This document shows positions 1 to 58,850 of a stretch of DNA of 58,850 nucleotides, piece after piece (the first letter of the stretch is position 1; each line of letters starts with the position of its first letter). This DNA comes from Anaerolineaceae bacterium (GTDB lineage: Bacteria > Chloroflexota > Anaerolineae > JAAYZQ01): NCBI GenBank assembly GCA_012514775.1, contig JAAYZQ010000288.1, positions 1-58,850 of the forward strand. The letters are read 5' to 3'. A program made the translations under genes and the position numbers. The notes beneath the pieces are model-generated. The model was given only the letters and a program-made list of their open reading frames with translations. It did not search any database and was not told the origin of the DNA.

Positions 1-117
1 ATGATTGATGGCCCGCCCGTAGGGATTGACGTTTACCCAGGAGAGAAGCACACGGATCAGGATCAGAAACTGATAGGCCTGGAAGACCAGGGAGACAATG
101 CGTACGACTGTGAACAA
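1..117 (-). CDS. yggT: YggT family membrane protein (partial, N-terminal end only)
   Basis: Only the first 39 codons are present; the rest lies off the left edge. The translation has a hydrophobic helix followed by the family hallmark LIRVLLSWVNVNPYG. YggT proteins are small integral membrane proteins; the Gram-positive version (YlmG) lies in the division gene neighbourhood. The start is taken as TTG at 117 because a GGAGG lies four bases upstream and an in-frame stop lies just before it. It follows yggS by 15 bases, so the two are probably cotranscribed. In Bacillus-type clusters sepF sits between these two genes; here it does not. Confidence 0.8.
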   Translation of the reverse strand, partial: MFTVVRIVSLVFQAYQFLILIRVLLSWVNVNPYGRAINH

Positions 118-132
118 GAGACCTCCATTAGC

Positions 133-867
133 TCAAATTCTGCACAGGATCGGTTGATCGGGATCAAAGATGGCCCGGCCTATCCGGACCAGGGTTGCGC
201 CCTCTTCGATCGCCACCTCAAAGTCATCCGTCATGCCCATGGACAGGTGACGCCAGGTGACTTTGGGATGGATGCCTGCCAGCTCGTCCCGCAGGTTTCG
301 AAGCGCGGCAAAGACCGGCCGGACCTCCTCCGGGTCCGAGACGATGGGCGCCATCGTCATCAGCCCCTGGATCTCCAGGCCGGGCAGGGCGATGATTTCG
401 GCCACGGCGTCCAGGAGCTCTCGACGCTGGACGCCGTCCTCCGCCCAGCGTTCCGCGGCCAGGCCGTATTTGCTTTCCTCGCCCGAGGCGTTGACCTGGA
501 GGAGAACGGGCAAGCGCGCCCCTTCCTCGTCGCACAGGCGACTGAGACGAGCTGCCAGCCTGACGCTGTCCACCGAGTGGACGATCTGAAAGAGCGGCAC
601 CACCTGTTTGGCCTTGCGGCTCTGGACGTGGCCGATCATGTGCCAGGTGATGCCGGCAGGGAGGGCGGGTATCTTGGCTTCGGCCTCTTCGACCCGGTTC
701 TCGCCAAAGTGCCGCAGGCCCAGGTCAAAGGCGGCGGCGATGGCCTCCCGTGGTTGGTTCTTGGTCACCGCCACCAGGGTAACCTGTTCGGGGTCGCGGC
801 CGGCGCGCCGCGCCGCGGCGGTGATTCGTTCGCGGACGGATTGCAGGTTGTCGGCGAGGGCAGTCAC
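133..867 (-). CDS. yggS: YggS family pyridoxal phosphate homeostasis protein
   Basis: A 244-residue protein of the usual length for the YggS/PROSC family, which binds PLP in the cytoplasm and buffers vitamin B6 and amino-acid pools. Visible motifs are VAVTKNQP with the PLP lysine near residue 35, HFGENRVEEAE, WHMIGHVQSRK, LLQVNASGEESKYG and the C-terminal LSMGMTDDFEVAIEEGATLVRIG region. The GTG at 867 is chosen because it overlaps the pgeF stop (GTGA) and has a GGAGGAGGAG Shine-Dalgarno in front; the open frame runs further upstream but only inside pgeF. Cotranscribed with pgeF and yggT. Confidence 0.93.
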   Translation of the reverse strand: MTALADNLQSVRERITAAARRAGRDPEQVTLVAVTKNQPREAIAAAFDLGLRHFGENRVEEAEAKIPALPAGITWHMIGHVQSRKAKQVVPLFQIVHSVDSVRLAARLSRLCDEEGARLPVLLQVNASGEESKYGLAAERWAEDGVQRRELLDAVAEIIALPGLEIQGLMTMAPIVSDPEEVRPVFAALRNLRDELAGIHPKVTWRHLSMGMTDDFEVAIEEGATLVRIGRAIFDPDQPILCRI

Positions 868-1826
868 GACTCCTCCTCCAGCATCTCCTGGAAGCTGGGA
901 AAGCCGGGCGGGGCCAGCGAATCGAGGCCGCCCGTCTCCACCCGTGTTGCGGCTTCGGCTGGCTGCTGCGCGCCTGGCGCATCGTGCAGGCCGGCGGGCC
1001 GTAGCTCCAGGACGGCGACGACGGCGAACCTGCCCGTCTGCCCGTTGCTCGCGCGATGGGAATAGAACTCGTCGCTGTGGCAGGAGGTGCACAGGTTTGC
1101 CTGTTCAACGTTGACGACGCCCGCGGAGGCGAGCTGCTGGGCGTTGGCGGCCGGCAGGTCAAAGCGCCAGGCTGTGCCGCTCTCGTCGCCATCCCCTTGC
1201 GGATTCGGTCCGTCCGGGGCCGCGGGCAGGGGATGCATCACGCGCCTCCAATCGGGCAGGGCGTAGCCCATGGCCGCCGCCACCTCATCGCCCACGACAT
1301 AGCAGCAGGGGCCGATGGCCGGACCCAGCCCGGCGACGAGGGCTCGGGGTCGGGTGCCAAAGGCGGCCCGCATGGCTTCCACGGCACGTATGGCAATGCC
1401 CTGCGCCACACCGCGCCAGCCGGCGTGCACCAGTCCCAGGGCGTGGTGCTCAGGATCGTACAGCAGGATGGACTGGCAGTCGGCAAAGCGAAGGAGAAGG
1501 GCCAGCCCCGGTGTAGCCGTCACCAGGCCGTCGGTGTTCGGCAGGATCTGCCCGGCGTCATGCCCGGAGACGGCGGCGACGCGGTTGCTGTGGACCTGCC
1601 AGGGAGTGACCACCTGGCCCGCGGCCAGTCCCATGTGGGCATAGACGCGCCGCAGGTTCTCGACCACGGCGGCCGGGTCGTCGCCCACGCTGCGGCCCAC
1701 ATTCAGGCTTGCCAGGGGGCCGCGGCTGACTCCGCCCAGCCGGGTAAAGATGGCGTGCTCGATCCCTTCGAAGGCGGGATTTTCAAATTGGTAGGTGACC
1801 AGCTCGTGGCTTACTTGACGTCGCAA
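864..1826 (-). CDS. pgeF: Peptidoglycan editing factor PgeF (YfiH/laccase-domain)
   Basis: A multicopper-like domain protein of 320 residues. The family (YfiH/YlmD) removes misincorporated residues from UDP-MurNAc precursors in E. coli and also shows purine nucleoside activity. Diagnostic motifs are FTRLGGVSRGP near the N-terminus, RFADCQ, LVHAGWRG, GPAIGPCCYVVGDEV and C-TSCHSDEFYSHR, which together supply the conserved Cys/His metal site. The start is taken as TTG at 1826 with AGGAGG four bases upstream; the open frame continues upstream but without a better ribosome site. About 45 residues follow the last conserved motif as a Pro/Ala/Glu-rich tail. First gene of the pgeF-yggS-yggT unit. Confidence 0.9.
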   Translation of the reverse strand: MRRQVSHELVTYQFENPAFEGIEHAIFTRLGGVSRGPLASLNVGRSVGDDPAAVVENLRRVYAHMGLAAGQVVTPWQVHSNRVAAVSGHDAGQILPNTDGLVTATPGLALLLRFADCQSILLYDPEHHALGLVHAGWRGVAQGIAIRAVEAMRAAFGTRPRALVAGLGPAIGPCCYVVGDEVAAAMGYALPDWRRVMHPLPAAPDGPNPQGDGDESGTAWRFDLPAANAQQLASAGVVNVEQANLCTSCHSDEFYSHRASNGQTGRFAVVAVLELRPAGLHDAPGAQQPAEAATRVETGGLDSLAPPGFPSFQEMLEEES

Positions 1827-1936
1827 GCTACCTCCTGTAAGCGCACGCGCGAGTTGAAATGGAAGACGATGCACCAGGGCGCCCGGCAACGCGCCCATTC
1901 GACTGCTCGTCTCGGTCGCATGGTTTGCATGGGCCC

Positions 1937-1965
1937 AGTGTAACACAAAAAGGGGCCGGCGGCAA
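1937..1965 (-). promoter_or_regulatory. Putative sigma70-type promoter of pgeF-yggS-yggT
   Basis: On the minus strand TTGCCG (1965-1960) and TACACT (1942-1937) are separated by 17 bases. The leader to the proposed pgeF start would be about 105 bases. The rest of the divergent gap to 2123 shows no clear plus-strand promoter. Confidence 0.45.
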
Positions 1966-2123
1966 GCGGTGGCTAGCGGCGTGGGAGGTGCCCACGGGCC
2001 AGGAACCTTTTGACCTGGAATCACGTCCATGAGTTGGACGCGCGTCTGGCGCGTACCTTGGATTGCCTGTGTACAAAGCAAATGAACGACAGGCAGGATC
2101 GTGGAAGGAGAGAACACTATTCG

Positions 2124-3449
2124 ATGCGTGTGACGAAACTGCTCGCCGTTTTCTTTTTGTTGTCGCTGGCGGCCTGTGGGGCGGTCGCCCCGGAAGCCAC
2201 CAGCACGCCGGTCCCCCTCTCGACTGCCGCTCCCACCGTCGAGGGCCAGCTTCCACCGACCGAGGAGCCGGTGGCCGCGACTGCCACTCCGGTGCCGACT
2301 ACTTCTGCGCCCGCCACCGAAGCGCCCGTGGTGCCGACCGCACCGCCTACCCAGGCGGCCCAGCCCACGCAGGCGGCCGAGCCCACCCAGGAGGCCCAGC
2401 CCACCGTACCGCTGCGCATGATTGCCCTGGAGGTGCCCCAGGACGGTGCTGTGGTGCGCAGCCCGGTGGTGGTGCGGGGGCGGGTTAGCGTGACTCCCTT
2501 CGAGGCCACCCTGCGCGGGCGGGTATACGACGCCGAGGGTCAGGTGGTGGGCGAGGCGCCCATCATGCTGACCACCGAGATGGGCCAACCCGGCACCTTC
2601 GAAGGCGAGATTCCCTTCAACGTTTCAACCACCGGCCCGGGCCGCGTGGAAGTGGCGGAAGAGAGCATGAAGGACGGCAGTGTGGTGGTCAGCGCCGTGG
2701 CGAGCGTAACCCTGGATAGCCAGGGAGCGAGCCTCGGGATCGTGATCCCGGCGGCTGACGAGGCGGTGACCCTGCCCTTGCATATTATGGCCCGGGTGGG
2801 CGAGCCGGGCGAGCTGGTGAGGGCCAGGTTGCGCTGGCAGGATGGCACCGTGCTGGTGGACACCTTCACGGTTCTGCGCGGCGAGGATGGCCGCGGGCTG
2901 CTCATCGGCAGCCTGGACTGGCAGATGGAGAGCCAGCCGCCCCAACCGCCGAGCCAGCCGGCCGTGCTGGAGCTGCGGAACGCGGCGGAGGCGCTGCTCG
3001 CCAGCCAGCCGGTGCGGGTCCTCAGCGCCGACGACCCCGAGGTGATGCAGGTGACGCTCTACTTTGTCCTGGGCGAGCAACTGCAACCCGTACAGCGCAA
3101 CATCCCCCGGACTGCAGCCGTTGGCACCGCTGCCCTGGAAGAGCTGCTTTGGGGGCCTCCACCATTGAACCTGGCCGGTTTCGAGACGGCCATTCCCATG
3201 CCGGAGGATGTGCTCAACTATCACGCCCGGGGGTCTGACTGGGGGCCGCGGGTTACCTTGCGCGAGCTGACCATCGTCGACGGCGTGGCCACTGCCGATT
3301 TCTCCCAGGAACTCCAGGCCTATGGCGGCGGGTCATTGCGGGTAATGCTCATTCGGCAGCAGATCGAGCAGACGCTCCGCCAGTTCTCCACCGTGCAGGA
3401 AGTTCGCATCGCCATCGAGGGCGAGACCGAGGCGGTGTTGGAGCCCTAG
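2124..3449 (+). CDS. GerMN-domain lipoprotein with Gmad2-like domain
   Basis: A 441-residue lipoprotein. The N-terminus has a signal peptide ending in the lipobox LAAC, with Cys18 as the lipidated residue. Residues about 20-100 are a Pro/Thr/Ala linker with repeated QPTQ units. Then follow a Gmad2-like immunoglobulin fold (starting near VPQDGAVVRSPVVVRG), a second beta-rich region, and a C-terminal GerMN domain (VTLYFVLGEQ...LLWGPP...TADFSQEL). GerMN domains occur in spore germination proteins but are also widespread in non-sporulating bacteria as extracytoplasmic binding domains, so sporulation should not be inferred. The ATG at 2124 has an AAGGAGAG site; the frame is open further upstream but the signal peptide starts here. 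Ligand unknown. Confidence 0.85.
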   Translation: MRVTKLLAVFFLLSLAACGAVAPEATSTPVPLSTAAPTVEGQLPPTEEPVAATATPVPTTSAPATEAPVVPTAPPTQAAQPTQAAEPTQEAQPTVPLRMIALEVPQDGAVVRSPVVVRGRVSVTPFEATLRGRVYDAEGQVVGEAPIMLTTEMGQPGTFEGEIPFNVSTTGPGRVEVAEESMKDGSVVVSAVASVTLDSQGASLGIVIPAADEAVTLPLHIMARVGEPGELVRARLRWQDGTVLVDTFTVLRGEDGRGLLIGSLDWQMESQPPQPPSQPAVLELRNAAEALLASQPVRVLSADDPEVMQVTLYFVLGEQLQPVQRNIPRTAAVGTAALEELLWGPPPLNLAGFETAIPMPEDVLNYHARGSDWGPRVTLRELTIVDGVATADFSQELQAYGGGSLRVMLIRQQIEQTLRQFSTVQEVRIAIEGETEAVLEP

Positions 3450-3475
3450 CCTTCGGCAAGGGGTTCCAGGGGATG

Positions 3476-4147
3476 CTACTCGGCTTCGGTCGAGGAGGGG
3501 CCATAGACCAGCCGGCTGAGGAGCCCGGTCCACTCGTAGGGCACACCGAGCTCCTCCAGCCCGATCCAGACGATTCCCACCGTCTCTCGCATGGTCAGCC
3601 AGGCACGGGTACGCCAGGGAATGGTGCTCAGGTCGGTGTTCGTCGGGCTGGGATAGACGGTCAGCCCCTGGCCTTCGAACAGGATGCGGGCCCGTTCCAG
3701 GTGCAGCGGATGGCTGACCAGGACGGCGGTGCTCCAGCCGTGGGCCAGCATCAGGTCGCGGGCGCTGGCCGCATCTTCGCGCGTGGTCATTGATCCATCG
3801 GCCAGGAAGACTCTGTCGGGGGGCACGCCCAGCGACACGGCAAGGTCGCGGCCGACGGCTGCCGCCGAGAGGCGATCGCCGCGGAAGCCGCCCGTAGTGA
3901 CAATGTAGGGTGCCACGCCGTTCTGGTAAAGTTGAGCGGCGTGCAGGGTGCGCACGTATAGATCCGGGCCCGGCTGCCCGTCGGGTTCGACCTGGGCGCC
4001 GAGGATGACGATGGCATCGGCCGGCTGGGACCGGTCTTTGAGCCCCGTGTAGTTGACGCGCCAGGCAATATACAACAACATAGTCGCGCCCGCCACGAGT
4101 AGCAGCATCGCCACCGTCAGCAGGGCGCGAAAGATCCGCCGCAACAT
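3476..4147 (-). CDS. YdcF/SanA family membrane-anchored protein (DUF218)
   Basis: A 223-residue protein with one N-terminal transmembrane helix (about residues 8-28) and a DUF218 domain: ADAIVILGAQV, VTTGGFRGDRLSAA, TREDAASARDLM and VSHPLHLERAR match the family pattern of a Rossmann-like fold with conserved Asp, Glu and His. SanA/YdcF/ElyC relatives act at the inner membrane in envelope maintenance in proteobacteria; the exact reaction is unsettled. The ATG at 4147 lies six bases after a TATAAT box, so the transcript is probably leaderless. The gene follows nrdJ but likely has its own promoter. Confidence 0.85.
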   Translation of the reverse strand: MLRRIFRALLTVAMLLLVAGATMLLYIAWRVNYTGLKDRSQPADAIVILGAQVEPDGQPGPDLYVRTLHAAQLYQNGVAPYIVTTGGFRGDRLSAAAVGRDLAVSLGVPPDRVFLADGSMTTREDAASARDLMLAHGWSTAVLVSHPLHLERARILFEGQGLTVYPSPTNTDLSTIPWRTRAWLTMRETVGIVWIGLEELGVPYEWTGLLSRLVYGPSSTEAE

Positions 4148-4153
4148 AACCGG

Positions 4154-4181
4154 ATTATACCATGAAGCCTGGTGACCTCAA
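4154..4181 (-). promoter_or_regulatory. Promoter of the ydcF-like gene, predicted leaderless start
   Basis: An extended -10, TGGTATAAT, ends at 4154, with a weaker TTGAGG -35 (4181-4176) 16 bases upstream. Transcription from this -10 would begin at or within a base of the ATG at 4147, leaving no room for a Shine-Dalgarno. Confidence 0.6.
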
Positions 4182-4194
4182 AGCTGAGGCCACG

Positions 4195-6642
4195 TCAGCA
4201 TTCGCTATAGCCGCAATTGATGCACTTGCGGCAGCCCTCCATGGCCACCAGTGCCGCCTGGCCGCAGTCGGGGCATAGATCGGCCCTGGGCTGGGGCAGA
4301 GAGATGGGCAGGGGCAGTTGCTCCGGTGGCTGTTCGGCGTCGACGATGGCCATGTGGCGGGCCAACACCTGGGCCACGGCATCGGGCAGCGAGCGCACAC
4401 GGTTGGGCCCAAAGCCCAGCGGCCGTCCCCCGCCGATGCCCGCCAGTTGGTCGATGACCTCCGAGAGCCGCTCGCGGGCTGTAAGTGGCGAGGGCATGCG
4501 CAGAGCCAGGCTGATTAACCGGCCGATGGCCTCCGCCACGGCCGCCGTGTCAGAGCCGGCCTTGCCCACGTTGGCAAAGATCTCGAAGGGCTCCCTGTGG
4601 CCGTTCTCGTTGACGGTGATAAAGGCGGTACCCAGGGGCGTCGGCGTGCGATAGGTGGTCCCATGGAGGACCACGGGCCGGGGCTTCAGGGGCACGACGT
4701 CGACGCCGTTGCCTTCTGTCTCCCGCGCTTTCCGCGTCTTTTGCGTCTCCAGGACCACCCTTTCCCGCGAGCCTGTGACGTACACCGTCAACCCCTTGCA
4801 GCCCAGGCGCCAGGCGAGGTGATAGGCCCGGGCGACGTCTTCGGGGGTCGCATCCTCGGCAAAGTTGACCGTCTTGCTGATCGAGTTGTCGACAAAGGCC
4901 TGGATGGCGGCCTGCATGCGCACGTGCTCCTCGGCCGTGATGTCGCCGGCGACGACAAAGACGCGCCGGATCTCCTTGGGTACCTCCGGGACGTCCTGGC
5001 AACTGCCGGTGATGGACACGCGCCGGCTGATCTCTGCCTGTGTTTCGGCGTCCAGGCCGGCCCTGTGCAGCGCGGCGGTAAAGAGTGGGCTGGTGTAGGT
5101 CAGCTCAACGTCGTCATCGCCGTCCTTGAAGTGGCGGACGTAGGCGAGGGCAAAGGCTGGCTCGCAGCCGTAGGCTTCGCAGCCGGACACGGTGCTGATG
5201 GTCCCGGTCGGTGCCACCGTCGTCTGGGCGGCGTTGCGAATGCCATGGACTTGGATACCCTGGACGACCGCGTTCCAATCCAGGGGCGGCCGCCCAAAGT
5301 CGCGGGTGTAGGGGGTCAGGGGACGGGGTGGCAGCCACTGGAGGTTATCGGAGTCATAGATGCTGCCCTGGATGCTGGGAAACGGTCCCCGGTCGCGGGC
5401 CAGTGCGATGCTCGTTTGCATGGCGTGGTAGCGGACGAACTCGACCACCTGGGCGGCAAATTCCTCGCCCTCCGGGCTTCCGTAGCGAACGCCTGCATGG
5501 AACATGAGGTCGCCCAGGCCCATGACGCCCAGCCCTATGCGACGGGCGCGGAGGGCTGCCTCCTCGATCTCGGGCACCGCAGGGACGTACTTGTTGGCGT
5601 CCACCACGTTGTCGAGAAAGACGGTAGCGGTCTCCACGCTTTCTTGCAAGCGGGCCCAGTCCACGCCGCCGTCCGGGGTCGCATGCTGTGCCAGGTTGAC
5701 CGAGCCCAGGCAGCAGTTTTCGTATCCGCCCAGAAACTGCTCGCCGCAGGGGTTGGTGGCCTCCAGTTCGTAGAGATGCGGCACCGGGTTGCTGCGGTTG
5801 GCGGCGTCCAGAAAGAGCACGCCCGGCTCGCCGTTGCGGTGTGCGTGTTTCACGATCTCGTCAAACACCTCGCGGGCCTGCACTCGCCTCCAAACCTCGC
5901 CGTCCTGGGGGTTGACGAGGTCAAAATCCTCGTCGGCCTCCACCGCGCGCATGAACTCGTCGCTGATGCTCACCGAGATGTTAAAGTTTGCGATCTGGCC
6001 TTCTTCGCTCTTGCAGCGAATGAACTCGAGGATGTCGGGGTGGTCGACGCGCAGCACGCCCATGTTGGCTCCGCGGCGGCTGCCGCCCTGCGCAATCTCG
6101 CCAAAGGCTTTGTCATAAACTCGCAAGAAGCCCACGGGCCCGGTCGCGATTCCCTTGCTGGTTCGAACGCGGGCGCCTTTGGGTCGCAGTCGGGAGAATG
6201 AAAAGCCGTTCCCGCCCCCTGTCTGCTGGATCAGGGCCGCGACCCGCAGCGTTGAAAAGATCCCTGCCGGGTCCCGGCCCATGTCGTCCTCGATGGGCAG
6301 GACAAAACAAGCGGCGAGCTGGCCAAGAGGCGTGCCGGCACCGGTGAATGTGGGTGAGTTGGGCATGAAGCGGAAGGAGGTTAGCAGATTGTAAAAGGCG
6401 ACGGCGGTAGCCCGTGCCTGCTCCTCGCCGGCATAGTCGGCATCGGGAGCGGCGACGACACTGGCCACACGCCAGAACATTTGCGCCGGGGTCTCGGCCG
6501 GCTCGCCATCGGGTCCTCGGAGCAGGTAGCGCTTGCGCAGTACCGTGAGGGCATTGTCGTTGAGGGCAATTTCGCGGTCCAGTGACGGTGGCATTGAATC
6601 CACGATCCCTTGCGTTGCGACGTCCATCAGCTCAGGCATCAT
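4195..6642 (-). CDS. nrdJ: Adenosylcobalamin-dependent (class II) ribonucleotide reductase
   Basis: Reduces ribonucleotides to deoxyribonucleotides using B12, so it does not depend on oxygen. About 815 residues. Landmarks are the finger-loop N-C-E catalytic motif NPCGEQ (about residue 297), the adjacent [29 protein letters not shown], a TSCPD domain near residues 640-740 ([20 protein letters not shown]), and a C-terminal zinc ribbon with CPDCG and [12 protein letters not shown]. No ATP-cone is seen at the N-terminus. The ATG at 6642 (with AGGAG upstream) is preferred over a TTG at 6666 that overlaps the previous stop; the choice is uncertain. It lies in an nrdR-(cinA-like)-nrdJ run and is presumably repressed through the NrdR boxes at 7846-7892. 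Confidence 0.95.
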
Positions 6643-6662
6643 TCGTTCCCGTTCTCTCCTGA

Positions 6663-7187
6663 TCAACTCGAGCCCGATCCTCTCGAGGTGCCTCTTCCGC
6701 GCTCCTGGCCGCGCAAGGCCTCGTGCAGCAGCGCGAGGGCTTGCCCGGCCACCCAGTCGGCCATGACATCGCTAGATCCTTCGTACTGCAGCGTGCGTTC
6801 GGCCAGGTTTTGACCGTCGTCCAGGGCAATGTAGGCCGTCTCGCGCAAGGCTGCCGCCTTGGAGGGGGAGGGCAGCATGCAGACGGCCAGGCAGAGATCG
6901 ACCTCCAGAAATGAGCGCCCCTGGCGAGCCGCCGCCCGCGTAGCCTTGGCAGAAAACTCGCCGGAGCTTTTGAATTGGGCTGCAGGCAGCTCCAGGGCGT
7001 CGATGACTTCTTCGATAGTGTCGACGCTCAGGCTGTCGCTGAGCACGGCCGGTCCCTCCTCCGCGTCAAAAAGCCTGCGACTCACGGCACCTTCGGTGCC
7101 GCACTCCACGGTACCCAGGACCAACTCCCGCGCGGACAAGATGCGGGCCACCGCGTCGGCGATCCTGGCCTGTCCCTCATCTGTCAT
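6663..7187 (-). CDS. CinA C-terminal-domain-like protein
   Basis: A 174-residue protein whose layout resembles the stand-alone CinA C-terminal (PncC, NMN deamidase) domain: an N-terminal helix, a strand and loop ([19 protein letters not shown]), and a later AYIALDDGQ strand. In the family the loop is ESCTGG with a catalytic Ser; here the nearest match reads ECGTEG, so the Ser is not where expected and the C-terminal substrate motifs are weak. It may be an inactive or repurposed relative. Start ATG at 7187 has AAGGAACGAG upstream. It sits between nrdR and nrdJ, which suggests a nucleotide-linked role, but this is inference. Confidence 0.55.
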
Positions 7188-7265
7188 GGTCTCGTTCCTT
7201 TCAGAATAGGATCTGCCAGGACGGGAAGAGCGACGGCGATCTTGCCCAGCCTTTTTGGCCCGGCC

Positions 7266-7757
7266 CTAGATATCCAGCCTCATCTGCGCCTTGAGCATCG
7301 CTTCGCGCTGGCGGCGCTCCATCAAGCTCTCGATCTCGTCGGCCAGGTCCTCGACGTCGGCAAAGCGGCGGTAGATGGTAGCGAAACGAATGTAGGCCAC
7401 CTCGTCGAGCTTGCGAAGGTTATGCATCACCATCTCGCCGATCTCGCGGCTGGTGACCTCGCGGCTGCCGCGGTGGTACAGCTCGCTCTCGATGCCGCTC
7501 ACCAACTCTTCGATGGCCTCTGTCTCGATGGGCCGCTTGGCGCAGGCGATCTGGATGCCGCGCAAGATCTTGTCCCGGTCGAACGATTCCCGGCGTCCAT
7601 CCTGCTTGATGACCATGAGGCGCAGGGGGGCCACCCGTTCGTAAGTTGTGAATCGTCGCCCACAGTCCTCGCACTCCCGCCGGCGGCGAATGCCGCCTTC
7701 GGCACTGCGAGTGTCGATCACTTTCGAATTGAGCGACGCACAAAAAGGGCACTGCAT
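7266..7757 (-). CDS. nrdR: Transcriptional repressor NrdR
   Basis: A 163-residue repressor of ribonucleotide reductase genes that senses ATP/dATP. The N-terminal zinc ribbon is complete: MQCPFC, then CEDCGRRFTTYER with the usual IDTR...IRRRREC spacing. The ATP-cone spans about residues 49-139 (VIKQDGRRESFDRDKILRGI ... RFATIYRRFADV). The start has GGAGTGAAGT in front. It is the first gene of nrdR-(cinA-like)-nrdJ, and its promoter carries two NrdR boxes, so it should control itself and nrdJ. Confidence 0.97.
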   Translation of the reverse strand: MQCPFCASLNSKVIDTRSAEGGIRRRRECEDCGRRFTTYERVAPLRLMVIKQDGRRESFDRDKILRGIQIACAKRPIETEAIEELVSGIESELYHRGSREVTSREIGEMVMHNLRKLDEVAYIRFATIYRRFADVEDLADEIESLMERRQREAMLKAQMRLDI

Positions 7758-7845
7758 ACTTCACTCCATTGCTCTCCAAAAACGCGCCCGCGGCGGCCGA
7801 GAGGGCTGGAACTTGAGGGGAACCTTTTCACTCAAGGCCCCGCTT

Positions 7846-7892
7846 CTACAACATCTCGTGCAACCATTCACCTGATCCACAAGATGTCGTAG
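7846..7892 (-). promoter_or_regulatory. Tandem NrdR boxes upstream of nrdR
   Basis: Two 16-bp elements, 7846-7861 (CTACAACATCTCGTGC on the plus strand) and 7877-7892 (CTACGACATCTTGTGG on the minus strand), agree with each other at 13 of 16 positions and with the core of the published NrdR box (ACnACATCTnGTG-like). Their centres are exactly 31 bp apart, the three-helical-turn spacing known for paired NrdR boxes. They lie just downstream of the predicted transcription start, a position suited to repression. Confidence 0.75.
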
Positions 7893-7902
7893 ACATGGCC
7901 CT

Positions 7903-7931
7903 ACTATACCACAAAGATGGACGAATTGCAA
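7903..7931 (-). promoter_or_regulatory. Sigma70-type promoter of nrdR-nrdJ
   Basis: TTGCAA (7926-7931) and TATAGT (minus strand, 7908-7903) are 17 bases apart. The predicted start is near 7896, giving a leader of about 140 bases that contains both NrdR boxes. Confidence 0.7.
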
Positions 7932-7996
7932 GCCGGCGGACGGCCCGAAAGCTCCAGGGAATAAAGATTTAATCTTGGCGCGGCGGACAAAGGCGT

Positions 7997-8022
7997 CGCC
8001 CCCTTTCCGAAGAAAGGGGGCG
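7997..8022 (-). terminator. Possible transcription end hairpin after ftsZ
   Basis: A 10-bp perfect stem CGCCCCCTTT/AAAGGGGGCG with a 6-base loop, 160 bases past the ftsZ stop. There is no U-run after it, so termination is uncertain. The remaining gap between nrdR and ftsZ (8023-8182) contains only short GC-rich inverted repeats and no gene I can support. Confidence 0.35.
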
Positions 8023-8182
8023 AGTGGGGATGCGATAGCCCATCCGGGCTGGAATTGGCATCCGAAACCGGGCCGGCGAATACGCACGCCGGCAGCCGGC
8101 CGTGGAGCAGGCAAGGCTACTCCCCTCGAATCGTTCCTCTATTCGCGAGCTCCTGTATGCGATTGGCGGGCCCGGCCGCGAG

Positions 8183-9301
8183 CTACTCGTTGCCCTTGGA
8201 GTGCTTGCGCAAGAAGGCCGGGATGTCCAGGTTGTCGCTGTCCAGCACGCGCACCGGAAAGTCGGGCACAGGCACTGCACGCCCCACCCGTGGCTCGGCC
8301 ACCCTGGCCGACGAGGCGGCGCGCGCCGGCATGACGCGCTGCTGCGCCGTGGCGTCAAAGCCGGTGGCAATGACCGTGATGCGGATGGCGTCGGCCAGCT
8401 CCTCGTCGATGACCGCCCCAAAGATGATGTTGGCCTCCGGGTGCGCCGTCTTGCGAATGATCTCGGCCGCCTCGTTCACGTCGAACAGCGTCAGATCCGA
8501 GCTGCCGGTGACGTTAAAGAGTATGCCCCGCGCGCCGTCAATGGTCACGTCCAGCAGGGCACTGGCGATGGCCTTTTCCGCCGCTTCACTGGCGCGATTC
8601 TCGCCCTCGCCCATGCCGATGGCCATGAGTGCCGCCCCGCCCTCGGCCATGATCGACCGCACGTCGGCAAAGTCGAGATTGATGAGGCCCGGCACGGTGA
8701 TGAGCTCCGAGATGCCCTGGATGCCCTGGCGCAGCACGTCGTCAGCGACGCGAAATGCCTGCTGGATGCTGGCCTTGCGGTCCACGATTTGCAGCAAGCG
8801 GTCGTTGGGAATGGCGATGAGGGTGTCGACGTGCTCCTTGAGCTTCTCGATCCCTTCCTCGGAGACTATGCGGCGCTTGTGCCCCTCGAAGGCAAAGGGC
8901 TTGGTGACGACGCCGATGGTCAGGGCGCCGGTCTCGCGGGCGATCCGGGCAATGACCGGGGCCGCTCCTGTCCCCGTGCCGCCACCCATGCCGGCGGTGA
9001 TAAAGACCATATCGGAGCCGTTGATGACCTCGTACAGCTCGTCGCTCGATTCTTCGGCTGCCTTGTTGCCCATGTGCGGCTCGCCGCCCGAGCCAAGGCC
9101 CTTGGTCAGCTTGTCGCGGATGCGCACGCGATTGGCAGCCTGCGAGAGCATCAGTGCCTGGGCGTCGGTGTTGACGGCAATGAACTCTACGCCCTGCAGG
9201 CCCTCCTCGATCATGCGATTGACGGCGTTGCTGCCGCCGCCGCCCACTCCAAGCACCTTGATGCGGGCAAAGTTCTCGACCTCTGGTAGTCTGTGCTGCA
9301 T
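8183..9301 (-). CDS. ftsZ: Cell division protein FtsZ
   Basis: Tubulin-like GTPase that forms the Z-ring; 372 residues. The N-terminal GTPase domain shows [15 protein letters not shown], the tubulin signature [13 protein letters not shown] and the synergy-loop region [11 protein letters not shown]. After a short linker of about 35 residues the protein ends in a conserved tail, [10 protein letters not shown], the docking peptide for FtsA and other partners. The ATG at 9301 follows GGGAGGGAGAAAC. Last gene of the dcw cluster, 87 bases after ftsA. Confidence 0.98.
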
Positions 9302-9388
9302 GTTTCTCCCTCCCTCTCTCGTCTTGCCGCAGTTCGGGTGGAGAGCCGCTGCGGCCTTGAATCCTGATAGAGTTGCCCGTGCTGCAAA

Positions 9389-10627
9389 CTAGCCGGGCAA
9401 AAAGGCGCGGAACCAGTTCCGCAGCCGCTGCCAGGCCACGCTCGGCACCCGCTGTCGCCGCGGCTCCGGCTGGCTCATCTGCGCGTGCCGTTGGCCCCAC
9501 AACAGCAGGCCGACGGCGGTAGCATAGGCCGGGCTTTCGAGGACGTCGGTCAGGCCTTGCAGGTCGTGTGGATTGCCCAGGCGTACGGGCAAGTCCATCA
9601 CCTGCTGTGCCAGGTCCTTCATGCCGGCCAGTTCCGCAGAGCCGCCACACAGGACAAGCCCCGCGGCCAGTAATCCATCGTAACCCGAGCGCTTGACTTC
9701 CCGCTGGATGAGGTACAAGATTTCTTCCGCCCGGGCTTCTATTACCTGTGCCAGTTGCAGTCGCGAGACCGATTCGCGGCCACCGTTGCCAAATGACGTG
9801 ATCTCGATGGATTCATCGGTCAGGAGCGAGGCGGGCATGGCGTGCCCGTACTTGATCTTGAGCTCTTCGGCGGTGTTGAACGGCGTGCGCAGCCCCACGG
9901 CCACGTCGCGCGTCAGGTGCTCGCCGCCGGTGCCCAGCACCACGGTGTGCCAGATGCTGCCCTCGATAAAGATGGCAATGTCCGTCGTCCCGCCGCCCAC
10001 GTCGGCCAGGATGACGCCCATCTCGCGCTCCGACTCTTTCAACACGGCCTCGCCCGAGGCCAGCGGCTGCAAGATCAGGTCGTCGATCTCGACGCCCGCA
10101 TCGCGCACGCACTTGACCAGGTTGCTGACCGACGTCGATGCGCCGGTCACAATGTGGGCCTCGACCTCCAGTCGGATGCCCTGCATGCCAATGGGATCCT
10201 TGACGCCCTCCTGGCCGTCGACCGTAAAGCCGCGGGGGATCGTGTGAATGATCTCGCGGTTCTGTGGAATGGCAATGGCCCGCGCCGCGTCCAGAGCACG
10301 CTCGATGTCGCCCTGGCCAATGCCCCGTGCCGTGCGCGAGATGCCCACCACGCCGCGGCTGTTGATGGCCGAGACGTGCCCGCCGCCCACGCCCACGTAG
10401 GCGCTGGCTACCTCGTAGCCCGAGATGCGCTCGGCCTTGTGGACCGCCGCGGCAATGGCCTCCGTCGCCTCGTGGACGTTGACCACGACCCCTTTGCGCA
10501 GCCCGCGCGAAGGGGTGACGCCCACGCCAATGATGCGTAGCTGGCCGTCGTCGTTTGTCTCGCCCACCAACGCGCAGACCTTGGTGGTGCCGACGTCGAT
10601 CCCGACAATCGTCTTGGTTTCAGTCAA
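9389..10627 (-). CDS. ftsA: Cell division protein FtsA
   Basis: Actin-like ATPase that tethers FtsZ to the membrane; 412 residues. Visible are phosphate 1 IVGIDVGTTKVCAL, the inserted 1C subdomain with NSRGVVGISRTARGI, phosphate 2 VILADVGGGTTDIAIF, and an adenosine motif LVLCGGSAELAGM. A basic/hydrophobic C-terminal helix (RLRNWFRAFLPG) fits the membrane-targeting amphipathic helix of the family. The start is taken as TTG at 10627, overlapping the end of the upstream small basic protein gene by 8 bases; upstream open frame lies inside that gene. Confidence 0.95.
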   Translation of the reverse strand: MTETKTIVGIDVGTTKVCALVGETNDDGQLRIIGVGVTPSRGLRKGVVVNVHEATEAIAAAVHKAERISGYEVASAYVGVGGGHVSAINSRGVVGISRTARGIGQGDIERALDAARAIAIPQNREIIHTIPRGFTVDGQEGVKDPIGMQGIRLEVEAHIVTGASTSVSNLVKCVRDAGVEIDDLILQPLASGEAVLKESEREMGVILADVGGGTTDIAIFIEGSIWHTVVLGTGGEHLTRDVAVGLRTPFNTAEELKIKYGHAMPASLLTDESIEITSFGNGGRESVSRLQLAQVIEARAEEILYLIQREVKRSGYDGLLAAGLVLCGGSAELAGMKDLAQQVMDLPVRLGNPHDLQGLTDVLESPAYATAVGLLLWGQRHAQMSQPEPRRQRVPSVAWQRLRNWFRAFLPG

Positions 10628-10979
10628 CTTTTGCCCCCCGCGGAGCAAGCCTCGCCAGCAGTTGGCGCCGAATGATAGCCAGGTTGTTGAACGACCTGAC
10701 GCCAAAGGCCACGACAGCCGCAATATACAGTTCTACCCCCAGCCGGTCGCCCAAAAATGTCAGCGCTCCGGCCAGGACAATGTTGGCGAAAAAGCCGCTC
10801 AAGAAGATCTGGTGATCGAATTCGCCAGCCAGCTCGGCCCGCAGAGCGCCCAGGATCGAATCGAGGGCTGCCAGGATGGCCATGGCCGTGTAGCGGGAAT
10901 AATCGGCCGGGATGGTCAGCGAAAAGACCATCCCTATCAGCAGTCCCACCACCAGACCCGCCAGGGCCAGCCACCACAC
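10620..10979 (-). CDS. sbp: Small basic protein, DUF1290 family
   Basis: A 119-residue membrane protein with an N-terminal helix (LALAGLVVGLLIGMVF), the family signature IPADYSRYTAMAILAALDSILGALRAEL, a second pair of helices around residues 55-95 and a basic tail. In Bacillus the homologue (Sbp) lies just before ftsA, as here; function is unknown but it is linked to the division site by context. GTG start at 10979, two bases after the ftsQ stop; its own stop overlaps ftsA. Confidence 0.85.
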   Translation of the reverse strand: MWWLALAGLVVGLLIGMVFSLTIPADYSRYTAMAILAALDSILGALRAELAGEFDHQIFLSGFFANIVLAGALTFLGDRLGVELYIAAVVAFGVRSFNNLAIIRRQLLARLAPRGAKVD

Positions 10980-10981
10980 GC

Positions 10982-11983
10982 CTATTGGCCTCCTTCCGCC
11001 GCGGTTTCACCGGCTGGCCGTCCATAGACGGGATGGGCGGCCCATCGCACGTCGACATAACGTGGCGTGATGTGGTTGGACTCCAGGTGGGCCGTCAGCG
11101 TCAGCATGACCTGAATCTTGTGGTCCAGGTCCTCGCTGCTGCCTACATACACCGGCCATTCCTCACCGTTCCCTTTTTGCCTGAAACTCAGCCCTCGCTC
11201 GGCATCGTAGAAAAAGATTCGATTGTCGGGCAGGGCAGTGGCCAGTTGAATCACCGAGGCCACGATGCCCTCGGGCTGGATCCTCTGGCCATAGTCCAGC
11301 TCTCGCGGACTTGCGTCGACGACAAAGAGCGTTTCGCCCGCCTGGGCGTCGCCGTGATAGGGCAGGATAAAGCCTTCCTCGTCCAGCCACCAATCGCGCT
11401 CCTGCTTGATAGCTCGCCACAGCACCCTGGGCTGGCGTTCCTCCACCTCGATGGTCACCACGGCGGGCAGCGCACAGCGAACGCGGACGGTCTTGACGCC
11501 GTCCAGGCGAGCGATGCGCTCCGCCACGGCCGTGGGATCGATCCAGAAGATGTTTTGCTCGTGGACCGCGGCTGCCTGGTAGATCCCCTCGGCGTTCAGG
11601 TGCCGGGCCCCGATGACGCCGGCCTGGTAAACAAAGAACCGGGCGTCGGTGGAGCCATGCACCACCGCGGCGATCAGCAGTCCCAGGAGGAGCAGAACGC
11701 CCAACCGCAGCCCCAGGCTCGAGGCCGCGACGCGGGCGGGCGCCTGGGCCTGCTGCGCCTCGGCCCTGGTCCTCTTGCGGGCCGCCGGGCGGCTTCGCTG
11801 TGCCCGCTCCTTCGGTGGAGCCGCGGGGCCACTGGGGGCTTTGGCCCGTTTCCCGGGCTGCCTGGCGCGGGCCTGAGGCATGGGCACGGCAGCCTCGAAC
11901 GTCCGCCGCCGGCTGCTGCCCCGCTTGCGGCCTGCAGCCCGGGTTCGTTGGCTCCTGTCCTCGTCTACCAGGCGGATGCGCAC
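10982..11983 (-). CDS. ftsQ: Cell division protein FtsQ/DivIB
   Basis: A bitopic division protein of 333 residues. It has a long basic, Ala/Arg/Pro-rich cytoplasmic N-terminus of about 88 residues, one transmembrane helix (about 92-108), a POTRA domain (VIGARHLNAEGIYQAA ... VEERQPRVLWR) and the extracytoplasmic beta domain. It links early and late divisome proteins through FtsL and the septal PBP. GTG start at 11983 with AGGAG upstream, four bases after the ddl stop. The basic tail is longer than in most relatives. Confidence 0.92.
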   Translation of the reverse strand: MRIRLVDEDRSQRTRAAGRKRGSSRRRTFEAAVPMPQARARQPGKRAKAPSGPAAPPKERAQRSRPAARKRTRAEAQQAQAPARVAASSLGLRLGVLLLLGLLIAAVVHGSTDARFFVYQAGVIGARHLNAEGIYQAAAVHEQNIFWIDPTAVAERIARLDGVKTVRVRCALPAVVTIEVEERQPRVLWRAIKQERDWWLDEEGFILPYHGDAQAGETLFVVDASPRELDYGQRIQPEGIVASVIQLATALPDNRIFFYDAERGLSFRQKGNGEEWPVYVGSSEDLDHKIQVMLTLTAHLESNHITPRYVDVRWAAHPVYGRPAGETAAEGGQ

Positions 11984-11987
11984 GCCT

Positions 11988-13118
11988 CTATCGCTCCTCT
12001 GGTGCCTCGTAGCTGGTGGCCGAACGGCTCTTGTCGGCGTGGCGCTCCAGCGCCAGCTCCACGAGCCGCTCGATCAGCTCTGGATAAGAGATCCCGGTTG
12101 CCTCCCACAGCTTTGGATACATGCTGACGGGCGTGAAGCCGGGCAGGGTATTGACTTCGTTAAGGTACACCTCGTTTGTCTGGCGGTCCAGCAAGAAGTC
12201 GACTCGGGCCATCCCGGCACAGTCGATGGCCAGGTAGGCCTTCACCGCCAGCTCGCGTATCCACTCCGCCATCTCTGGCGGGATGGGCGCCGGGATGAGC
12301 AACTTTGACTCGGCGTCCAGGTACTTGGCCGCGTAATCGTAAAACTCCGCGCTGGGCAGGATCTCGCCCGGCACGCTGGCGATGGGCTCGTCGTTGCCCA
12401 GGACACTGACCTCGATCTCCCGGGCGTCGATGGCTTCCTCGACCAGAAGCTTGCGGTCGTAGCGTGCCGCCTCGGCCAGGGCCTGGCGCAGCTCTGCGCG
12501 GTTGTGGGCCTTGCTGATGCCCACACTCGACCCCAGGTTGGCCGGCTTGACAAAACAGGGATAGCCAAGCTCGGCCTCGGCGCGAGCCACGACCTGCTCC
12601 GGCTCTCGATCCCACTCCTTGCGCTTCACGGCCACGAAGGCGGGCACGGGCAGCCCGTGGGCTCGGGCCACATCCTTGAAGACAATCTTGTCCATGCCCA
12701 CGGCCGAAGCAAGGACCCCGGCCCCCACGTAGGGAATGCCGGCCAGCTCCAGAAGGCCCTGAACGGTCCCGTCCTCGCCGTAGGGGCCGTGCAATATAGG
12801 AAAGGCGACGTCGATCTGGCTAACCTCAATGGCCTTCAGCGCTTGCTCTTGTCCCTGGGTCTCCAGGCGCATCAGCCCGCGTTGCGACGGCTCGGCCAGT
12901 AGGGCGGCGGGGTTGCTCTGGGCTGCCTCTCCTGAGGTGAGGGCCTTCATTGGATCACCCGCGGCCAGCCAGCGCCCTTCCTGCGTGATACCGATGGGCA
13001 CGATTTCGTACTTTTCCCGGTCGATGGCGCCCATCACACCCTGGGCCGACTGGAGTGAGACCTCGTGCTCGCCCGATCGACCCCCAAAAATCAACCCGAT
13101 CTTGACTTTCTTACGCAT
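11988..13118 (-). CDS. ddl: D-alanine--D-alanine ligase
   Basis: ATP-grasp enzyme that makes D-Ala-D-Ala for UDP-MurNAc-pentapeptide; 376 residues. Motifs are FGGRSGEHEVSLQSA at the N-terminus, HGPYGEDGTVQGLLE, GYPCFVKPANLGSSVGI for ATP binding, and MARVDFLLD with LNEVNTLPGFTPVSMYP for the metal/D-Ala site. It lies between murB and ftsQ. A TTGCAA-17-TAGAAT promoter ends five bases before its ATG, so transcription would start at the start codon with no Shine-Dalgarno (predicted leaderless). Confidence 0.97.
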   Translation of the reverse strand: MRKKVKIGLIFGGRSGEHEVSLQSAQGVMGAIDREKYEIVPIGITQEGRWLAAGDPMKALTSGEAAQSNPAALLAEPSQRGLMRLETQGQEQALKAIEVSQIDVAFPILHGPYGEDGTVQGLLELAGIPYVGAGVLASAVGMDKIVFKDVARAHGLPVPAFVAVKRKEWDREPEQVVARAEAELGYPCFVKPANLGSSVGISKAHNRAELRQALAEAARYDRKLLVEEAIDAREIEVSVLGNDEPIASVPGEILPSAEFYDYAAKYLDAESKLLIPAPIPPEMAEWIRELAVKAYLAIDCAGMARVDFLLDRQTNEVYLNEVNTLPGFTPVSMYPKLWEATGISYPELIERLVELALERHADKSRSATSYEAPEER

Positions 13119-13123
13119 AAGCT

Positions 13124-13152
13124 ATTCTACCACAATATCTTGTATTTTGCAA
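13124..13152 (-). promoter_or_regulatory. Internal dcw promoter driving ddl-ftsQ-sbp-ftsA-ftsZ
   Basis: TTGCAA (13147-13152) and TAGAAT (minus strand, 13129-13124) are separated by 17 bases. Both hexamers are close to consensus and lie in the 75-base gap between murB and ddl. The predicted start coincides with the ddl ATG. Confidence 0.65.
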
Positions 13153-13193
13153 GTACCAAACTACTAGGACTAGGGTACTGCTTGCCCGATCTG

Positions 13194-14144
13194 CTACCAC
13201 TCACCCAGCAGCTCGATCTCGAGCGCCAGGGACACTCCGAAGCGTGCCTGCACTTCAGAGCGCATTAGCTCCACCAGCGACCGGACGTCGCTGGCCGTGG
13301 CCTCGCCTTCGTTGACGACAAAGTTGGCGTGAACCGGCGAGATTACCGCGCCGCCCCGCCTCTCACCCTTGAGCCCCGCCGCCTCCACCAGGCGCCCCGC
13401 ATGGTCGCCGGGGGGGTTCCGGAACACCGAGCCGCAGGAGGCGCCGGCCGGCTGGCTGGCCCGGCGCCGGGCCGTGATCTCGGCCACGCGCGCCCGCAGG
13501 CTCCCCTCCTCGGCCGGCCGGAGCCGGAACTCGGCCTCCAGGACGACAGCTCGCCGGCCCGGGCCCTGGCGCTTGAGCACGCTCGTCCGGTAACCGTACT
13601 CGAAGCGCGCGGCGGGCCAGGTGGCCAGGTCGCCGCCGGCCTGCAGGACTGTGGCCTGTCGCAGGGTAGAGGCCACGTCGCTGCCCCAGGCGCCGGCATT
13701 GCCCACCACGGCGCCGCCCACCGTCCCGGGTATCCCCGAGGCCCACTCTAGCCCTGCCAACCCGGCCGAGACGGCCAGGCGGGCCACCGTGGCCAGGGCG
13801 GCTCCGCTCTCTGCGCGCAGCCCTCCTTCGACGACGCCGGCCGCCCGGGCCTTGTTGAGCACGACCAGGCCCCGGATGCCGGCGTCGGCCACGAGGACGT
13901 TGGAGCCGCTGCCCAGTACAAAGCACGGCACGCCCTGTTCCCAGGCAAGGCTCACTGCCTGCCGCAGGGCGCCGGCGCTCTCGGCCGTGACCAGGAGATC
14001 GGCCGGTCCTCCTACGCGCAGGCTGGTGTGGCGGGCCAGCGGCCTGTTCTCCGCAACAGCCGCGGCGCCCAGGGCCGCCCGCAGGGCGTCGGCCAGGGCC
14101 GGCAGGCCGGCCCCCACGGTGACGCTTCCCTCCCGGCCGGTCAC
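13194..14144 (-). CDS. murB: UDP-N-acetylenolpyruvoylglucosamine reductase MurB
   Basis: FAD enzyme that reduces UDP-GlcNAc-enolpyruvate to UDP-MurNAc; 316 residues. Motifs include [33 protein letters not shown] for FAD binding, [32 protein letters not shown] and SCGSVFRNP with the catalytic Ser, the arrangement of type II MurB proteins. GTG start at 14144 overlaps the murC stop (GTGA). Confidence 0.96.
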
Positions 14145-15532
14145 GAGGTCCCCTCCGATTCCTGGAGCCTGGCCAGCAATTGCTCGCCGATGCGATAGCC
14201 GTCACCCGCCCCGAGGGTCAATACCAGGTCGCCGCTTCGGGCCTCCTGCAAAAGCGTGGCCACGGCCTCGGCAAAGGTCGACACGTGGCGCACGTCGGGA
14301 TGGGCCATGGCTGCCACCAGGTCTGAGGCCGAAACGCCGGTTGTCTCCTCCTCGCGGGCGGCGTAAATGGGCGTCACCAGGACGTGGTCCGCCTGGTCAA
14401 AGGCGGTGAGAAAGGCGTCGAACAGGGCAGCGGTGCGGCTGTAGGTGTGGGGTTGGAACACGGCCCACAACGTCCGCCCCGGGTATTTCAGCCGTGCCGC
14501 TGCCAGGGTAGCCCTGATCTCGGTGGGGTGATGGGCATAGTCGTCGATGATGGTCACGCCCGCAGCCTGGCCCTTGACCTCGAAACGGCGCACCGTGCCG
14601 CGGAAGCGGGCCAGGGCTCCGCAGGCGGCCCCGATCTCCACCCCCGCCGCGGCGCTGGCTGCCAGCGCGCCGAGGGCGTTGAGCACATTGTGCCGCCCGG
14701 GAATTTGCAGGGCGCACGTGCAGGCGTGCCGCCCGGCGTGCCACACCTCGAGGGCGGCCTGGGTGCCCGGTTCCGGCCCCGTGGCCCACCAATCATAGTC
14801 CGGGCCGAGCCCGTAGGTCTCGACGCGGAACCCCTGGTTGCTCATCTCCTGGCCAAGCTCGCTGGCCGCCGGGTCCTCGCCACATACCAACAGCAGCCCG
14901 CCGGGTGCCAGTTGGCGGGCAAAATCTCGAAAAGCAGCGCGCATGAGGGCAAAGGAGGGATAGCAGTCCGGGTGATCGTGCTCCAGGGCCGTGATGACCG
15001 CCACCTGCGGATTGAGCCCGAGAAAGGCCCGGTCGTACTCGTCGGCCTCGATGACAAAGTGGGCGCCAGCACCGGCCCGGGCGTTGGTCCCCAGGTTCTG
15101 CAGAACGCCGCCGACGATAAACGTGGGGTCCAGCCCCTCCTGGAGGAGGATCCAGGCAATCATGGCGCTCGTCGTCGTCTTGCCATGGGTGCCGGCCACG
15201 GCAACGGCCTCCTTGCCGGCGGTCAGGGCCGGCAAGAACTGCTCGCGCTTGACCACGGGCAAGCCCCGGCGCCTGGCTTCCACCACTTCCGGGTTGTCGT
15301 CGTGGATGGCGGACGAGACGACAACGAGGCCGGCGGAGCCGAGGTTCTCTGCCGAGTGCCCGGCGTGTACCGTAATCCCCTCGGCCGCCAGGGCAGCCGT
15401 TAGCGGCGAGGCCACCCGGTCAGAGCCGGAGACGAGATACCCCCAGCCGTGCAGCACGCGAGCGATGGCCGACAGGCCGATGCCGCCAATGCCGACCAGG
15501 TGAACGTGGGTGCCCGAGGGTAACATTTCCAC
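14141..15532 (-). CDS. murC: UDP-N-acetylmuramate--L-alanine ligase MurC
   Basis: Adds L-Ala to UDP-MurNAc in the cytoplasm; 463 residues. The three Mur-ligase domains are visible: [17 protein letters not shown] for UDP-sugar binding, [16 protein letters not shown] as the ATP P-loop, and [12 protein letters not shown] with the C-terminal domain [13 protein letters not shown]. The GTG at 15532 is given; an ATG two codons later (15526) behind AAGGTGG is equally possible. Overlaps murB. Confidence 0.96.
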
Positions 15533-15539
15533 CTTAAAC

Positions 15540-16088
15540 CTACTTGAGCACGATGGCCAGGAGCAGGATCATGCCCAGGGCCAGCATCACGAACTCGTTG
15601 ATAAACGTGATGGGCAGATACTGCACCAGGACGCTATGAAAGTTGCTCAGGCAGTCGCTGATGGCAATGGTCCTGTCGTAGCACTCCAGGGGGACGTTCA
15701 GGCCGAAATAGCCGGCCCGATGGGCGACGTCCCAGATCGTACCAAAGATCAGGTAGCCGTTCAGCAATCCGCCCGGCAAGCCCACGATGCCCTTGCTCAC
15801 CCCCCTCATCTCGCGGATGGGAAAGGCCAGCGAAAAGCCCTCGTAGGAGATGATGGCGACAAAGCTGATGATCAGGATATAGTACAGCGCCATCACCGTA
15901 TCCGCCGGGGCGCGGTCGCCGACGATGGCGATGCCTCGCTCGCCCAGTTGCCTCCAGGCAAACTTCAGGACAAAGAGGCTCAGAAGGAGGATCGTCGTCA
16001 CGCCCAGTTCCCTGTTGAGGCCGCGGGCTGTCCCGACGATCCCCAGGACAATGATGAGCGTAATCCAGAGATACTCGATGGGGATCAT
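15540..16088 (-). CDS. CvpA-like integral membrane protein
   Basis: A 182-residue polytopic membrane protein with about four predicted helices, near residues 5-25, 30-48, 68-90 and 155-180. The N-terminus (EYLWITLIIVLGIVGTARGL) resembles the CvpA/colicin V production family, but I cannot confirm membership. It sits inside the wall-synthesis run between murG and murC; its ATG overlaps the murG stop (ATGA), so it is translationally coupled. It is not part of the classical dcw set. Function unknown. Confidence 0.7.
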   Translation of the reverse strand: MIPIEYLWITLIIVLGIVGTARGLNRELGVTTILLLSLFVLKFAWRQLGERGIAIVGDRAPADTVMALYYILIISFVAIISYEGFSLAFPIREMRGVSKGIVGLPGGLLNGYLIFGTIWDVAHRAGYFGLNVPLECYDRTIAISDCLSNFHSVLVQYLPITFINEFVMLALGMILLLAIVLK

Positions 16089-17224
16089 GGCTTTGCCTCT
16101 GCTGTGCGCTGGTGGGCCACGAGCCATAACTGCCGGGCGATGGCTTGAGCGGCGTCGGGGCGGGCCATGGCCCGGGCGGCTTCGCGCATGTTGTTCAGCG
16201 CCTGTTCGTTGTGGATCAGACGGAGGATCGAGGGCACCAGCTCGCGCTCCAATGCCTCGTCGGCGAGGATGCGGGCGGCGCCGCTGTCGGCCAGGTATTC
16301 GGCGTTGGGCAACTGGTGCTGGCCGGAATAGGGATACGGTACGAGAATGGCGGGCAGGCCGGCCGCCGGGAACTCGCCCAGGGTGGCGGCGCCGGCGCGG
16401 GCCACGGCCAGGTCGGCGGCCACCAGGGCTCGGGGCATGTCGTGCAGGTAGGCATAGCTGTGGTAGCGTTCCTGGAGCTCGCCGGGGAGGCTGCGGGTGG
16501 AGCCTGCCACCCAATCGGCGTCCAGCCTGCCGGTGACGTGTAGCACCTGGCAGACGGGTAGCAGCTCGCGCAGTCCGGCAATGAGGGCCCGATTGATGCT
16601 GCGGGCACCCCGGCTGCCGCCGAATACGAGGAGTGCCCTGTCCTCGGCGCCCAGGCCCAGGTCGCGGCGGGCCTGTCCCTTGTCCAGCGTATAGATCTCT
16701 GGGCGGACAGGGTAGCCGGTGATCACGACCTTATCGCGCTTGAAATAGGGGGCGGACGCTTCGCTGGTCACCAGGATGCGTGTGGCAAAGCGGCTGAGAA
16801 AGCGAATGGCCTGCCCGGGCACGACGTCGGGCAAATAGATGGCCACCGGGATGCGTTCCAGCCAGGCGGCCAGGGTCACTGCCGTGCAGGCGTAACCGCC
16901 GGTGACGAGGACGACGTCAGGCTGAAAGCTGGCCAGGAGCTTGCGCGCCCGGCCCACGCTCCGCAGGATCAGCAAGCCGTTGCGCGCCTTGACCACGAGG
17001 CCCATGCCCCGCAGGCCGCCGGCCGGCAGGCCCACGAACTCGATCCCCGCGCGCCGGACAAGCTCCTCTTCCATGCCCCCGCGGCTGCCGATCCACAAGA
17101 GATCGCGAGGCGCCAGGGACGGAAGGCCCTCGACCGGCTCATCTCGCCGCAGCAGCATCTCGAGCACCGTGAGCGCCGGGTAGACGTGTCCACCCGTCCC
17201 GCCGCCCGACACGATCAGTTTCAT
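16085..17224 (-). CDS. murG: UDP-GlcNAc--undecaprenyl-PP-MurNAc-pentapeptide transferase MurG
   Basis: Makes lipid II from lipid I on the inner face of the membrane; 379 residues. N-terminal GSGGTGGH-type loop reads VSGGGTGGHVYPALTVLEML; others are VVLVTGGYACTAVTLAAW, FGGSRGARSINRA for UDP-GlcNAc binding, and VARAGAATLGEFPAAGLPAI. The ATG at 17224 overlaps the ftsW stop (ATGA); a much longer open frame upstream is only a shadow of ftsW and murD. Confidence 0.96.
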   Translation of the reverse strand: MKLIVSGGGTGGHVYPALTVLEMLLRRDEPVEGLPSLAPRDLLWIGSRGGMEEELVRRAGIEFVGLPAGGLRGMGLVVKARNGLLILRSVGRARKLLASFQPDVVLVTGGYACTAVTLAAWLERIPVAIYLPDVVPGQAIRFLSRFATRILVTSEASAPYFKRDKVVITGYPVRPEIYTLDKGQARRDLGLGAEDRALLVFGGSRGARSINRALIAGLRELLPVCQVLHVTGRLDADWVAGSTRSLPGELQERYHSYAYLHDMPRALVAADLAVARAGAATLGEFPAAGLPAILVPYPYSGQHQLPNAEYLADSGAARILADEALERELVPSILRLIHNEQALNNMREAARAMARPDAAQAIARQLWLVAHQRTAEAKP

Positions 17225-18375
17225 GCCGGCTCTCCCTGTTCCGCCACGTCGGCCGCCGGGACGCGGTTCCAGGTGGCTTGCTCTTGCTCCACGGATGCCC
17301 GTGACACGCTCAGGAGGATGCCGACGCCCACCATGCACGACACCAGCGACGAGCCCCCGAGGCTGATAAAGGGCAGCGCGATCCCGGTGAAGGGAATGGT
17401 GCCCGTCACGGCAGCCATGTTCATCAGCGCCTGGAAGGTGAACCAGCAGGTGATGCCCAGGGCCAGCAGCCGCCCGAACGAATCGGGGGCCAGGTTGGCG
17501 ATGCGAATGCCGCGGTAGGCCACGACGGCAAAGAGGCCGATGATCAGCAAGCAGCCGATCAGTCCCATCTCTTCGCCGGCAAAGGCAAAAATGCTGTCGG
17601 TGTGGGCCGCGGGCAGCCATTGGTACTTCATGCGCCCGCTGCCGGTGCCCAGCCCCGTCAGCCCGCCGCTGGCCAGGGCCACCAGGCCCTGGCTCAGCTG
17701 CCAGTTGGTGCTGTGCAGCGGGTCGCGGAACTCTTTGACGTAGGGCGTGAGGCGATCCATGGCATGTGGGAACTGGGTGACGACAAAGGCAAAGGCCGCG
17801 CCGCCGCCCAGGATGCCGATGACGAACTGGATCACGTCGGCCCCCGCCAGGAAGAACATGGCCACCGACACCAGCACGATGAGCAGGGCCTCCGAAATAT
17901 CGGGCTGGGCCATAATCAGACCGGCCATGGCGCCCACCATGATAGTAAATGGCAGCAGCCCGTAGGGCAGCGTGCTCAGGAGACCCTCCTTGGAGGACAG
18001 CCAGTGGGCGATATAGATGATCATGGCCAGCTTGGCCATTTCCACGGGCGAGACCGACTGGTCGAAAAGCAGGCGACCTTCCTTGAAGAGAACAAGAGCC
18101 GCCAACGTCGCCAGCGCCAGGAGGATGACGGGGATGGACAGCTTCATCCAGATGTGGTGGGTGAAGCGGCTGGCGACAAACATGCCCACCAGCCCGATCC
18201 CCAGCCACTGCAACTGGCGCCTGAAAAAGTGGGACGGGTCGCCGTACATGTGATAGGCCATGTCGGACGTGGCGCTGTAGACCAACATCAGCCCCAGCGA
18301 CGCCAGGCCCATAATGGCAAAGAACAGAATCCAATCCCGGGAGCCCAGGTTCTGCTGCTTTGTTCTGATGCCCAT
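17221..18375 (-). CDS. ftsW: SEDS peptidoglycan glycosyltransferase FtsW
   Basis: Polytopic SEDS protein of 384 residues with about ten transmembrane helices. Family landmarks are VSPVEMAKLAMIIYIA, AQPDISEALLIVLVS (usual form QPD.GTA..), and the C-terminal TGIALPFISLGGSSLVSCMVGVGIL. It polymerises lipid II at the septum with the PBP encoded upstream. The position between murD and murG matches FtsW rather than RodA. Confidence 0.94.
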   Translation of the reverse strand: MGIRTKQQNLGSRDWILFFAIMGLASLGLMLVYSATSDMAYHMYGDPSHFFRRQLQWLGIGLVGMFVASRFTHHIWMKLSIPVILLALATLAALVLFKEGRLLFDQSVSPVEMAKLAMIIYIAHWLSSKEGLLSTLPYGLLPFTIMVGAMAGLIMAQPDISEALLIVLVSVAMFFLAGADVIQFVIGILGGGAAFAFVVTQFPHAMDRLTPYVKEFRDPLHSTNWQLSQGLVALASGGLTGLGTGSGRMKYQWLPAAHTDSIFAFAGEEMGLIGCLLIIGLFAVVAYRGIRIANLAPDSFGRLLALGITCWFTFQALMNMAAVTGTIPFTGIALPFISLGGSSLVSCMVGVGILLSVSRASVEQEQATWNRVPAADVAEQGEPA

Positions 18376-18378
18376 ATG

Positions 18379-19869
18379 CTACTCCAATGCCCTCACCAAT
18401 TGCCGAAAATGCTCTCCGCGCGCCAAGAAGTCGGCGTACGCATCGAAACTTGTGCCCCCCGGCGAGAGGAGCACGACGTCGCCAGGCCGAGCAAGGCCTG
18501 CCGCGATTTCCACCGCCCGTTCCAGGTTGCCGGCGTGGTGCACGCCGGCCAGGTCCACGCCCTGGCCCGAAGGCCTGGCCCGCTCCACGGCGGCCTCGAT
18601 CAATCCCGCGGCCTCGCCAAAGAGCACCAGGTGGCGCACCCGGCGCCACACCAGGGCGGCGATTTCTTCCCAGGGAAGGTGCTTGTCGCGTCCGCCCGCC
18701 AGAAGGACGATGGGCTCCTTGAAGGAGCGCAGGGCCGCGACCGCGCGCTCGGGCGAGGTAGCGATGCTGTCGTTGTACCAGCCGACTCCCGCCCTGGTGC
18801 GCACCAGTTCCAGGCGGTGTTCCACCCCGGCAAAGGTGATCGCTTCGCGGCGCAGTGCCTCCAGGGGGGCGCCCGCAGCGCCGGCCAGAGCGCTGGCGGC
18901 AAGGACGTTGGCGACATTGTGCTGCCCGCGCAGGCGCATCTCGCCCGTCCGGCACACCACCTCTTCGTGCCCGCCGAGACGCAACACCAGCTCTTTGCCG
19001 CGCAGCCAGGCCCCTTCGGCCACGGGCTCTTGGAGGCTGAACCACAAAACCTGTTGCCTGGCCGCCAGTCCCAGCCGCCGCGTCGTGGCGTCATCCTGGT
19101 TGAGGACTGCCAGGTCATCCGGCTGCTGGTGGGCCACGATGTGCTCTTTGGCGGCGATGTAGGCCTCCATCGTGCCGTGGCGATCCAGGTGGTTGGGCGT
19201 GATGTTCAACAGGGCGGCCAGGGGCGGGCTCCAGCCCGACGGATCAAAGATGGCGGCGGGGGCACCCGAGTCGATGGCCTGCCGGGCAAAGGCGGCGGCC
19301 GGTAGCGGCCAGGGGGCAAAGAATTCGAGCTGAAAGCTGGACAGCTCCATGACCACCGTGTCCTGGGGCCCGATGGCGGGCTCGCCGGCCAGGCTGCCGA
19401 TGAGCGGCTGGCCGATGTTGCCCCCCACCCAGATCCGCCGCGTGCCCTCCAGCATGCGGCCCGTCAGCACCGTGGTGGTCGTCTTGCCGCTGGAGCCGGT
19501 GATGCCCACGATGGGCGCCGGGCAGAGCCGCGTGAAGAGACGCGTCTCGCTGCTCAGCGGCAGCCCGCGCTGCCGCGCTTCGACCAGCAGCGGGATCTCC
19601 AGGGGCACGCCGGGGCTCACGAACAGGATCTGGGCCTCGTCCAGGAGCGAAAGGGGATGCCCTCCCAGGGCAAAGGCCAGGGGCAGGCCGGCAAGGGCCG
19701 CCTGTGTGTGCTCCAGGGCGTCGGCCGGCCGGGCATCGGTGACGGTGACCGCCGCGCCGTGCTCGGCCAGGTAGCGGGCCAGGGCCGTGCCTTCGCGGGC
19801 CAGGCCCACTACCAGGCAGCGCGCGCCTGCCAGGTCGAGGTCCGGGAGCGTGCCGTGGGGCTCGTTCAT
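18379..19869 (-). CDS. murD: UDP-N-acetylmuramoyl-L-alanine--D-glutamate ligase MurD
   Basis: Adds D-Glu to UDP-MurNAc-L-Ala; 496 residues, slightly longer than usual. Motifs are CLVVGLAREGTALARYL, FVSPGVPLEIPLL, VGITGSSGKTTTTVL as P-loop, NITPNHLDRHGTMEAYIAAK and YNDSIATSPERAVAAL with LLAGGRDKHLPW in the C-terminal domain. The ATG at 19869 overlaps the mraY stop. Confidence 0.96.
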   Translation of the reverse strand: MNEPHGTLPDLDLAGARCLVVGLAREGTALARYLAEHGAAVTVTDARPADALEHTQAALAGLPLAFALGGHPLSLLDEAQILFVSPGVPLEIPLLVEARQRGLPLSSETRLFTRLCPAPIVGITGSSGKTTTTVLTGRMLEGTRRIWVGGNIGQPLIGSLAGEPAIGPQDTVVMELSSFQLEFFAPWPLPAAAFARQAIDSGAPAAIFDPSGWSPPLAALLNITPNHLDRHGTMEAYIAAKEHIVAHQQPDDLAVLNQDDATTRRLGLAARQQVLWFSLQEPVAEGAWLRGKELVLRLGGHEEVVCRTGEMRLRGQHNVANVLAASALAGAAGAPLEALRREAITFAGVEHRLELVRTRAGVGWYNDSIATSPERAVAALRSFKEPIVLLAGGRDKHLPWEEIAALVWRRVRHLVLFGEAAGLIEAAVERARPSGQGVDLAGVHHAGNLERAVEIAAGLARPGDVVLLSPGGTSFDAYADFLARGEHFRQLVRALE

Positions 19870-20936
19870 AGCAACGCCAGGGCGATGCCGAGCATGGCTG
19901 CCAGCACGCCAATGATCCAGAATCGCTGGGTGATGTGCGTCTCGCTCCAGCCCAGCAGCTCAAAATGGAGATGCAGCGGTGTCATCTTGAACACCCGCTT
20001 GCCGGCCCCGGTGAGCCGCCGGCTCAGCTTGAACCAGCCCACCTGGATGATAACCGAGCCCGCCTCGGCCACAAAGATGAGGGCGATGATGGGCAACAGC
20101 AGCCACTGGAAGGACATCAGCGCCACGACGGCCAGCGTGGCGCCCAGGGCAAGGGAACCCATCCCTCCCATGAACAGGATGGCCGGATGGCTGTTGAACC
20201 ACAGAAAGGCGAACAGGGCACCCACCATGGTAAAGCTGAAGGACAACAGCGGATATTGCCTCTGCAAGAAGGCAATGATTCCATAAGCCACAAAGGCTAC
20301 CGCGGCCGTGGAGCCGGCCAGCCCATCGAGCCCGTCGGTAAGGTTCACGGCGTTGGCGACAAAGACGATCAGGAGCGCGGCGATGGGCACGTACCAGATG
20401 CCGACGTCCACCACCTGGCGCACGCCAGGCACGCCCACCTCGTGCAGCCCCAGGAATTGGGGATGGTACAGGCCAATGGCCACCAGAATTGCCAGGATGA
20501 ACTGCAGCGGGAACATGACCCGCGCCTTGAGGCCCTCGCCGCCCCACCAGCCCCGCACCTCCGACAGGTCGTCCAGCCCGCCCAGGAGGCCAAAGGCGCC
20601 CATGACCAACAGGGGAAGGAGGATGCTCTTGCCGATGAGGGGGCTACCCTCCTCGAAGTTAAAGAAGGCCAGGATCTGCTTGCCCGCCTCAAAGCCGCTC
20701 AGGAAGTTGGCCAGGTTCAGGGCAACGGTTATGAGCGCCACCGGAACGACGATCATCAGCCCACCCATGGTGGGCGTGCCGAGCTTGGTCTGGTGCGTGG
20801 TGGGCAGCTCGACACGGATTTGCTTGCCAATGCGATACTTGCGCAGCAGCCGGATGAGGGGTGGACCCCAGATGACGGCCAGGAAAAACGAGACGGCGCC
20901 CAACGCCAGGGCGAACGACATGGGAGCGGATATCAC
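19866..20936 (-). CDS. mraY: Phospho-N-acetylmuramoyl-pentapeptide-transferase MraY
   Basis: Integral membrane enzyme that forms lipid I; 356 residues and about ten helices. Diagnostic motifs are LGTPTMGGLMIV, FVANAVNLTDGLDGLAGS with the catalytic Asp residues, and the C-terminal FKMTPLHLHFELLGWSE with its HxHxE-type cluster. GTG start at 20936 overlaps the murF stop; an internal ATG six codons later is possible. Confidence 0.96.
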   Translation of the reverse strand: MISAPMSFALALGAVSFFLAVIWGPPLIRLLRKYRIGKQIRVELPTTHQTKLGTPTMGGLMIVVPVALITVALNLANFLSGFEAGKQILAFFNFEEGSPLIGKSILLPLLVMGAFGLLGGLDDLSEVRGWWGGEGLKARVMFPLQFILAILVAIGLYHPQFLGLHEVGVPGVRQVVDVGIWYVPIAALLIVFVANAVNLTDGLDGLAGSTAAVAFVAYGIIAFLQRQYPLLSFSFTMVGALFAFLWFNSHPAILFMGGMGSLALGATLAVVALMSFQWLLLPIIALIFVAEAGSVIIQVGWFKLSRRLTGAGKRVFKMTPLHLHFELLGWSETHITQRFWIIGVLAAMLGIALALL

Positions 20937-22420
20937 GATTGACCCCTCTCTTGGAGTGCAGCGACTATTTGTTCCATTTCCAGGCTGCGCGAGCCCTTGA
21001 TCAGGAGCATATCTCCTCCGGGGCCCGAGCTGAGGAGCTCGCGCAGCACGGAAATGGCGTGGTCATTGTCCTCGACCAGGAATACGGTGTCCGGTGCCAT
21101 GCCGGCTTTCAAGGCTTCCGCGCCCAGGATCTTGCCCAGCGTGCCAACGGCCATCAGCACGTCGGCCACCTCGCGAGCACGCCGCCCGACGATGCGATGG
21201 CCCTCCTCTTCGTAGCTGCCCAGCTCGTACATGTCGCCCAGGACGGCGATCTTGCGGGCGCCGGGCCTGGCCCGGGGCAGCTCTTCCAGCAGGTTGAGGG
21301 CCGCCAGGCTGGAGGCCGGGCTGGAGTTGTAGGTGTCGTCCAGGATCGTGGATCCGGCCGGGCCCGCAACGGCCACCAGCCGCAGCTCTGACTCCTGGTC
21401 GCGGAGCCCGGATACGATCTCGTCCCAGGAGAGCCCCTCCACCAGCCCGACCGCGGCGCCCCGGAGGGCGGTGTGCACGCTGTGGCGGCCCAGCAGAGGC
21501 ACGCGGACGTGCAGGCTCTCGCCAGCATAGTGCAGGCGAAAGCGGATGCCGTCCAGGCCCACGCTCTGGATCCCGTCGGCCCACAGGTCGGCCGTTGGGC
21601 TGAGGCCGTAGGTGAACACCCTGGCCTGGGTCATGCCGGCCATGGCCCGCACGCGGGCGTCGTCCTCGTTGAGGATGGCCACACCGCCCTCGGCGGTGGG
21701 GGGCAGCGCCCGGGGCAGCTCGGCCTTGGCCTGGGCGATGCGCTCGATGGAGCCCAGGCGCTCCAGGTGGCTGGGCCCCACGTCGGTCACGACGCCTACC
21801 TGGGGCAGGGCGATGGCCGCCAGTTGGGTGATCTCGCCCAGGTCGTACATGCCCATTTCCAGCACCACGCGCTCGTGCTCGGCGCGGAGGTGCAGCAGGG
21901 TGAGGGGCAGGCCGATCTCGTTGTTATAGTTGCCCTCGCTCTTCAGGCAGCGGTAGCGCTGCCTGAGGACCGCGGCGATCACCTCTTTGCTGGTGGTCTT
22001 GCCCACGCTGCCCGTCACGCCGATCACGCGCACGTCGTGCTGCCGGCGCCAGTGGGCCGCCACTTGCTGCAGCGCCGCCAGGCTGTCGGGCACGACGAGG
22101 CAGACGGGCTGGCCGGGGCCGGCCTTCAGCCCCTGTGGGCTGCCCTCGCCGGCTGGCAGGACAAGGCTTTCGATCCCGGGCGGGCAGCGCTCGGCCAGAA
22201 CTACCACGGCTCCGGCGGCGACGGCCTGGGAGATGAAATCGTGGCCGTCGTGGTGCTTGCCGCGGAGGGCGACAAAGAGGCTGCCCGGCCCGGCCCGCCG
22301 CGAGTCGACGACGGCATCCAGGATCTCGGTGCCGGCCGCCGCTCCCGCTAGCTCGGGAGCCGGCCGGCCGGCGAGGGCCGTCACCAGTTGTTCGATGGTC
22401 AGTGTGCTCGGTCTTTTCAT
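20933..22420 (-). CDS. murF: UDP-MurNAc-tripeptide--D-alanyl-D-alanine ligase MurF
   Basis: Adds D-Ala-D-Ala to the tripeptide precursor; 495 residues. N-terminal domain VDSRRAGPGSLFVALRG, P-loop IGVTGSVGKTTSKEVIA, the MurF-type VLEMGMYDLGEI (which separates it from MurE), and DDTYNSSPASSLAALNLLEE with IAVLGDMYELG. The ATG at 22420 lies five bases after the PBP stop; a GTG at 22429 overlapping that stop is an alternative. It directly follows the PBP gene, where murE would normally lie. Confidence 0.95.
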   Translation of the reverse strand: MKRPSTLTIEQLVTALAGRPAPELAGAAAGTEILDAVVDSRRAGPGSLFVALRGKHHDGHDFISQAVAAGAVVVLAERCPPGIESLVLPAGEGSPQGLKAGPGQPVCLVVPDSLAALQQVAAHWRRQHDVRVIGVTGSVGKTTSKEVIAAVLRQRYRCLKSEGNYNNEIGLPLTLLHLRAEHERVVLEMGMYDLGEITQLAAIALPQVGVVTDVGPSHLERLGSIERIAQAKAELPRALPPTAEGGVAILNEDDARVRAMAGMTQARVFTYGLSPTADLWADGIQSVGLDGIRFRLHYAGESLHVRVPLLGRHSVHTALRGAAVGLVEGLSWDEIVSGLRDQESELRLVAVAGPAGSTILDDTYNSSPASSLAALNLLEELPRARPGARKIAVLGDMYELGSYEEEGHRIVGRRAREVADVLMAVGTLGKILGAEALKAGMAPDTVFLVEDNDHAISVLRELLSSGPGGDMLLIKGSRSLEMEQIVAALQERGQS

Positions 22421-22425
22421 CTGGC

Positions 22426-24150
22426 TCACTGGTCCAGGGCCACCCGCAGGTCGTCGGGTGGCACCTGCATATAGATCAACAGCCGTTGGGCAATGGCCTG
22501 AAAGGCAGGCGCGGCCGTCTGCGTTCCCCACGGCGAGACCGATGGCCTGTCCAGCTTGACCAGGAGGACAAAGCGCGGATCGTCTGCCGGGGCAAAGCCC
22601 ACAAAGGCGGCGATAGTGTCCGTCGGATTGTAGCCGTACGGCTCCGGGATCTGAGCCGTGCCGCTCTTGCCTGCCACCCGATAGCCGGGTACCGCGGCCT
22701 TGGGCGCCCCCTCTTCCACGACCTGGACCATCATGTCCGTCATCGTGGCGGCGGTTTCGGCCGAGACGGCGCGCCGAATGGCCATGGGCTCGACGGTAAT
22801 GCGCCGCGGGCCGTCCTCATCCTGGCTGATGAACTCTTTGACGATGTAGGGCTGCATCAGCGTGCCGTGGTTGGCCACGCTGGCAACGGCGGCGAGCATC
22901 TGGACGGGGGTGACGGCAATGCCCTGCCCAAAGGAGTTGGTCCCCAGGTCGGAAGGGAACCAGTTCGAGTCGCCGGGCAGCTTCATCATGCCCGGGCCCT
23001 CGCTGGCGAGGTCCACCTGGGTCAGGGCGCCAAAGCCAAAACGGCGCAGGTAGGTGTAGAACGTGTCCTTGCCCATGGAGGTGCTGGTATAGGCGGCAAC
23101 GGTGTTGAGCGAATTGACGAGCCCATCGACCATGCTCACCAGGCCGTAGCCTTGCCGGTCCCAGTTCTGGATGACCCGCCCGCCAACTTCGAGGGCACCC
23201 TCGTCGTAGAACGTGGTGCCGGGGCTGATGGTGCCCGAGTCGATGCCTGCGGCCCAGGTGACGATCTTGAAGATGGAGCCCGGCTCCCACATCTTGCTGA
23301 CCACGGGGTCGGCCAGGAGGTCGATGTCGGCCTGGGCAAAATTGTTGGGATCGTAGTTGGGATAGCTGTAGCTGGCCAGGATTGCCCCGGTGCGTGGCTC
23401 CATGACCAGCACCGTTCCGCTTTTGGCCCCGTACTCTTCCAGGGCGCGCTGGAGCTCCTCGGCGACGATGTACTGGATGTTCCGGTCCAGCGTCAGCACC
23501 AGGCTGGCGCCCGGCCACGCAAACGACTCCTCCTGGGGAGGAAGGGGCAGCTCCTCGCCCAGGGGGTTCTGCTCCACGCGGCGCAGGCCCACGGTGCCCT
23601 TCAGCTCCTGGTTATAATAGCCCTCCACCCCATAGAACCCGTCTCCCGTGTTGTTGACAATGCCCAACGCGTGGGCCATCAGCTCCTTTTCCGGATAGGA
23701 TCGGCGATGGATTGGAATGCAGGTGATGCCGTCGACCTGCAGCGCGTTGATGGCCTCGCCGGTCTCGTAATCTACCCTCGACGCCAGCCGCACCCAGGGA
23801 TCCTCGGACGTGAGCTGCCGGTAGATGTCTTCGCGGGGCAGGCCCAACAACTCGGCCAGGCGGTTCGCCAGCTCGTCGGGCTTGGCGACGAGAGATGGGG
23901 ACACGTCGATCTGCCACTCGACCACCTGAAGGGCCAGGATATGGCCGTTGGCGTCGGCGATGTAGCCGCGGTTGCTCGCTACCTCCTTGGTCCACGTGCG
24001 CTGCCTGTTGGCGGTGGCGGCCAGGGCGCTGTGATCCAACACCTGGTAGTGAACGAGCTGGCCGATGATCACGGCGAAACAGAAGGTCAGGCAGAAGGCC
24101 AGCACCGGCAGGCGGCGGCCTGCCCCAGGGCCCGAGTGGTTCGCGCTCAT
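22426..24150 (-). CDS. Septal class B penicillin-binding protein (FtsI/PBP2-type transpeptidase)
   Basis: A bitopic transpeptidase of 574 residues. One transmembrane helix lies near residues 15-38, followed by the pedestal domain with SNRGYIADANGHILAL, and a transpeptidase domain with the SxxK motif in EPGSIFKIVTWAAG, SxN in VNSLNTV, and KSGTAQIPE as the KTG-box equivalent. There is no obvious PASTA repeat at the C-terminus. It crosslinks septal peptidoglycan with FtsW. Start has GGAGGAGAGAGG upstream; 24 bases separate it from the ftsL-like gene. Confidence 0.93.
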   Translation of the reverse strand: MSANHSGPGAGRRLPVLAFCLTFCFAVIIGQLVHYQVLDHSALAATANRQRTWTKEVASNRGYIADANGHILALQVVEWQIDVSPSLVAKPDELANRLAELLGLPREDIYRQLTSEDPWVRLASRVDYETGEAINALQVDGITCIPIHRRSYPEKELMAHALGIVNNTGDGFYGVEGYYNQELKGTVGLRRVEQNPLGEELPLPPQEESFAWPGASLVLTLDRNIQYIVAEELQRALEEYGAKSGTVLVMEPRTGAILASYSYPNYDPNNFAQADIDLLADPVVSKMWEPGSIFKIVTWAAGIDSGTISPGTTFYDEGALEVGGRVIQNWDRQGYGLVSMVDGLVNSLNTVAAYTSTSMGKDTFYTYLRRFGFGALTQVDLASEGPGMMKLPGDSNWFPSDLGTNSFGQGIAVTPVQMLAAVASVANHGTLMQPYIVKEFISQDEDGPRRITVEPMAIRRAVSAETAATMTDMMVQVVEEGAPKAAVPGYRVAGKSGTAQIPEPYGYNPTDTIAAFVGFAPADDPRFVLLVKLDRPSVSPWGTQTAAPAFQAIAQRLLIYMQVPPDDLRVALDQ

Positions 24151-24174
24151 CCTCTCTCCTCCGGGTGCCCGTTG

Positions 24175-24633
24175 CTACGGCAGGTTCGCCACGCTGATGG
24201 CGGGCTCTATCAGCTCGTCCGGGCTCCCCTCGGCGGCCCCGGCGGCAGCGGCTGCCTTGCCCGGGCCCAGGGTCCAGATGGTGAAAAAGGCCGACTCTCC
24301 CGCTTGGCTCGATCGCGGGGCGATGGGTCGTTCGACGGCCAGGTAGAGGGGCTGCTGTGGTCGAAATCCCATGGCCTTGGCTTCGTCGGCCATCCGCCGC
24401 TGCGACTCCAGCAAGGTGATCTGGCGCATGGTGGCCAGGTTCTCGCGCTGCAGCCGCTGCAGCTCGGCGGTCTTGACGTCGATCTCGCGCCCCATGCTCT
24501 CGATCTCGAGGGACAGCAAAAAGTGCAGCCACTGTGTCAGGATCAGGAGGGCGACGACGGCGGCGATGGCCATCCCGATGCGCGGGCTCTTGCGCTTGTG
24601 CACTTCCAACTGGGTGGTCCGGTGTGTGCTCAC
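24175..24633 (-). CDS. ftsL: FtsL-like bitopic division protein
   Basis: A 152-residue protein with a basic N-terminus, one transmembrane helix (about 20-40) and a predicted coiled coil of about 40 residues rich in Glu, Arg, Gln and Leu, then a low-complexity Ala/Gly tail. No strong sequence signature exists for FtsL; the call rests on size, topology and position between rsmH and the septal PBP. GTG start at 24633 with GAGGTGAAAT. Confidence 0.8.
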   Translation of the reverse strand: MSTHRTTQLEVHKRKSPRIGMAIAAVVALLILTQWLHFLLSLEIESMGREIDVKTAELQRLQRENLATMRQITLLESQRRMADEAKAMGFRPQQPLYLAVERPIAPRSSQAGESAFFTIWTLGPGKAAAAAGAAEGSPDELIEPAISVANLP

Positions 24634-24652
24634 ATTTCACCTCGAATAGCGG

Positions 24653-25600
24653 TTAGCCGGCCGCGGCCGGCGGGCCTGGCAGGCGCTCGGCGATGCGCAG
24701 CCTGGCACTGCGACTCCTCGGATTCCGCGCTACTTCGTCTTCCGCGGGCCGAATTGGTTTGCGGTTCACCCTCATCAGGGTTGCCGTGTGTCCGCAGGCA
24801 CAAACCGGCAGCTCCGGAGGACAGATGCAGTCCCTGGACTCTCGCTGGAAGAACTGCTTCACGATCCGGTCTTCCAGCGAATGAAACGAAATGATCGCCA
24901 GGCGGCCGCCCGGCCGCAACAGGTCCCGGGCCTGGGGCAGCGTGTCGGCGAGAGCCTGCAACTCGTCGTTGACGGCGATGCGCAGGGCCTGAAAGGTCCG
25001 GGTCGCGGGATGGATCTTTTGCCCTCGGCCTGCACTGCGGGCGACGATGGCGGCCAACTGGGCCGTGGTCGTCACGGGCCGGGCGGCGACGATGGCCCGG
25101 GCGATGCGGCGCGAGCGCTGCTCCTCGCCGTAGCGCCACAGCAGATCGGCCAGCTCTTCTTCGGGCAAAGAGTTGACCAGGCTGGCTGCAGTCCTTCTGC
25201 TGTTGGGATCCATCCTCATGTCCAGAGGGCCCTCCTGGCTGAAAGAAAATCCTCGCTCGGCGTCGGCCAACTGGCGGGAGGAGAGGCCAAGGTCGAGCAG
25301 AATGCCGTCGACGTCACTCAGTCCCTCGGCCCGGGCGACGGCCCCCACGTGGCGAAAGTTGGCCACGCGCAGCCTTGCGCGGTCGCCAAAGGGGCGAAGC
25401 ATCTCCTGGGCAAAGGCGACGGCTTCTGGATCTGCGTCCAGGCCGAGCAGCGTTCCGTCGGGACTCGAAGCCTGGAGAATTCCGGCGGCGTGGCCTGCCG
25501 CGCCCAGGGTGCCGTCGAGATAGCTGCCACCGGGCCGAATCTTGAGCCCAGCCAGTACCTCGTCATAGAGGACCGGAACGTGTTCCCTGCTCCTCTCCAT
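24653..25600 (-). CDS. rsmH: 16S rRNA m4C1402 methyltransferase RsmH
   Basis: SAM-dependent N4-methyltransferase of 315 residues, second gene of the dcw cluster. Motifs are [29 protein letters not shown] for SAM binding, [41 protein letters not shown] and [19 protein letters not shown] at 25600, 21 bases after mraZ; no strong Shine-Dalgarno is visible. A 16-base palindrome overlaps its stop codon (about 24655-24670). Confidence 0.97.
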
Positions 25601-25621
25601 GACCGCCGCTCTACCGGGCCG

Positions 25622-26056
25622 CTAGATTCCGAGGCTTTCGAATTGCTGGGCGCGGCCCTCGGGATCGTTGTCGCTGCGCTCTCGCCGCTCCCACCACAGA
25701 TCCGGGTTCCAGATCTCGCAGTGATCGTAGAGGCCAATGATCACTGCCTGTTTGTCAATGTTCGCGTACTCTCGCAGGCGTGGGGGAAGGATAAAGCGGC
25801 TCTGCTTATCGGGCACGGCGTCAAAGGCAGCACCGAACACCTGGCGCTGGAACTCGCGCGCGTTAGAATCTGTCATACGCAGGCCCTTGAACTTTTCCTC
25901 CGAGAGTTGGGTCCAGACGTCGATGGGGAAGAGCCACAGACAGCGATCGATACCCTTGGTAACGACGATACCATCGGCCAGCTCCACACGGTACTTGGCC
26001 GGTATCGTAATCCGTCCTTTGTCGTCGATCGCGTGTTCGTATTCACCTAGAAGCAT
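25622..26056 (-). CDS. mraZ: Transcriptional regulator MraZ
   Basis: Ring-forming DNA-binding protein of about 144 residues with two AbrB-like swapped-hairpin domains: LLGEYEHAIDDKGRI and YRVELADGIVVTKG in the first, QSRFILPPRLREYA and AVIIGLYDHCEIWN in the second. It binds repeats in its own promoter and controls the dcw cluster. The ATG at 26056 gives the usual family N-terminus; a GTG three codons upstream (26065) is possible. The four GTGG repeats at 26104-26137 are its likely operator. Confidence 0.95.
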   Translation of the reverse strand: MLLGEYEHAIDDKGRITIPAKYRVELADGIVVTKGIDRCLWLFPIDVWTQLSEEKFKGLRMTDSNAREFQRQVFGAAFDAVPDKQSRFILPPRLREYANIDKQAVIIGLYDHCEIWNPDLWWERRERSDNDPEGRAQQFESLGI

Positions 26057-26103
26057 TTGCCCCACCGAACATCCGTTCTAACGCATTTTGTGAGGGCTTT
26101 GAC

Positions 26104-26137
26104 CCACCAAGCCCCACAATTCACCACAATCAGCCAC
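26104..26137 (-). promoter_or_regulatory. MraZ box: four GTGG repeats with exact 10-bp period
   Basis: On the minus strand GTGG occurs at 26137-26134, 26127-26124, 26117-26114 and 26107-26104, each exactly 10 bp apart, starting directly after the -10 box. Known MraZ operators are short G-rich direct repeats at one-helical-turn spacing near the mraZ promoter, which this matches. Confidence 0.75.
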
Positions 26138-26138
26138 T

Positions 26139-26167
26139 ATTATACCCCATTGGCGCTCTCTTGGCAA
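26139..26167 (-). promoter_or_regulatory. Main promoter of the dcw cluster (mraZ promoter)
   Basis: TTGCCA (26167-26162) and a perfect TATAAT (26144-26139) are 17 bases apart on the minus strand. The predicted start is near 26132, inside the MraZ repeats, giving a leader of about 75 bases. Confidence 0.8.
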
Positions 26168-26236
26168 GTCCTAAAAGAGCGAATTTGAAAAAAACCAAAA
26201 ATTTAATATTGGCTAGGCACTGGCGAGGGGAGAAAT

Positions 26237-26265
26237 TTGTATGAGGGAGGCAATGGTGGTATAAT
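26237..26265 (+). promoter_or_regulatory. Promoter of tRNA-Ser
   Basis: TTGTAT (26237-26242), a 17-base spacer and TATAAT (26260-26265) precede the tRNA by 21 bases. It diverges from the mraZ promoter. Confidence 0.75.
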
Positions 26266-26286
26266 ACGAGCACTGTTGACAATCGA

Positions 26287-26376
26287 GGAGAGGTAGCATA
26301 GTTTGGCCGAATGCGCACGATTGGAAATCGTGTGAGGGTAACACCTCCGCGGGTTCAAATCCCGCCCTCTCCGCCA
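26287..26376 (+). tRNA. tRNA-Ser, anticodon GGA
   Basis: A 90-base cloverleaf. The 7-bp acceptor stem pairs GGAGAGG (26287-26293) with CCTCTCC (26366-26372), followed by discriminator G and an encoded CCA. The anticodon arm is CACGATT-GGA-AATCGTG, reading UCC/UCU. A long variable arm (GTGAGGGTAACACC region) and the GGGTTCAAATCCC T-arm confirm a class II serine tRNA. Confidence 0.97.
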
Positions 26377-26386
26377 GGGTCGCCGG

Positions 26387-26420
26387 ACACCGCAGGCAGT
26401 TTGTAGCCTGCGGTGTTTTT
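26387..26420 (+). terminator. Rho-independent terminator of tRNA-Ser
   Basis: An 11-bp stem ACACCGCAGGC/GCCTGCGGTGT with an 8-base loop is followed by five T residues (26416-26420), ten bases after the tRNA end. Confidence 0.9.
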
Positions 26421-26431
26421 ACCCCCGCCGG

Positions 26432-27076
26432 TCAGCGGGGGAAGGCGACGCGGATCAGTCGCCCGGCCAGGAGGCCACCCAGGACGGCAAGGTCTTCTGT
26501 GGGCAGATAGTGGCTGGCAGCGGCGTCAAACAGGACGTTGGCGTTGGCCGGAAACTCGTCGTCGGCGAGGTAGAGCACCACCGCCAACCAGAGGCGGGGC
26601 AGCATGCGGAAGAGGAAGGAGGCGTCGCCAAAGCTCAGGCTCTCTCCTTTCAAAGCGCGGGCCGCGGCCTCAAAGGCTGCCCGCTCGGATCCGAAGGCCC
26701 GTGCCAGCCGCAGGTTGGCTCGGCCCTGAAAAGCAGCGTCGTACCCCAGGCCGCCGGGCAGGTTGCGAAACGCAATCCAGCGATCGGCCGTGGGCGTGCC
26801 GTCGGCGGTCAGGAGGTAGTGCAGCAACAGGATGCGGCTGGGGATGTCGGCCTCACTGTCGTCACTCGCCCGCCGTACCTCGCCCGCCGGCCAGCTCACG
26901 TCGTAGGTCGTGCCGAAAAAGGGCACCAGGAACCGGCCTTTTTGCCCGTCCAGCGGCTCGAAAGAGACACCGGCGCAGGCCGCCTGGCGTACCGGGTCGA
27001 TCTCGGGCAGGGCCTGGCATGCCTTTTCCAGGGCAGGGCCGTAGGTCTCTTCCGGTGTTCTCGGCTTGTGTTTCAT
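26432..27076 (-). CDS. DUF3786 family protein
   Basis: A 214-residue soluble protein without signal peptide or membrane helix. The segments VSFEPLDGQKGRFLVPFFGT, RILLLHYLLTADGTP and WIAFRNLPGG match my memory of DUF3786, a family of unknown function found in anaerobes, sometimes with an added iron-sulfur domain (absent here). It stands alone between the tRNA terminator and the nusA unit. The ATG at 27076 has AAGGA 11 bases upstream; its own promoter is at 27107-27135. Confidence 0.7.
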   Translation of the reverse strand: MKHKPRTPEETYGPALEKACQALPEIDPVRQAACAGVSFEPLDGQKGRFLVPFFGTTYDVSWPAGEVRRASDDSEADIPSRILLLHYLLTADGTPTADRWIAFRNLPGGLGYDAAFQGRANLRLARAFGSERAAFEAAARALKGESLSFGDASFLFRMLPRLWLAVVLYLADDEFPANANVLFDAAASHYLPTEDLAVLGGLLAGRLIRVAFPR

Positions 27077-27106
27077 CGTCGCATCGTTCCTTGTTGAGCT
27101 GCGGCC

Positions 27107-27135
27107 ATTATATCACCTTCCGGCGGCCGTGTCCA
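27107..27135 (-). promoter_or_regulatory. Promoter of the DUF3786 gene
   Basis: TGGACA (27135-27130) and TATAAT (27112-27107) are 17 bases apart on the minus strand, giving a leader of about 25 bases. It diverges from the nusA promoter 54 bases away. Confidence 0.7.
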
Positions 27136-27188
27136 ACCGGCAGGGAAGGCCGCCGCCCGCCCGGGTCGTGTCAACGGCGGGTAGGAAT

Positions 27189-27217
27189 TTGCGTGCGCTA
27201 TCGAGTTGTGCTATAAT
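27189..27217 (+). promoter_or_regulatory. Promoter of the nusA operon
   Basis: TTGCGT (27189-27194), a 17-base spacer and TATAAT (27212-27217). The predicted leader to the nusA ATG is about 230 bases and holds two strong hairpins. Confidence 0.7.
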
Positions 27218-27243
27218 GCCCCCAGTTGAGCGGGTTCTTATTG

Positions 27244-27315
27244 AGAAAAGTGGGGAAGCCCCACTTTTCTTGCTATCAGGGGTGGTGCAACAGTGGCGAT
27301 CGAATCGCCACTGTT
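27244..27315 (+). promoter_or_regulatory. Twin-hairpin leader of the nusA operon
   Basis: Two perfect 12-bp stems, each with a 3-base loop: 27244-27255 with 27259-27270 (loop AAG) and 27289-27300 with 27304-27315 (loop CGA). They share the core AnAGTGG on the 5' side and are separated by 18 bases. Neither is followed by a U-run, so they are not simple terminators. The remaining leader, 27316-27456, is A-rich then G-rich and contains no recognisable rimP. I recall similar hairpins ahead of rimP-nusA operons in other bacteria but cannot verify it here. Confidence 0.6.
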
Positions 27316-27456
27316 TGCGCTGTAGTCAAATCAAAACGTGCATGGAAAAATGGAAAGAAAAAAAGGGAATAAATATCCTGTGTCGAGGGGTAGAGGGGTC
27401 GTCCAGGTCGTCTGGAAGGTTGCCCTGCCGAGTACAGAGGATAAGGCGGTTGAAAA

Positions 27457-29181
27457 ATGAGAAGTGATTTCATGCTCGCGATCAATCAGTTGTGCGCCGA
27501 GCGCAAGCTTGCGCCCGAGGTTGTGTTGGAAGCTGTCGAAGCGTCCCTCATCTCGGCCTACCGGCGCAACTTTGGCGCAGTCACCAACATCGAGGTCCGC
27601 ATTGAGCAGGACACGGGCGATGTGCGGGTGTATGCCGCCAAAGAAGTCGTGGAGGATGTGACGGACGACAAGGCCGAGATCTCGCTGCCCGAGGCACGCG
27701 AGACCAACCCTGACGCCGTCCTCGGGGACGTGCTGATGGTAGAGAGCACGCCGCGCGATTTTGGGCGGATTGCGGCGCAGACGGCCAAGCAGGTCATCCT
27801 GCAGCGCATTCGCGAGGCCGAGCGCGACGCCCTGTACAGCTCCTTTGCCGACAGCGCGGGCGAGATCGCCAACGGCACGATCCAGAGCCACGACTTGCAC
27901 TCCGGCGACGTCGTGGTCAACCTGGAGGGGGCCGAGGCGGTGCTTCCCTCCCGGGAGCAGGTGCCCAACGAGAAGTACCGGCGGGGCCAGCGCATACGCG
28001 CCTACGTGGTCGAGGTGCGCAAGGGCAGTCGCGGGCCGCAGATCACGCTGTCGCGGCGCAGCCCGGCCCTGCTCCGGCGCCTGTTGGAGCTGGAAGTGCC
28101 CGAGATCTTTTCCGGGGCCGTCGAGATCAAGGCCATTGCCCGAGAGGCCGGCTCTCGCTCCAAGGTGGCGGTGCACGCCACCCAGGAGGGCGTGGACCCG
28201 GTCGGCTCGTGCGTTGGCGTGCGCGGCGGCCGCATCCAGAACGTCGTCAACGAGCTGGGCGGCGAAAAGATCGACGTCGTGCAGTGGAGCCCGGACGTGG
28301 CAACCTTTATCGCCAACTCTCTCAGTCCCGCCAAGGTAATGAACGTGCTGCTGAACGACGTGCTGGACGGTGGCAAGACGGCCACTGTAATTGTTCCCGA
28401 CCGGCAGCTTTCGCTGGCCATCGGCAAAGAAGGTCAGAACGCCCGGCTGGCGGCCAAGCTCACCAACTGGCGCATCGACATCAAGAGCGCGACCGAGGCG
28501 GCCGAGGAGACCCTGGGCAGCCTGGATCAGATCCGGGTGCCGCCCGACGAGATGGATCTCCTGAGCCTGGCCGAGGCCCTGCTCACAAGGCGCGACGGCA
28601 TGGAGGGCTTTAGCACCGAACAAAGGCAGCTCATCCAGGAGGCTGTGAAGGGCGACCTGGAGGACTGGCCGCAGGAAGAGCCCACGCTGGAGCAAGAAGA
28701 TGCCGAGCCGGAGCCTGTTGTCGAGGAAGCCGAGGTCGTGGCCGAGGAGCAGCCCGCCGAAGTCGAGGTGGTGGCGGAGCCTTCCTCGCAACTGGAAGAC
28801 GTAGAAGAGGCCGAAGAGGCCGAAGAGGCGGAAGGCGAGCCCGAGGTCTACGAATCGAGGCGGCCGGCCTGGCTGCAGGACATCGAGGAGCCTGCACCGT
28901 TCCTTGAAGAAGACGTGGTGGAGGAAGGCTCCCTGGGCTGGGTGCCAACCGAGCCGGCGGTGCCCGAGTATCCGAGCTGGGTCGACGAAGAGCCTTCGGA
29001 TATGGCCGACATCGGCTGGCTGCCTGACGAAGAGGTCGAAGACGAAGAAGAGGACGAGGACGCGCGGCGCGAGCGAAAGAAAAAGGGCAAGAAGCGCCGC
29101 CGCCGCGAGTTCGATCCAGAGGAGGCTGTACCCGAGTTCCGGCCTACTCCGCGCCGGGGGCGTGGCGGGCGAGGACGCTAG
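27457..29181 (+). CDS. nusA: Transcription termination/antitermination protein NusA
   Basis: RNA polymerase-binding factor of 574 residues. It has the N-terminal polymerase-binding domain (1-125), an S1 domain (about 135-200; [20 protein letters not shown]), and two KH domains (about 225-350; [20 protein letters not shown] and [20 protein letters not shown]). Beyond residue 360 is a long extension rich in Glu and Asp that contains spaced Trp motifs ([31 protein letters not shown]) and ends in a Lys/Arg-rich stretch. This tail is not the acidic repeat domain of enterobacteria and is probably disordered. First gene of the operon; rimP, which usually precedes it, is missing. Confidence 0.96.
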
Positions 29182-29248
29182 CGCTCTTTGCCGGCCGGGA
29201 CGAGGGATAAGCGTGGGGGCCGTGCCCCCATGCAATAGGAAGTAAGAA

Positions 29249-29584
29249 GTGTCCGGAAAGCGCCGAAAGCACGTGCCGCTGAGAAGCTGCATCGTTTGCC
29301 AGGAAAAGCGGCCGAAACGCGAGTTGATCCGGGTCGTGTGCACGCCAGAGGGGGCCATCGAGATCGACCCCAAGGGCAAGCGCCCAGGGCGAGGAGCCTA
29401 CGTGTGCCGCGATCCGCGATGTTGGGAGGCCGGGCTGGAGCCGCGCAAGCTGGCGCGCGCGCTCAAGTGCCCGGTCACGGCCGGCCAGGTGGCCTCGATC
29501 CAGGCCCAGATCGCGGCGTTTTTGGCAGAGGCCCCTGCCGAAGGCTCGCCAGCCGTAGTAGGGGCCACAGATCTCGGCGACTAG
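29249..29584 (+). CDS. ylxR: YlxR family RNA-binding protein (DUF448)
   Basis: A 111-residue protein in the conserved nusA-ylxR-infB position. Signature residues are RSCIVCQEKRPKRELIRVV and GRGAYVCRDPRCWE (the GRGAY motif), which form the basic RNA-binding face. YlxR has been linked to RNase P interaction and transcription regulation in other species. GTG start at 29249 with AGGAAGTAAG in front. The C-terminal 25 residues are low-complexity. Confidence 0.9.
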   Translation: MSGKRRKHVPLRSCIVCQEKRPKRELIRVVCTPEGAIEIDPKGKRPGRGAYVCRDPRCWEAGLEPRKLARALKCPVTAGQVASIQAQIAAFLAEAPAEGSPAVVGATDLGD

Positions 29585-29615
29585 TCCGGATTGTATAAAA
29601 GGGGGAGGTAAACCC

Positions 29616-31526
29616 ATGGGACGTAGAGACAGGACAGATACGCGCAGCCGCCCTCAGCCATCGCGTAAACCGCCGGTGGATGAGGAGGAGCAGTTGCGCC
29701 TGGCGCGCGCTAGCAAGGCAGCCGGCGCGCCGGCGGCGCCCCGGGTCATCGAGCTGCCCGAGACAATGATCGTCCGGGACTTGGCGCGTGCTCTACGGGT
29801 CAACCCAATCGACGTCATCAAGGAGTTGATGTCCAACGGCATCGTGGCGGGCATCAACCAGACGATAGACTACGAGACGGCCGCCATCGTCGCAGGGGAG
29901 ATGGGCTTTCAGACACAGCCCATCCGCGTCGAGGAGCCCGAGGCTGACCAGAAGGTAGAACGTGCGGGCAAGACCCTGTGGCAAACGCTGCTGCAAGAAG
30001 AATCACCCGAAAACGTCGAGCCGCGGCCGCCTGTGGTGACCGTGCTGGGCCACGTGGACCATGGCAAGACGACGCTGCTGGATGCCATCCGGGAGACCAA
30101 CGTCGTCGCCGGCGAGTACGGCGGCATTACCCAACACATTGGTGCCTATCAGGTGGAGCACGAGGGCCGCAAGATCACCTTTCTCGACACGCCGGGCCAC
30201 GAAGCCTTCACGGCCATGCGGGCCCGGGGAGCGCAGGTGACGGACCTCGCGGTGCTGGTGGTCGCAGCCGACGACGGCGTGATGCCCCAGACCAGGGAGG
30301 CCATCGACCACGCCCGGGCAGCCGGCGTCTCGATCCTCGTCGCCTTGAACAAGATAGACAAGCCGACTGCCCAGCCGGACCGCGTCAAGCAGCAGCTTTC
30401 CGACCAGGGCTTGACGCCGGAGGAGTGGGGCGGCGACGTGATCGTCGTGCCGGTGTCGGCCAAGATGAAACAGGGCATCGACGACCTGCTGGAGAACATC
30501 CTGCTGATCACCGAAGTGGCCGATCTGCGCAGCAACCCCAACCGGCCTGCCATCGGCACCGTGGTCGAGTCGCAGTTGGACCGGCACCGGGGCCCGACGG
30601 CCACGCTGCTGGTCCAGGGAGGCACCCTCCGCGTGGGCGATCCCCTGGTCATCGGCGCCATCTCGGGCCGCGTGCGGGCCATGATGGACCACCGCGGCAA
30701 TACGGTGGACGCCGCTCCGCCGGCGATGCCGGTGTTGGTCATGGGCCTTTCGGACGTGCCGAAAGCCGGCGATCTCTTTGAGGTCCTGGAGTCCGAACGC
30801 GAGGCACGGGTCAGGGCAGCCGAGGCAGGCGAAAGACTGCGCCAGGCCGAGTCGCGGCCCGCACGGATGCGCTCCATGACCCTGGACGAGGTGTTTTCCC
30901 GGTTCCAGCAGGGCGATAGCCTGGAGCTGAACATCATTCTCAAGGTTGACGTGCAGGGCTCGGTGGAGCCCATCGTGAACTCGTTGCAGCGCCTGAATAG
31001 CGAGGACGAGAAGGTTGTCATTCTGCACCAGGGCACGGGCAACATCACCGAGTCGGACGTGATGCTGGCCTCCGCCTCCGATGCGGTCATCATTGGCTTT
31101 CACGTGGACGCCGACGAAGCAGCGCGACGCCTGGCCGCCCAGGAAGGCGTCGACATCCGGCAGTACAACATTATCTACAAGCTGGTTGACGATGTCGAGA
31201 AGGCCCTCAAGGGCATGCTGGAGCCGGTTTACGAAAAGGTGGTCATCGGCCACGCCGAAGTCCGGCAGGTCTTTCGCATCGGCCGCCGCGGCGGCAACGT
31301 AGCGGGCTGCTATGTCACGGATGGCGAGTTGGCCCGCAATGCCCGCGTGCGCGTGATGCGCGCCGGCAAGCAGGTTTTTGAAGGTCACCTCGATTCTCTC
31401 CGGCGCTTCAAAGACGACGTGAGCGAGGTTCGGGCCGGCTTTGAGTGTGGCGTCGGCATTGCCGGCTTTGACGACCTGCAAGAAGGCGACGTCCTCGAGT
31501 TCTACAAGGAACAGCGCGTCAGCTAG
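29616..31526 (+). CDS. infB: Translation initiation factor IF-2
   Basis: GTPase that delivers initiator tRNA to the 30S subunit; 636 residues, a short form with about 50 residues of basic N-terminal region before the IF2N domain ([20 protein letters not shown]). G1 [15 protein letters not shown]2 region [13 protein letters not shown]3 DTPGHEAF, and G4 ALNKIDKP are intact, followed by domains II-IV. GGGGGAGGT lies ahead of the ATG. The long N-terminal domain of enterobacterial IF-2 is absent, as in many compact forms. Confidence 0.97.
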
Positions 31527-31543
31527 CGTCTGAACACAACAGG

Positions 31544-31579
31544 CACCACCCTGGGCGGACGAGTCTGCCCAGGGTGGTG
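31544..31579 (+). terminator. Intercistronic hairpin between infB and rbfA
   Basis: A 13-bp perfect stem CACCACCCTGGGC/GCCCAGGGTGGTG that extends by three more pairs (one G-U) to a CGAG loop. It is 18 bases after the infB stop and 18 bases before the rbfA ATG. No U-run follows, so attenuation or RNA processing is as likely as termination. Confidence 0.45.
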
Positions 31580-31597
31580 AGATCTGGGAGTCCAATC

Positions 31598-31984
31598 ATG
31601 GCAACTCGCCGGCAACAACGAGTTTCGGAGCTGATCCATCGCGAACTGAGCCAGCTCCTGATACGCGAAGTCAGGGACCCGCGCCTGGACGAAGTGACCA
31701 TCACCGAGGTGCGGATTACGCCTGATCTGCTGCTGGCTCGCGTGTATTTCACCGTACTTGGGGGAGCGGAAGAGCAGCAGGCGGCTCGAACAGGGTTGGA
31801 GAGCGCCAGCGGCTATCTGCGCACCCAGTTGGCCGGTCGCGTGAGCCTGCGCCTGGTGCCAGAATTGTCCTTTGAGGTTGACCGCAGCGCCGAGTATGGG
31901 AGGAGGATCGACCAGCTCCTGGACGAGATCTCAGAGGAGAGTCACCCGGACGATGAAACCGAGCCTTCTCCAGGCGATCAATGA
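31598..31984 (+). CDS. rbfA: Ribosome-binding factor A
   Basis: A 128-residue KH-like protein needed for 30S maturation. RQQRVSELIHRELSQLLIREV at the N-terminus, DPRLDEVTITEVRITPDLLLARVYFTVLG, and the later LAGRVSLRLVPELSFEVD fit the family. ATG at 31598 with GGGAG; upstream GTG codons in the same frame fall inside the preceding hairpin. Its end overlaps the next gene by 32 bases. Confidence 0.94.
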   Translation: MATRRQQRVSELIHRELSQLLIREVRDPRLDEVTITEVRITPDLLLARVYFTVLGGAEEQQAARTGLESASGYLRTQLAGRVSLRLVPELSFEVDRSAEYGRRIDQLLDEISEESHPDDETEPSPGDQ

Positions 31985-32927
31985 CCGCCTGCGCGCGGCA
32001 CGGCACATCCTCGTCGTAACCCACGTCGGTCCAGACGGTGACGCCATCGGTTCGCTGCTGGGCCTTGGCGGCCTGTTGTGGGACCAGGGCAAGGCCGCTA
32101 CGTTGGCCTGTGAAGATCCGGTGCCCGAGTCCTATCGTTTCCTGGCGGGCAGCGAGCTCGTTGTCCAGCAGGCGGGCAACCAGCCCGACCTGCTCGTCAG
32201 CGTGGATTGCAGCGACAGGGATCGGATGGGCGAGAGTTTCGCCGCCCTGGAGGGCATTCCCCTGATTAATATCGACCACCACGTCACCAACACCATGTTC
32301 GGCGATGTCAACTGGGTTGAGCCCTCGTGCGCCTCTACGACACAGATGCTCCTGGAGCTGGCCGAAGGGCTGGGCTGGCAGCTCCGGCCGCCGGTGGCCG
32401 ATTGCCTGCTTTGCGGCCTGGTGACCGACACCCGCTCCTTTCGGACGGCCAACGTGGATGGCGAGACCATCGGCGCCGCCCAGCGTCTCCTGGCTGCTGG
32501 TGCATCCCTCTCGCGCGTGGCGCGGCAGGCCCTCGACCTCCGCTCCCTGGGCTCGGTCCGCTTGTGGGGAGAGGCGGTGAATGCCCTGCAACTGCGCGAT
32601 GGCGTCCTCTGGACCCGGGTGACCCGCGCCATGCGGCAGCGATGGTCCGTCGAGGACCGGGAGACGTCGGGCCTCAGTAATTTCCTATCGGGCGTGCGCG
32701 AAGCACGCATCGTGGCCGTGTTCACCGAGGTGGACAATGGTGACGTGGACGTCAGCTTGCGGGCGCAGCCGGGCGTGGACGTTGCCCAGGTGGCCTTGCG
32801 CCTGGGCGGCGGCGGGCATGCCCTGGCCTCCGGATTGACCATGAAAGGGGATCTGGACGAGGTGGAGAAGCGCGTGCTTGCAGAGCTGCATCGCAGCCTC
32901 GCCCAGCAGGAGGCGCGACATGGCTGA
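31953..32927 (+). CDS. nrnA: DHH phosphoesterase, NrnA-type oligoribonuclease/pAp phosphatase
   Basis: A 324-residue DHH/DHHA1 protein. The DHH domain shows VVTHVGPDGDAIGSLLGLG, LVSVDCSDRDRMG and the namesake NIDHHVTNTMFG, then EPSCASTTQMLLELA; the DHHA1 domain ends with GGGGHALASG. The family degrades very short RNA and dephosphorylates pAp. The position between rbfA and truB is common in Gram-positive-type genomes. The ATG at 31953 overlaps rbfA; AGGAGA lies about 13 bases upstream. Confidence 0.93.
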   Translation: MKPSLLQAINDRLRAARHILVVTHVGPDGDAIGSLLGLGGLLWDQGKAATLACEDPVPESYRFLAGSELVVQQAGNQPDLLVSVDCSDRDRMGESFAALEGIPLINIDHHVTNTMFGDVNWVEPSCASTTQMLLELAEGLGWQLRPPVADCLLCGLVTDTRSFRTANVDGETIGAAQRLLAAGASLSRVARQALDLRSLGSVRLWGEAVNALQLRDGVLWTRVTRAMRQRWSVEDRETSGLSNFLSGVREARIVAVFTEVDNGDVDVSLRAQPGVDVAQVALRLGGGGHALASGLTMKGDLDEVEKRVLAELHRSLAQQEARHG

Positions 32928-33885
32928 TTGCCCCGGCTGCCCGCGCCACGCTCCCCGCGAGCGATGGGTGGCGCCCCGCCGCGAGGTGCCCCTCTCCGGA
33001 ATTCTCAACGTCGATAAGCCGCCGGATATGACCTCCCACGACGTGGTAGACGTCATCCGGCGGGTTTCTGGCCAAAGGCGGGTGGGCCACGCCGGCACCC
33101 TGGATCCCATGGCCACCGGAGTGCTCCTGGTCTGCCTCGGGCAGGCCACGCGGGTGGCGGAATATCTCATGGCCGGGCGCAAGCGCTATCGCGCCAGCGT
33201 TGTCCTGGGCAGCACCACCGACACGTACGACGCCGAGGGCGAGGTCACGAGCAGCGGAGGGCGGACCGATTTCGAGCAGGCCGAGATCGAGGCGGCGCTG
33301 GCCGGCTTGTCGGGTCCCATCGATCAGGTTCCGCCGATCTACTCTGCCTTGAAGCAGGGCGGGGAGCCCCTCCACAGGCGAGCGCGAAGGGGAGAGCAGG
33401 TCGAGGTGCAGCCGCGCCGCGTGGAGATCGACGAGATCCAGCTCCTGGACTGGAAGCCGCCCGTGCTCATCCTGGAGATTGCCTGCTCGCCCGGGACCTA
33501 TGTTCGCTCCCTGGCCCACGATCTCGGCCAGCGGCTGGGCAGCGGGGCCCACCTGGGAGCCCTGGTGCGCCTGGCCAGCGGCCGCTTTACCCTGGAAGAT
33601 GCCACCAGCCTGGAGCGCCTGGAGGAAGCGTTTCGACACGGGCAAGAAGAGCAGTACCTTCTGCCCCTGGACGAGGCCCTCCTCGATTGGCCGGCCATCG
33701 TCGTCGACAGCGACGAGAAGCAGCGCCTGGTGCAGGGTCAGCCTATCCCGGCCCGGGCAAGCAAGCCGGCGGACGACGGATGGGCGCGAGCCTACAGCAG
33801 CGACGGCGATTTCCTGGCCATCGTGGCCTACGAGGCAGGTGCCGGGCGCTGGCGTCCGAAAAAAGTCTTCTATGCAAGTACTTGA
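32920..33885 (+). CDS. truB: tRNA pseudouridine-55 synthase TruB
   Basis: A 321-residue pseudouridine synthase. The catalytic motif HAGTLDPMATGVLLVCLGQATR carries the Asp nucleophile; GILNVDKPPDMTSHDVV, VPPIYSALKQGGEPLHRRAR and CSPGTYVRSLAHDLG complete the core, with a PUA-like C-terminal region. ATG at 32920 has a perfect AGGAGG six bases upstream. The first 22 residues contain two Cys-rich turns (ADCPGCPRH) that are not usual for TruB. It overlaps nrnA by 8 bases and ribF by 14 bases. Confidence 0.96.
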   Translation: MADCPGCPRHAPRERWVAPRREVPLSGILNVDKPPDMTSHDVVDVIRRVSGQRRVGHAGTLDPMATGVLLVCLGQATRVAEYLMAGRKRYRASVVLGSTTDTYDAEGEVTSSGGRTDFEQAEIEAALAGLSGPIDQVPPIYSALKQGGEPLHRRARRGEQVEVQPRRVEIDEIQLLDWKPPVLILEIACSPGTYVRSLAHDLGQRLGSGAHLGALVRLASGRFTLEDATSLERLEEAFRHGQEEQYLLPLDEALLDWPAIVVDSDEKQRLVQGQPIPARASKPADDGWARAYSSDGDFLAIVAYEAGAGRWRPKKVFYAST

Positions 33886-35248
33886 CGATATTTCGCGCAT
33901 TCACCTGAGCCAGGAGACCGTGCTCACCATCGGCGCCTTTGACGGCGTGCACCGGGGGCACCAGGCCCTCATCGGCGCCGTCATCGACCGGGCGCGAGCC
34001 AGTAACCGGCTGTCGGGCGTCCTCACCTTTCACCCGCATCCGGCCGTGGTCCTGGCTCCCGAGCGGGCGCCGCGCTACCTGACGACGCCGGGGGAAAAGG
34101 CGGCCCTCCTCGAGAGGCTGGGCCTGGACGTGCTGGTGCTGCATCCCTTCAACCGCGAGGTCGCCTCCACGCCGGCCGAGGCCTTCATGGCGACCATCTC
34201 CGATCGGTTGCGCTTGCGGGAGCTGTGGGTTGGCCCCGACTTTGCCCTAGGCCGCAACCGGGAGGGGAACATCGACCGGTTGGGCGAGCTGGGGCAAAAG
34301 TTTGGCTACGAGCTGCACGTCGTCCAGCCTATCCTGGGCGAGGAGCAAATCATCTCCAGCAGCCGCATCCGTTCGCTTCTCCTGGAGGGACGGGTCGCCG
34401 AGGCAGCCGATCTGCTGGGGCGTTACCCCAGCGTCTCGGGCGAGGTGGTGGTGGGAGCACAGCGGGGCCACGCCCTGGGCTATCCCACCGCCAACCTGCA
34501 GGTCCGCCCCGAGCGCGCGGTGCCCGCCGACGGGATCTATGCCGTGCTTGCCATCCTGGGCGGCGAGCGCTATCCGGCTGTGGCCAACGTCGGGGTGCGG
34601 CCCACGTTCGACAACGGCGAGCGCCTGGTGGAGACCTATATTTTTGATTTTGACCAGGATATCTATGGCTGTGACCTGGTTGTCGAGTTCGTCGCGCGCC
34701 TGCGCGACGAGTTACGCTTTACCAACATCGGCGAGTTGATCGAGCAGATGGGCCGGGATAGCGACGCTGCACGGAGCATCCTGGCCGCCGCCGGCTACCC
34801 CGGCCCGGCGTCCCTTGAGAACGGTGCCAGTTGCCCCTATCGCTTTCGCGAGGTGGAGCACACGGCCGACCGCGCCCTGTGGGTCTGGGGCGCCGAACTG
34901 CCGGCTCTCTTTGTCGGTGCTGCCCGGGGGATGTACAGCCTCATGGATGAGGAGCTGGGCGACCGCGGCCTGGTGCCCACCCGTTGGCGCAACGTGGCCC
35001 TCGAAGCCGTCGATCGCGAGACGCTGCTGGTAGAGTGGCTCAACGAGCTGCTCTACCTGGCAGAAGCCGAGGATCTGCTGTTTGTTGATTTTCAAGTCAC
35101 GTCGCTGTCCGACTCGCGCCTGGAGGCGCGGGTAGGCGGTGTCCCGGCCGGCGTCACCCGGGGGGACATCAAGGCGGCGACGTTTCACGGGCTGGAGTTG
35201 CTGCGCGATGGCGAGGGATGGTCGACCGTAATCACCTTTGACGTCTGA
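33872..35248 (+). CDS. ribF: RibF (riboflavin kinase/FMN adenylyltransferase) fused to archease
   Basis: A 458-residue fusion. Residues 1-180 are the FMN adenylyltransferase domain ([41 protein letters not shown]); about 185-310 are riboflavin kinase ([42 protein letters not shown]). A short linker (311-322) leads into an archease domain, 323-458, with [36 protein letters not shown] and the C-terminal [12 protein letters not shown] and ending in Asp-Val, the usual metal-binding end. No in-frame ATG, GTG or TTG lies at the junction, so the archease cannot easily be a separate gene. Archease activates RtcB, and rtcB is the next gene 47 bases downstream. Overlaps truB by 14 bases. Confidence 0.93.
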
Positions 35249-35295
35249 GCCCCCTCGGCCCGCGCCGCACGCTGCAGCGCAGGAAAGGACGGACC

Positions 35296-36750
35296 ATGGT
35301 TCAGAAGTCTGATCTCGTGCGCGTTAGCGAGTATGCCTGGGAAGTTCCCAAGAGCTATAGGGCCGAGATGCGTGTGCCGGCCCGCATCTATACCAGCGAA
35401 GAATTGCTGGACGCCGCCTTTGGCGACCAGACCATGGAGCAATTGGTAAACACGGCGACCTTGCCCGGCGTGGTCAAGAGGGTCCTGGTCATGCCCGATG
35501 CCCACCAGGGCTATGGGCCGCCCATCGGCGGCGTGGTTCCTACCCGCTATCCCGATGGTGTCATTTCCCCTGGTGCCGTGGGATACGATATCAACTGCGG
35601 TGTCCGCCTCATGGCCTCGGAGCTGCTTGCCGACGAAGTGAAGGACGCAATCGGCGATCTCATCGGCGTGCTGTTCAACACGGTGCCCAGCGGCGTTGGC
35701 AAGGGCGGCGGCGTCCGCCGCGTGTCGGGCCGCGAGCTGGACGAGGTGATGGTCAGGGGCGCGGCCTGGGCCGTCAAGGCGGGCTACGGCCGCCAGGAGG
35801 ACCTGGAGCGCCTGGAGGAGGGGGGCTCGATGCCGGGCGCCGATCCGTCGGTGGTCAGCAGCCGGGCCAAGGAGCGCGGCGGGCCGCAGCTTGGCACCCT
35901 GGGCTCGGGCAACCACTTTATCGAGCTGCAGCGCGTGGACGAGATTTTCGACCCCGCCGTCGCCCGGGCCTTTGGCCTCTTTGAGGGACAGCTCGTCCTC
36001 CAGATCCACAGCGGCTCGCGAGGCTTTGGCCACCAGGTGTGCGACGACTATGTAAAAAGCTTGCAGCCGGCGGTGCAAAAGTACGGCATCCAGCTCCCCG
36101 ACCGGCAGTTGGTCTGCGCTCCCCTCGATTCGCCCGAGGGCAAGCGCTATTTCGGGGCGATGGTCGCCGCGGCCAACTATGCCTGGGCGAACCGCCAGTG
36201 CATGGCCCACCTTGCCCGCCAGAGCTTTGAGCAAGTGCTGGCCGGCCGGGTGAAGAACTTTGACCTCCACACGGTCTATGACGTCTGCCACAACGTGGCC
36301 AAGATCGAAGATCACGAGGTGGAGGGCAAAATGATCAAGGTGTGTGTCCATCGCAAGGGGGCCACTCGATCCTTTGGCCCGGGGCATCCGGACATCACGC
36401 CGGTGTACCGCGAGGTGGGGCAGCCGGTGTTGGTGCCGGGCGACATGGGCACAGCGTCCTACGTGCTGGTGGGCACCCAGACGGCCATGGCCGAAAGCTT
36501 TGGCAGCTCGTGCCACGGCGCGGGGCGCACCATGAGCCGCGCCGCGGCCAAGAAAAAGATCCACGGCGCCACACTGAGGCAGGAGCTGGAAGATCGAGGC
36601 ATTCACGTCCGGGCCGGCAGCATGGCGGGCCTGGCGGAAGAGGCCCCGGCGGCCTACAAGGACATCGACGCGGTCATCGAGGTCGTCCATGGCGCGGGCC
36701 TGGCCCGCAAGGTGGCACGCCTGCGCCCCCTGGCGGTGATGAAGGGCTGA
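35296..36750 (+). CDS. rtcB: RNA-splicing ligase RtcB
   Basis: A 484-residue 3'-phosphate RNA ligase using GTP and Mn2+. Metal and nucleotide motifs are present: [27 protein letters not shown] with the metal Cys, [22 protein letters not shown] and SSCHGAGR with the guanylylated His. It repairs or splices RNA in concert with archease, which here is fused to RibF in the preceding gene. The tandem arrangement suggests coexpression with truB and other tRNA/translation genes. Confidence 0.97.
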
Positions 36751-37520
36751 TGGCATCCCGCGAGGCAGAGAGTACAGCAGCCAGGGTCCCCCCGGTGGGG
36801 ACCCTGGCTTTTGTCGACGCCGGCAAAGACGTGGAGGGTGCCCGGGTCGAGGGCCGCTTTCTTGCCCGCGACAATCGCTTCCGGGTGACCGTCGAGGTAG
36901 GGGGGCGGCTCCTGGCGGCCCACCTGCCCTGCTCGGGCCGCCTGGGCGAGCTGCTGCTTCCCGGGCGCCGGGTGATCCTGGCGCGCCGCCTCCGCGCGGG
37001 GCGCAAGACGGGATACGATCTCGTCCTGGTCCAGGACGGCGAGCAGTGGGTCTCGGTGGATACCCGCCTTCCCAATCGCCTGGTGGCGATGGCGCTCCGC
37101 GATGGCCGCCTGGCGCCGCTGACCGGCTATGACCTGGTGCGGCCCGAAGTTCCCTTTGGCCGCAGCCGGCTGGACTTTCGCCTGGAAGCCGAGGGGCGGC
37201 CCTCCTGCCTGGTGGAGGTCAAGTCGGTGACGCTGCTCATCGATGGGTTGGGTTGTTTTCCCGACGCCGTGACAGAGCGCGGCCGGCGCCACCTCCTGGA
37301 GCTGGCCTCCGCCGTTGAGGCGGGCTACCGGGCCGTGGCCCTGTTCGTTGTGCAGCGCGGCGACGCCCAGGGCGTGCGCCCCCACGACGAGGCCGATCCG
37401 GCCTTCGGCCGCGCCCTGCGCGAGGCGGCGAAACGGGGTGTGGAGGTCTATGCCTACGGCTGCCGGGTAGAGCCGGACCGCGTCGAGATCGCAGATCGCC
37501 TGCCGGTCCTGATGGCCTAG
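36750..37520 (+). CDS. sfsA: SfsA family protein
   Basis: A 256-residue SfsA-like protein: VEGRFLARDNRFRVTVEV, HLPCSGRLGELL, WVSVDTRLPNRLV, SRLDFRLE, CLVEVKSVTLL and FPDAVTERGRRHLLEL are the family blocks, which include a nuclease-like core with conserved Asp/Glu/Lys. First described as a sugar fermentation stimulation protein; real role unclear. The ATG at 36750 overlaps the rtcB stop (TGATG), but the first 27 residues precede the conserved domain and contain a terminator-like hairpin, so a GTG at 36831 is a serious alternative start. Confidence 0.85.
   Translation: MASREAESTAARVPPVGTLAFVDAGKDVEGARVEGRFLARDNRFRVTVEVGGRLLAAHLPCSGRLGELLLPGRRVILARRLRAGRKTGYDLVLVQDGEQWVSVDTRLPNRLVAMALRDGRLAPLTGYDLVRPEVPFGRSRLDFRLEAEGRPSCLVEVKSVTLLIDGLGCFPDAVTERGRRHLLELASAVEAGYRAVALFVVQRGDAQGVRPHDEADPAFGRALREAAKRGVEVYAYGCRVEPDRVEIADRLPVLMA
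36779..36812 (+). terminator. Terminator-like hairpin after rtcB, inside the 5' end of sfsA
   Basis: A 13-bp perfect stem AGCCAGGGTCCCC/GGGGACCCTGGCT with a 5-base loop is followed by TTTT (36809-36812). It starts 29 bases after the rtcB stop. Confidence 0.5.
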
Positions 37521-37532
37521 CGCAGCCGGCCT

Positions 37533-38636
37533 CTATGCCTGGTCGGGGTCGCCTTTCGGTCGGGCCGGCAACGTGGCAGCCAGTTGCTGAAGCCTGTCGG
37601 TCGCGGTCCGGAGATCGGCGGCCAGTGCCTCCAGTTCCTGTTGTGTGGCTGCCAGCAGCGCCTGGTCTGTCGCCGCCGGCGTGGCTGCCCGGGCACTCGT
37701 GTAGGCGCGCGCGTTGTGCACGGCGATGGCTGCGTATTCGGCCAGGCCGTTCAGCCACTCCGCGTCGCCCTCCACAAACGGTGACTCGTCCGGCCGTCGC
37801 GCGGCCATGAGCACCCCCACGGTTTCCTGCTGCCAGCGCAGCGGGGTGGCGACCGCCGGCCCCAGGGCGCTGCCGATAAGCTCAAAAAGGGCGGGATCGC
37901 CCGGACCACGGGCGCGGATCTCGGCCTCGCCCATGGCGGCAACCTCCACCGCCAGGCCGCTGTCTACCGGCACGTCCACCAGGTAGGCCCGGGGATCGTG
38001 GGGCCCGCGAAGGGCGCGCAGGCGCAGGTGTCGCCCTTCGACCGGCAGGTAGAGGCAGGCATAGTCGGACCGCGTGACATAGATGGCTGCCTCTACGGCC
38101 CGCACGTAGACCCTCTCCAGGTCCAACTGGGCAACCAGAGCCTTGCCGACGCGGTTCAGGATGTTCATGTCGCGCATCCAGCGCTCCATCTGCCGCGTCA
38201 GGGGCATCGCTTGCTCCATGTCTTCGCGGGCGGGGGCGCGGGTTGCGGCCTGCGCCGGCTGGCCGGTATGCGCACCCAGGGCCTTTTCGATGGCCCGCAG
38301 CATATCCGCCGTATCGTAAGGCTTGACCACGTAGGCCGCGGCGCCCAGGCTCAACGCCTGATGGGCTACCTGCTCCGAGCCGTAGAATGTGGTGAGGATG
38401 ACGGGGATCGAGACTTTTTGCTGGCGCAAGGCCGCCAGGACTTCCAGCCCGTCCATCTTGGGCATGTTGAGGTCCATGATGACCAGGTCAGGCCGGTCGG
38501 CGAGAATGCGCCGTAGCCCCCGCTGGCCATCCATGGCCGTCAGGACTTGATAGCCCTGGGGCTTGAGCACATTGTTGGCCAGGTGAACAATGTTCTCCCG
38601 GCGGTCTTCGACGATCAGAACGGTCTCACCTGCCAT
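37533..38636 (-). CDS. Response regulator receiver protein with GAF domain
   Basis: A 367-residue signalling protein. The receiver domain (about 1-120) is canonical, with acidic residues in VLIVEDRRENI, the phospho-Asp in DLVIMDLNMPKMDG, and the Lys in YVVKPYD. After an Ala/Pro linker a GAF domain spans about 150-310, followed by a C-terminal helix that looks like a coiled coil. There is no DNA-binding or enzymatic output domain, so it probably acts by protein contact. The ATG at 38636 overlaps the surE stop by 11 bases, so the two are coupled. It converges on sfsA with a 12-base gap and no clear terminator. Confidence 0.9.
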   Translation of the reverse strand: MAGETVLIVEDRRENIVHLANNVLKPQGYQVLTAMDGQRGLRRILADRPDLVIMDLNMPKMDGLEVLAALRQQKVSIPVILTTFYGSEQVAHQALSLGAAAYVVKPYDTADMLRAIEKALGAHTGQPAQAATRAPAREDMEQAMPLTRQMERWMRDMNILNRVGKALVAQLDLERVYVRAVEAAIYVTRSDYACLYLPVEGRHLRLRALRGPHDPRAYLVDVPVDSGLAVEVAAMGEAEIRARGPGDPALFELIGSALGPAVATPLRWQQETVGVLMAARRPDESPFVEGDAEWLNGLAEYAAIAVHNARAYTSARAATPAATDQALLAATQQELEALAADLRTATDRLQQLAATLPARPKGDPDQA

Positions 38637-39459
38637 GTTCTTCCTCCTCGGGGGGCTCAAGCAGGGCTTGCAGGTCGCTCAGGAGCACCCGCGACGTCAG
38701 GTCGAGGCTGATGGGGGTCACGGCGACGACGCGGTCTACCATGAGGGCATGCACGTCAGAATCGGCCTCCAGCCGGTCGAAATCCACCGAGATGCCGTAA
38801 TTCAGCCGCCGCTTCTCGGCCAGGTGCGTGCGGCCGCTGTGCAGTGCGCGGAAATAGCTCTCGCGGGAAAGACGGGTCACGCGCCACACGGTCGCGGGCG
38901 TGGCATCGTCGGGCACGTCCAGCTTCAGGACATCCACGTCGGGCGGCATCCGTTTTTCCAGGAGCTGGGCTGCAAAGTAGCGGGTGAAATGCGCCGCCGT
39001 CGAGAAGTCGATCTTTTCCGAATGCTGGCGGTGATACATCTGGTCCGTTTCCAGGCTGGCAGCCAGCGCCGGCACCCCGTCGGCGGCGGCCTCCATGGCC
39101 GCCCCCAGGGTGCCCGAGGAGGTAACCCTGTTGCCTACGTTTTCGCCAAAGTTGATGCCCGAGACGCATAGCGCGGGCTTGCGGGGCACCAGCTCCAGGA
39201 GGGCATGGAGCACCACCTGGGCCGGTGAGGCGTGGATCGTGTAGGCCAAAACCTCCTGGCCGTCAACGGCACAGTCGACGCGCGCAATGACGCCTTCGTC
39301 GTAAGAAAACAGGCTGCGGCCGGCGCCGGTTTGTTGTTCGAGGGGGGCCGCGACGATCACGTCGCCCAGGGGAAGGACGGCGCGAACGGCAGCGTCCAGG
39401 CCCGGTGAGCGCACACCATCATCGCAGGTTACCAGGATGAGAGGTCGCTCGCTAGACAT
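38626..39459 (-). CDS. surE: SurE family 5'/3'-nucleotidase (survival protein)
   Basis: A 277-residue SurE-like metal-dependent phosphatase. The N-terminal metal motif reads LVTCDDGVRSPGL, keeping the Asp pair but with Cys where most family members have Asn. The Ser of GAGRSLF and CVSGINFGENVGN supply the other ligands. The family hydrolyses nucleoside monophosphates. The start is ATG at 39459 behind GGAGG, and an extended -10 promoter lies at 39494-39502. Confidence 0.9.
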   Translation of the reverse strand: MSSERPLILVTCDDGVRSPGLDAAVRAVLPLGDVIVAAPLEQQTGAGRSLFSYDEGVIARVDCAVDGQEVLAYTIHASPAQVVLHALLELVPRKPALCVSGINFGENVGNRVTSSGTLGAAMEAAADGVPALAASLETDQMYHRQHSEKIDFSTAAHFTRYFAAQLLEKRMPPDVDVLKLDVPDDATPATVWRVTRLSRESYFRALHSGRTHLAEKRRLNYGISVDFDRLEADSDVHALMVDRVVAVTPISLDLTSRVLLSDLQALLEPPEEEEHGR

Positions 39460-39493
39460 AAAAAGGGCCGCCTCCTTTATAGGATTTGGCCCC

Positions 39494-39502
39494 ATTATAC
39501 CA
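39494..39502 (-). promoter_or_regulatory. Extended -10 promoter of surE
   Basis: TGGTATAAT on the minus strand; no good -35. The leader to the surE ATG would be about 28 bases. Confidence 0.55.
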
Positions 39503-39561
39503 GATATTTCGGGCTGACGCACCTTTCATCGTGCCGCTTCTGGCGGCCGAGGTGCCGTGTA

Positions 39562-39924
39562 TCAGGCCGCCAGGGCCACCTCGTGGTGGTTCGTCTGCAG
39601 CTCGATGAGATTGGCCAGGTCCCTGGCCGACGGGGCCAGGTGGTGCTCGCCCGATACGACGATGACCCGGCTGGTGTCGACGTCCAGGCAGAGGAGGGGT
39701 ATGTCCGGCCGGTCGCGTAGGAAGGGGACGACAAACTGGATTCTCGAGTCCATGGAATCAAAGATAATGAGGTCAGGTCCCAGCACTTTCAGCTTTTCGA
39801 CTACGTCGTTCACGGAGGAATGGATTCGCACCAGTCCCAGATCGCGTCTGCCTTGCAGGCTGGCTTCGATGGAGTCAATAAACAGTGAATCGCCAAATAG
39901 GACCACGACCCTCGATTTCTTCAC
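39562..39924 (-). CDS. Atypical receiver-like protein A (paralog of 53126-53590)
   Basis: A 120-residue protein with alternating strand/helix pattern of a response-regulator receiver. It keeps an Asp (D56) in PDLIIFD at the phospho-acceptor position, but the N-terminal acidic pair is replaced by LFGDSLFIDSIEA and the conserved Thr/Ser-Lys end by VSGEHHLAPSA. The same blocks occur in the protein at 53126-53590, so these are paralogs of a family I cannot name. GTG start at 39924; the open frame extends upstream to 40155, but that part has no receiver-like sequence. It lies downstream of the ECF/DUF5667 pair. Confidence 0.75.
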   Translation of the reverse strand: MKKSRVVVLFGDSLFIDSIEASLQGRRDLGLVRIHSSVNDVVEKLKVLGPDLIIFDSMDSRIQFVVPFLRDRPDIPLLCLDVDTSRVIVVSGEHHLAPSARDLANLIELQTNHHEVALAA

Positions 39925-40162
39925 CTCATACCCCCATCTTTCGGTGCGCGCCGCGGGCCGTCTCGTCGCGACGGGCGCAGGACTTTGGAAGTGCCTGGCT
40001 CCCTGCTGGCACCCGTCGCTGGCCTTCCCCCGGACATCGGTGCCCTTCACGAGAGGGTCGGTGTCAACCAGCCACTGCGTACTGCCGAGAGCCAGGCAAT
40101 TGGTTTGCCTGGCGGTGCGGCCCATCCGGATGCGCCGCACCGCCGATGGTCTCATTGCTCTG

Positions 40163-41242
40163 TTACGGCTTGCCCTTGCCTCCGCTGCCGGATTGAGAGT
40201 CCCCCGGGTCTTTATTGCCGGGTCCGGCGCTGTTCTTCCCCCCGTCTTCCGAGGGGCCCGGGCCGGGCTGTTCTTCAGAGGGGCCCTGTCCGCTCGTCTC
40301 GTCCGGGGCCTCTGGCCCCGGTCCCGGACCCGCGCTCACGGGCGCGTCGCTGCCGGTGGGCGTTTCCTCGGGCTTGGGGCCTGGTCCGGCCGGCGTGTCG
40401 CCTTTGGGCTTGGAGCCCTCACTCCCCTGGGGCCCGAGACCTGGCTGATCGGCCGGGTTTGGCATGTCTGCGGGATCCTTGGGCACGCCGAATCGACCAC
40501 GATACTGCTCACCCTGCGCTTCTCCCCTTCCTGCTTGCAGCTCTTGCCGCAACTGCTCGGTCTCGCGGGCCAGTTCGCGCAGCGGTTCTCTCTCGGTGTC
40601 GGTTTCTGACAGCCCCGCCATGGCCTGTACGACGCGCCGGTGCCAGTTCTCGATCCTGGCCTCGTGCTGTTGCATAACCTGGAGTGGCGCCTGCACTTCT
40701 TCGCCCACCGTTTCCAGGGCCATGCCGACGTGCTTCTGCAGCATCTGGTTGGTCGGCTGATCGATACCCTGGCCGGTTTCCATGGTCACGGCGACCTCGT
40801 TCAGCCGCTCCTCAACGGCGTCGAGGGCCAGGTCCATCCGGGCCTCTGGATCGTTGGTCCACTTCATACGCTGTTCGGTGACAAGCAGCTTGAGGCCGTA
40901 GAGAGGGTCTCCCGGCAGACTGCTGGCCATGGCCTGCCCCGCGCCAAAGAGCAGGCCCACGACCAGGACAGCAATGGTGACGCTGGCGATCATCCTGGCG
41001 GGGCCGGCCAAAGGCCAGAAGTATCCCCGGCGGCTAGTCTTGCGGTCCCTCAGTGCCGCGGCCTGGCCCAAAAAGCGCTGGCGACCGGGCGCCAGGTTGT
41101 GGGGCGCCGGGGGAGGCGGTTCTGCCAGTGCGGACAATCGCTGCGCAGTTTGGATCAGAGGATTGAGCGGGCCCTCGACCGTTTCTCCCCGGGCTGCTCG
41201 TTCCAGGGCCTGCTCTAACTGGTTGGCTCGCTTGCTGCTCAT
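40163..41242 (-). CDS. DUF5667-domain membrane protein, candidate anti-sigma partner
   Basis: A 359-residue protein. The cytoplasmic N-terminus of about 75 residues (MSSKRANQLEQALERAARGE start) leads to one transmembrane helix near 82-105, then the DUF5667 helical domain (SLPGDPLYGLKLLVTEQRMK, MDLALDAVEERLNEV). From about residue 240 it is a Pro/Gly/Glu/Ser-rich tail, presumably a flexible outer segment. Genes of this type follow ECF sigma factors, which suggests a membrane-bound regulator of sigma activity, but that role is inference. ATG at 41242 with AGAGGAGAAC; it lies inside the 3' end of the sigma gene frame. Confidence 0.8.
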   Translation of the reverse strand: MSSKRANQLEQALERAARGETVEGPLNPLIQTAQRLSALAEPPPPAPHNLAPGRQRFLGQAAALRDRKTSRRGYFWPLAGPARMIASVTIAVLVVGLLFGAGQAMASSLPGDPLYGLKLLVTEQRMKWTNDPEARMDLALDAVEERLNEVAVTMETGQGIDQPTNQMLQKHVGMALETVGEEVQAPLQVMQQHEARIENWHRRVVQAMAGLSETDTEREPLRELARETEQLRQELQAGRGEAQGEQYRGRFGVPKDPADMPNPADQPGLGPQGSEGSKPKGDTPAGPGPKPEETPTGSDAPVSAGPGPGPEAPDETSGQGPSEEQPGPGPSEDGGKNSAGPGNKDPGDSQSGSGGKGKP

Positions 41243-41786
41243 GTCTGTTCTCCTCTCGCTCCAGTAGCTTCTGGAGGCGCTCGATGGCACGGAACTGGAG
41301 GAGCTTGATGGCGCCCTTGCTCTTGCCGAGCAGCCGGCCAATCTCTTCCAGCTTTAACCCCTGGCCAAAGCGGAGCAGGATAACCTGCTGCTGGCCCGGC
41401 GTGAGCTGGCTGATGGCCTGCCGGAGCTGCTCCCCGAGGTGGCAGCGTTCCAACCGATTCAGAGATGACTCGGCATTCGCGACGATCTCTTCGTCCAGGG
41501 GCAGCTCGGTCTTTTTTGCCCGCTCCCGAAAGTGGTCCATGGCCAGGTTGTGCGCCACGCGGTAGAGCCAACCTTGAAGTTGTTCTCTCGGCGCACGCGC
41601 CGTGTCGAGCGACTCCAGGAACTTGACAAAGACCTCGCTCGTCAAGTCCTCGGCCAGTTGCACATCTCCCAGGTAGCGGTACAGATAGGCATAGATCGTA
41701 GCTGCATGCCGATCATAGATCTCGGCCAGTGCCCGGGCATCGTTTTGGCGCGCCTGCTGGAGCACGGTTCGATCGCTTGCTGCCAA
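41034..41786 (-). CDS. ECF-type RNA polymerase sigma factor
   Basis: Region 2 (RHAATIYAYLYRYLGDVQLA, EDLTSEVFVKFLESL) and region 4 (LTPGQQQVILLRFGQGLKLE, EIGRLLGKSKGAIKLLQFRA) are clear. The sigma fold ends near residue 183, but no stop occurs until residue 250, so the last 209 bases overlap the DUF5667 gene in another frame and encode a Pro/Gly/Arg-rich tail. TTG start at 41786 behind GAGAGGAG. An ECF-type promoter just upstream suggests autoregulation. It follows the 33-heme cytochrome gene by 80 bases. Confidence 0.9.
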   Translation of the reverse strand: MAASDRTVLQQARQNDARALAEIYDRHAATIYAYLYRYLGDVQLAEDLTSEVFVKFLESLDTARAPREQLQGWLYRVAHNLAMDHFRERAKKTELPLDEEIVANAESSLNRLERCHLGEQLRQAISQLTPGQQQVILLRFGQGLKLEEIGRLLGKSKGAIKLLQFRAIERLQKLLEREENRHEQQASQPVRAGPGTSSPGRNGRGPAQSSDPNCAAIVRTGRTASPGAPQPGARSPALFGPGRGTEGPQD

Positions 41787-41806
41787 AAGTTGCTCCTCTC
41801 ACTCAA

Positions 41807-41833
41807 TAGACGCCCGGGCTGGCAAAAGGTTAC
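41807..41833 (-). promoter_or_regulatory. ECF-type promoter of the sigma/DUF5667 pair
   Basis: On the minus strand GTAACC (41833-41828) and CGTCTA (41812-41807) are 15 bases apart. AACC...CGTC is the usual signature of promoters read by ECF sigma factors (spacing normally 16-17), so the sigma factor probably drives its own gene. Confidence 0.6.
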
Positions 41834-41866
41834 GGGTTTCTCCACATTTGACACATTTTTCCCCAC

Positions 41867-44647
41867 TCATGGCCGCGGGGGATTCGGTACCTGGTACTCG
41901 GGCGGCGGCGTCTGCGGGATGAATGGGTTGACCGCGGCATCGCCATTGCGGGATCCAGAGTACTCCCGGAATGGCACTCGCTCCGGCTCGATCTCGCCCG
42001 TGCCCGGGCTCAGCTCCGACCCAGGCGTTTCGACGAGCCACGTGTCGGTGGTGTGACACTTGGAGCACTGGCCCCGGGAATGGCCCGAGGGCCGGTCCGC
42101 CGAATGGCAGGCCACGCAGTTGGTATAGCCCGAGTGGTTAAAGGTGGCGTCTTCCCAGGAACCCGTCCCGTGGCAGTCAGAGCAGGAGCCGGGCCAGTGG
42201 CCGTCGGGGGCCGGGTGGCACGACGTGCAGTTGGAGAGGCCGTCGTGGGAAAACTCGTAATCAGGCCACGAAGTTGTGTTGTGACACAGCGAGCACTGAT
42301 CGTCATAGTGTTTGTCCGGAGCCGGGTGGCACGAGGCGCAGTCGCTGTCCGCCGGGTGGGGAACCTCGACGTTGCTCCAGTCGCAGGTGCAGTGACAATC
42401 AGAGCATTGGCCCGGCCAGTGACCTACCGGTGCGACGTGGCAGGAGATGCAGTCCACGAGGCCGGTGTGCGACACATCCAGCTGATGCCAGTCGGTTGTA
42501 TCGTGGCAGTCGAGGCAGGGCCCGGCATAGTGACCAGGAGGCGCCGCGTGGCACACAGTGCAGTCCAGGAGACCGTTGTGCACGGCGCTGGTGGTGCCCC
42601 AATCGGTGGTGTTGTGGCAGTCGGTGCAGGCATTGTTGTAGTGTCCGGCCGGCGCCTGGTGGCAGTCGACACAACTTGTGAGCCCACTGTGATTGATGTT
42701 GACCTGCTGCCAATCGCTCGTGTTGTGGCAGTTCTGGCAGCCGCCCGGGTAGTGCCCCGAGGGAGCCGGGTGGCAAGTGCTACAGGGGCTACCCCCGTCG
42801 TGATACAGATTGCCCGAGGTCCAGTCGTCTGAGCTGTGGCAGTTGGAGCACTGACGACCATAATGACCGGCAGGCGCGTCGCGGCGGTGGCAGTCGACAC
42901 AGTCCCTGAAGCCGCTATGGTTGAACCACGCCTGTGTCCAGTCCACGGTATTGTGGCAGTTGGAGCACTGGCCCCGGTAATGGTCGGCCTTGCTGTGACA
43001 CGACTGGCAGTCGGGCATGTCGGCGTGGTCGGGGGTTGCGCCTACCCAGTCAACGGTGTTGTGACACAGCGAGCACTGCCCGATGTAGTGCTCCAGAGGC
43101 CGGTCCTTGAGGTGGCAACTGGCACAGTCGGGAAGCCGGCTGTGATTGACGCTCACGTTTTGCCAGCCCTCTGTATTGTGGCAGAGGGTGCAATCGTAGT
43201 CATAGTGGTCAGCCTCGGCCGCATGGCATTCCACGCAGTTCCCGGCGGCGTGATCAAAGGTCATGTCCTGCCAGTCGGCGGTCGCGTGGCAGTCGGCGCA
43301 GCCGCTGTCAGGGTGATCGGCAGGCAGCTCGCTGCCTCCGTGGCAGGATGCGCAGTCATCCAGGCCGGTGTGGTCAAAGGCCACTCGCTGCCAGTCGTCG
43401 GTGCCGACGTGGCAGTTGCTGCACGTCTCGGGTCCCTGTTGCAGAAAGAGCGGGCGCGGCACCTCGCGGGCCAGGGCGGAAGGCATCCAGGCCGCGTACC
43501 ACACGTAGCTGTCCGGCCGCCAATAGTGGTCGGCCGGCACCTCGAGCTGGTGACAAACAACGCAATCGCTCCCATCAGCGTGATCGTACTCCACCGGTTC
43601 CCAGCTCCCCGTGGTGTGGCAGCCGGCGCAGTCGCCCACGTAGTGCCCATCCAGGTCGCTCCTGGCCTGATGGCATGCCTGGCAGTCCTCGTAGCCGTTG
43701 TGGTCGAAGGAGGTCACCCGCCAGTCGGTGGTGCTGGTGTGGCACGCGATGCAGCGATCGGGCTGTCCAGGGCCGGCGGCAAAGGGCGGCGAGACGATCT
43801 CGAAGGGCTGGCCAACGAGGGAGTAGGTGCTCCTGGGGCGGGCATAGTGGTCGGCCGGACGCTCGTCCAGGTGGCACGACTCGCACTCGACAACGCCGGC
43901 GTGGTCGAACTGCCGGGGATCCCAGCCGTCGGCAGAGTGACAGTCGTCGCAGGCGCCGCCAAAGTGCGCGGCATAGATCGTGCTGTCCGGCGCCGTATGG
44001 CAGCCCTCGCAGTCGCGCGCCGTGTCCACGTACTTGCCGTCCCCGTGGCACGCTTCGCACTCCACTTCCTGGTGGCCGGCCAGGAGAGGATAGGAATCGT
44101 GCTGAACGTCGGACCCGAGGAACGGGATCGGCTCGGCCTTGAGGAGCGAGTTGCCGGGTGGTGCGGGGACGGTGGCCTGCTGTACGGCGGGGGTCTGCTG
44201 CAGGGCGAGGACCGTGGCCGTAAGGCTCACGAGCACGGGCTCTTCCTGCATGGTCGCTTCGACGCCCGTCAACACGACCTCGGCCTGGGCCAGGATCGCC
44301 TTGAACCTGCCGAACAGGGCCTCTTGCCTGGCTTCTGGCGCGGCCTCCACGCGGCGCTGCGCCTGCTCCACTGCGGCCTGCAGTGCCACGCCTGCGGCGC
44401 GCAGGTGGTCCGGCTCCTCGGCACGGGCCAGGTCCGCGAGCCGGCGCTCGGCCAGGTCCATGGCCACCTCGGCGCGGCGCGCGTCGCCCGAGCTGAGCTG
44501 AAGGCGCCACTGCTCGGCCCTGTGCTGTACGGGGTAGAATGGCCCGCCCTGATGCAGAGGATACAGCTCGGAGAGCACGATGAGGGCAAAGAGGACCATC
44601 GTTGCCAGCACGTTCAGGGCCCCAAAGGCAATCAGGAGTTTTTTCAT
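41867..44647 (-). CDS. Giant membrane-anchored multiheme cytochrome c, 33 CxxCH motifs
   Basis: A 926-residue protein. One N-terminal helix (about 5-26) probably anchors it in the membrane. Residues 28-125 are helical and resemble DUF5667 (FYPVQHRAEQWRLQLSS, VAMDLAERRLADLARAE). From residue 197 to about 870 there are 33 CxxCH heme sites. The C-terminal half is a tandem of modules of 37 residues with the pattern CxxCH-NTxDW-(x6)-HxG-(x3)-CxxCH-xAPxGHY, so each pair of hemes comes with two extra His that can act as distal ligands. A Pro-rich tail of about 55 residues ends the protein. It is the last cytochrome in the cyt b-Rieske cluster and is best read as a long electron wire reaching from the membrane outwards. 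Coupled to the preceding gene by ATGA. Confidence 0.93.
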   Translation of the reverse strand: MKKLLIAFGALNVLATMVLFALIVLSELYPLHQGGPFYPVQHRAEQWRLQLSSGDARRAEVAMDLAERRLADLARAEEPDHLRAAGVALQAAVEQAQRRVEAAPEARQEALFGRFKAILAQAEVVLTGVEATMQEEPVLVSLTATVLALQQTPAVQQATVPAPPGNSLLKAEPIPFLGSDVQHDSYPLLAGHQEVECEACHGDGKYVDTARDCEGCHTAPDSTIYAAHFGGACDDCHSADGWDPRQFDHAGVVECESCHLDERPADHYARPRSTYSLVGQPFEIVSPPFAAGPGQPDRCIACHTSTTDWRVTSFDHNGYEDCQACHQARSDLDGHYVGDCAGCHTTGSWEPVEYDHADGSDCVVCHQLEVPADHYWRPDSYVWYAAWMPSALAREVPRPLFLQQGPETCSNCHVGTDDWQRVAFDHTGLDDCASCHGGSELPADHPDSGCADCHATADWQDMTFDHAAGNCVECHAAEADHYDYDCTLCHNTEGWQNVSVNHSRLPDCASCHLKDRPLEHYIGQCSLCHNTVDWVGATPDHADMPDCQSCHSKADHYRGQCSNCHNTVDWTQAWFNHSGFRDCVDCHRRDAPAGHYGRQCSNCHSSDDWTSGNLYHDGGSPCSTCHPAPSGHYPGGCQNCHNTSDWQQVNINHSGLTSCVDCHQAPAGHYNNACTDCHNTTDWGTTSAVHNGLLDCTVCHAAPPGHYAGPCLDCHDTTDWHQLDVSHTGLVDCISCHVAPVGHWPGQCSDCHCTCDWSNVEVPHPADSDCASCHPAPDKHYDDQCSLCHNTTSWPDYEFSHDGLSNCTSCHPAPDGHWPGSCSDCHGTGSWEDATFNHSGYTNCVACHSADRPSGHSRGQCSKCHTTDTWLVETPGSELSPGTGEIEPERVPFREYSGSRNGDAAVNPFIPQTPPPEYQVPNPPRP

Positions 44648-45702
44648 AGCCTCACCTCCAATGGCGAGCATCCAGCAGTACCATCCTGCTGTGTCGGATC
44701 AGCGGACAGATGCCGCGGGGTCGGGCCTGGTGTTCCACACGAGTGACAGAAGAGGGCGCCTGCTCGCAGGGCGGTCCCACATCTGGAACAAACCAGGACG
44801 CTGCTCCGTCCGTGTGCCGGCGAGGATCGAGGCGCTCGCCAGGCTGCGTAGGCGACGCCCAGTACAAGGAGCGCCAGGCCCGCACCGGCCAACAGGCCCA
44901 ACAGCGAGCCGGATTGGGGTTGGCGGGTTGTTGCGGCCGGAGCCGCCATGGCCGGCATTGTCGGTGCCTGGGCATCCTCCAGGGCCATCACTCCCTGCCA
45001 GGAGAGCGAGGGATCCGGGTCGGCCTTGGTGTAGCGCACGGTGACGGTCACGTCCTCGCCGGCCGCCACCCGCCCAACCTGGATCTGGTGGTAGGTCAGC
45101 CCCAGGGAGCTGTCCACACGATTGGTCGCCGGGTGCGGCTCCACCTGGAAGCTGGTGGCCCGGGCGGGCTCCTGCACTTCCAGAAGCAAGTCGTCGATAG
45201 GGTAGAGACTGCTCAGAGTGTATGTGAACTCTTTGTCGGCGCCTGCCGCCAGCGGATCGTAGTAGTACTCGTAGAAAAAGTGGGCGTTGGTCAGGGTATA
45301 GGTGACTGCCTGCCAACGGGGATCGGCCCCGTCAGGCAGCGCCTCGTACTCCTGGGTCAAGGTGCCCCCGTCCATGCTCATGACGGCCATCTGGTTGATG
45401 CTCGCCTCTCGTGGCAGGCGAAAAGTGACCTTTGCCGGAAGGGCGTCAGACTCGGCAAGCCTTCCCTGGACGACGACCAGAACGCGAGGATTGTCGAATT
45501 CAGGCATCACCTGGACGCGCAGGATCTGGATGTGAAGGTCAGTCTGGGCGGACAGAGACCGCGCCACCCCTCCGGTTCCCGGTTCCCGGGCAAAGGCCAG
45601 CGGCCCAGGGGCCAGGAGCGCCAGGCAGACGATGATTCCGAGGCAGGCAAGGGCCCGGCCTCGCCTGACGGTCCCGCTTGCCGAAAGGCTCTCAGTCCTC
45701 AT
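44644..45702 (-). CDS. Membrane protein with extracytoplasmic beta domain and cytoplasmic zinc ribbon
   Basis: A 352-residue protein I do not recognise as a named family. It has a signal peptide (about 1-37), a beta-rich extracytoplasmic domain of about 220 residues, one transmembrane helix near 263-285, and a C-terminal zinc ribbon CSRCG...CHSCG on the inner side. It lies between the 12-heme and 33-heme cytochrome genes, overlapping the first by 11 bases and the second by 4, so it is almost certainly part of the electron-transfer system, perhaps in assembly or sensing. The ATG at 45702 follows GGGAGAGCC. Confidence 0.75.
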   Translation of the reverse strand: MRTESLSASGTVRRGRALACLGIIVCLALLAPGPLAFAREPGTGGVARSLSAQTDLHIQILRVQVMPEFDNPRVLVVVQGRLAESDALPAKVTFRLPREASINQMAVMSMDGGTLTQEYEALPDGADPRWQAVTYTLTNAHFFYEYYYDPLAAGADKEFTYTLSSLYPIDDLLLEVQEPARATSFQVEPHPATNRVDSSLGLTYHQIQVGRVAAGEDVTVTVRYTKADPDPSLSWQGVMALEDAQAPTMPAMAAPAATTRQPQSGSLLGLLAGAGLALLVLGVAYAAWRAPRSSPAHGRSSVLVCSRCGTALRAGALFCHSCGTPGPTPRHLSADPTQQDGTAGCSPLEVRL

Positions 45703-46792
45703 CACCGGCTCTCCCTTCCCAGGCCTGGGGCTCCTGCTCCACCGGCCCCGGGACAGCCTTGCGGGCAATCTCGCCTGCCTCGCCCGACTGGCCGGTGGGA
45801 TGGCACAGGGCGCAGCCTTCGATCTCTTCTTCGGCGATGCCCTCTTCCAGGTGCAGCCGGCGCATCTCGGCCGGCTCGTGGTCGTGGCAGCCGTAGCAAC
45901 TGACGGCAGTGTAGGTCTCCACGTGGCAGGTGCGGCATTCAAGGCGCTCCTCGCTGCCGTGGTCCAGATAAAACAGGTGCTGCCGCAGCTCGGCCGGTGC
46001 CCAGGCCATCGTGCCGTGGCAGCGAGCGCAGTCCAGGCCAAAGGCCCCGGCGTGCACCTCCGGCTCCCGATGGCAGTTGGCACAGGTGCGCGGCACCGGG
46101 GCAAAGGTCTGGTCCACGTGGCATCCCTCACACTCCAGGCTTTCATGGCCTCCGTCGATCACAAAGACCTGGGCGTGGTCCAGTCCGATCATGCGGTCGC
46201 GGCCATCGTGGCAGCCCAGGCAGTTGCCGCCGAAGCGATCTGCGTGCTCGCCCATGTAGTGGGGGTCCTGGCCGTCGTGACAGGTGGTACAGTCCACCGA
46301 CTCGGGCGCAAAGGTCCCCTCCGAGTGGCACCGCTCGCATGTGAGGTTCGTGCCGTCATAGTCGAGTTGGTGCCGGGCCAGGCTAAAGCCCGTGAGGCGC
46401 TCGTGGTTGATGTTCACAAAGGGGACGGCGCTGATTACCGCCTCGCGCCCCTGGTGCTCAATGTGACACGACTGGCACTTGTCGGTGCCGGGCAAGAGGC
46501 CGTGCAACCCGCTGGCCTCCGCCCTCTGCCTGGCAATGTCCTGGTGGCACTCCTGGCAGCGATTGGCCGAAAGACAGCGGACCGGGGCGTGGCAGTGCTT
46601 GCAGTCTCTTTCGAATTCTGCGTGAGACTCGTAGCCGTTCAACACCACCCCCGACTGGGCGCTCGACAGAGGGCCGGGATCGTAGTTCTTTTTGAAACCG
46701 TAAGCGCCGCCACCGGTGCCCAGCATGACCACCAGGAGCACCAGGTTGCGGCTTTTGGCGGAGCGGAGGATTTTGATCAGGTCGAGTTTCAT
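45692..46792 (-). CDS. Multiheme cytochrome c, 12 CxxCH motifs
   Basis: A 366-residue cytochrome with an N-terminal membrane anchor or signal (about 17-32) and 12 CxxCH sites from residue 64 on. The C-terminal five-heme block (CANCH, CARCH, CRTCH, CYGCH, CALCH) with FGLDCARCH and VSCYGCHDHEPAEM is closely similar to that of the six-heme protein encoded just upstream, so part of the two genes shares ancestry. It may take electrons from the six-heme protein and hand them to the 33-heme wire. Confidence 0.93.
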   Translation of the reverse strand: MKLDLIKILRSAKSRNLVLLVVMLGTGGGAYGFKKNYDPGPLSSAQSGVVLNGYESHAEFERDCKHCHAPVRCLSANRCQECHQDIARQRAEASGLHGLLPGTDKCQSCHIEHQGREAVISAVPFVNINHERLTGFSLARHQLDYDGTNLTCERCHSEGTFAPESVDCTTCHDGQDPHYMGEHADRFGGNCLGCHDGRDRMIGLDHAQVFVIDGGHESLECEGCHVDQTFAPVPRTCANCHREPEVHAGAFGLDCARCHGTMAWAPAELRQHLFYLDHGSEERLECRTCHVETYTAVSCYGCHDHEPAEMRRLHLEEGIAEEEIEGCALCHPTGQSGEAGEIARKAVPGPVEQEPQAWEGRAGDED

Positions 46793-46827
46793 CGTGTTCG
46801 CACTCCTGCTCAGGACGCCTGCGAGGT

Positions 46828-47790
46828 CTATTTGCCCCGCACTCTCGCATCTGGGTCGTTATCAGTCCCGTCGCTTTCCTGTTCTCCAGGATAGTCCGGG
46901 CCGGTCGGGGCTTCGAGGGACGGGATCTCGTCGCCCAGGATCTGGTCGGCCGGCTGCCAGTTGGCGTCGGCGCCACCCTGGCCCGAGAGGCCATAGCCCA
47001 GGGCTGCCGCTTCGCCTTCCAGGCCGGTGGGGTGGCAGGTGGCACAGGGCTCCAGCTCTTCGATGCCCTCCGCCAGGTGGACGGCCTGCATGTCGTCCGG
47101 GACGTGGTCGTGGCAGCCGTAGCAGGTGTTGGTCGCATAGCTCTCGACGTGGCACGTCTGGCACGACACCTTGCCCTCGTCGCCGTGGTCGAGGAAGAAG
47201 GTATGGCGGGTGAGCAGGGCCGGTTTCCACGCCTGGAGCGTGTGGCAGCGAGAGCAGTTGAGGCCAAAGCGCTCGGCGTGCACGTCGGGCTCTTCGTGGC
47301 AGGCGCGACATTCGTGGGGGTCTTCGCCGGTGCCTTCCATTGTGGCCAGCTCCTCGTCGGGCGACCTGATCTCCGGCGGCTCGACCCCCCGGTTCGCTGC
47401 CAAATCATCCACTCGCTCCCAGTCGCCGTTCATGATCAGCGTGATGAGGCTCTCCACCTGGTAGTGGTTGAGGCTGCCGCCCTCGTCCACGTGCCAGGCC
47501 GACATCACCGTGCCGTGGGGCGAGTGGGCCACGATGTCGTACAGGGCGCTGCGGCTCGCCCGCCCCTCGCCGAGCTGGTTGAGAGACGGCATGGAGCCGA
47601 TTCCCTCGCCGCCATGACCGTGACACGCGGCACAGTTGTCGAGGTACATGGCGGCGCCATCGGCGGTAAAGCGCGCCTGCAACTGGCCCTGGGCGGCAGC
47701 CATGCGCTGCGGCTCCAGCAGGGCATAGACGGGCAAGGCTATTACAAGGACCAACAATGCAACCAGACTGACGGTGTAATACCTGTTCAT
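46828..47790 (-). CDS. Six-heme cytochrome c: class I domain plus five-heme module
   Basis: A 320-residue membrane-anchored cytochrome. After an N-terminal helix (about 6-25) comes a class I cytochrome c domain with DNCAACHGHGGEG at 51-63 and a probable axial Met at position 96 (GTVMSAW). From residue 161 five more CxxCH sites (CRACH, CSRCH, CQTCH, CYGCH, CATCH) form a module shared with the 12-heme protein. Located directly after the Rieske gene, it takes the place that cytochrome c1 or f has in other bc complexes and so is the likely electron acceptor from the Rieske centre. Confidence 0.92.
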   Translation of the reverse strand: MNRYYTVSLVALLVLVIALPVYALLEPQRMAAAQGQLQARFTADGAAMYLDNCAACHGHGGEGIGSMPSLNQLGEGRASRSALYDIVAHSPHGTVMSAWHVDEGGSLNHYQVESLITLIMNGDWERVDDLAANRGVEPPEIRSPDEELATMEGTGEDPHECRACHEEPDVHAERFGLNCSRCHTLQAWKPALLTRHTFFLDHGDEGKVSCQTCHVESYATNTCYGCHDHVPDDMQAVHLAEGIEELEPCATCHPTGLEGEAAALGYGLSGQGGADANWQPADQILGDEIPSLEAPTGPDYPGEQESDGTDNDPDARVRGK

Positions 47791-47814
47791 CGATCGGCCT
47801 TTCCAGTCTTGGCC

Positions 47815-48363
47815 CTAAAAGGACGCCTGGGCAAAAGGCTCAGCCGGGCAGTAGGCCAGTTGAGCCTGCTCGAAGGTCTTGCGCTGCTGCACCTGGGAAG
47901 TGTTCACGCGAACCAGGTTGTTCTCGAAGTGGACGGGAAAGGTGTCCAGGGGGCGAGGAACCGGTGGGCCCTCAAAGTTGCCATAGAAGTCAAAGCTGGC
48001 GGCGTGGCAGGGGCACACGAATTCGTTCTCCGCCGGAACCCAGTTCACCGTGCAGCCCAGGTGCGTGCAGCGGTTATAGACGGCCAGGAACCCGCCGTCG
48101 GGGGCGCGGATGAGAAAAAAGCGCTCATGCTCGAACTCGGTCACCGAGCCTGGCTGAAAGTCGTCGATGGCGCCGGCCGTGACCAGGCCGCCGTACTCAC
48201 CCTCCAGGCTGCGGGCGCGCAAGAAGACAAAACCCACCCCGCCGGCCTCCACGAGCGCCAACGCGCCCAGGGCGCCGACGCCGAGGCGCAGAAACCCACG
48301 TCGAGACAGCCGGCCCGGCGCTTGAGCCTGGTTCTGGGGATCAGTGTTGCATGCTGAGCTCAT
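47815..48363 (-). CDS. Rieske [2Fe-2S] protein of a cytochrome bc-type complex
   Basis: A 182-residue Rieske protein. The twin-arginine-type N-terminus LSRRGFLRLG precedes a transmembrane helix (about 25-48), as expected for folded export and anchoring. The cluster boxes are CTHLGCTVNW and CPCHAASFDFYG, with both Cys and both His present. ATG at 48363 behind GGAGGAATC, 17 bases after the cytochrome b gene. It moves electrons from quinol to the c-type hemes. Confidence 0.95.
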   Translation of the reverse strand: MSSACNTDPQNQAQAPGRLSRRGFLRLGVGALGALALVEAGGVGFVFLRARSLEGEYGGLVTAGAIDDFQPGSVTEFEHERFFLIRAPDGGFLAVYNRCTHLGCTVNWVPAENEFVCPCHAASFDFYGNFEGPPVPRPLDTFPVHFENNLVRVNTSQVQQRKTFEQAQLAYCPAEPFAQASF

Positions 48364-48380
48364 GATTCCTCCTGCAAAGC

Positions 48381-49727
48381 TTAGAAGGGCAGCGCCAGGG
48401 CCATGTTGGCACCCCGGAAAAAGACGCCCACGATGGTCAGAACGACCAGGGCGACGACGACAAAGGCAAACAGCCCCACCAGGGCCTCGCCATGCCGCGC
48501 CCGGAACAGGAGCCGGCCCAGGCCATAGACCGCGGCCAGGCCGGCCACGGTGGCCAGGAACGGCACCAGCCCGGTGGAGACGAGGAGGGGGGCCGTGGGC
48601 AGCCAGGCCGTCAGATCCAGCCAGAACTCGTCGACGATGACGAGGACAGGCACCAGGTCGAGGGCCAGGACCGCTCCCAGGATGGCTGCCCGCCGGCCCC
48701 GGGGCGAGCGGAAATAGAGCCCGATGTCGCCGGCTTGCCGGTCGGCAAAGGGCAGCAGCGCGGCCCCGGCCACGACGACGAACACCAGGGCGATAGCTGC
48801 CAGGGGATGCATGTGTAGCAGGATCTCTTGCAGCCCGGCAAAGTACCAGGCGGCCTTGGCCGGGTTGGGCGGATGGGCGGGATTGGCAATGTCGCCGAGG
48901 GGCGCCGGCAGCAGCATGGCCCACAGGACGACGACGGCGAGCAGGATCGTCGCGGCCGCAGTCTCGCGCTGCACCAGGTGCGGGATGGTCGACACGGGCC
49001 GTTCGGTGGATGCGTTTTCCGCGACCGGCCGCGAGATGCCGCCGTCCTTGCGCACCCGCCAGAAGTGATAGCCCATCGCGGCCGCGGCCAGGGCCGGCAG
49101 AACGGCCACGTGGAGGGCGTAAAAGTTGCTGAGGGCGCCCTGGCCCACGTCTGGCCCGGCCAGGACCAGGCGGCTGAGGGATTCGCCTACCAGGGGAACG
49201 TAGGCGATGAGGCTGGTGGAGACGGTGACCGCCCAGTAGGCGAGCTGATCCCAGGGCAGCAGGTAGCCGGTAAAGTTAAAGACCAGTACCAACACCAGGA
49301 GCAGCGTGCCCACCAGCCAGTTGAGGGCCCGGCCGGCCTTGAAGCCGCCGGTCAAGAAGACGCGGATGAGGTGCAAGAAGACCGTGACGACCAGCAGGTT
49401 GGCGGACCAGTGGTGGATGCCGCGGACCAGGGAGCCAAAGGCCACCTGGGCCTCCAGCATCTGGATGCTGCTGTAGGCCCGGTCGATGGTGGGCTCGTAG
49501 CGGAACATGAGCAGGATGCCCGAGAGGCCCAGGCAGAGGGCCAGCACCGCCGACAAGCCGCCCAGGCCCCAGGTGTAGCCCAGGCTCAGGGCCCCGGCAG
49601 GCACCCGCGGCGGGTGCAGGTGCAGGATCAGGCTGTTGGCCGTGGCTCCGACGCGGCTGCGGCCGCCCCTCCGGGGGCGGCGCGCCCGTCCTTGCCCTTC
49701 TTCCCACGTCTTGGCTGTGACTTCCAT
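48381..49727 (-). CDS. Cytochrome b of a bc-type quinol oxidase complex (full-length)
   Basis: A 448-residue membrane protein combining the N-terminal cytochrome b part and the subunit IV-like part. Heme ligands are in IHHWSANLLVVTVFLHLIRV and FYALHVAVLPALAAAAMGYH. The segment where bc1 proteins have the quinol-site PEWY reads NPAKAAWYFAGLQEILL, so the Glu is missing, as in some Gram-positive-type complexes. The N-terminal 30 residues are basic and cytoplasmic. Starts the b-Rieske-cytochrome gene run. Confidence 0.93.
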   Translation of the reverse strand: MEVTAKTWEEGQGRARRPRRGGRSRVGATANSLILHLHPPRVPAGALSLGYTWGLGGLSAVLALCLGLSGILLMFRYEPTIDRAYSSIQMLEAQVAFGSLVRGIHHWSANLLVVTVFLHLIRVFLTGGFKAGRALNWLVGTLLLVLVLVFNFTGYLLPWDQLAYWAVTVSTSLIAYVPLVGESLSRLVLAGPDVGQGALSNFYALHVAVLPALAAAAMGYHFWRVRKDGGISRPVAENASTERPVSTIPHLVQRETAAATILLAVVVLWAMLLPAPLGDIANPAHPPNPAKAAWYFAGLQEILLHMHPLAAIALVFVVVAGAALLPFADRQAGDIGLYFRSPRGRRAAILGAVLALDLVPVLVIVDEFWLDLTAWLPTAPLLVSTGLVPFLATVAGLAAVYGLGRLLFRARHGEALVGLFAFVVVALVVLTIVGVFFRGANMALALPF

Positions 49728-49749
49728 TGCAGTGCAGCGCTCCGATCCT

Positions 49750-49785
49750 GTGGGGTACGGCCAGCACGTCCTGGCCGTACCCCAC
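49750..49785 (-). terminator. Strong hairpin between the choice-of-anchor gene and cytochrome b
   Basis: A perfect 15-bp stem GTGGGGTACGGCCAG/CTGGCCGTACCCCAC with a 6-base loop in the 72-base gap. No U-run follows; it may partly terminate, process or stabilise mRNA and so set the ratio of surface protein to cytochromes. Confidence 0.5.
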
Positions 49786-49799
49786 GCTTGTGCCGCGCT

Positions 49800-52700
49800 C
49801 TAGTGCGCGATCAGCGGCAGGTAGATGTCGTGGAACTGCTCGGCGATCAGGATCCGGATCGTTTTGGGCTGCGACCAGTGGCCCTCGTTGTCCTGAACGG
49901 CAAAGCTAAAGTCGTGCAGGCCGGGGATGAGGCCCCTGGGCGGGAACTGCCAGATCCGCTCCTTGCACTCGTGGCCCTCGATGTCCGACCACCAGCGCAC
50001 GTTGTCGATGCCGCTGCCGGCCGGATCGTCCTCGTTGCCGATGCGGTCGAGGTCACGGCCGCCACCGACCAGGATGATGTCCGGGTCGTCGTAGGCGGCC
50101 TTCAAGGTGCTAACGTAAACGATGGTGGCTACGGGAAGGCGCTCCGTGGTGGCGGCGACGTCGTCCATCTCGTACATGAACCGGCGGTAGATGATGTCGC
50201 TGTCAAAGACCAGTTCGTGGCCATCGGGAAGGATCTCTTCTTGCCACTGGTTCCAAACGGCATACATGAAGGTGCCGCCGGGGTTGACCAACATGCCGGC
50301 CTCGCCCGAGAGGATCTCTGCCTTGTTCTCCGCCCACGGCCAGCGGTAGTCAAGGATCTCTCCTGTCTCCTCTTCGTACCAATCCGGATCCAGCTCCCAG
50401 ACGTCGCCGTAGACGGTTGCGCGGCTGTAGTAAAGGTTTAGCGGAACCGCCTCGCCCTCGGCAACGGTGGTGTTGTCGCCGGTTTCGTAGATCATGAAGA
50501 ACTTGCTGGGATCACGCACCAGATCATCGTCGTAGGGCAGGGTCTCTGATGGGGTGCCGATGTTGGCTTCCAGCCAGTCGGTGCGGATGGTGGGGTAGAG
50601 CTTCAGGCCGCCGGTGGGCGAGTAGCGCGGGTCGAGGATGGTGATCTTGTTGCCGATCAACTGTGAGACGTTGCGGCCCTGCTCAAACGCACCGGCGGCG
50701 TAGGTGAACTCGGTTCCCACGCACTCGTCTGCCGAGGTTTCGACACAGTAGTTCTCCGTCGCCGTCGTGCCTGCACCGCCCAGCGCCGCAGGGGTCGTAG
50801 TCCAGGTCAGGCCTCCGTCGAAGGAGCGGCGCACGTACAGGTTGTAGTGGTCGTTGCCGACGGTTTGGGCTTTCCAGTTGGGCGAAAACGCGTACATCAT
50901 CATCACATAGTCGCCGTCCAGGAAGCCGCGGTGGCCCTTGGCCAGATCGAAGGGGTTCTCCCAGCTCTGGTCGTCCAGGTCGTTGTCATCCTCGCAGCCG
51001 TCGATGGCGGCCGTGCCATCGCACTGGCGCCACTCGAGGACCTTGGGGAAGCCGCTGATTTCGTCCGGGATGCTGCCGTCGTCGGCCACGGGGAATGTGT
51101 CGGCGCAGGTGTCGTTGCCCGTCCCACCGCTGCACTCGACGATGGTGCTGCCCGAGATGTTGATGGCGGGCGACAGGCAGATGCCCTTCAGGTAATTGGG
51201 GTTGGAGCCGTCGGTGTAGGCCCACTCGGCACACTCCATGTTCTCGTAGGCGTAGGGATTGTCCACCGCCGCGTCAAAGTCGTCGGGGATGACCACGCGC
51301 CGCAAGAATATGTCGGCCGGGCCGCCCTGGTTGATGATGCCCTGCTTGTAGATCAGCATCGCCGACAGGCCGCTCTCGGAGTCCATCGCTGCCTGCACCG
51401 AGTTGGTGGTCAGCGCAAAGCGGCGGGCAATCTCGGTCAGATAGAATTCGCCGCCATTGAGCGGATCCGTCTGGACGGGAAAGAACTCGTACTCGTCGCA
51501 CACATAGTCCGCCCCGACCGTCCAGGGGCTGCAAGTGGCCGGTTGGTTGAGCATGCCACCCTGGTCGACGATGGGGGGGGTAAACATGTCAAAGGTGTAG
51601 TACCAGACGTCCTTGCCGATGTCGATGGGGTTCTCTGCCGGGTTGCCGTAGGGATCTATCAGTTGGTCGCCCAAGGCCTTGGTCTCCTCGGCCGCCATGA
51701 CCACCCAGGCGCTTCTCTCGACCACACCGTCCTCGTCTGCGTCCACTGCGCCCTCAGGGGTGTAGGGCTTGAGGTTGAGGCGCACGCGCGTGGAGGCCAC
51801 GCGGCCGTTCAACACCCGCCCATCTTCGGTCACACAGATGTCAAGCGTGGCGCCGCCTGGTGTCGTCCAGCTCATGGTCGAAGCGCAAAAGTCCGAGTCC
51901 AACGTGGGACTTTCCGGCAGTGCCAGCGGGTCGATTGCGTCGATGCTGTCAAAGTCGATGTAGCAATAGGGATCGCTGTTGATGGACTTGCACATGTTGT
52001 TGTCGGTCAAGCGGACGGGCATGGCCATGGGCACGTATGGCTTGGGTAGGGTGGCGTCTGCCAGGAGGCCGTAATCGGCCATGGTGACGGGGGTCCCCAC
52101 GGTGCCGTCTTGATCGAACACCAGGTCAAAGTCCGCGTAGCTGATATACGAGTACCAGATGTCTGTCTTGCCGTTGGCAATGGCGCCAGACCAGCCCTCT
52201 CCGGGGCCCAGGCCCTGGCCAGGGCGCAGTCCCTCCGGGTCTTCCTGCCACGTCAGGATGCAGCCGGCGCCCATGGCGCAGTCGACCGCCGGCAGGTTCG
52301 CGTCACGGCCGCCGGAGGTCAGCCGCTCGGGCTTGGTCCACATCACGTAGGTGGCCTCGGCCTCGGTCGTCGATGGATCATCGCCGGGCAGCAGCTTGCC
52401 GCGGGCCGTCCACACACAGGAGTAGGGGATCTCGCCGATCTCGGGAAAACCCTGCAACGTGTAATTCACCGAGCCCTGGGTGCCCTTCACGCCAAAGAGG
52501 TCGTAGAGATAGACGGCGTCCTTGCCATACGTGGCTTTGAGGTCGTCAAAGTAGTCGACGTCTTCGGTTGGGTCCAGCTTGTAAAGCGGGCTGCCGCCGT
52601 CGCAGTACTTGGACACCCAGGCGATAAAGATCTGGTCTCCCGCCACCTGGTGGACGACGTTGTGCACGTCACCCGGGTAAGCGTAGCCGTTTGCCAGGAA

Positions 52701-53129
52701 GAAGGATGACAGGTCGGCCGAGCGAGACAGGTTGGTGGTCCTCCAGCTCGTCCCGTCGTCCAGGGAGACTCCGACGTAGGCATCGAAATGCCCAAAGCTC
52801 ATCCCGCCCCGGATCGCCTCGGAGATGGCGACGTCGCCGCCAGTGTCGTCGATGTAGACCGACACCAAAGGCTTGGCGTAGTAGCGGTCCTCATAAAGGG
52901 GGGTAGTATCCTCAGAATCGGCGAGCGGGGGATAAATCACCGGCCCGACCAGGCCGGTCGAAGCCTGGGCCGGCACGTAGAAATCCATCATATAGATGGC
53001 GGCTTTTTCCGTCTCGGCGTCGGGCGTCTTGGAGATGTTGCGGCGAAAGAGCGCGCCGTCTTCGGCATAGGCCAGGTTTGACGCCAGCATGACGACAATC
53101 AAGGCGAATAGCAGGATCTTGGTCTTCAT
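49800..53129 (-). CDS. Large secreted 'choice-of-anchor O'-like protein
   Basis: An 1109-residue exported protein with signal peptide (about 1-22). The body has repeated sialidase/BNR-like segments (VGVSLDDGTSWRTTNLSRSA; YVRRSFDGGLTWTTTPAALG) and resembles proteins annotated as choice-of-anchor O, which I recall occurring next to multiheme cytochromes. About a dozen Cys residues could form disulfides; no CxxCH is present. The C-terminus ends in FHDIYLPLIAH, a [YW]LPLI tail also seen in the FG-GAP protein at 57623. It precedes cytochrome b in the same direction and its ATG overlaps the upstream receiver-like gene (ATGA), so it probably belongs to the electron-transfer system at the cell surface. 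Confidence 0.75.
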   Translation of the reverse strand: MKTKILLFALIVVMLASNLAYAEDGALFRRNISKTPDAETEKAAIYMMDFYVPAQASTGLVGPVIYPPLADSEDTTPLYEDRYYAKPLVSVYIDDTGGDVAISEAIRGGMSFGHFDAYVGVSLDDGTSWRTTNLSRSADLSSFFLANGYAYPGDVHNVVHQVAGDQIFIAWVSKYCDGGSPLYKLDPTEDVDYFDDLKATYGKDAVYLYDLFGVKGTQGSVNYTLQGFPEIGEIPYSCVWTARGKLLPGDDPSTTEAEATYVMWTKPERLTSGGRDANLPAVDCAMGAGCILTWQEDPEGLRPGQGLGPGEGWSGAIANGKTDIWYSYISYADFDLVFDQDGTVGTPVTMADYGLLADATLPKPYVPMAMPVRLTDNNMCKSINSDPYCYIDFDSIDAIDPLALPESPTLDSDFCASTMSWTTPGGATLDICVTEDGRVLNGRVASTRVRLNLKPYTPEGAVDADEDGVVERSAWVVMAAEETKALGDQLIDPYGNPAENPIDIGKDVWYYTFDMFTPPIVDQGGMLNQPATCSPWTVGADYVCDEYEFFPVQTDPLNGGEFYLTEIARRFALTTNSVQAAMDSESGLSAMLIYKQGIINQGGPADIFLRRVVIPDDFDAAVDNPYAYENMECAEWAYTDGSNPNYLKGICLSPAINISGSTIVECSGGTGNDTCADTFPVADDGSIPDEISGFPKVLEWRQCDGTAAIDGCEDDNDLDDQSWENPFDLAKGHRGFLDGDYVMMMYAFSPNWKAQTVGNDHYNLYVRRSFDGGLTWTTTPAALGGAGTTATENYCVETSADECVGTEFTYAAGAFEQGRNVSQLIGNKITILDPRYSPTGGLKLYPTIRTDWLEANIGTPSETLPYDDDLVRDPSKFFMIYETGDNTTVAEGEAVPLNLYYSRATVYGDVWELDPDWYEEETGEILDYRWPWAENKAEILSGEAGMLVNPGGTFMYAVWNQWQEEILPDGHELVFDSDIIYRRFMYEMDDVAATTERLPVATIVYVSTLKAAYDDPDIILVGGGRDLDRIGNEDDPAGSGIDNVRWWSDIEGHECKERIWQFPPRGLIPGLHDFSFAVQDNEGHWSQPKTIRILIAEQFHDIYLPLIAH

Positions 53130-53590
53130 CTCGTATTTCCCTCCTTTGGAACGAGGTCTGTCAGTTTTGCGTCCAAATCAGGTCCGTTGAGGTGCCATTC
53201 GCCCTGGTCGAACAGCAGGCTGGGGACCCCGCCCTTCGCGTGGCGGCGAATGATCTCGGTCAGGTCTTCTGCGGTGGGCGTGGAGTAGTGGTGGCCGCAG
53301 ACGACGATGGCCTCCTGGTGCTCCTGGTCCACACACAGAATAGAGACGCCCGGCTGTTCCCGGAGCAACGAAACAGCCAGGCGGCAGTTGTCGCCATTCA
53401 GATCCATGACGACGAGGTCGGGGCGCAACGACTTGAGGCGCTCAGGAGCATCGACTACGCTGCCGTAAATTCCGATCACCCCAATCTCGACGGTGCCGTG
53501 CAGGCAGGCCTCGACGGATTGAATAAAGAGTGCATCCCCAAAGAGGATGACGAGCTCTTGGTCTCTCGAGGAGTTGTCGGTTTGCTCCAC
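53126..53590 (-). CDS. Atypical receiver-like protein B (paralog of 39562-39924)
   Basis: A 154-residue protein with receiver-like pattern: VILFGDALFIQSVEACLHG, PDLVVMDLNGDN with a possible phospho-Asp (D63), ILCVD, and VVCGHHYSTPTAEDL where a receiver would have the conserved Lys. It aligns along its length with protein A, including an HH pair (H100-H101), and has about 35 extra C-terminal residues. GTG start at 53590 behind GGAGG; translationally coupled to the secreted protein gene downstream. Likely regulatory, but no output domain is seen. Confidence 0.75.
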   Translation of the reverse strand: MEQTDNSSRDQELVILFGDALFIQSVEACLHGTVEIGVIGIYGSVVDAPERLKSLRPDLVVMDLNGDNCRLAVSLLREQPGVSILCVDQEHQEAIVVCGHHYSTPTAEDLTEIIRRHAKGGVPSLLFDQGEWHLNGPDLDAKLTDLVPKEGNTR

Positions 53591-53647
53591 GTGGAATTGC
53601 CTCCGTTGCCAGCCGGGATGGGACTGCGGGGTCCCGCAGGTGGATGG

Positions 53648-53869
53648 CTAGCGGCCACCCAGCACGTGCAAATAGCAGTGTCCGGCACCAGGCGGCTCGG
53701 TCCCACCCTGGCCGGGGTTCACGTGGGTCCACCCAGGTTGGGGACCCAACTGGGCCCAGCCCGGCGGGGTCACGCCAGGCTGGCCGCCACCCCTTGCGCT
53801 TGCCGGCAATGCGGCGACGAACGACACCAGCAACAGCACGACCAGGAACAGAACGAACATCTTGCGCAT
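53648..53869 (-). CDS. Small secreted Gly/Pro-rich peptide
   Basis: A 73-residue protein with a clear signal peptide (about 1-25, ending near PASA) and a mature part of about 48 residues rich in Gly and Pro, containing Trp pairs (PPGWAQLGPQPGWTHVNPG) and one Cys in GHCYLHVLGGR. The ATG at 53869 has an ideal AGGAGGTG site, and a good promoter lies 130 bases upstream, both of which support a real gene. First gene of the cluster; function unknown. Confidence 0.65.
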   Translation of the reverse strand: MRKMFVLFLVVLLLVSFVAALPASARGGGQPGVTPPGWAQLGPQPGWTHVNPGQGGTEPPGAGHCYLHVLGGR

Positions 53870-54336
53870 GTGTGTCACCTCCTCTCAACTCCTATTCATT
53901 GCTCCGTAGTCATGACTTTCTACGATTGGGACTATCCTCATTCTGGTGCCCGAGGCCCTCATTTCGCTGGTGGTGAAGGGTGGCTGTAGCTGCCATTATC
54001 ATACTCGAAAGGCGAGCGGTATTCAATCGCTCAAGTTGCCCCAGGGCTATGAAAAAAGAGGGATGTTTGCCCGGACGAAAGCCCCGCCCGGACTAGGTCT
54101 TGTGGCGGGTGGAACTAGTTATCGGGCGGGAGGGGGAGGAGGCGTGCATCGGCGTCTGCCCCATCCCTTGCTCTGACCACGGGGCACCTGATGCGGCGCG
54201 GCAGGAACTGACCTCCCCCCAATCCTCGGTGGAGGGAAGCCCATTGCGCCCGCACGCCGGCGCGGGCGGACGGCCCCGCTGAAGTGGGGAGTCCTTCGCG
54301 AATGGGTGGGAGTTGGCTCTTGCTGCGGGGGGTAGG
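53870..54336. other. Intergenic region between the peptide gene and the NarL-type regulator
   Basis: 467 bases. It holds the promoter at 53998-54026 and a leader of about 120 bases with a short palindrome AGTCATGACT near 53906. The part 54050-54336 is G-rich with direct GCCCGGAC repeats (about 54077-54104) and short inverted repeats; no gene, riboswitch or strong terminator is recognised. Confidence 0.5.
53998..54026 (-). promoter_or_regulatory. Promoter at the head of the electron-transfer cluster
   Basis: TTGAAT (54026-54021) and TATGAT (54003-53998) are 17 bases apart on the minus strand. It would start near 53991 and drive the peptide, receiver-like protein B and secreted protein, and perhaps the cytochrome genes. 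Confidence 0.6.
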
Positions 54337-55002
54337 CTACTTGGGGGGAGGGATGAGGCCCTCGCGCAGGGCAAACTGCGCGGCTTCGTGGCGATGGCTG
54401 AGATGCAGCTTGGCGAGGATGTTGCGCATGTGGCTCTTGACAGTGTGCACGCTGAGGCACAAGGCCTCGGCTATCTCCATGTCGGTGGCGCCGCCGGCGA
54501 CCAGGCCCAGCACCTCCTGCTCGCGCCCGGTTAGCACCGCCACGTCTTCGCCCGACTGGCGCGCCGGCTGCTGCGCGAGCCGTCGAAACTCGTCCAGCAT
54601 CCGCCCGCCCAGGGTGGGGCTGATGGCGGCCTCGCCCCGCACCGCACCCCGAAGCATGTTGATCAGGTCCCGTGAGCGGATGCTCTTGAGGAGATATCCC
54701 TGGGCGCCGCTCTTGATGGCTTCGAAGAGCTGCTCGTCGTCGTCGCTGACGGTGAGCATGACGATGGTCGTCTTGGGAAGCTCGGCCTTGATCTTCTGGG
54801 TCGCTTCCACGCCGTTGCATCCCGGCATGGAAACGTCCATGATGATCAGGTCGGGCGTCAGCTCGCGCGCCTTGACCATGACCTCCAGGCCATCGTTCGC
54901 CTCTCCCACGACTTCAAAGTCGGGGAGGGTGTTCAGAATCCCACACAATCCTTCGCGAAAGAGGGAATGGTCATCGGCCAGAAGAACCCGAAGTTTGGTC
55001 AC
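54337..55002 (-). CDS. NarL/FixJ-type response regulator
   Basis: A 221-residue regulator. Receiver domain with VLLADDHSLFREGL, phospho-Asp in LIIMDVSMPGCNG and Lys in YLLKSI; LuxR-type helix-turn-helix at about 150-215 (LTGREQEVLGLVAGG, ICLSVHTVKSHMRNIL-type block read as ALCLSVHTVKSHMRNIL). GTG start at 55002 with AAGGAG. It follows the sensor kinase by 46 bases and lies directly upstream of the electron-transfer cluster promoter, so it may control that cluster. Confidence 0.94.
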   Translation of the reverse strand: MTKLRVLLADDHSLFREGLCGILNTLPDFEVVGEANDGLEVMVKARELTPDLIIMDVSMPGCNGVEATQKIKAELPKTTIVMLTVSDDDEQLFEAIKSGAQGYLLKSIRSRDLINMLRGAVRGEAAISPTLGGRMLDEFRRLAQQPARQSGEDVAVLTGREQEVLGLVAGGATDMEIAEALCLSVHTVKSHMRNILAKLHLSHRHEAAQFALREGLIPPPK

Positions 55003-55048
55003 AAATCGCTCCTTTCTCGGTTCGTCGTTGTGCCCTGCACGGACCGTC

Positions 55049-57610
55049 TCACGAGACGTCCTGCGGCATGGAAACCTGTCCCGGATGCACCGTCCATGCC
55101 AGGAGCACGCGCGTGCCCTGTCCCGGCAGCGAATCGATGTGCAAATGGCCGCCAATGCGGGCCGCGCGGGCGCGCATGATGCTCAGTCCAAAGTGATCGC
55201 CCGGCGTCGGTGTCGCCGTGGGGTCGAATCCCCGTCCGTCGTCCGATATGGTCACCATCAGCCGGCTGCCCTGCTGCTCTAGGAACACGGCGATACGCCG
55301 TGCCCGGGCGTGCCGCACGGCGTTGGCTAGCGCTTCTTGCACCACGCGCTGCACCTGCTCCTGTTGGTCCGGCGTCATGAAGAGTGGGCTGGACACGCGG
55401 CTGACAAACGTGATGGACTGGGCGCTAGTTTCCGCCGCTTCAATGGCGGCTTGCTCCAGGCAGGCCTGCAAGGGCTCCCGGGGTTGGGGGCTTTCGCGCA
55501 GGCTGGCGATGGATAGCCGCACTTCGCGCGTGGCCCGCTCGATGGCCGCCTGGATATCCCGGTACTGGTCCAGCACGGCCTGCACCTGTCCATCCTCCAG
55601 CAGGTCGGTGGCATAATCCGCCTTCAGGGCCAGGTAGCTCAAGATCTGGGCCAGTCCATCGTGCATCTCGGCCGCGATGCGCTGGCGCTCTTCCAGGGTG
55701 GCCATGCGTTCCACCTGCGAGTAAAGGTAGGCCTTTTCCAGGGCCAGGGCGGCGTGGTTGGCAAAGCTCTCTGCCCACGCTACCTCGTCGGAGCGCCAGA
55801 AGCGGGGAGCTCGCTGATCGAGAAAGAACAGGAAGCCCAGGGGCCTGTCCTTGCCCAGGAGGGGAATGCACAGCAAGGCGCGCGCGTGCAGTGTCGCCCG
55901 CCAGTAGCCGTCCAGGCGTTCATCGGCCTCCGTGTCCTGGATGGCGATGGTAGACTGCCGCGCCAACAGGTCGGCCAGGAGGGGACTCTCCTCTGGCCTC
56001 AGATCCAGGTCCGGTGCCCCTTTTTCGTACAGGCCGTGGACAAAGACAACCGTTGCGTCCTGTCGTTCCTCGTTCCAGCGCGCGACCACGGCAGCGTGAC
56101 AGCCCAGGAGCATGGCCGTTTGTTCGCTGACCTGGCTGTAGATGGTGTGTGGATCCAGCGTGCCCGTCAGCAGTGTGCTGGAGGCGTGGAGCAGGGCCAG
56201 TTCCTCGGCCCAGCGGCCCGTCTGCTGGTAGAGGCGCGCGTTCTCCACGGCCACACCGATCTGCTGGCCGATGGCGGCCAGCAGATCCAGCTTGGGTGGA
56301 GACAGGGCCTCGGGCTGCCGGGAAGCGAGCGACAGGGCGCCCAGCGCCTGGTCGCGGGAGACGATGGGCGTGCTGACCAGGGTCCGAAAGAGGCCGTAAT
56401 TGGCCCCTGGCTCGCCGCCCTGCCCGTCACCTATGTTGATCACCACCGGCTTGATGCTGCCCACGGCCTGCTCCGATATCCCGGGGCAGCGGCAGCCTTC
56501 CCCTGTGTGCTGGCCCAGACAGCTGGAGAGAGGCGCGCCGCGCTCTGTCTGAAGCACCAGCGCACCGCTTTCCGGATCGAGGAGGCAGACACAGCCGGCG
56601 TCCATCTCCAACGCGGGGATGACGGTCTCCAGGGCTGTCTCCAGGATGGTCTCCAGGTCCAGGGAACCGCTGACGGTGGCTGCGATGCTGTTTTGCGCGG
56701 CCAGCTCGGCATTTCGCCTGTCGATGTCTATCTGGGCTTGCTCGCGCTCGCGGATCTCGACCTGGAGCCGCTGGTTGGTCCGGGTCAGCTCCGTGGTTCG
56801 TTCCTTCACAAGCTCTTCCAGATGGTCCCGGTACGCGGCCAGCGATTGCTCGGCCCGCTCCTTTTCGATGGACTGCTCCCTTATATAGACATAACCCAGG
56901 ATTGGGATGGCCAGGATGTGGAGGCCATTGCACACCCTGCAAAGGACGTCATCGTAGCGGTGCCCCCAGGCAAAGTTCATGATCCGGAAGATGCCGATGA
57001 GGACGAAAAAGCCGAGGGTCAGCGACACGATGCGGCTCAGCCATCCCCTCTCCTGGCGCAGGCGGGCAATGGCGACCGCGGCAAAGACGCCGGTGACAGC
57101 GAAAAAGATCGTTCCGCCCCAGGTTCGGTTGAAATGAGCATCGGGGTTGGCCATGGCGAGCTGGCGCCAGGACCACCATGTCACCAGGAACATCACTGCT
57201 GTCGTAGCCAGTCCGATGGTCATGAAGCGGCGCGAGGTGGACGGCTCGTCGAGGATAAAACGCAGGAAGGCAGCCGCCACGACGACGATGGCGGCCATGG
57301 TCAGGGCATGCTCCAGCGGCTCGGAGAGGTGGCTGGAGGGCGGCAGGAACGTGACGTTCAGGAGGTGGGCCGAGACGTGGCTGAACATGAACCCTTCGCG
57401 GGCAAGACCTAGCCCGAAGCCCCACAGTAGCAGCCTCTCGCGGGGAAGCGATCGGTGGCGCTGGCGGGACCACGCGACGATGAAGAGCAACAGCCAGAGG
57501 ATAGCGGCCAGGCCAAAGCGCACCAGGTTGTTTTCCTTGGGTCCGGGTCCGCCGGCAAACTGGCCCAACAGAAGGAGCACGTAGTCGATGAAGCCTTGAA
57601 GCCTATCCAT
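55049..57610 (-). CDS. Membrane sensor histidine kinase with two GAF domains (NarL-type, HisKA_3)
   Basis: An 853-residue kinase. The first about 245 residues contain around seven transmembrane helices, followed by a coiled coil (about 250-310), a GAF domain (about 315-460) with several Cys (GCVCLLD, SSCLGQHTGEGCRCPGI) that could hold a cofactor, a second GAF domain (about 475-615), the dimerisation/His box ERQRIAAEMHDGLAQ (His near 645), and an ATPase domain with DDGRGFDP. The paired regulator is the next gene. The Cys-rich GAF and the context hint at redox sensing, but that is inference. Confidence 0.93.
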   Translation of the reverse strand: MDRLQGFIDYVLLLLGQFAGGPGPKENNLVRFGLAAILWLLLFIVAWSRQRHRSLPRERLLLWGFGLGLAREGFMFSHVSAHLLNVTFLPPSSHLSEPLEHALTMAAIVVVAAAFLRFILDEPSTSRRFMTIGLATTAVMFLVTWWSWRQLAMANPDAHFNRTWGGTIFFAVTGVFAAVAIARLRQERGWLSRIVSLTLGFFVLIGIFRIMNFAWGHRYDDVLCRVCNGLHILAIPILGYVYIREQSIEKERAEQSLAAYRDHLEELVKERTTELTRTNQRLQVEIREREQAQIDIDRRNAELAAQNSIAATVSGSLDLETILETALETVIPALEMDAGCVCLLDPESGALVLQTERGAPLSSCLGQHTGEGCRCPGISEQAVGSIKPVVINIGDGQGGEPGANYGLFRTLVSTPIVSRDQALGALSLASRQPEALSPPKLDLLAAIGQQIGVAVENARLYQQTGRWAEELALLHASSTLLTGTLDPHTIYSQVSEQTAMLLGCHAAVVARWNEERQDATVVFVHGLYEKGAPDLDLRPEESPLLADLLARQSTIAIQDTEADERLDGYWRATLHARALLCIPLLGKDRPLGFLFFLDQRAPRFWRSDEVAWAESFANHAALALEKAYLYSQVERMATLEERQRIAAEMHDGLAQILSYLALKADYATDLLEDGQVQAVLDQYRDIQAAIERATREVRLSIASLRESPQPREPLQACLEQAAIEAAETSAQSITFVSRVSSPLFMTPDQQEQVQRVVQEALANAVRHARARRIAVFLEQQGSRLMVTISDDGRGFDPTATPTPGDHFGLSIMRARAARIGGHLHIDSLPGQGTRVLLAWTVHPGQVSMPQDVS

Positions 57611-57622
57611 GTCTGGCTATCC

Positions 57623-58850
57623 TCAGGGGATTGCCTCTCGCACGATCAACGGCAGCCAGATATGGCTGCGGGCTCGAGGTTCCAGGGGTCCATAATAGAC
57701 AAAGGCCCTGCCCACCGGGTCTTTCTCGAGCTTGTACTTGGGCGCGCCGATGGCGATCGCCAAGAATCCGGTGTTATCGGGCCTGCCCGCCGGGCCCACC
57801 GCAAACCCGTAGTAGGCTTCCGCCTTGTCTCCCGATTGGACCCATCCGGGTGTGTGTTGCAGGCCGGCGGGCGAGCCGAAATAGAGAAGAACAACGCCGT
57901 CCAGCCTTTGATCGTACGTCTCACGGTGCGCGCCAGCCAGAACGTCATCGTGGCCATCCCCGTCCAGATCACCGGCCGGCGCTAGGCTGGAGCCAAAGTG
58001 CGAGTGGGGCTCTCCTGCCGTGATGACGACGTCGGGGTGCTCTCCGGGACCGGTGTCCGAGCCATGGTAAACGTACAGCGCACCGAGGGTGACCCGTATT
58101 TGATCACCAGGGGCGCCGACGACGAGGTCATTGTAGCCATCGCCGTTAACGTCACTGGCCAGGGCCACCGCCGATCCAAACCAGGCGCCCTCCTGTTCGC
58201 CGTAGGCGGTCCAGGCGGGTGTGGCCGCCAGGCCCGAGGGCCCACCGAGGTAAAGAGCCGCAGTACCTGCGTCGGCTCCGTTGAAATCGTAGGTGGGCGC
58301 ACCGACGAGGAGGTCGGCATAGCCATCGCCGTTGACGTCGCCCCCGCCGGCCACGGCGCTGCCCAGGCCTGCGCCTGCTTGCCCCCCCGCCAGCAGGCGG
58401 TCAGGGGCAGCGGGCAAGCCCCCTTCGGAGCCGTAAAAGATCAGGACCCCCCCCTCCTTGTCCAGGGTGCCGGGGTACCAACGGGCACCGATGAGGAGGT
58501 CGTCGTAGCCATCGCCGTTTAGATCGCCACCTCCGGCGACGGTGTGGCCCAGGTTCGAGTCCCTGTAGGGGCTGATGAAGGACCAATCGGGTGTTGAAGA
58601 CAGCCCGTCCCTGGAGCCATAAAAGACCATGGCCGCCCCGGTCTTGGTGGTGCCATTGTTATACTCCGCAGCGCCGACCACCAGGTCGCCATAACCGTCG
58701 CCATTGAGGTCGCCCGCCGCTGCCACGGCCGCGCCAAAGCGAGAGCCCTGCTGCCCGCCGCCCAACCGCCAGGCCGGAGTGGTTGCCAGGCCTCCGGGGC
58801 CGCCGTAAAAGAGGCTTGCCACTCCTTCTCGGTAGACCAGGTCCTGGGCG
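57623..58850 (-). CDS. FG-GAP repeat secreted protein (partial, N-terminus missing)
   Basis: The frame is open to the right edge, so the start is off the window; about 408 codons are present. It consists of at least five FG-GAP (integrin-alpha-like) repeats of about 65 residues with calcium loops such as GDLNGDGYGDLVVGA, GDVNGDGYADLLVGAP and GDLDGDGHDDVLAGA. The C-terminus HIWLPLIVREAIP has the same [YW]LPLI element as the secreted protein at 49800. It ends 12 bases before the sensor kinase gene and may be part of the same transcript. Probably a cell-surface beta-propeller. Confidence 0.88.
   Translation of the reverse strand, partial: AQDLVYREGVASLFYGGPGGLATTPAWRLGGGQQGSRFGAAVAAAGDLNGDGYGDLVVGAAEYNNGTTKTGAAMVFYGSRDGLSSTPDWSFISPYRDSNLGHTVAGGGDLNGDGYDDLLIGARWYPGTLDKEGGVLIFYGSEGGLPAAPDRLLAGGQAGAGLGSAVAGGGDVNGDGYADLLVGAPTYDFNGADAGTAALYLGGPSGLAATPAWTAYGEQEGAWFGSAVALASDVNGDGYNDLVVGAPGDQIRVTLGALYVYHGSDTGPGEHPDVVITAGEPHSHFGSSLAPAGDLDGDGHDDVLAGAHRETYDQRLDGVVLLYFGSPAGLQHTPGWVQSGDKAEAYYGFAVGPAGRPDNTGFLAIAIGAPKYKLEKDPVGRAFVYYGPLEPRARSHIWLPLIVREAIP

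Follow-up and report, generated by a model that had tools for sequence, protein, structure and literature searches.

A Rieske/cytochrome b gene cluster with a six-heme c subunit and a 33-heme cytochrome in Chloroflexota, a candidate entrance to extracellular electron transfer

A collinear run of heme-protein genes and its surroundings

The window analyzed here, a 58,850-nt stretch of DNA from an Anaerolineaceae bacterium, carries on its minus strand a compact run of genes for a Rieske/cytochrome b complex and three multiheme c-type cytochromes. The run begins with a 448-residue cytochrome b (48381..49727; Pfam Cytochrome_B, 1.4e-43) and a Rieske iron-sulfur protein (47815..48363; PF00355, 1.7e-11) and continues with a 6-heme c subunit (46828..47790; Pfam Cytochrome_CBB3 and weak c7/c3 matches), a 12-heme cytochrome (45692..46792), a zinc-ribbon membrane protein with no heme motif (44644..45702; Pfam Zn_Ribbon_1 and PF13240) and a 33-heme cytochrome (41867..44647; start at ATG 44647 or ATG 44671), the 12- and 33-heme proteins both giving c3/c7-type Pfam matches and all three heme numbers being CXXCH counts. 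With the Rieske start taken as ATG 48363 and the zinc-ribbon start as ATG 45702, no gap exceeds 35 nt: 17 nt separate cytochrome b from Rieske, 24 nt the Rieske from the 6-heme gene and 35 nt the 6-heme from the 12-heme gene, after which the 12-heme and zinc-ribbon genes overlap by 11 nt and the zinc-ribbon and 33-heme genes by 4 nt. The initial annotation had read these six genes as one same-strand series, and the motif counts, Pfam matches and gaps agree with it. In-frame CXXCH motifs number 51 across the three cytochrome genes (6 + 12 + 33), a concentration that is not due to chance, since a six-frame scan found two in the rest of the window (outside 41800-49800), at 34540 and 1091.

Upstream of cytochrome b by 72 nt lies a gene for a choice-of-anchor O protein (49800..53129, minus strand), which meets its family model (NF040591, 696.4 bits, cut-off 125), has an N-terminal hydrophobic segment (TM-like 1-24) and was absent from the initial annotation's list of cluster genes; a homologue or fragment of it stands upstream of cytochrome b in the nine other loci described below. 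Its start is overlapped by 4 nt by a short receiver-like gene (rr; 53126..53590, minus strand), which has a homologue upstream in locus L113 and whose product had no Pfam match at 0.01. A GAF histidine kinase is also encoded upstream, and at the window edge an FG-GAP repeat protein (57623..58849, minus strand; PF01839, 4.1e-42) aligns at 262.6 bits with a gene of locus L005 that is likewise FG-GAP; an FG-GAP homologue adjoins the cluster in eight of nine relatives. Downstream, 80 nt past the 33-heme gene, an ECF sigma factor (41034..41786, minus strand; TIGR02937, Sigma70_r2) is a possible regulator of the cluster, and the adjoining DUF5667 membrane protein (40163..41341, minus strand; PF18915, 4.7e-8; TM-like 110-142) may be anti-sigma-like, judged by position alone. 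No porin match appeared among the 20 window proteins, part of the window's genes, that were given to Pfam, and the envelope is taken to be monoderm on the basis of lineage.

Components of the complex and the heme chain

The cytochrome b joins a b6-like region to one resembling subunit IV, and its best relatives in the PDB are cytochromes b6. His105, His119, His206 and His221 are candidate b-heme ligands and are kept in all 82 aligned sequences. Its top NCBIfam match is ExtP, with ExtQ matching residues 248-368; assignment to the ExtP family was rejected, the 272.1 bits lying below the curated NF040969 cut-off of 290. The literal PEWY Qo motif is absent from the window protein, which has PNPAKAAWYF there instead, and in relatives the motif, matched by pattern, reads KAAWY or KAPWY, or in two of them KAPWF or KAAWF. 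PEWY variants occur in other bc complexes. A b6f complex proper was also set aside: the stretch that we equate with the position of the b6f cysteine for heme c_i/c_n reads YTWGLGG, with no Cys in the listed variants (two rows being partly or wholly gaps), and profile searches found no cytochrome f match among the cluster proteins, which have the 6-heme protein instead. The Rieske protein has a Tat-like N-terminus (SRRGFLRLG), one TM-like segment and a 2Fe-2S box, CTHLGC...CPCHAASF, that fits the CxHxxC...CxCH pattern.

As in bc1/b6f-type complexes, a c-type subunit with CXXCH is encoded beside cytochrome b and Rieske. The initial annotation had placed a class I heme domain fused to five hemes at this position; that assignment stands, the counterpart in related Chloroflexota loci being a triheme c subunit. 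The 6-heme protein runs from an N-terminal TM-like segment through the class I heme (CAACH) to the five-heme module, with the class I Met96 conserved in 8/8 and six motifs in each of the 120 homologues listed out of 261. Its class I part is similar to CcoP and to actinobacterial QcrC; identity with the actinobacterial QcrC diheme subunit was rejected at 38.5 bits over residues 8-76, against an NF050122 cut-off of 200. The five-heme module and the C-terminus of the 12-heme protein are homologous, with 54% identity across 109 aa.

The 33-heme protein consists of an N-terminal TM-like segment, a helical DUF5667-like region (22.6 bits, below the Pfam cut-off of 27), diheme repeats (15+22 aa) that occupy the second half, and a Pro-rich tail. 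It contains 34 candidate distal His, so bis-His ligation would be possible for all 33 hemes. The heme part of its AlphaFold2 model is unusable; its profile relatives are the HmcA entries 2e84 and 1h29, and there is a weak sequence match (E 4e-4) to 7lq5, which we take to be a nanowire entry. Desulfovibrio HmcA, the best solved relative of the repeats by sequence, has 16 hemes rather than 33 and belongs to another membrane complex. N-terminal TM-like segments would tether the 6-heme and 33-heme proteins to the membrane, and no surface-binding domain was identified. The zinc-ribbon protein comprises, in order, an N-terminal hydrophobic segment, a beta-sandwich ectodomain, one TM-like segment and the zinc ribbon. 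The best Foldseek rows for its AF2 model (mean pLDDT 81) are a putative protease, ribophorin I and M1-aminopeptidase beta domains, with TM at most 0.38 among the best 50 rows, and its homologues P0038-P0041 additionally carry a class I cytochrome c domain.

Related loci and known systems

The initial annotation had proposed conserved synteny in related genomes as a check, and the same layout recurs in nine other Chloroflexota-type loci, making 10 with the window. All ten cytochromes b fall in a single clade (support 97/89), and triheme Chloroflexota bc complexes stand next to it (38 rows with the label A3 in the cytochrome b tree, L001-L004 among them). A gene with at least 16 hemes is present in 10/10 loci of the window type versus 0/73 others, a set that includes many short contigs; the 6-heme c subunit is thus associated with such a gene, in partial support of the route from quinol to heme wire drawn in the initial annotation. 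The long cytochrome ranges from 22 to 33 hemes across the ten loci, seven of which have the 12-heme gene. The triheme complexes share a homologous cytochrome b, Rieske protein and class I domain with the window, whereas their c subunit is triheme (counts of two or three, some frames being cut), their loci show no gene with at least 16 hemes in the available stretch, and their Rieske Ser is kept wherever the box is readable.

This potential-raising Ser is replaced by Ala in seven of the ten window-type loci and in 0/65 others, the changes observed here all falling in the cable-bearing clade, on at least three branches. The effects of such mutations on Rieske potential are treated in the available part of PMC12954380, where the Kustd1480 Rieske protein without the Tyr still measured +335 mV. 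Because Ser is kept in 3/10 boxes and because of the Kustd1480 value, potentials cannot be read from sequence. Loss of Ser nevertheless predicts a lower potential, which disfavors Fe(II)-type donors (PMC12954380, as far as available) and so argues against reverse use of the system, with the wire importing electrons from Fe(II), a partner cell or a cathode and the complex reducing quinone. Multiheme chains are reversible in principle, and Ardenticatena, another Chloroflexota, for which extracellular transfer has been demonstrated, gives cathodic as well as anodic current (PMC5808234); we consider reverse use very unlikely.

Joining a Rieske/cytochrome b pair to multiheme cytochromes is a known arrangement, as in the Geobacter ext cluster (PMC5877670, in the part available). 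There extKLMNOPQS (GSU2937-2930) encodes the Rieske protein ExtO, the cytochrome b ExtP, ExtQ and 12-, 10-, 5- and 4-heme cytochromes (available parts of PMC2825233 and PMC5877670). Geobacter differs in being diderm, in having the porin ExtI and the rhodanese ExtH and in splitting into ExtP and ExtQ the cytochrome b that is fused here; none of the Ext cytochrome models was hit at 0.01 by the window c cytochromes. The anammox (Kuenenia) complexes likewise combine a b6-like cytochrome b and Rieske protein with a multiheme c subunit, hexa- or octaheme, replacing cytochrome f, whereas they have NAD(P) oxidoreductase subunits, a separate subunit IV and high-potential Rieske proteins, and the available part of PMC12954380 mentions no long repeat cytochrome. 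Large multiheme cytochromes of variable heme number have already been suggested for extracellular transfer in Anaerolineales; their closest relatives come from boreholes in Japan, heme motifs are proposed to come and go in pairs or multiples, and no porin conduit was found in those genomes (PMC7399161, Figure 5 and accessible text). Judged by description, the 22-33-heme proteins of the present loci likely belong to that family; neither a linked Rieske/cytochrome b complex nor a 6-heme subunit is mentioned in the accessible text. Sediment Chloroflexi RBG-9 can be likened to the window by description alone, no gene linkage being stated in the part of PMC3971608 available. We came across no description of the 6-heme adapter, the co-gain or the Rieske change.

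Proposed electron route and its alternatives

We think it somewhat probable that the cluster encodes a Rieske/cytochrome b complex whose c subunit has turned into a six-heme adapter feeding a long heme wire, with an acceptor that is most likely extracellular. The triheme c subunit of related complexes would have been replaced by a class I heme together with five packed hemes, and this adapter would be coupled to a membrane-anchored long multiheme cytochrome. If the proteins assemble with their hemes in contact, menaquinol would be oxidized at Qo and electrons would pass outward through the Rieske cluster, the class I heme and the five-heme module, then through the 12-heme protein where present, to the 33-heme protein and on to an acceptor past the membrane, most probably outside the cell, such as a mineral, humic matter or a partner cell. 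The two b hemes would form the low-potential branch of a Q cycle.

Nine genomes surveyed for terminal enzymes bear on where the electrons end up. COX1 is present in seven, and the window-type cytochrome b is the only PF13631 cytochrome b in five, as would suit an ordinary complex III of an aerobic chain whose multiheme proteins feed cytochrome c oxidase. However, four of those five genomes have a further candidate quinol-linked complex, an ACIII-like gene set (gene order read in G005), no COX1 was seen in the draft genomes G007 and G292, and the triheme relatives show no long cytochrome; we find this the least credible reading. Gene order makes the second complex a candidate, and family models do not settle its identity: in G005 the molybdopterin subunit has QrcB as its top-scoring model, at a score under the cut-off.

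NrfA exceeds its cut-off in five of the nine genomes, one hit being a fragment, and L114 has, 3.6 kb past its 29-heme gene and in the same orientation, an octaheme tetrathionate-reductase-family gene (TIGR04315, 576.8 bits, cut-off 375), with four same-strand frames between the two. Both would fit a rival reading in which the same complex feeds long cytochromes that buffer electrons or distribute them to extracytoplasmic reductases or dissolved oxyanions (nitrite, tetrathionate, selenite, tellurite) instead of passing them to solids outside the cell, as would the N-terminal TM-like anchors, the proposal that a Caldithrix Rieske/cytochrome b feeds NapM or eHao (PMC5317091) and the link of Geobacter ext to selenite and tellurite (PMC5877670, available part). 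The last, the report in the same excerpt that extHIJKL is not required for Fe(III) oxide, and the L114 octaheme gene mean that cluster linkage alone is no proof of mineral reduction. Against a buffer, four of nine genomes have no NrfA over cut-off, the flanks of the other loci show no such reductase gene (10 further proteins from six loci scanned, the rest by CXXCH count), and 22-33 hemes would seem many for a short-range carrier. We regard the buffer as unlikely.

The wire to an outside acceptor is favored by the 51 motifs, the tight collinearity, the nine further loci in one clade and their co-occurring genes of at least 16 hemes; by Met96, the 34 distal His, the four b-heme His and the distribution of the Ser-to-Ala change; and by the ACIII-like complex in 4/9 genomes, the Ardenticatena precedent and the finding that no tested terminal enzyme is common to all nine. 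It is weakened by the TM-like anchors, the lack of an identified surface-binding domain and the unusable heme model, by the three Rieske proteins that keep Ser, the COX1 and sole-PF13631 counts and the unsettled G005 cluster, and by the absence of a literal PEWY. The wire probably serves extracellular electron transfer.

More tentatively, and with considerable doubt, we suggest a Q-cycle complex III retuned to low potential and hard-wired in one operon to a modular heme cable growing mainly by two-heme units (23, 25, 27, 29, 31, 33), through which monoderm Chloroflexota would gain a proton-translocating menaquinol route to outside solids or cells, the Ser-to-Ala changes being an adaptation to low-potential outside acceptors. 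Little is known of how cells lacking an outer membrane send respiratory electrons outward, or of whether the quinol step conserves energy for them; if our reading is true, the cluster would give Chloroflexota a bc-type way into an extracellular route, one that conserves energy. The Rieske substitutions yield a prediction that is measurable on one small protein, and a single clade with natural variation in cable length offers a comparative test bed for heme wires.

The cluster and its flanks

The initial annotation described consecutive same-strand genes for cytochrome b, a Rieske protein and three multiheme cytochromes, and this collinear arrangement is borne out. On the minus strand, from 49727 to 41867, cytochrome b is followed by Rieske and by three c-type cytochromes, which carry 6, 12 and 33 CXXCH motifs; between the 12-heme and 33-heme genes lies that of a zinc-ribbon membrane protein (44644-45702, minus strand). 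With the Rieske and zinc-ribbon ATGs placed at 48363 and 45702, the intergenic gaps along the cluster are 17, 24 and 35 nt, followed by overlaps of 11 and 4 nt. A six-frame scan of the rest of the window found two further CXXCH motifs. A plasmid origin of the cluster was rejected, as the 6-heme protein had zero matches in the plasmid collection searched.

Upstream of cytochrome b, at a distance of 72 nt, lies a gene for a choice-of-anchor O protein of 1109 aa (49800-53129; NF040591, 696.4 bits), and farther upstream are a small receiver-like protein, a GAF histidine kinase and, at the window edge, an FG-GAP protein (57623-58849). The genes immediately downstream of the 33-heme gene (40163-41786) encode an ECF sigma factor and a membrane protein with a DUF5667 domain. 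The receiver-like protein (53126-53590) has a relative at 39562-40155 (86 bits mutually), placing one on each side of the cluster; a Pfam search matched neither. A promoter-like site on the minus strand (54026-53998) stands upstream of the gene at 53126-53590, one of four sites in total versus 1.9 expected.

Components of the proposed complex and the long cytochrome

Cytochrome b contains eight hydrophobic segments, and four of its His residues recur in 82 of 82 aligned relatives. Its closest solved structures are cytochromes b6, and its best named family is ExtP, the cytochrome b of the Geobacter ext cluster (272.1 bits, slightly below the cut-off of 290). The 6-heme protein consists of a TM-like segment at the N-terminus, a class I heme domain, in which Met96 is kept in 8 of 8 cases, and a five-heme module that shares 54% identity over 109 aa with the end of the 12-heme protein. 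Exactly six motifs are present in all 120 of the homologues listed, of 261 found. Coupling of Rieske/cytochrome b to multiheme cytochromes is already known in other systems, namely the Geobacter ext cluster (PMC2825233, PMC5877670), anammox complexes (PMC12954380) and the Caldithrix Nap locus (PMC5317091); the last source also cites the proposal by Dibrova and others that multihemes were early Rieske partners. Literature searches for this combination in Anaerolineae and Anaerolineales returned no paper, and none of the titles in broader listings names the linkage.

The Rieske position equated with the potential-raising bovine Ser is Ala in 7 of the 10 loci of the window type and Ser in the other 3, versus Ser in 65/65 loci of other types with a readable box; the Tyr position is occupied by Phe in all 75 readable boxes (L029, L062 and L063, which have no readable box, are omitted). 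A Fisher test on the Ser gives p 6e-8, a value that ignores kinship and is descriptive only. When the cytochrome b tree is read by hand, the Ala sequences spread over at least three branches. According to PMC12954380, the potential in yeast fell by 130 mV when the Ser was lost and by 65 mV when the Tyr was; that paper also places Kustd1480, which is without the Tyr, still at +335 mV, a warning against reading potential from sequence.

In the 33-heme protein a single TM-like segment and a helical N-terminal region precede the 33 motifs, and AlphaFold2 was confident solely in the helical region, about residues 5-158. Among proteins of solved structure its best matches are 16-heme HmcA proteins. 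Counting from 60 residues ahead of the first heme, 34 His lie outside the motifs, which would be sufficient for bis-His ligation of all 33 hemes. Motif spacing in the second half mostly alternates between 15 and 22 residues, and DNA tandem repeats were absent from the gene at score 40, indicating that the repeats are not recent identical copies. Heme number is odd (21, 23, 25, 27, 29, 31 or 33) in 39 of the 50 best long-cytochrome homologues; 8 of the remaining 11 have 22, 24 or 26 hemes, and three have 18, 36 or 52. The family thus seems from its motif counts to have grown mainly by two-heme units, a tendency and not a strict rule given these even-numbered homologues and the even numbers at 4 of the 10 cluster loci (24 in L005; 22 in L009, L011 and L014). 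Heme gain in pairs or multiples has already been proposed for Anaerolineales cytochromes (PMC7399161). In two relatives a second long cytochrome gene lies next, with 24 (L009:16514-18607) and 26 hemes (L011:16388-18616), and in L014 (16433-17041) the second long-cytochrome frame is short, with 4 motifs only.

A DUF5667 match in the N-terminal region of the 33-heme protein falls below threshold, and the DUF5667 membrane protein encoded downstream is weakly similar to the 33-heme protein (BLASTP E 0.002). A DUF5667-like match opens the long cytochrome in 8 of the 9 relatives' genomes carrying the cluster type, and in 5 of these 8 the match exceeds the Pfam cut-off. We do not claim that signaling connects the DUF5667 gene with the 33-heme protein, as the domain also occurs elsewhere in these genomes.

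Conservation and descent

The initial annotation had proposed looking for conserved synteny in related genomes, and cytochrome b, Rieske, 6-heme and 22-33-heme genes do stand together on one strand at 10 loci including the window. Seven of these (L005, L008, L009, L010, L011, L014 and L015) came from a cytochrome b scan of genome contigs and are among the best 80 of 572 confirmed loci. A full-length 6-heme profile match was present in at least 4 of 396 genomes of the class to which L005's genome belongs, possibly an undercount with at most 6 candidates scored per genome; two were already known, and the two new genomes, G292 and G365, bear the same cluster (L113 and L114). The 12-heme gene is present in 7/10 loci and is sited upstream of cytochrome b in L114. 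In 9/9 relatives a choice-of-anchor O gene, or a fragment of one, precedes cytochrome b, adjacent or one or two genes apart, including pieces cut at a contig or stretch end in L008 (124.7 bits) and L114 (81.3 bits; cut-off 125) and a weak 103-aa piece in L015. Like this protein, the FG-GAP protein is linked to such complexes in relatives too. The zinc-ribbon gene is absent at E 1e-4 from the seven contig loci and from L113 and L114, yet its product has 48 homologues in the protein database, which places it in a subset. Four of these homologues (P0038-P0041) add a class I cytochrome c domain. The zinc-ribbon ectodomain is confidently predicted as a beta-sandwich, with weak fold matches including ribophorin I; we ascribe to it no part in redox chemistry.

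In a midpoint-rooted tree of 82 sequences (L064, too short, is omitted), the ten window-type cytochromes b form one group (support 97/89) nested in a 20-row group (100/100). The other ten rows are labeled triheme, the type of related Chloroflexota bc complexes whose c subunit has three hemes; the c-subunit label is missing for 11 of the 82 rows. A gene with at least 16 hemes accompanies 10/10 window-type loci versus 0/73 others, many of whose contigs end early: the sequence downstream of cytochrome b is at least 4.5 kb in 40 and at least 3 kb in 54 of the 73, and in the remainder the short stretch makes absence of a long cytochrome weak.

Relatives of the cluster's genes also occur in other settings. 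Two triheme-lineage loci encode, ahead of cytochrome b, a 15-heme protein related to the 12-heme cytochrome (L026:303-1535, L027:7315-8547). Outside Chloroflexota, 23 loci (L037, L044, L047, L049 and others) have a related cytochrome b and Rieske followed by a 7-8-CXXCH protein, mostly of about 770 aa, the hosts being mostly Bacteroidota, Ignavibacteriota, Chlorobiota and Desulfobacterota-type. Genes related to those of the 12-heme and long cytochromes form separate clusters at L116:7000-11379, L117:5397-10158 and L118:1219-3339, the first two adjoining a pyridine-nucleotide oxidoreductase (Pyr_redox_2); cytochrome b had zero matches within these three stretches.

Proposed electron path and acceptor

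We lean toward a Rieske/cytochrome b complex whose 6-heme adapter would feed a long heme wire, likely ending at an extracellular acceptor. In the path suggested by gene content, quinol would be oxidized at the Qo site of cytochrome b, one electron passing to the Rieske cluster, from there into the 6-heme protein, first to its class I heme and next to its five-heme module, and onward, by way of the 12-heme protein where present, to the long cytochrome; we infer the assembly, contacts and direction of flow alike.

The other respiratory genes of the nine relatives, whose genomes are all drafts, bear on where these electrons would go. A plain aerobic complex III delivering electrons to cytochrome c oxidase could draw on COX1 in 7/9 of these genomes and on the cluster's cytochrome b being the sole PF13631 cytochrome b in 5/9, but 4 of those 5 carry another candidate gene set, ACIII-like (resembling alternative complex III), and we regard this role as very improbable. 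The set in G005 (L119) comprises, in row order, a 5-heme cytochrome, a molybdopterin protein, an iron-sulfur protein, an NrfD protein and a monoheme cytochrome, and its COX cluster is located apart. The molybdopterin protein scores best against QrcB (243.7 bits versus a cut-off of 440), so that the set is a candidate that would be ACIII-like by gene order and QrcB-like, below the QrcB cut-off, by this subunit. G365 apparently retains a triheme-type complex beside the cluster.

It is unlikely, if less so, that the long cytochromes pass electrons to extracytoplasmic reductases or dissolved oxyanions and not to external solids. NrfA exceeds its cut-off in 5/9 genomes (one a fragment), and L114 encodes an octaheme tetrathionate-reductase-family protein (955-2412; TIGR04315, 576.8 bits, cut-off 375) 3.6 kb past its 29-heme gene, with a small ArsR-looking gene adjoining. 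The Geobacter Ext precedent (PMC5877670) points to selenite/tellurite, and extHIJKL is there reported as dispensable for Fe(III) oxide. However, none of 10 more flanking proteins from six loci has a terminal-reductase name; those scanned include a permease, a photolyase and a protease, as well as an L114 pyridine-nucleotide oxidoreductase that has a Fer4_20 domain.

No tested enzyme is common to all nine draft genomes (COX1 7/9, NrfA 5/9), which fits, but does not show, the external acceptor of the heme-wire reading. In the literature, large Anaerolineales cytochromes have been proposed for extracellular transfer, the same source reporting no porin conduit found (PMC7399161); a sediment Chloroflexi genome is reported to encode a 24-heme cytochrome as well as two cytochrome b-Rieske complexes (PMC3971608); and Ardenticatena, also of Chloroflexota, produces anodic and cathodic current (PMC5808234).

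The long cytochrome would be anchored by its N-terminal TM-like segment and helical region. Hemes in OmcS stack at about 0.8 nm per heme. If those of the window's protein were to stack in the manner of known wires, the protein would extend ~25 nm and could span a monoderm wall, an envelope that we assume for this organism from its relatives.
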